NCBI GenBank assembly: GCA_003153875.1
Contig: PMBY01000342.1
Location: 1 to 22,041, forward strand
DNA: 22,041 nucleotides
Direction: 5' to 3'
DNA from: Myxococcales bacterium
GTDB taxonomy: Bacteria; Myxococcota; Polyangia; Fen-1088
Position numbers and translations under genes: made by a program
In this document: positions 1-22,041 of the stretch, piece after piece
Numbering within the stretch: the first letter of the stretch is position 1
Layout: the number at the start of each line of letters is the position of its first letter
The notes under the pieces: generated by a model
The model's database searches: none
Told to the model about the DNA's origin: nothing
What the model saw: the letters and a program-made list of their open reading frames with translations, nothing else

Positions 1-57
1 CCCTACGATCCCGCGCAGCTCAAGCTCGAGATCTTCGCGATTCCTGCCAAGACATAG
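1..57 (+). CDS. tssK: C-terminal end of probable TssK, T6SS baseplate protein (partial)
   Basis: Only the last 18 codons are present, ending in PAQLKLEIFAIPAKT and a TAG at 55-57. The 5' end lies outside the window. TssK proteins commonly end in a strand of the type L-K-(I/L)-E-L-(W/L)-A-I, which LKLEIFAI resembles, and tssK normally sits just before tssL. The next gene starts three bases after the stop, so the two are co-transcribed. In the known system TssK is a trimeric baseplate adaptor linking the sheath and spike to the TssLM membrane complex. The call rests on a short tail plus gene order, so another T6SS protein cannot be excluded. Confidence 0.55.
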   Translation, partial: PYDPAQLKLEIFAIPAKT

Positions 58-60
58 GCC

Positions 61-726
61 ATGGAGCTCGTATCTGATCTGGCCAGCGAATGCTTCAGCG
101 CCATCGGCCGCCTGCGCGTGCTGGACGAGCCGGTCGCCTCGCCAGCGGCGGTGCAGGTCCAACTGCGCAGCTTGGTGGATAGCTTCAAGGAACGAGCACG
201 CAAAGCCGGGGTTTCCGACAAGGACGCGCAGGATAGTGCCTACGCCCTGGTCGCGCTCATGGACGAGGTCGCGTTGCGCGCGCCCGAGCCGCTACGCGGT
301 TACTGGATGAACCAGCCGCTGCAGCTGCACTACTTCGGTGAGAACCTGGCTGGCGAGGGATTCTTCACCCGCCTGGACGGCCTGTTGACCGACGGGCGCC
401 GGCTGGCGGTCTTGCGCGTCTACCAGCTTTGCTTGTTGTTCGGGTTCCAGGGCAAGTACGGCTTGCCGGGTGGCGAGGTCGAGCTCATGCGCCTGGCCGA
501 GACCGTACGCAATCAGGTGGAACGCGATCAAGAAGTGCCCAGCGCGCTTTCGCCCGCGGGCGAGGCGCCCGACGAGCCGTTGCTTCGCAGCGCAGGCCGC
601 AGCCGCCTGCTGTGGGTGTCGCTTGGGATCTTTGCCCTGGCCCTGATTGTCTTCGTGGGCTTGCGGGTTTCATTCGATCGCCAGGTCGGCGACCTGGCCG
701 GCCGCGTGGATGAGATAGCGCCGTAA
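61..726 (+). CDS. tssL: TssL (DotU family), T6SS inner-membrane complex protein
   Basis: This 221-aa protein has the DotU layout: a cytoplasmic helical domain (about residues 1-180), one transmembrane helix near the C-terminus (about 183-201, LLWVSLGIFALALIVFVGL) and a short periplasmic tail. Family motifs seen are ALMDEVAL (64-72), HYFGENLAGEGFF (90-102) and YQLCLLFGFQGKY (121-133). TssL binds TssM and the baseplate to form the membrane anchor of the secretion machine. There is no OmpA-like peptidoglycan-binding extension, so wall anchoring would need another protein. The ATG lies three bases after the upstream stop, and tssM follows after 10 bases, typical of one operon. The family call is secure. 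Confidence 0.93.
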   Translation: MELVSDLASECFSAIGRLRVLDEPVASPAAVQVQLRSLVDSFKERARKAGVSDKDAQDSAYALVALMDEVALRAPEPLRGYWMNQPLQLHYFGENLAGEGFFTRLDGLLTDGRRLAVLRVYQLCLLFGFQGKYGLPGGEVELMRLAETVRNQVERDQEVPSALSPAGEAPDEPLLRSAGRSRLLWVSLGIFALALIVFVGLRVSFDRQVGDLAGRVDEIAP

Positions 727-736
727 GGGTGAGGAC

Positions 737-3700
737 GTGCTCAAGTACATCGTTGGGCTCATCTTCATTGCGCTGACCTGGGCGGTTGCGCTCGTGTTTC
801 GTGGAGTTGCGCCTCTGTTTTGGATGGCCGTGGGCGTGACCGGCGCCGTGGGATTTGGCTTGCTGGCCTTCGATCTAGTTCGGATGCGGTCGGCGCAGCG
901 CGCGTCCTCTGCACTGGAAAACGGCCTGGGCGGCCCAGCGGGTGACATCCGGCCCGATCAGCAGGCCGAGATCGCGGCCATGCAGGCCGAATTTCAAAAG
1001 GCCTTGCTTAGCCTCAAGTCTTCCCGCCGGGCACAGCGGGGCGGTGATGCTCTGGGCGCGCTCCCCTGGTATGTCATCATCGGACCGTCAGGGGCTGGCA
1101 AGACCACGGCGCTGCGAAACTCGGGCGTGCCATTTCCACACGCCAAGGGCGGACGCGTGCGGGGTGTGGGTGGGACCCGCAACTGCGACTGGTGGCTGAG
1201 CAACGACGCCGTCATCTTGGACACGGCCGGACGCTGGGCCACAGAGGAAGATGACCTTGAGGAATGGCTCGCGTTCCTCAGCCTGCTTCGCCAGAGCAGG
1301 CCCCGAAAGCCGGTGAACGGAATCTTGGTTGCGGTAAGCGTGATGGATCTGCAGGGCGACGGCGACGAGATAGCCGCCTTGGCTAAGACCCTGCGCGAAC
1401 GCATCGACGAGGTGATGGGGCGCCTGGATATGGTGTTGCCGGTGTACCTCTTGGTCACCAAGTGCGACCTGGTGGCCGGATTCGTGGAGACATTCGGCGA
1501 CCTGCGCGACAAGGAGCGCGGCCAGATCTGGGGCTTCACCCTGCCGCTCTTGGCCACTGTCGATGAACGGGTCGAGATGTTCGGTGGTCATTTCGACGAG
1601 CTGTGTGAGGTCCTCGAGCAGAGAGCCAGGGAGCGCGTGTATGAGGAACGGCGGGTAGAGGCCCGCTTCTCCATCGTCGAGTTCCCGCGACAGTTCGCCA
1701 CCCTGAAGCAGAGCCTGACTGATCTGGTGACCGACCTCTTTGCGGAGAACGTGTACCGGGACGCCCCCATCATGCGCGGGGTGTTCTTCACCAGTGGCAC
1801 ACAGGAGGGCCGCCCCATCGACCGAATCATGAAGTCGATGGCCGACGCCTTTGGCGTGTCCGCGCGGGCCGCGGCCGGGGCCGTCAGCAAGCCCAAGAGC
1901 TACTTTCTGCGCGAGCCGTTCACCGAGGTGGTTTTCGCCGACAAGGACGTCGCCATCCGCAGCACCCGGGTCCTGCTGCGACAGCGAATCAAGCGGCTGC
2001 TCCTCACCGTCTTTGCGCTGGCCGGGGCAGCCGGATTCCTCTTCCTGCCTGTCCGCTGGTACAGCACGAATCGAGATTTCGTCCACGAGGCGCGCCGCTT
2101 TGTCGACAAACTGGCGGCTGGCCGGCAGGGACGGGACTCGGCTCCCTTGCCTTCGGCCGCGACGCTGGAATCGGTCGAGGCCATGGCCAAGACCCTGGAA
2201 GAGGGCAGCGACGGTTCAGTGCTCTTCCCCCGTTCCGCCGTCCACCACAGTCTGCACACCACCATCGAACGCCTGGTCGTGCGTCCCATTCTGCGCGCCG
2301 ATGTGGCCAAGGCCGCAGTCTCAGGCGGGCTTGCGCCCATCGAGATGACGGACGCCCTGGTGCTGCACCTGCTGCTCACCGAGGCCAAGCAACCCGATGA
2401 GCCCACGCCGCGCACCCCAGGCTGGGCCAAGGCGGCCCAGCGCGCGGGGCGGAAAGCGGCGGCTCGCTGGGAGAGCTTGACCGGGCCCGTGGCAGCCTCG
2501 CGGGCTCCGCGCGTGGTGGAGAGCCTGGTGCGTTTCTACGCCGCGGGAATCCAGGATCCCGCCGACCTCATCGATCGGGATCGGAAGTTCGTGAGCACGG
2601 CGCGGGCCACACTCATCGGGGCGGGCGAGGATCCACTGGCCGAGCTGATCAACGACCCGGCCATGCCGCGCGATCTCAAGGTGGTCGACGTACTGGGAGG
2701 CGCGGTGATGTTCTTCCAGGTCGAGGAAGGACAGAAGCGGCCCGGAAGCGCGGTGCGCGGCGCCTTCACCAGGGCCGGCTATCGCATGGTCACAAAGCGA
2801 GTGGAGCGGTTGCACAAGGCCCAGGACGCCGACGAGGATGGGTGGATCCTCGGCCAGGAACGCAAGGCCAAGGATGCCACGGCCATCGCGCGGCTCCAGT
2901 CGGACTACTTCGCTCAATACGTGGCGGCATGGAAAGCGTTTCTCTTGAGTCTGGCGGTGCGCGAGCCAGCCACCTTGGAACAGGCCCGCGCGCTTCTGCA
3001 GCGGCTGGTGAAGGACAAGCCCTTTGAGACCATCTGGCGCAACCTGGGCGAGAATCTGACTCTCAAGGACGAATCGCTGACGGGCAGGGCCCTGACCCTG
3101 GCCAGAAGCGCGGTGCCCGACGATGTGGTGGATAGTGATCCTGGAGCCAGGCAGGTGGCGCGCGAGTTCGAGGGCTTGCTACGCTTCGGGTCGGTGAAGC
3201 CGACTGGCTTCGACCAGTACAATCAGATTCTGGTGGAACTGACGGCCGCCATGGGCGAGCAGGGCATGCCGGAGCCAAGAGCATTCCAGGCTGCCCTGAA
3301 AACCCAGCGAACCAATCTGTCCGGCTTGATCGCGCGCTACAACGACCAGGGCTGGGAGCAGGGTTTGCTGGAACGCATTCTGATGCCGCCCTTGCGCGGA
3401 GCCGAGGCGGCGGTGGTGGGAGCGAGCGCGGAACTAGCCAATCGCAAGTGGTGCGAAACCGTGGTGGTGGCCTTCGACGAGCTGCTGGCACGGAAGTTTC
3501 CCTTCGCCACCGACAAGGCGGCCGGCGAGGCACGCCTGGCCGATGTGGAAAAATTCTTCCAGCCGGCCAGCGGCATTCTTTGGCAGTACTTCGCCGGGGC
3601 GTTGCAAGCCGACATCGAACGCGCGGGCTCAGTCTTCCGAGTCAAGGAAGGAGCCTCGGTCAGGTACAAGGACGACTTCTTGAAATTCTTGTCGCGCGCG

Positions 3701-4138
3701 CAGGACATGTCGAGCTGGCTCTTTGCCAAGGATCCGGGAAAGCTGAGCATGCCCGTCGAGGTCCGCATCCGCCCGTCGGCACAGTATTCCAAGATCGTGC
3801 TCGACGCTGGCGGCAAGAAGGTCGTGGGCCTCAATGCTGTCGAGCGCTGGGATGAGATCCTTTGGCCATCCCGGCGCGCTCTTCTGCGCCTCTACGTCAA
3901 GGCCGACCAAGTGGAAGCCCTCGGCCCGAGCGAGGACGGCGACTGGGCCTTGTTTCGCCTGTTGGGCCAAGGCGCCAGTCTCGGCAGAAACGAGGATGTG
4001 CTCTCGCTCTCGTTCGCCTCCGCCTTCGGTTCGGCTAGGGTACAAGTCGACTTCAAGCCCGATACGGTGCGCGACCTGTTTGCACGCTTCGCGCTTCCAC
4101 GCAGCATCACGCCCGAGGCCGCCGCGTGTCGCAAGTAG
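737..4138 (+). CDS. tssM: TssM (IcmF family), T6SS inner-membrane complex protein with NTPase domain
   Basis: This 1133-aa protein has the usual TssM length and order. Two N-terminal membrane helices (about 4-20 and 28-46) precede a cytoplasmic GTPase-like domain with Walker A GPSGAGKTT (116-124) and VILDTAGRW (159-167; DTAG at 162-165). A third helix follows at about 421-438, then a large periplasmic region ending in a beta-rich TssM C-terminal domain. With TssL, and TssJ elsewhere, it forms the channel spanning the envelope. The intact Walker A suggests an NTP-dependent type. The start is GTG at 737, preceded by a GTGAGG purine stretch, 10 bases after tssL. Its last 13 bases overlap tagF, which suggests translational coupling. 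Confidence 0.95.
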   Translation: MLKYIVGLIFIALTWAVALVFRGVAPLFWMAVGVTGAVGFGLLAFDLVRMRSAQRASSALENGLGGPAGDIRPDQQAEIAAMQAEFQKALLSLKSSRRAQRGGDALGALPWYVIIGPSGAGKTTALRNSGVPFPHAKGGRVRGVGGTRNCDWWLSNDAVILDTAGRWATEEDDLEEWLAFLSLLRQSRPRKPVNGILVAVSVMDLQGDGDEIAALAKTLRERIDEVMGRLDMVLPVYLLVTKCDLVAGFVETFGDLRDKERGQIWGFTLPLLATVDERVEMFGGHFDELCEVLEQRARERVYEERRVEARFSIVEFPRQFATLKQSLTDLVTDLFAENVYRDAPIMRGVFFTSGTQEGRPIDRIMKSMADAFGVSARAAAGAVSKPKSYFLREPFTEVVFADKDVAIRSTRVLLRQRIKRLLLTVFALAGAAGFLFLPVRWYSTNRDFVHEARRFVDKLAAGRQGRDSAPLPSAATLESVEAMAKTLEEGSDGSVLFPRSAVHHSLHTTIERLVVRPILRADVAKAAVSGGLAPIEMTDALVLHLLLTEAKQPDEPTPRTPGWAKAAQRAGRKAAARWESLTGPVAASRAPRVVESLVRFYAAGIQDPADLIDRDRKFVSTARATLIGAGEDPLAELINDPAMPRDLKVVDVLGGAVMFFQVEEGQKRPGSAVRGAFTRAGYRMVTKRVERLHKAQDADEDGWILGQERKAKDATAIARLQSDYFAQYVAAWKAFLLSLAVREPATLEQARALLQRLVKDKPFETIWRNLGENLTLKDESLTGRALTLARSAVPDDVVDSDPGARQVAREFEGLLRFGSVKPTGFDQYNQILVELTAAMGEQGMPEPRAFQAALKTQRTNLSGLIARYNDQGWEQGLLERILMPPLRGAEAAVVGASAELANRKWCETVVVAFDELLARKFPFATDKAAGEARLADVEKFFQPASGILWQYFAGALQADIERAGSVFRVKEGASVRYKDDFLKFLSRAQDMSSWLFAKDPGKLSMPVEVRIRPSAQYSKIVLDAGGKKVVGLNAVERWDEILWPSRRALLRLYVKADQVEALGPSEDGDWALFRLLGQGASLGRNEDVLSLSFASAFGSARVQVDFKPDTVRDLFARFALPRSITPEAAACRK

Positions 4139-5037
4139 CGCCGGCTGCGGCCGGGGCCGTGGGGTTCTACGGGAAGATTCCCGCCCAACGCGACTTCATC
4201 CGAATCAACGCCGGTGCGTTCTTGCGGGCCGGCCTCGACCGCTGGTTGCAGGAAGGAGTAGAGCACCTGCAGGGCCTTCAGTTGCCCGCGGAGACGACGT
4301 GCTTCCTGCTCTCTCCCGCGGCTGGCACTCAGTCGTTCGTCGGGGCTCTTGCGCCCGGCACAGACTCGCTTGGCCGGGCTTTCCCGGTGGTGATTTTCGC
4401 GGCTGTCGACCAGCCGTCGCACGCGGGCTGCTCTCTTCTTCCCTTGCGGCTCGCATCCTTCTGCGCGGCAAGTGTCCGGTTGGCTAGGACCGCGCACGCA
4501 CTTGACCTGGCGCAACTGGTGGCCGAGATCGACGCCCTGGCGTCCGGTCCACGGCTGGCCGTCCGGGTGCCGGACGTCAATGCGCTTCTGGCCCGGTCGA
4601 GCGGCTCTGACCTTGGCGCAGCCGTGGGCGGGCTGCCCGGGGCGGCGGCCTACGCTCTCTTCACGCTCATTGCGGCCTGTTCTCACACCAAAGCGCCTGA
4701 CTCGCCCGCTCGCGTGCTGGTTCTTGATTGCCCTGCCCCAAGCGACGAGCTGCGGACATTCTGGTTGGCACTGGTGCGCCGCCACCTGCCTGAGCAGATG
4801 CCGTCGTTCTTCTGGACGCGAGAAAGCGGCCGGCTGCTCATCGCGCTCGGCCCGGCGCCCAGCCTGATGCTCGCCTACCTGGCGGATTCCGAGCACAAGG
4901 GATCGCGCCGCTGGCCCCTGCGGACCCTTGACCCGAGTGCGCGCGCGAAGGCATTGGAGAAACTCTCGCCGGCCCAGAGACGGGTGTTGCGCAACGGCGA
5001 TGCGTCGCTGGCCGACGTCTTGCAGGTGTTCGCCTAG
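4126..5037 (+). CDS. tagF: TagF-type T6SS-associated regulatory protein
   Basis: The 303-aa product opens with GFYGKIPAQRDFIR (13-26), matching the TagF/ImpM signature G-F-x-G-K-(L/I)-P-A-x-x-D-F; QR stands where RG is common. No signal peptide or membrane helix is visible, so it should be cytoplasmic. In studied systems TagF represses T6SS assembly after translation, through Fha or sheath-linked partners. It starts with GTG inside the 3' end of tssM (13-base overlap), and its TAG is followed immediately by the vgrG ATG, so it is coupled to both neighbours. No PppA or PpkA phosphatase/kinase domain is fused here, unlike some homologues. The family is secure; the regulatory role here is inferred. 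Confidence 0.88.
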   Translation: MSQVAPAAAGAVGFYGKIPAQRDFIRINAGAFLRAGLDRWLQEGVEHLQGLQLPAETTCFLLSPAAGTQSFVGALAPGTDSLGRAFPVVIFAAVDQPSHAGCSLLPLRLASFCAASVRLARTAHALDLAQLVAEIDALASGPRLAVRVPDVNALLARSSGSDLGAAVGGLPGAAAYALFTLIAACSHTKAPDSPARVLVLDCPAPSDELRTFWLALVRRHLPEQMPSFFWTRESGRLLIALGPAPSLMLAYLADSEHKGSRRWPLRTLDPSARAKALEKLSPAQRRVLRNGDASLADVLQVFA

Positions 5038-7230
5038 ATGGACGTTCCTTTCGACATCTCGCCATCGGCGATGACGGTCACGGTTCCCGGGTTGAAAGAC
5101 AGCAGGCTGGGCGTGTACCAGCTGCAGGGCCACGAAGCCCTGGGGCGGCCTTACGAATATCGGGTCGAGCTGGTGAACTTGAGTGAACCCGAGGCCGTGC
5201 GCCAGGCTGTCGATCCCGATGGGCTTCTCAAACCACAGACGTTGCTCGGGCAGACGCTGACCGTCTGCCTGCCTGTGGCCAGCGACAAAGTCCGCCATTT
5301 CAGTGGGATTGTCACCGAGGCCTGTCGCCTGGGGTGGCGCGGAGGATACGCGCACTACGGCGTGAGCATCAGCCCCGAGCTGTGCCTGCTGACCTTGAAC
5401 CGGGACTGCCGGATCTTTCAGGACGTGACCGTGCCCGAGGTGGTCAAGCAGATCCTTCGCCAGCACAAGATCGACTCATTTCGAGAGTCGCTGTTTCGCA
5501 GCTACCGGCACTGGGACTGTGTGACCCAATATCGGGAGTCGGATTTCGATTTCATAAGCCGCATCCTTGCCCATGAGGGCATCTACTACTATTTCGAGCA
5601 CAGCGAAGACAGTCACACCCTGGTGCTGGCGGACTCAGTCAGCTCGCACGGAGTGCGGGAGGACTTCCAGGAAGTGTGGATGGGACGGCCGTCGACCACC
5701 TCGGCATCTCCCGACTATCTGGAAACCTGGCAGGAAAGTTTTCAAATCCAGAGGGATACCGTCACTCTGGCGGATTTCGACTTCCGGCTGCACCACCCCG
5801 GCGCGCGGCTAAGCGTGCGCCGCCACGTCGAGGTGGAAGCGAAGTGCCCAGGACTGGCCATCTACGACTACCCAGGCAAACTCGTGCTGGCCGAAAACCA
5901 GGAAGACCCGCCCGACGATGGGGATTCAGACGAAAACCGCGAAACACGCGAACGGCCGGCCGAGACACGCCTGGAGGAAAAGCGCTGTCTGGCCGAGCGC
6001 TATCAGGGCCAGGGCACCGCGCGCTGGCTGGCGACTGGGTGCTTGTTCTCAATTGCCAATGCCGAGGCCTATGCGCAGCGGCAGTTTCTGGTGACGAGGA
6101 CCGAGATCACGCTGCGCAATTCCCTCTTCCGGTCGGGCAACGATCCGGTGCAGGAGTCCTGTGCCATCACAGTGAGTGCGATTGATAGTCAGACCCAGTT
6201 TCGCTCGCCGCTGCTGGAGAAGCCCGTGGTGCGAGGTCCGCAGACGGGGCGCGTGGTGGGACCCCAGGATGAGGAAATCTGGACCGACAAATACGGCCGA
6301 ATCAAGCTGCAGTTCCACTGGGATCGCGAAGGGGTTTTCGACGAGAACAGCTCGTGCTGGGTGCGGGTGGCGCACCCTTGGGCGGGAAATCGCTGGGGCG
6401 CGATTCACATCCCGCGCGTGGGCAACGAGGTGGTGGTGGAATTCTTGGAAGGCGATCCGGATCGACCCCTGGTCACGGGCAGCGTCTACAACGCGGACAA
6501 CATGCCGCCCTACACGTTGCCGGAGAACAAGACCCAAAGCGGGATCAAGACCCGCAGCAGCAAGGGCGGCACCCAGGCGAACTTCAACGAGATCCGCTTG
6601 CAAGACAAGAAGGGCCAAGAGGAGCTGCACATCCAAGCCGAGCGGAACATGTCGACCCTGGTCAAGCAGGACCAGAGCCTCACGGTGCAGGCGGACCGCA
6701 AGGTGACCGTACACGGGAACGAAACCATCACTGTGACCGAGGCCGAAACGCAGACCTACAATGCCGACCGCAAGATGACGGTCGAGGGTGCCAACACCGA
6801 CGACATCAAAGGCGCGCACAAAGCGACGTACCACGGGGGCCGGAATGAGACTGTCGAGAACGGCGATACGTTGACCGTTGAACGGTCGGACAAGACCACC
6901 ATGGTCGGCGGTGAGTACAACGTTGTGGCGGTCAAGCGCTACGGAGTTACATCGGGCGAAATTGCCACCTGCGACTTGGTTCTCAAGGAGGGTGTCGTGA
7001 CCATCACGGCCAAGAACGAGATCAATCTGGCGTGTGGCGACGCGAGCCTCAGCCTCAAGAAGGACGGCACAGTGGTGATTCAAGGCTCCAAGTCAGTGAG
7101 AGCCATTGGCGCCCAGTCGGAACTCGAGCTGGCCGCTGCCGGGGCGACGCTGGCAGGAGAGAACGCGACCATGTCCGGCAAGACCCTGACCGAGATCAGC
7201 GGAGGCGTGGCCGTTAAGATCAACGGCTGA
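5038..7230 (+). CDS. vgrG: VgrG, T6SS tip spike protein
   Basis: This 730-aa protein has standard VgrG architecture. A gp27-like base domain covers about residues 10-390 (HWDCVTQYRESDFDFISRIL; EGIYYYFEH). A gp5-type OB fold contains KYGRIKLQFHWDREG (from about 418), RVAHPWAGNRWG and FLEGDPDRPLVTG (from about 469). A beta-helical needle rich in short T/V/D repeats runs from about 530 to the end. It trimerises and tips the Hcp tube. The protein ends shortly after the needle (VAVKING), with no catalytic extension, so it is probably a structural spike carrying effectors through adaptors or PAAR proteins encoded elsewhere. It follows tagF with no gap and converges on the lipoprotein array, whose last stop is 57 bases away. 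Confidence 0.95.
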   Translation: MDVPFDISPSAMTVTVPGLKDSRLGVYQLQGHEALGRPYEYRVELVNLSEPEAVRQAVDPDGLLKPQTLLGQTLTVCLPVASDKVRHFSGIVTEACRLGWRGGYAHYGVSISPELCLLTLNRDCRIFQDVTVPEVVKQILRQHKIDSFRESLFRSYRHWDCVTQYRESDFDFISRILAHEGIYYYFEHSEDSHTLVLADSVSSHGVREDFQEVWMGRPSTTSASPDYLETWQESFQIQRDTVTLADFDFRLHHPGARLSVRRHVEVEAKCPGLAIYDYPGKLVLAENQEDPPDDGDSDENRETRERPAETRLEEKRCLAERYQGQGTARWLATGCLFSIANAEAYAQRQFLVTRTEITLRNSLFRSGNDPVQESCAITVSAIDSQTQFRSPLLEKPVVRGPQTGRVVGPQDEEIWTDKYGRIKLQFHWDREGVFDENSSCWVRVAHPWAGNRWGAIHIPRVGNEVVVEFLEGDPDRPLVTGSVYNADNMPPYTLPENKTQSGIKTRSSKGGTQANFNEIRLQDKKGQEELHIQAERNMSTLVKQDQSLTVQADRKVTVHGNETITVTEAETQTYNADRKMTVEGANTDDIKGAHKATYHGGRNETVENGDTLTVERSDKTTMVGGEYNVVAVKRYGVTSGEIATCDLVLKEGVVTITAKNEINLACGDASLSLKKDGTVVIQGSKSVRAIGAQSELELAAAGATLAGENATMSGKTLTEISGGVAVKING

Positions 7231-7286
7231 AAGGAGCCGGGGCTTGCCCCCTGGTCGTTGTCACCCGGGACCGCGGCCTCACACCG

Positions 7287-9131
7287 CTACGGGTACTCGC
7301 CCACGCCCAGGGGGGGACAGATCGCATCCGTCAGGGCGCAGGTTAGGCACTGCAACGCCAGCATCGTGCCCGGCGGCGCCACGGTGCCCATCGGGCGCAA
7401 GACAGAGATCCTCTGGTTCTTGAAGGCGTTCGGGCAACCTGTGGCGGGGCTACTGTCGTAGGACAGGTACCAGCAAGGCCGCGACGGCTCGCTGATACTG
7501 GCGGTGAGCGTAGCGTCGACTTGAGCTTGGCCAACAACGCTGGGATCGAGACCGGAGGGGTCGAGAATGTTCCCGTTGCTGTCTTTGCACTCGTTGAGGC
7601 GCGTCTCCTTGAAGAGGCTCTCCAGGCAACCGTCCTTGTATACTTCAGTGCACGGAACTCGCTCGACCGCCTGGCACTCGGGCTCGGTGACGGGGGTAGT
7701 CGGGTCTGTGTCGATCAACGCGTAGTTGACACAGCCGGGCTTCAACACCTGAGCAATCGAATTTCCAATCTGAGTCATGGCGTTGGTGAAGTCCGCGCTG
7801 CAAATGCTGAACACTTTGCCGTTTGCGCCGAATGCATCGATGAACTGCTTCAAGCGGAGACCTCCGTAGGCCTTGTAGATATTGCCGTCAGCGGATTGCT
7901 GCGTGGGATCCATGCAGATAGGCATGTAGTCCCACAGGGCTTTCTGGGATGCCGGAAGGGAGGTGGTATCCTTATCAATGCGATAGTCGGAGTAGGTTTG
8001 CAGAGAGGCCGGGAGGGCCGTGTCGTTCGCGCCCGGGGGCCAGCCGATGATGCCAGACACCAGGATCTTCTGTGCGGCCTCGACCTGTTTGACCCAGTTC
8101 ACGCTCTCGACCATTTCCCGAACATCGTAGAGCGGCAGATAGACGTGGTCTGGATTATTGGGGTCGGCTTGAGTCTTGGCTGAGCAATCGGAGAAGGGGT
8201 ACGTGAAAGGTAGGCCCATGTAGCCGACCGCTGGGTCGTAACTGGGAATTGGGCTACCGCCACAGAGATGGCCGCGTGCCGCGCATCGCAGGCTGGTGGT
8301 ATCGCCCGCGTTTCTCTTGTTAACCATGTCGAACATGTTGTCGTTGTCGGCGTTGTAGTTGCTGGCGGAACAGTCATCCTCATCAGTGACAAGAACGATG
8401 GCGAGGTAGGCGTTGGGCCGCAGGAACCCGTTGTTCGCATCGTTGATGCCTGCCTGGGGGATGAGGGCCACGCGAGTGGCTTGCAGTTGGTGCTCTTCTC
8501 CACAGCCCCCGACGCCCACGGCCTTGGCGAGGCAAGAGAACACATCTGCAAGTTGCAGGGTGGGATCGTAGTTCTGTATTCGCCCGGCCTGGTTGGGATT
8601 TTGGATATCCTCGATCCAACGTTGGCCGTCGTAGAGTCCGCACCCAGGGGCTATCAGAGCAGGAGGAGGGTTGCTCGGATCTGGATTTGCAAAGTAGCTG
8701 CCGTTGGCAGCGACGGAGGCGATGGTATTGACGGAATCGTTGCCCCACAGCAGGCCCATGTCGCCCAGGCCATTGCCGCAGTTGCCGCCCATGGCGCCAT
8801 TGCCGGCTCCCATGTTGCTGCTGACCACGCCGATGTGCACGTCAGGCAAGCCACCGGGAAGCGACTGCAGCACAGAGATCATCTTGGGGAAGTTAGCAGC
8901 CAGGGCCCTCTGTTTGGGGTCCATTGACGGGGAGTTGTCGACCATGAACAGGATGTCGACGGCACGCTCCGGGCTAATCAGAACCTGGAAGTCGGTTTCC
9001 TCCCCTATGAATTTTGGCCCCGGCTTCGGCGCCTTGGAGCTGCAGGCCCACAGAAGCAACGGGAGGGCAAATACCCAGCGCAAGGGTCGCCAGCAGCAGA
9101 GCAGCGAAAACCGTGAAGAACGATGGGCCAT
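7287..9131 (-). CDS. VWA-domain lipoprotein, paralog A of a four-gene array
   Basis: The 614-aa product starts at ATG 9131 behind a good ribosome site (AAGGAGGGG). It has a signal peptide ending in LLLWAC, so Cys30 should be lipidated; the +2 residue is Ser, not the inner-membrane-retention Asp. The A-like domain shows DILFMVDNSPSM, with an intact metal-site motif D65-x-S67-x-S69, and IVLVTDEDDCS at about 245-255. The stretch GCGEEHQLQATRVAL, with NNGFLRPNAYLAIVLVTDEDDC a little later, is one I associate with myxobacterial VWA-like lipoproteins of unknown role. The Cys-rich C-terminal third ends with RPCWYLSYDSS and ALQCLTCA. It is the last gene of the array, 138 bases after B, so it may have its own promoter. 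Partner and function are unknown; metal-dependent binding is inferred. Confidence 0.85.
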   Translation of the reverse strand: MAHRSSRFSLLCCWRPLRWVFALPLLLWACSSKAPKPGPKFIGEETDFQVLISPERAVDILFMVDNSPSMDPKQRALAANFPKMISVLQSLPGGLPDVHIGVVSSNMGAGNGAMGGNCGNGLGDMGLLWGNDSVNTIASVAANGSYFANPDPSNPPPALIAPGCGLYDGQRWIEDIQNPNQAGRIQNYDPTLQLADVFSCLAKAVGVGGCGEEHQLQATRVALIPQAGINDANNGFLRPNAYLAIVLVTDEDDCSASNYNADNDNMFDMVNKRNAGDTTSLRCAARGHLCGGSPIPSYDPAVGYMGLPFTYPFSDCSAKTQADPNNPDHVYLPLYDVREMVESVNWVKQVEAAQKILVSGIIGWPPGANDTALPASLQTYSDYRIDKDTTSLPASQKALWDYMPICMDPTQQSADGNIYKAYGGLRLKQFIDAFGANGKVFSICSADFTNAMTQIGNSIAQVLKPGCVNYALIDTDPTTPVTEPECQAVERVPCTEVYKDGCLESLFKETRLNECKDSNGNILDPSGLDPSVVGQAQVDATLTASISEPSRPCWYLSYDSSPATGCPNAFKNQRISVLRPMGTVAPPGTMLALQCLTCALTDAICPPLGVGEYP

Positions 9132-9147
9132 AAAACCCCTCCTTGTA

Positions 9148-9192
9148 GACGAGCCAGAACGACAGCCAGACTCCGCAGTCAGATTACAGCAA
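9148..9192 (-). promoter_or_regulatory. Upstream segment of A, similar to that of D
   Basis: This 45-base segment begins 17 bases upstream of the start codon of A. It resembles 14994-15038, at exactly the same distance from the start of D; by hand I count 31 of 45 identities without gaps, including GACGAGCCAG and TACAGCAA at the two ends. B and C lack it and instead follow their neighbours by 27 and 14 bases. It is a candidate promoter or control region, but I see no convincing -35/-10 pair, and it may simply be leftover homology from the duplication. Confidence 0.4.
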
Positions 9193-9234
9193 CACGCCAG
9201 CAGAGAAAACCCAATTCGCGGACTCGCCGCGACC

Positions 9235-9260
9235 GCCGCGGAACGGCTCTTGGCCGCGGC
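9235..9260. other. Inverted repeat between B and A
   Basis: GCCGCGG (9235-9241) pairs with CCGCGGC (9254-9260) across a 12-base loop, 10-35 bases past the stop of B. On the transcribed strand no T-run follows directly (a short TTTT comes some 25 bases later), so it is not a standard intrinsic terminator. It could separate transcription of B and A, or be chance in GC-rich DNA. Confidence 0.3.
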
Positions 9261-9269
9261 CTCTCGCCA

Positions 9270-11180
9270 CTATTGAGCGGGACACTGTGGCTCGCCGGCC
9301 GCGCAGGTCAGGCACTGCATCGCCAGCATCGTGCCCGGCAAGGCCACGGTGCCCTCCGGGTACAAGGCAGAGATCTTCTGGCCCTTGTACGAGCTTGCGC
9401 AACCTGAGGCGCTGTTGTCGTAGGAGAGGTACCAGCAAGGCCGCGAGGCCTGGCTGATGTGGGCGCCGAGCGTAGCGTCGACCTGAGCTTGGCCAACAAC
9501 GTTCGGGTCGAGACTGGAGGGGTCGAGAATGCTCCCCAAGGCATCTTTGCACTCGGGCAAGGGATTCTCCGTGTAGCTGGTAGTCAGGCAGCCACCCACT
9601 CCCGGCGTATCGCATGGGGTGCGAGCGTACGCCTGGCAGTCGGGCCCAATGATTCTGTATGTATTCGGGTTTGTGCCGATCAAGGAGGCTGGCACGCAGC
9701 CGGGCTGTAGAGCAGTCGGCATTGCCGCTGCGATTGACTGGCCGATTTTGGTCAGGGCATTCGTGAAGTCTGAGTTGCAGATGCTGAAGGTTTGGCCGTT
9801 GGCGCCGTACGCATCGATGAACTTCTTCAAGCGCAGACCGCCATAGGCCTTGTAGATATTGCCATCAAGGGCCGTCTGCGTGGGATCCAAACAGATCGGC
9901 ATGTAGTCCCACATGTTCTTCTGCGACTGCGGAAACGACGTGGCATCCTTGCCAATTCGCCATTGAGTATTGATTTGAACACTGGGCGAGAGGCTCGCGT
10001 CGTTCGGGTCCGGGGGCCAGCCGATGATGCCGGACACGAGAATCCTCTGCGGGGCCATAAACCCTTTGACCCAGCTGACGCTGTCGATCATCTGCTGAAC
10101 ATCGATGAGCGGCATGTACACATAGTCCGCTGGGATCCTCTGAGACTTGGCTGTGCAGTCGAAAAGGTCGTGAGTGAACCCTGTGCCCATGTAGCCGGCC
10201 GATGGGTCGTAGTCAGGAATTGGCTGGCCGCCGCAGAGATCACCCCGTGCCGCGCATCGCACGCTGGTGGTGTCGCCCGGGTTTCTCTTTCCGACCATGT
10301 CGAAGATGTTGTCGTTCGTCGCGTTGTCGGGGGTGGCGGAGCAGTCATCCTCATCGGTGACAAGAACGATGGCGAGGTAGGCGTTGGAACGTACGAAGCC
10401 GTTGTTTGCGTCGTTGATACCGGACTGCGGGATGAGAGCCACGCGAGTCGCTTGCAGTTGGTGCTCTTGTCCACAGCCACTAATTCCCACGGCCTTGGCG
10501 AGGCAAGAGAAGACGTCTGCAAGTTGCAGGTTGGTGGAGTAGTTCCGTTGCCGCCCGGTTCCTGAACTGGGCGCTTGGATATCTTCGATCCAACGCGCAC
10601 CCGGGTAGAGGCCGCACCCCGAGGCTATCAGAGCAGGGGGCGGGTTGAACGGCTCGGCATTCACAAAATAGTTGCCGTTGTCCGCGACCGACGCGACCGG
10701 ATCGTTGGGATCGTTGCCCCACAGCAGGCCCCTGTCGCCCAGTCCTGTTCCGCAGTTGCCGCCCATCGCGCCCGAGCCAGCCCCCATATTGCTACTGACC
10801 ACGCCAATGTGCACGTCAGGCAGGCCGCCGGGCAGCGCCATCAGCGCAGTGATCATCTTGGGAAAGTTATTGGCCAGGGCTTTCTGCTTGGGTTCCATGG
10901 AAGGCGAGTTGTCGATCGTGAACAAGATGTCGATTGCGCGCTGCGGGCTCAGCAGAATGGAGAATTCGGTCATGTGACTTGTGCCTGCATCTGGCGTTTG
11001 CAGCGGTCCAATGGCGGCATCCGGCGTTTGCAGCGGCCCAATGCCGGCATCCCGCGCTTGGAAGGAAAGAGACGAGCGGGACTTGCAAGCCAAGGAGGCC
11101 AAAGGCAGAGCGAGAACCAACACCCAGCGCAGGTGCTGCCAACGGCCGAGCGGCGAGAACTGTGAATAGCTATGGGTCAT
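9270..11180 (-). CDS. VWA-domain lipoprotein, paralog B of a four-gene array
   Basis: The 636-aa product starts at ATG 11180 with GAGGAGGC just upstream. The signal peptide ends in ASLAC with Cys32 as the likely lipidated residue and Lys at +2. A short linker after it carries a 10-residue tandem repeat (DAGIGPLQTP, DAAIGPLQTP, then DAGT), shared with D but not with A or C. The metal-site motif is intact (D90-x-S92-x-S94 in TIDNSPSM), and VTDEDDCSA is present. The Cys-rich C-terminal part is like that of the other copies (RPCWYLSYDNS, MQCLTCA). It lies 27 bases after the stop of C, so the two are probably co-transcribed. The family is clear from its sisters; the function is unknown. Confidence 0.85.
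   Translation of the reverse strand: MTHSYSQFSPLGRWQHLRWVLVLALPLASLACKSRSSLSFQARDAGIGPLQTPDAAIGPLQTPDAGTSHMTEFSILLSPQRAIDILFTIDNSPSMEPKQKALANNFPKMITALMALPGGLPDVHIGVVSSNMGAGSGAMGGNCGTGLGDRGLLWGNDPNDPVASVADNGNYFVNAEPFNPPPALIASGCGLYPGARWIEDIQAPSSGTGRQRNYSTNLQLADVFSCLAKAVGISGCGQEHQLQATRVALIPQSGINDANNGFVRSNAYLAIVLVTDEDDCSATPDNATNDNIFDMVGKRNPGDTTSVRCAARGDLCGGQPIPDYDPSAGYMGTGFTHDLFDCTAKSQRIPADYVYMPLIDVQQMIDSVSWVKGFMAPQRILVSGIIGWPPDPNDASLSPSVQINTQWRIGKDATSFPQSQKNMWDYMPICLDPTQTALDGNIYKAYGGLRLKKFIDAYGANGQTFSICNSDFTNALTKIGQSIAAAMPTALQPGCVPASLIGTNPNTYRIIGPDCQAYARTPCDTPGVGGCLTTSYTENPLPECKDALGSILDPSSLDPNVVGQAQVDATLGAHISQASRPCWYLSYDNSASGCASSYKGQKISALYPEGTVALPGTMLAMQCLTCAAGEPQCPAQ
10987..11046 (-). repeat. 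30-base tandem repeat in the linker of paralog B
   Basis: Two 30-base units plus the start of a third (markers GCAT at 10987, 11017 and 11047 on the + strand) encode the 10-residue repeat DAGIGPLQTP / DAAIGPLQTP between the lipidated Cys and the VWA domain. Copy number could vary between strains and would change the distance of the domain from the membrane. Confidence 0.8.
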
Positions 11181-11207
11181 GGAAAGCCTCCTCGTGGTCT
11201 CTGGTCG

Positions 11208-13070
11208 CTAGTGGTTCACGCCCGGGCAGCTCTTCTCCGATGGGGCGCAGGTCAAGCACTGTATCGCCACTATCGTGCCCGGCGGGGCCACGGTGCCGGT
11301 CGGGCGCAAGACAGAGATCCTCTGGCCCCTGTACGCGCTCCCGCAAGCGAGAGCGCTGTTGTCGTAGGAAACGTACCAGCAAGGCCGCGAGGCATCGTTC
11401 ACGGTGGCCAGCACAGCGTTGATCTGAGCCTGGGGATGGAGCGGATTGTTGAGGTCCGGGCCGGGGTCGAGACTGGAGGGGTCGAGAATGTTCCCCTGGC
11501 CGTCCCTGCACTCAGGCAGGAGATTCTCCGTGTAGCCGGTTGACTGGCAGCCACCGACGTTGGGCTGGTCGCACGGCCTGCGGTCGTGCACCTGGCAGTC
11601 TGTCTCGATGATGTTGGGCGTATTCGGATCCAGATCAATCAGCGGGTCTTGGACACAGCCGGGCTTCGACACGGACGCCAGCGCCGTTGCCAGTGATTGG
11701 GCGATCTGGTTCAGGGCATTGCTGAAATCCGAGTTGCAGATGCTGAATGTCTGTCCGTCGGGGCCGAATGCATCGATGAACTGCTTCAAGCGAAGACCGC
11801 CATAGGCCTTGTAGATATTGCCATCAGGCAATGTCTGGGCGGGATCCCAGCAAATGGGCATGTAGTCCCACAGAACGGCCTGCGATGCGGTAACCCAGGT
11901 GGCATCCTTGCCAATCCGATACTGATCGTTGGTCTGAACACTGGGCGAGAGGGTCGGATCGTTGAGGTCCGGAGGCCAGCCGATGATACCAGACACGAGG
12001 ATCTTCTGCGCCCAGGCGTTTCCCTTGACGTACGTGACGCTGTCGACCATGTCCTGAACATCGATGAGAGGCATATAGGTGTAGTCCGGATGGGCGGGGT
12101 CAAGCTGGGCCTTGGATGCGCAGTCAGTGAAGGCGTGCGTGAAGCCTGAGCCCGTGTAACCGACGGCAGAGTCGTTGTAGTCAGGAATTGCCTGGCCGGC
12201 ACAGAGATGGCCGCGCGCCGCGCATCGCAGGCTGCCGGTTTCGCCCATCGGCCTCTCCAGGAACATGCCGTCGTTCACGAGATCACTGATATCAGCAGAG
12301 CAGTCATCTTCGTCGGTGAGCAGCACTATGGCGAGGAAGGCGTGCTGCCGTAGGAAGCCGTTGTTCTCCATGTTGACGTCAGTTCCGCCGGTCAGTCCCT
12401 GCGGATTGAGCGCCAAACGAAGCGCTTGCAGTTGGTGCTCGTACCCGCAGCCCGCAGTGCCCACGGCCGTGGCGAGGCAAGAGAAGACATCTTCGAGTTT
12501 CAGGTTGGCCACGTCGTAGTTCCGTTGCCGCCCGACCCCTGTCTGGGGTGTTTGGATATCTTCGATCCAACGTTGACCAAGGTTGAGGCCACAGCCGGAG
12601 GCAATGAGCGGGTGGTTTGGATCGGTCGCGTATGGACTGCCGTCCGCGACCGACGCGATCAGATTGCTGGGATCGTTGCCCCACAGAAGGCCCCTGTCCC
12701 CCAGCACGCGACAGTTGCTGCCGATGGCCTCGGAGCCAGCGCCCATGTCGCTGCTGACCACGCCAATGTGCAGGTCAGGCAGGCCGCCGGGAAGCGCCCC
12801 CAGTGCGGCGGTTATCCGGGAAAAGTTGTTGGCCAGGGCTCGCTGCTTGGGGCCCATCCCAAAGGAATTGTCGATTACGAACAGAATGTCGATCTGCCGC
12901 TCCGGACTCTCCATGAAGGAAAAGTCGGTCTCTTGCCCTACATGCGGCGGCGGCCAAGTCGGCGCCTTGGAACCGCAGGCGCAGACAGCCAAGGGGAGCA
13001 AGGCAACCAGCCGCCGGCGCACCTGCTGCCAACGGCCGAGCGCCGAGAACCATGAAGAACTATGGGTCAT
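11208..13070 (-). CDS. VWA-domain lipoprotein, paralog C, with altered metal-site motif
   Basis: The reading frame is open to 13457, but the real start is ATG 13070: it aligns with the starts of B and D (MTHSSSWFSALGRWQ), has GGGAGGA upstream and is followed by a signal peptide ending VCAC (lipid Cys32). The product is then 620 aa. It is the most divergent copy. The motif reads VIDNSFGM, so D67-x-S69-x-G71 replaces DxSxS. The segment before DEDDCSAD carries an insertion (NPQGLTGGTDVNMENN), and the region after it lacks the DMVGKR seen in its sisters. TDEDDCS, PCWYVSYDNS and IQCLTCA are kept. The ATG is 14 bases after the stop of D. The lost Ser suggests weakened metal binding; the role is unknown. 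Confidence 0.85.
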   Translation of the reverse strand: MTHSSSWFSALGRWQQVRRRLVALLPLAVCACGSKAPTWPPPHVGQETDFSFMESPERQIDILFVIDNSFGMGPKQRALANNFSRITAALGALPGGLPDLHIGVVSSDMGAGSEAIGSNCRVLGDRGLLWGNDPSNLIASVADGSPYATDPNHPLIASGCGLNLGQRWIEDIQTPQTGVGRQRNYDVANLKLEDVFSCLATAVGTAGCGYEHQLQALRLALNPQGLTGGTDVNMENNGFLRQHAFLAIVLLTDEDDCSADISDLVNDGMFLERPMGETGSLRCAARGHLCAGQAIPDYNDSAVGYTGSGFTHAFTDCASKAQLDPAHPDYTYMPLIDVQDMVDSVTYVKGNAWAQKILVSGIIGWPPDLNDPTLSPSVQTNDQYRIGKDATWVTASQAVLWDYMPICWDPAQTLPDGNIYKAYGGLRLKQFIDAFGPDGQTFSICNSDFSNALNQIAQSLATALASVSKPGCVQDPLIDLDPNTPNIIETDCQVHDRRPCDQPNVGGCQSTGYTENLLPECRDGQGNILDPSSLDPGPDLNNPLHPQAQINAVLATVNDASRPCWYVSYDNSALACGSAYRGQRISVLRPTGTVAPPGTIVAIQCLTCAPSEKSCPGVNH

Positions 13071-13084
13071 GGAAATCCTCCCGG

Positions 13085-14977
13085 TTATTGGGCGGCTGGG
13101 CAAATCCCGTCCGGTGAGGCGCAAGTCAAGCACTGCATCGCCAGGAACGTCCCAGGCGGCGCCACTGTGCCCGTCTGGCGCAAGACAGAGATCCGCTGGC
13201 CCTTGTATACGTCCGCACAACCCGCGGCGCTGTTGTCGTAGGAGAGATACCAGCAAGGCCGCGAGGCCTCGCTGATGTTGTTGGTGAGCAGCTGGTCGAC
13301 TGCAGCCTGGCCAACGACGCTGGGGTCGAGGCTGGCGGGATCGAGAATGTTCCCCTGGCCATCCTTGCACTCGGTGAGGGGCGTATCCCTGAAGCCGGTT
13401 TGCAGACAGCCATTCCCGCCCGGCGTCGCGCACGGAATGCGGTCGATAGCCTGGCATTCAGGCTCGGTGATGTCGGGCGTATTCGGGTCCGTGTCGATCA
13501 ATGGGTATCGAACACAACCAGGCTTCAACACCTGAACAATTGCGTTGCCAATCTGTTGCATGGCACTCGTGAAGTCCGAGTTGCAAATGCTGAACACATG
13601 TCCGTTCGCGCCGAACGCATCGACAAACTGCTTTAGGCGCAGACCGCCGTAGGCCTTGTAGATATTGCCGTCAGCGGCTTTCTGCGCCGGATCCGAGCAG
13701 ATGGGCATGTAGTCCCACAGGTTCTGCTGCGATGCCGGAAGAGAGGTGGCATCCTTGTCAATCCGATATTGATCAGTGGTTTGAACAGTGGAGGAAAGGC
13801 TCGGGCCGTTCGGATCCGGGGGCCAGCCGATAATGCCTGACACGAGGATCTTCTGCGGGGCCTGGACTCCTTTGACCCAGTTCACGCTGTCGATCATGTC
13901 CTGAACATCGAGGAGCGGCATATAGGCGTAGTCGGGGGGCGTTCTTTGAGACTTGGCTGAGCAGTCGGAGAAAGCATGCGTGAAAGGCGCTAGGCCAATG
14001 TAGCCGATCGCAGGGTTGAAGCTGGGTATGGGCTGGCCGCCACAGAGATGGCCTCGCGCCGCGCATCGCAGGCTGGTGGTGTCGTTCGGGTCTCGCTTGC
14101 CCACCATGTCGAACATGTTGTCGTTGAAGCTGTTTCTGTTGTCGGCGGAGCAGTCATCCTCGTCGGTGATGAGAACAATGGCGAGGTAAGCGTTTGCACG
14201 CACGAAGCCGGCGTTCTCCTCGTTGATACCTGCCTGGGGGATGAGGGCCACGCGAGTCGCTTGCAGTTGGTGCTCTTCTCCACAGCCCCTGACACCCACG
14301 GCGGTGGCCAGGCAAGAGAAGACGTCTTCGAGTTGCAGGCTGGTGCTGTCGTAGTTCCGCTGCCGCCCGGTTGCCGGGGCGGGCATTTGGATATCCTCGA
14401 TCCAACGTTGACCAAGGTAGAGGCCGCACCCAGAGGCAATCAGCGGGTGGGTCGGATCTGTCGCGTATGGACTGCCATCCGCGACCGAGGCAATCATATT
14501 GGTGGGATCGTTGCCCCACAGGAGGCCCATGTCGCCCAGGCCATTGCCGCAGTTGCCGCCCATGGCGCCATTGCTAGCTCCCATGTTGCTGCTGACCACG
14601 CCGATGTGCACGTCAGGCAATCCGCCGGGAAGCTTCCCCAGTGCAGCGATCATGTTGGGGAAGTTCGCGGCCAGCGCTTTCTGCTTGGGATCCATGGAAG
14701 GGGAGTTGTCGACCATGAACAGAATGTCGATTGCGCGCTCTGGGCTAACCAGAATGGAGAAACTGGTCATATTGCTTGGGCCGGCATCTGGTATCGGGAG
14801 CGATCCGGTGCCGCTATCAGGCGTCTGGAGCGGCCCGGTGCCGGCATCTGGCGCCTGCAAGGCAGAGGACAGCTCGGACTTGCAAGCCCACAGGGCCAAG
14901 GGGAGAGCCAGGACCAATAGCGAGCGCAGTTGCTGCCTACAACCGAGGGACGAGAACTGTAAAGAACTATAGGTCAT
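13085..14977 (-). CDS. VWA-domain lipoprotein, paralog D, first gene of the array
   Basis: The frame is open to 15049, but ATG 14977 is preferred: AGGAGGA lies just upstream and the signal peptide (MTYSSLQFSSLG..., ending ALWAC, lipid Cys32, Lys at +2) then begins properly. The product is 630 aa. A linker with the 10-residue repeat DAGTGPLQTP, DSGTGSLPIP, DAGP links it to B. The metal-site motif is intact (D90-x-S92-x-S94, MVDNSPSM), and ITDEDDCSA and GCGEEHQLQATRVAL are present. The C-terminal part is Cys-rich (RPCWYLSYDNS, MQCLTCA). It lies 114 bases after cydB on the same strand, so it could be read through from cydB or from its own promoter in that gap, which holds a segment also found before A. 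Function unknown. Confidence 0.86.
   Translation of the reverse strand: MTYSSLQFSSLGCRQQLRSLLVLALPLALWACKSELSSALQAPDAGTGPLQTPDSGTGSLPIPDAGPSNMTSFSILVSPERAIDILFMVDNSPSMDPKQKALAANFPNMIAALGKLPGGLPDVHIGVVSSNMGASNGAMGGNCGNGLGDMGLLWGNDPTNMIASVADGSPYATDPTHPLIASGCGLYLGQRWIEDIQMPAPATGRQRNYDSTSLQLEDVFSCLATAVGVRGCGEEHQLQATRVALIPQAGINEENAGFVRANAYLAIVLITDEDDCSADNRNSFNDNMFDMVGKRDPNDTTSLRCAARGHLCGGQPIPSFNPAIGYIGLAPFTHAFSDCSAKSQRTPPDYAYMPLLDVQDMIDSVNWVKGVQAPQKILVSGIIGWPPDPNGPSLSSTVQTTDQYRIDKDATSLPASQQNLWDYMPICSDPAQKAADGNIYKAYGGLRLKQFVDAFGANGHVFSICNSDFTSAMQQIGNAIVQVLKPGCVRYPLIDTDPNTPDITEPECQAIDRIPCATPGGNGCLQTGFRDTPLTECKDGQGNILDPASLDPSVVGQAAVDQLLTNNISEASRPCWYLSYDNSAAGCADVYKGQRISVLRQTGTVAPPGTFLAMQCLTCASPDGICPAAQ
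14783..14842 (-). repeat. 30-base tandem repeat in the linker of paralog D
   Basis: Two diverged 30-base units plus the start of a third (beginning at 14783, 14813 and 14843 on the + strand) encode DAGTGPLQTP / DSGTGSLPIP / DAGP. It matches the repeat in B in position and sequence, while A and C have an unrelated short linker containing SKAP and ETDF. Confidence 0.75.
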
Positions 14978-14993
14978 GGAAATCCTCCTCCTG

Positions 14994-15038
14994 GACGAGC
15001 CAGAGCCACGGTCAGAACTCTGCAACAGTGTACAGCAA
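14994..15038 (-). promoter_or_regulatory. Upstream segment of D, similar to that of A
   Basis: This is the counterpart of the segment before A, with the same length and the same spacing to the start codon. It lies in the 114-base gap after cydB and is the likeliest place for a promoter of the array. TACACT on the - strand resembles a -10 box but has no good -35 partner, so no promoter is claimed. Confidence 0.4.
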
Positions 15039-15091
15039 AACCGGCCCAAGAGGGCGCCAGCCGCAGTCGCTACCAGCGCAAACCGCCTGCG

Positions 15092-16111
15092 CTAGTACTC
15101 TTCAGGCTCGGCCCTGACCTTGCCCCGCCAGACCCGGTAGATGAATACCGTATAGCCCAGCACAAAGGGCAGGGCGCAGAGAACGATAATCAGCATGGTC
15201 AGCAGGGTGCGCGGTGATGAGGCGGCGTTGAATGCGGTCAGGCTGCGCCTCACGTCGTTGGTGCAGAGAACGAAGATGGGACAGGACGCAATGGCCAGGA
15301 TGGCGACCACGCAGGCGATGGCGACGGACGAACAGAGAAACGCGAGGCGCAGTCGTTCGCGACGCAAGAGGATCGGCAGACTGACCAGACAGAGAACCAT
15401 CGGGGGCACGGGAATCCAAGGTGCGAAGGACTGGCGCGCGCGCAGAAAGAGCCAGGGTGCGTCTGAAGGTGTCCACAGTGTGGCATCCAGGTACAAGGCC
15501 ACGAAGGCGGCCCAGGCGAACAGGGCCGCGGTGACCGCGCGCTTGCCCAGGGCACCCTCGGTTTTCATGGCCAGCCAGCAGGCGCCCTGCATGGCGAACA
15601 TGGCCAGCGTGGTCGCCCCGATGAAAAGCGGAAAGGGATTGAGCAAGTCCGCAAAGGTTCCCGCGTATTCTCCGTTCGCATCGAGCGGCAACCCGCACAT
15701 CAGGTTGCCCACAGCCACGCCCAGCAGCAGCGCCACCAGCGTGCTGCCGGCGACAAAGCTGCGGTCGAAGAAGCGGCGCCAGGTCGGCGAGGTCCCTCGG
15801 TTGCGCGCCTCGATGGAAACCGCGCGCACGATGAGACCCAACAACACCAGCATCATGGCCAGATAGAATCCGGAGAACACCGTGGCGTACACCGGCGGAA
15901 AGGCAGCGAACAAAGCGCCGCCCGCGGTCAGCAGCCACACCTCGTTGCCGTCCCACACAGGCGCCACGCTGGCCAAGGACAAGCGGCGCTCTTGCTCGGA
16001 ACGCGGAACCAAGAGATGCAGGAAACCGACGCCCAGGTCAAAACCGTCGAGCATCGCGTAGCCCGCCACCAGTACTGCGACCAGCACGAACCAAGTCAGG
16101 TCCAGGATCAT
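15092..16111 (-). CDS. cydB: CydB, cytochrome bd-type quinol oxidase subunit II
   Basis: The frame is open to 16294, but CydB begins at ATG 16111 (MILDLTWFVLVAVLVAGYAM), which overlaps the cydA stop by four bases (ATGA), giving 339 aa. Motifs are DGFDLGVG (22-29) and the WDGNEVWLLTAGGALF stretch (53-68), followed by FPPVYA. Several further membrane helices follow, as in the family. CydB pairs with CydA in the inner membrane to form the oxidase that reduces oxygen with electrons from quinol. The protein is somewhat shorter than the E. coli subunit (379 aa). No cydX or cydCD is nearby. The overlap with cydA indicates translational coupling. Confidence 0.92.
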   Translation of the reverse strand: MILDLTWFVLVAVLVAGYAMLDGFDLGVGFLHLLVPRSEQERRLSLASVAPVWDGNEVWLLTAGGALFAAFPPVYATVFSGFYLAMMLVLLGLIVRAVSIEARNRGTSPTWRRFFDRSFVAGSTLVALLLGVAVGNLMCGLPLDANGEYAGTFADLLNPFPLFIGATTLAMFAMQGACWLAMKTEGALGKRAVTAALFAWAAFVALYLDATLWTPSDAPWLFLRARQSFAPWIPVPPMVLCLVSLPILLRRERLRLAFLCSSVAIACVVAILAIASCPIFVLCTNDVRRSLTAFNAASSPRTLLTMLIIVLCALPFVLGYTVFIYRVWRGKVRAEPEEY

Positions 16112-17415
16112 GACGGCACTTCCTCTGCGCCGTCCCCCGGCCCTTGCAGCACCTTCTTGCGCACCAGATGCAGGGTCAGACCAAGCAGCCCGATGTAGAT
16201 GACCACGAACATCAGCAGCGAGATGGCCACCTGTGCCGCCGGCACCGAGCGAGAAAAGGCATCCTCGGTGCGCAGCAGGTGATACACGCTCCACGGCTGC
16301 CGCCCGACTTCAGCCGTGACCCAGCCGACCTCGTTCACCACAAAGGGAATCGGCAGGCAACAGTACAGGATCTTCAGATACCGCCGCGACACGAACAAGC
16401 GCCCGCGCCACCAGAGGAACACACCCACGGCCAACACCACGCCCAGTCCCAGGCCCAACCACAACATGGTGTGGAACGACATCGCGGTCGCAGTCACCGG
16501 CGGCCGATCCTCGGGCGCAAAAGCGTCCAGGCCGGTGACCCGGGCATTGAAGTCGAAGTAGGTCATGAACGACAGCAGCTTGGGCAAGAGCACCTCGGGC
16601 AGCGGCTGGCCCACCACAGCCAAGGGCGCACCCGCTTGCGTGTGGTGCAGAACCTCGATGGCCGCGAATTTTTCCGGCTGCGTGAGAGCAACCTGACGGG
16701 TGTGGGCATCGCCGACCACGACCTCGGCCGCCAGTGAAACCAAGCCAAACACCAGGGCCAGGCGCAGCGAGCGCCGGGCAAACTCCTGGTGCTTGCCGCG
16801 CAGAAGGTAGTACGCGCTCAGCGAGCCCACAAACACCGCGGCGGTGACCCACGAGCCCAGAACGGCGTGCAAGAAGCGCAAGAGGGTCGACGGGTTGAAC
16901 ACCGCGGCGGCAAAGTCGGTCAGCTCCGCACGACCAAGCACCATGTGGAAGCCGGCGGGCGTTTGCTGCCAGGAATTGGCCGCCACGATCCAGAAGGCAG
17001 ACAGGGTCGCACCCAGAGCGACCATGAGGGTGGCAAACCAGTGCACGCGCCGTGATACACGCTTTTCGCCAAAGACCAGGATGCTGAGAAACGAGGATTC
17101 CAGAAAGAACGCGATGAGCGCCTCGGCCGCCAGCGGCGCGCCAAAGATGTCGCCCACGAAGCGGGAATAGCGAGCCCAGTTGGTGCCGAATTCGAATTCC
17201 ATGACCACGCCGGTGGCCACGCCGCCGGCAAAGACCACGCCGAAGATGTGGGTCCAGAAGCGCGCCATGCGGTGGTAGGTTTCGTCGGGCCGGCGCAGGC
17301 GCAGGCTAGCCACGATGACCAGCACCACAGCCAGGCCCATGGTGAGCACCGGATACAGGTAGTGCACCATCACGGTCAACGCGAACTGCGCGCGTGCTAG
17401 GGTCAGAGCACTCAT
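16108..17415 (-). CDS. cydA: CydA, cytochrome bd-type quinol oxidase subunit I, short form
   Basis: At 435 aa it is shorter than E. coli CydA (522 aa) because the loop after the quinol-binding segment is much reduced. Residues matching the E. coli ligands and channel can be placed: H18 (H19), E98 and E106 (E99, E107), H183 (H186), K249 and E254 (K252, E257), M317 (M393), and W365, E369 and R372 in WVTAEVGRQPW (W441, E445, R448). The position of E. coli R391 appears to be H315 (SFHTM instead of FRIM). It catalyses quinol oxidation coupled to oxygen reduction in the inner membrane, using hemes b and d. It could be a cyanide-insensitive or other subfamily. It begins 15 bases after the pgi stop, without a strong ribosome site. 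Confidence 0.92.
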   Translation of the reverse strand: MSALTLARAQFALTVMVHYLYPVLTMGLAVVLVIVASLRLRRPDETYHRMARFWTHIFGVVFAGGVATGVVMEFEFGTNWARYSRFVGDIFGAPLAAEALIAFFLESSFLSILVFGEKRVSRRVHWFATLMVALGATLSAFWIVAANSWQQTPAGFHMVLGRAELTDFAAAVFNPSTLLRFLHAVLGSWVTAAVFVGSLSAYYLLRGKHQEFARRSLRLALVFGLVSLAAEVVVGDAHTRQVALTQPEKFAAIEVLHHTQAGAPLAVVGQPLPEVLLPKLLSFMTYFDFNARVTGLDAFAPEDRPPVTATAMSFHTMLWLGLGLGVVLAVGVFLWWRGRLFVSRRYLKILYCCLPIPFVVNEVGWVTAEVGRQPWSVYHLLRTEDAFSRSVPAAQVAISLLMFVVIYIGLLGLTLHLVRKKVLQGPGDGAEEVPS

Positions 17416-17430
17416 CGATTGACTCGACGG

Positions 17431-19074
17431 TTAGCGCGAACGCCGTCGCTTGATTTCATTGATCAAGCCATTGGTCGACGAGTCGTGCGCGGACACGTCG
17501 CCGGACGCGCGCAGCTCTGGCAGGATGGCGCTGGCCAGCTTCTTGCCCAGTTCCACGCCCCACTGGTCGTAGGAATTCACGTTCCAGATAATTCCTTGCA
17601 CGAATATTTTGTGCTCGTAGAGCGCGATCAATTTGCCCAGCGTGCGCGGATCGAGCTTCTGGTAGAGCATTGAGTTGCTGGGCCGATTGCCGGGGAAAAC
17701 CTTGTGGGGCAAGAGCGCAGCCAGGGCCTCGCCCGTGAGGCCCGCGGCCTCCAGCTCGGCACGCGCCTCGGCCTCGTTGCGGCCTTGCATGAGCGCCTCG
17801 GGTTGCGCCAAGAAATTCGCCAGCAGCAAAGTGTGGTGCTCGCCAATTGGATTGTGGGTTTCCACTGAGGCAAGGAAATCGCAGGGCACCAGCTTGGTCC
17901 CCTGGTGCAGCAGTTGATAGAAGGCGTGCTGGCCATTGGTGCCGGGCTCGCCCCAGATCACCGGGCCGGTCTGGTAGTTCACCACCTGGCCGTCGCGGGT
18001 GACCCGCTTGCCGTTGGATTCCATGTCGCCCTGCTGGAAGTAGGCTGGGAAGCGCGACAGGTACTGGTCGTAAGGCAAAATGGCGTGGGTCTCGGCGTGG
18101 AAGAAGTTGTTGTACCAGACGCCGAGCAAGGCCAGCGTGACGGGCAGGTTCTTTTCCAGCGGCGTGGTTCGGAAGTGCTCATCCATCTCGTGCGCGCCGG
18201 CTAGCAAATCGTGGAAGTTGTCGAAGCCGAGGCCGAGCGCGATGGATAATCCGATTGACGACCAGAGCGAGTAGCGGCCGCCCACCCAATCCCAGAACAC
18301 GAACATGTTCTCCGGCGCGATGCCGAACTTGGTGACCTCCTTGGCGTTGGTGGAGAGCGCCACGAAATGCTTGGCGATATGGCGCTCGTCCTTCGCGTGC
18401 TGCAAGAACCAGGCACGCGCGCTGTGCGCATTGGCCATGGTCTCCTGCGTGGTGAAGGTCTTGGACGCCACCAAGAAAAGAGTGGTCTCGGGGTTCACCC
18501 GCTTGAGTGCCTCGGCCACGTGCGAGCCGTCCACGTTGGACACGAAGTGAAGATCGAGATCGTCGCGACGATAGGGCCGTAGCGCCTCGCACACCATGAC
18601 CGGCCCGAGATCCGAGCCGCCGATGCCGATGTTGACCACCGCGCGGATGGGCTTGCCCGTGTAGCCGGTCCAGGAGCCACTGCGCACTGACTCGCTGAAG
18701 ACGCGCATGTGGTCCAAGGCCGCGCGCACCTCGGGCATCACGTCCTGGCCAGCCACCAAGATGGGCTGCTCGGAGAAATTGCGCAGAGCCACGTGCAGGA
18801 CTGCGCGGCCTTCGGTCAGGTTGATGGGCTCGCCAGCGAACATCTTGTCGCGCATGGATTCCACACCCGCGGCGCGCGCCAGCTCGCACAGCAGCGCCAT
18901 GGTCTCGCTGGTAATGCGGTTCTTCGAGTAGTCGAGAAGCAGATCTCCGAGGCGCAGCGAGAAGCGTTCGAAGCGCCCCTTGTCCTCGACGAAAAGCTCG
19001 CGCATGGTCTTCTTCGCCAGGGTGCCCTGGTGCTGTTGCAACTTCTTCCAAGCTTGCGTGTCGACGATGCTCAT
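17431..19074 (-). CDS. pgi: Glucose-6-phosphate isomerase
   Basis: The frame is open to 19095, but ATG 19074 ([16 protein letters not shown]) has AGGAG eight bases upstream and gives 547 aa, close to the 549 aa of E. coli Pgi. Family signatures are [11 protein letters not shown] (148-158), [13 protein letters not shown] (264-276) and QWGVELGK (504-511). By spacing, the catalytic residues are E352 (in GDMESNGK), H383 (in GTNGQH) and K511. It interconverts glucose 6-phosphate and fructose 6-phosphate in the cytoplasm, in glycolysis and gluconeogenesis. It is the first gene of a - strand run continuing into cydAB, an unusual partnership. The gene is complete and looks functional. Confidence 0.97.
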
Positions 19075-19110
19075 GGGTGGATCTCCTGGCGCCATTCTAG
19101 TCGATCACCA

Positions 19111-19127
19111 TAGCATCCAAGGTGCTA
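19111..19127. promoter_or_regulatory. Imperfect palindrome in the pgi / endoglucanase divergent gap
   Basis: TAGCATCCAAGGTGCTA is a near-perfect dyad (TAGCA...TGCTA with inner CC-AA-GG) in the 123-base gap between the divergent pgi and GH45-like starts. It is operator-like in size and position. On the pgi side a possible -10 (TAGAAT, 19094-19099) and a weak -35 (TTGGAT, 19115-19120) would overlap it, but their 15-base spacing is short and the start would lie very close to the ribosome site. The assignment is tentative. Confidence 0.25.
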
Positions 19128-19197
19128 CGTGTCGTGTCGGCGATTCTCGACGAGGTGATCGACGTGATCGCCCATCCTAGGATAAGCTAGATAGAAC

Positions 19198-20775
19198 ATG
19201 CGAATCACGGCTTGGCCCAAACTAGTCTTGTGCGGTGTCGTTGTGTGGAGCTGCTCTTGCAAACCAACGACGCCCGGATCGGGCTCTGGCGGCAATTCCT
19301 CGTCTGGAGGCAAGTTGGCGCCCGTCGGCGGTTCAGAACCCGAATCAACCGGCGGGGGCAAGGGTGGAACCACGGCGAGCACCGGCGGCGCTACGACCGG
19401 CAACAGCGGCGGAAACACGACAAGCAATGGCGGCGGTACCACTGGCAGCACCGGCGGAATCACGACGAGTATTGGCGGCAGTACCACGGGCAACACTGGT
19501 GGCGCCACGACCAGCAATGGCGGCAGTGCCACAGGGAACACCGGCGGGACATCGGCGGCCGGTGGGGGCTCGATGACCTCAGGTGGTGTGACCACGAGCT
19601 CGGGCGGCTCGTCAGGGACCGCGAGCACGCCAGCACCCTGCGCCAATGGCGTACAAGACCCCGGCGAAACCGGAATCGATTGTGGCGGAACATGTCCGGC
19701 GTGCCCGGTTGTCTACAAGGTGAATCCACCCAATCAGTGTCAGAACCAGTACTTCTATTCGAACTGCAAGTCTGGAGATGCGACGACCCAGTGTGGGGGC
19801 GTGTGCCAGCCGCGCAACGCCTGCGAGAATGCCCCGAGCAAGGATGGCAAGGTGGGCTTCGCCTGTTCGCGCTACATGCTATTCAGCCCGGCCATGTTGC
19901 AGGCAGCGAAAGACGACGGTGCGGCGAATGGTTGGGACGCGAGCGCCCCGCCGTTCCTCTATGCGGCGGTCGGACACGACACCAATACCGGTGGTATCGA
20001 CAAAGGCATGACCGGCAACCAGCCCTGCTGCGAATGCTATCAATTGATATTCGATCAACCCTTCAATGAAGGGGGCAGCCAGAACAACCAAGCCCCTGCG
20101 CCCAAGCCGCTCGTTGTTCAAAGCTTCAACATTGGTGCGACCACCGACAGTTTCGATATCTACATGGGCGCCGGCGGGTTCGGGGCCTTCAATGCCTGCA
20201 TGAACGGAACCATCCAGAGTTCAGCCGGATATGCGCTCTACGACGCCTATCCGACCGATGGCCAGCCCGGCAATGGCGGGGTGAAGTTCCGCAGTTACGA
20301 TGAATGCCGATCGGGCGACCAGAAGATCACCAACGCCGACGGCATCAACTCTGCGGCCTGCCAGACCAAGATCGCGGGACTGTGCAACCAAGTGAAGTCC
20401 GCCAAGGTGCCCGACCTGGCTTCGACTACAATCAATTCCTGCATCGAGAGCAACCAGGTGGGCACGCTCTACCATCAGAACTGGGCAGTCTATGCCAAGC
20501 GGGTGGCGTGCCCGGACAACCTGACGCGGGTCACCGGGTGCAAGCTGGCCGCCGAAGCCGGGCTGGCCAAGGTCGACGCCAAGGTGACCACTGTGGATCA
20601 GGCCAAGGCCGCCGGATTCCTCAGCGGGTACCACACCACCACGATGCAAGACTGCTGCAAGCCAGCCTGCTCATGGACAGAGAAGATTGGCGGCAACGAG
20701 GGCATGAAGAAAGTCGATCCCCAGTTCACCAATTTCTACACATGCGACGCCAGTGACCAGCCGATGACCGAGTAG
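19198..20775 (+). CDS. Secreted GH45-like endoglucanase with permuted catalytic domain
   Basis: The 525-aa product has a signal peptide with a plausible lipobox (VWSC, Cys19), a Gly/Thr/Ser linker (about 22-147), a Cys motif GVQDPGETGIDCGG (151-164, within Cys148-Cys169) and a Cys-rich catalytic region (about 172-525). Family-45 cellulase blocks are clear: CCECYQLIF (277-285), LVVQS (305-309), SFDIYMGAGGFGAFNAC (318-334, putative acid Asp320), SYDEC (366-370), RVACPDNLTRVTGC (435-448) and QDCCKPACSW (484-493, putative base Asp485). In known GH45 enzymes the DCCKPSC block comes first; here it comes last, so the domain appears circularly permuted. It should cleave beta-1,4-glucan outside the cell or at its surface. 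The ribosome site is weak. Confidence 0.8.
   Translation: MRITAWPKLVLCGVVVWSCSCKPTTPGSGSGGNSSSGGKLAPVGGSEPESTGGGKGGTTASTGGATTGNSGGNTTSNGGGTTGSTGGITTSIGGSTTGNTGGATTSNGGSATGNTGGTSAAGGGSMTSGGVTTSSGGSSGTASTPAPCANGVQDPGETGIDCGGTCPACPVVYKVNPPNQCQNQYFYSNCKSGDATTQCGGVCQPRNACENAPSKDGKVGFACSRYMLFSPAMLQAAKDDGAANGWDASAPPFLYAAVGHDTNTGGIDKGMTGNQPCCECYQLIFDQPFNEGGSQNNQAPAPKPLVVQSFNIGATTDSFDIYMGAGGFGAFNACMNGTIQSSAGYALYDAYPTDGQPGNGGVKFRSYDECRSGDQKITNADGINSAACQTKIAGLCNQVKSAKVPDLASTTINSCIESNQVGTLYHQNWAVYAKRVACPDNLTRVTGCKLAAEAGLAKVDAKVTTVDQAKAAGFLSGYHTTTMQDCCKPACSWTEKIGGNEGMKKVDPQFTNFYTCDASDQPMTE
19363..19542 (+). repeat. 45-base tandem repeat encoding the GH45 linker
   Basis: Four 15-residue units (residues 56-115) each consist of a 7-residue and an 8-residue half beginning with GG, for example GGATTSN then GGSATGNT. 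The GG pairs at 56, 71, 86 and 101 keep the exact 15-residue spacing, as do those opening the second halves. The units are diverged but in phase, so the linker grew by duplication of a 45-base unit. Confidence 0.75.
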
Positions 20776-20816
20776 GAGTCATGGCCTGTCCGTGCGCTCC
20801 CACACGCCAGACGTGG

Positions 20817-20837
20817 CCGGCGCGAAATCGGCGCCGG
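20817..20837. other. Hairpin in the convergent gap after the GH45 gene
   Basis: CCGGCGC (20817-20823) pairs with GCGCCGG (20831-20837) across a 7-base loop in the 155-base gap between two convergent genes. No T-run follows on either strand. It may help terminate transcription from both sides or block antisense read-through. Confidence 0.35.
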
Positions 20838-20872
20838 GCATCGCCGGTGGATCCATACTTGCCTGTAGTTGA

Positions 20873-20886
20873 AGCGCTTCGGCGCT
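20873..20886 (+). terminator. Possible terminator hairpin with TTCG loop
   Basis: AGCGC-TTCG-GCGCT forms a 5-bp stem closed by C-G around a very stable UUCG tetraloop and is followed by GCTTTGCTT, moderately T-rich. It lies about 100 bases after the GH45-like stop. The stem is short and the T-tract interrupted, so this is a tentative terminator. Confidence 0.35.
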
Positions 20887-20930
20887 GCTTTGCTTGACCT
20901 GAGCGAAGAGGATCTTTTCGAGTTACGAGA

Positions 20931-22041
20931 CTATCGTCGTCGTCGCGAGCGAACCCGCCAGGCAAGGCCACAGGCGAATGCGAATGCCCACGCGAGGGAC
21001 ATGGGGTACCGCGTGCCAGGCCCAGGGGCGAAGGTGCAGCCCGAGGACGATGAAGCATTGGTCACGGGGGGTCCAGACGTTCCTGTGGATGCGATGGATC
21101 CACCGCCGCTGGGCTGGGCCGTGCTGCCCATCGCGGGCAGGCCTCCGGTAGCCGTCACGCCGCCGGTGGAGGTTGGCGTGGTGCCACCCGTGACAGTGGT
21201 GGTGCCGCCTGTGGAACCAACTGCAATGGATCCGCCCGCGGCGGTGGTGCCACCCGCGGCCGTGGTTCCGGCGGAGGCGGTGCTACCACCGATTTCCGTG
21301 GTTCCCGCAGCGGCTGAGTTGCCACCGGCTGCCGTGGTTCCGGCGGGGGCGGTGTTGCCAGCGCTTGCCGTGGATCCGCCCGCTGCGGAGTTGCCACCGG
21401 TTGCCGTGGATCCGCCCGCGGCAGTGGTTCCACCCTTGACCACTGTGCCGCCGCTGGCGCTGCCGCCACCGGCGCCAGCCGCACCAGCGTCCCTGGGCGT
21501 AGCGCCATCGCCTGGTCCCGCGTCGCGCACCACGGTTCCGCTCGTGCCGGCTGTTCCGCTCGTGCCGCCGGTACCACCGGCGCCACCCGCGCCTCCCGTG
21601 CCGGGCACGCCGCTATTGGCGCTGTACGTGCTGCAGGCGTTTCCCGCCACGCCGGTGTCGGCGTCGAAGGTTGCACCGTCAAAGGGAACCACGATGACTT
21701 TGCTGCCATGGGTGTCGTTGCCGAGTTCCGAGGCCTTGTCCACGTCGATGGCCGCGAAAGTGAATGCGCTGACGTGCCCGTTTTCCATGAATACGGCGGC
21801 GCGCTCCAGTTTGTACCAGTGGTTCACCGTGCCGTCCGTGTAGCGGATGAAGTTGGTGGTGGGATCGTAGGCGATTCCCAAGTCTTTCCAATTCTTGATC
21901 CCGTCAGGCGACACCATGTGCCGTGCCTTACGCAGGTCGTAGTAGTTGTAGACCATGTGGTATTGCCCGCCACTGCACCAGATAACCGGATCCTCGCGCG
22001 ATCCACTGGGGTAACCCGCGGGCGTGATGAACACCTTCGCG
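20931..22041 (-). CDS. Surface-anchored glycosidase-like beta-propeller protein (5' end missing)
   Basis: The frame is open to the window edge (AKVFITPAGYPSGSREDP...), so the start lies outside. The visible N-terminal 130 or so residues look like blades of a five-bladed beta-propeller glycosidase (GH43/GH117-type): SREDPVIWCSGGQYHMVYN, SPDGIKNWKDLG, and LERAAVFMENGHVSAFTFAA. The Glu-Asp-Pro could be a catalytic-site turn. There follows a long Gly/Ala/Thr/Ser linker with a 12-copy hexapeptide repeat, then a tail reading SSSSGC, a hydrophobic helix (about MSLAWAFAFACGLAW) and RVRSRRRR: a MYXO-CTERM-like sorting signal. The protein is probably exported and anchored at the cell surface. Substrate and exact family are uncertain. 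It converges on the GH45-like gene. Confidence 0.65.
   Translation of the reverse strand, partial: AKVFITPAGYPSGSREDPVIWCSGGQYHMVYNYYDLRKARHMVSPDGIKNWKDLGIAYDPTTNFIRYTDGTVNHWYKLERAAVFMENGHVSAFTFAAIDVDKASELGNDTHGSKVIVVPFDGATFDADTGVAGNACSTYSANSGVPGTGGAGGAGGTGGTSGTAGTSGTVVRDAGPGDGATPRDAGAAGAGGGSASGGTVVKGGTTAAGGSTATGGNSAAGGSTASAGNTAPAGTTAAGGNSAAAGTTEIGGSTASAGTTAAGGTTAAGGSIAVGSTGGTTTVTGGTTPTSTGGVTATGGLPAMGSTAQPSGGGSIASTGTSGPPVTNASSSSGCTFAPGPGTRYPMSLAWAFAFACGLAWRVRSRRRR
20934..21053 (-). other. MYXO-CTERM-like C-terminal sorting signal
   Basis: The last 40 residues contain SSSSGC followed by a short Pro/Gly stretch, a hydrophobic helix and a terminal cluster of Arg. This Ser-Gly-Cys / helix / basic layout is that of MYXO-CTERM tails, which are processed at the Cys by a myxosortase-type protease in myxobacteria. 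The spacing from Cys to helix looks slightly long, so it may be a variant form. Confidence 0.6.
21219..21434 (-). repeat. 18-base tandem repeat (12 units) encoding a hexapeptide linker
   Basis: Twelve in-phase 18-base units encode hexapeptides of the form (G/A)-(G/A)-(T/S/N)-(T/S/I)-(A/E)-x, such as GGTTAA, GGSTAT, GGNSAA and AGTTEI. The period is exact over 216 bases. It separates the propeller domain from the C-terminal anchor and is likely to vary in copy number between strains. Confidence 0.8.

Follow-up and report, generated by a model that had tools for sequence, protein, structure and literature searches.

Can an enzyme of the GH45 type exist in nature with its catalytic-base block at the C-terminal instead of the N-terminal end of the domain? 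This question is raised by an open reading frame at positions 19198..20775 (+) of the window, i.e. the whole 22,041-nucleotide stretch of Myxococcales bacterium contig PMBY01000342.1 that was analysed. GH45 is a cellulase family with industrial use, and the ten solved subfamily A chains compared here have one block order throughout. We consider it very probable (about 0.85) that the 525-residue product is an enzyme, secreted or lipid-anchored, whose catalytic domain is of the GH45 type, has the double-psi beta-barrel fold and is circularly permuted by nature. Strand 1 and the catalytic-base block are C-terminal instead of N-terminal, a linker joins the old termini, and this arrangement is common to a family forming a single clade.

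Natural circular permutations, with the element order rotated within one domain, are reportedly represented by the cpRAS GTPases, whose fold is unrelated; the PutA barrel, also of unrelated fold, is a further case according to the available part of its description (PMC3779223). No permuted GH45 enzyme was found described in the open-licence literature, and since subscription journals lay outside the scope of the search, an earlier description is possible. The open-licence papers joining GH45 with permutation concern, in the portions available, other matters, mostly statistics (PMC7410926, PMC10927120, PMC6165527, PMC12583078, PMC8227567, PMC4413825, PMC11076123).

Domain layout of the window protein

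All features of the protein lie on the forward strand. As read by eye, it starts with a hydrophobic stretch containing Cys19 and Cys21 (residues 1-21, 19198..19260), likely a lipoprotein signal, followed by a low-complexity linker rich in Gly, Ser and Thr (residues ~22-147, 19261..19638) and a small cysteine motif ahead of the domain (CANGVQDPGETGIDCGGTCPACPV / NGVQDPGETGIDCGGTCPAC, residues 148-171, 19639..19710); Pfam matched nothing across this short region (19630-19710). The Cys-rich domain extends from about residue 172 to the C-terminal end. The first-pass annotation had let the feature begin at 20023, a start that has to be moved upstream: the GH45-like core begins at about residue 172 (19711), where the rotated alignment places a new N-terminal part (residues 172-276, 19711..20025) corresponding to GH45 from ~Cys47 to ~Cys86 in Cel45A numbers, with roughly 50-60 additional residues. 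It is followed by the CCECY block (residues 277-281, 20026..20040), positioned by alignments to PDB GH45 chains, and by the FD motif (residues 319-320), whose Asp320 (20155..20157) is, by alignment and invariance, the counterpart of the catalytic acid Asp121 of Cel45A. The CPDNLTRVTGC block (residues 438-448, 20509..20541), which is C-terminal in canonical GH45, is internal here and continues into the linker from the old C-terminus to the old N-terminus (residues 449-479, 20542..20634), assigned from the rotation optimum described below. The last part is the moved segment (residues 480-525, 20635..20772, TTTMQDCCKPACSW...FYTCD), a canonical N-terminus placed C-terminally, in which Asp485 (20650..20652) of the DCCKPAC motif (residues 485-491) is, on the same two grounds, the counterpart of the catalytic base Asp10 of Cel45A.

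Pfam and NCBIfam assigned no family to the full protein and Pfam assigned none to the domain alone, neither of them reaching the gathering cut-off of the Pfam GH45 model (PF02015). Purifying selection acts on the gene, because dN/dS over the core ranges from 0.075 to 0.326 between the window protein and six relatives.

Block order relative to solved GH45 chains

A phmmer search of the PDB with the window protein returned nine matches, all of them GH45-type endoglucanases, with the blocks swapped in the five alignments displayed. In that with 1oa7, window residues 480-518 correspond to chain residues 5-43, residues 269-335 to 77-135 and residues 433-458 to 183-208. A profile built from alignment A1 (61 rows, consisting of 60 proteins hand-picked from 120 listed relatives and the window domain, and not cut by motifs) matched ten distinct PDB sequences, every one of the GH45 type, and the four alignments displayed show the identical three blocks in the identical swapped order. 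Thus, in all nine displayed alignments (five phmmer, four profile) the window protein departs from the N-to-C block order of the solved chains, and two segments, each collinear with the parent GH45, stand in exchanged order. The initial reading, in which CCECY, FD and CP..TGC come first and DCCKPAC last, with both catalytic Asp equivalents in reversed order, is therefore borne out by the residue positions given above and by the PDB alignments, where Asp320 faces the FD and Asp485 the DCCKP of GH45 chains. No second, N-terminal DCC copy occurs in the window protein or in the N-terminal parts of its 120 listed relatives.

Rotation scan, cut site and structure models

The rotation was followed by hhalign, with 112 permuted cores (81 after filtering) compared with 18 canonical domains and the start shifted in steps of 12. 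In the native order the score was 91.2 (E 1.3e-12, columns 64-232 of 233), whereas four starts within residues 448-484 gave 133.2-133.7 (E about 5e-19, from column 18, 21 or 26 to 232 of 233); rotation hence raised the score from 91.2 to 133.5, a gain of 42 units, and turned a partial match into a near full-length one. Starts at residues 340-436 scored about 116, because the moved piece then joins the middle while the tail is lost, and the reversed-sequence control scored 10.9 (E 0.83). The optimum at 448-484 places the join of the old termini between TGC448 and Asp485. Nine of the 121 proteins (the 120 listed relatives and the window protein) were left out of the doubling, rotation and core-conservation sets, the core-cutting motifs being absent or too near an end. 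HMMER on doubled cores yielded a single domain spanning the junction in none of the 112 cases (median of the best domain 28.8 bits for single and 27.6 bits for doubled cores; no matches for shuffled doubles), in our reading because the long insertion of ~50-60 residues in the new N-terminal part breaks the local alignment.

An HMM of 12 canonical domains was also run on canonical-order and permuted frames. Twenty canonical-order frames were matched in one piece (two rows being one gene and two being partial), and all 16 permuted frames (L001-L015 and L029) matched in pieces with both parts present, the later part of the profile being matched ahead of a final stretch within profile positions 5-51. 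In L015, profile positions 55-230 are followed by 5-51, so that the cut in this locus falls between positions 51 and 55. The moved piece, initially taken as DCCKPACSW with its following segment, is accordingly C-terminal as claimed but longer than had been thought. On sequence grounds, the new termini would lie between the equivalents of Cys31 and Cys47 of Cel45A, the exact point being uncertain; sequence and structure differ slightly on the cut site, since the structure alignment begins at chain residue 25 and so ahead of the Cys31 equivalent.

The AlphaFold2 model of the permuted domain (pTM 0.92) has a double-psi beta-barrel fold like that of Cel45A. Compared with the model of a canonical paralogue, its core strands and helices follow the same order, except that strand 1 passes from first to last (the strand of the moved segment lies at model residues 304-312), and the surplus secondary-structure elements are situated in the new N-terminal part, the linker and the tail. 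With the ten top GH45 chains, order-keeping structure alignments of the permuted model never begin before chain residue 25, whereas those of the canonical model begin at chain residues 0-2 (at 23 for two entries with precursor numbering). The Foldseek sequential alignment of the permuted model was poor (rmsd 10.7-11.4), and in a structure search no viral model was matched at E below 0.001. Block order, rotation scan, model element order and order-keeping alignment together support the permutation with joined old termini that the first-pass annotation had proposed.

A family of permuted relatives

Among 5.8 billion proteins searched, 561 matched, and the 120 of them that were listed were analysed together with the window protein. 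The order CCxCY-FD-CP..TGC-DCC was present in 106 of these 121 proteins, which answers the earlier call for homologues with the same arrangement; the others had no DCC pattern (12), neither CP nor DCC (two) or no FD (one), and the canonical order, with DCC before CCxCY, was found in none of the 121. The permuted family is visible to Pfam in part, a precomputed PF02015 label being attached to 30 of the 120 listed relatives. Several listed relatives, among them P0049, P0050, P0080 and P0111, begin with a carboxypeptidase-regulatory-like region, known from a precomputed PF13620 label in P0049, P0050 and P0080 and from the name given by the source in P0111; both P0080 and P0111 bear the name Chitinispirillaceae.

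When one genome of each species was scanned, 15 loci emerged, with titles naming Myxococcales, Deltaproteobacteria, Chitinispirillaceae, Fibrobacter sp., Sorangium sp. and Proteobacteria. All 15, from public MAGs, have the permuted order, one of them (L014) being cut and without the first block. In wider genome sets, full-length matches (over 300 bits) were obtained in at least 7 of 167 genomes in the phylum of G009 and at least 4 of 377 in the phylum of G001, which are lower bounds, four candidates per genome having been scored in one of the two scans; the other matches were partial, mostly to the CCxCY-FD stretch common to canonical GH45 genes. Two distinct permuted genes were present in each of the genomes G001 (L046, L058), G008, G012, G013 (L013, L029) and G030. 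In genome G545, the frames L050 (619-1638) and L056 (3929-4948) match a permuted gene over no more than about its last 48 codons, the rest of the frame being unrelated; with a cellulase-like frame (GH5-type by eye) following, they look like a gene remnant.

Given these data, two readings that would deny a permutation can be weighed together. That the DCC segment at the C-terminal end forms a small Cys-rich module of its own, resembling the GH45 N-terminus by chance, is very improbable: taken alone, the last 42 residues match the PDB weakly (best E 0.051, at chain 10-43), as such a module might, but only GH45-type chains are hit, and against it stand the gain of 42 score units on rotation with extension to columns 18-232, the presence of both profile parts in 16 of 16 permuted frames, the absence of any DCC block from the N-terminal part and the retention in the body of those cysteines to which this segment is bonded in Cel45A. 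The alignment of 14 Cel45A-type cysteines after rotation, judged by eye, likewise speaks for a segment native to the GH45 domain, as the original reading supposed. An assembly or frame artefact has a negligible probability. Many relatives are metagenome contigs, which would suit such an origin, but it is refuted by independent copies sharing the order, both among the listed matches and at the MAG loci, and dN/dS is well below 1.

Catalytic residues and cysteines

Both putative catalytic residues, Asp320 and Asp485, were invariant in the 61 rows of alignment A1 and in all 112 cores, where conservation of the motif columns is partly selected because the cores were cut by those motifs. The acid retains its FD context, Asp320 being aligned to the FD of the displayed GH45 chains. 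In the base motif (Y/F)WDCCKP, Asp485 and the cysteines are retained and YW is replaced by MQ: the residues before the base are Tyr/Phe-Trp in 145 of 146 canonical domains versus Met-Gln in 61 of 61 permuted rows. At the position of PGGG the permuted rows have GAGG (43/61) or other non-Pro forms (18/61) and never Pro, and the ADNP loop is not retained in those displayed in the rotated alignment. The catalytic pair thus appears to be kept in a changed cleft, altered by the substitution of Met-Gln for Tyr/Phe-Trp and the loss of the ADNP loop in the displayed rows. Two pairs, His-Asp 260-261 and Tyr-His 425-426, show no variation across the 61 permuted rows and no clear canonical counterpart in the rotated alignment; they are possible new active-site residues.

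All 14 cysteine positions of the Cel45A pattern are filled after rotation (by eye), six further core cysteines are specific to the permuted family, and the resulting 20 scarcely vary over the 112 cores. In Cel45A the disulfides include 11-135, 12-47, 16-86 and 31-56. By analogy with these pairs, four disulfides would tie the moved strand to the body (486-334, 487-199, 491-277 and 516-223). The strand would fit back into its position in the barrel, with Asp485 as base and Asp320 as acid opposing each other across the cleft, and the enzyme would hydrolyse beta-1,4-glucan with inversion. The available sections of the HiEGV study name Asp10 as base and Asp121 as acid, 11.3 A apart, and report an Asp10 equivalent to be absent from PcCel45A (subfamily C) and the expansin EXPB1 (PMC5829257). 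The permuted family differs from expansins and GH45 subfamily C on this point, Asp485 being invariant in all 61 rows. What it has in common with expansins, GH45 subfamily C and barwin-like double-psi barrels is the barrel fold and the FD/HFD acid motif.

Canonical paralogues and origin of the permuted form

Of the 15 relative genomes, 14 contained a match to the Pfam GH45 model, whereas none of 14 control genomes did. Because the match in G013 is itself a permuted gene (the second one, L029, differing from L013), a canonical-order GH45 gene is present in 13 of the 15. Fibrobacter succinogenes has four GH45 genes according to the accessible part of its description (PMC3079729). Canonical bacterial paralogues such as L022, L023, L025 and L026 share genomes and fold with the permuted genes, and L025 also has a long Gly/Ser/Thr linker like that of the window protein; they differ in the ordinary block order, a near full-length PF02015 match and their placement in a separate clade, and L025, unlike the permuted protein, is near full-length against PDB GH45 chains as well.

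The tree was built from 26 of the 112 permuted, 45 of the 146 canonical bacterial and three eukaryotic sequences (206 columns, unrooted). The permuted rows form one group (100/100) and the canonical bacterial rows another one (98/99) containing no permuted rows, with the eukaryotic GH45 between them, the bootstrap being not fully settled. The joining branch is long; as this unrooted tree is drawn, it measures 1.55 changes per column to either side of the root. A single permutation event outside the sampled canonical bacterial radiation is the simplest reading. The permuted form may have arisen once and long ago; the simplest route would be a tandem duplication followed by in-frame fusion and deletion of the outer parts. 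Tandem canonical genes on one strand occur in relatives (L033, L044, L045) and would provide the raw material for duplication and fusion. No tandem-fused intermediate was seen among the loci examined (L050/L056, L057, L058 and L059 inspected, L057 and L059 being cut by contig ends). The 771-residue frame of L058, considered as a fusion, was rejected as a stop-to-stop frame holding one permuted domain.

Relationship to GH45 subfamily A and proposed function

The subfamily A set comprised Humicola insolens EGV (3eng), the Melanocarpus (1oa7/1l8f), Thielavia (5glx/5gly) and Neurospora (6mvi) chains and that of a springtail (5h4u). The permuted domain resembles them in the DCCKP and FD motifs, CCxCY, CP..TGC, the 14-cysteine pattern and the core element order after rotation, and differs in having strand 1 with the base Asp last, ~50-60 extra N-terminal residues, six extra cysteines, MQ for YW before the base, no Pro at PGGG and an ADNP loop that is not retained in the displayed rows. 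The protein is homologous to GH45 subfamily A and stands outside it by block order and by the Pfam cut-off; it most likely works like subfamily A.

How far the family has moved from GH45 cellulases, and from where, is a matter on which other readings deserve consideration. That the fold is a truly permuted GH45 which is no longer a cellulase, acting on another beta-glucan or hemicellulose substrate or binding and loosening walls in the manner of expansins, seems rather unlikely to us. The Met-Gln beside the base in every row, the missing Pro, the loop not retained in the displayed rows and the new invariant His-Asp and Tyr-His pairs would favour such a shift, whereas both catalytic Asp are invariant and EXPB1 and PcCel45A lack the Asp10 equivalent in the accessible text (PMC5829257); the neighbouring GH10 and GH97 genes, each in one relative among 20 frames, suit general polysaccharide breakdown instead of cellulose in particular. 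It is improbable that the permuted order is the older one or derives from another double-psi barrel, with the GH45 likeness due to deep homology or convergence. The long branch outside the canonical bacterial clade in an unrooted tree whose bootstrap is not fully settled is compatible with this. Expansin and barwin-like chains, however, align in order with the canonical model, and the likeness to subfamily A in Cys, FD, CP..TGC and DCCKP is detailed. Somewhat short of even odds, and to be held tentatively, is the proposal that the family is an ancient separate GH45-like lineage, derived from one permutation outside the present bacterial radiation, whose remodelled cleft (Met-Gln, new invariant His-Asp) would set it apart as a subfamily or family in its own right, acting on a substrate of its own and for the most part overlooked by standard models.

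With the GH45-type permutation as the preferred reading, a well-known enzyme fold has been re-wired by evolution, and about a hundred relatives share the rotated arrangement. A permutant occurring in nature whose catalytic residues are invariant would demonstrate that the strand carrying the base does not have to be synthesised first, and it provides a natural experiment on folding order and on stapling by disulfides in the double-psi barrel. It also brings to light probable polysaccharide hydrolases of myxobacterial and Fibrobacter-type genomes, which family models recognise in part, as with the labels among the listed relatives; such enzymes can escape profile searches that depend on block order.

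Genomic surroundings

The permuted gene shares the window with type VI secretion genes (DotU, IcmF, TagF and VgrG-like; 61-7230), with three long frames without Pfam families on the strand opposite to them (within 7290-13457), and with cytochrome bd oxidase and glucose-6-phosphate isomerase genes. The upstream stretch with the oxidase and isomerase genes is also found at the loci of the two nearest relatives (L001 and L002). Among 20 adjoining frames from 12 loci there was no common neighbour gene; one GH10 (L007) and one GH97 (L012) were present. Beyond the permuted gene, a frame without Pfam family at 20931-22040 (-) gave a weak match to the putative glycoside hydrolase 4onz (E 0.0033); its product has Gly/Thr repeats, a C-terminal hydrophobic stretch and an Arg-rich tail.
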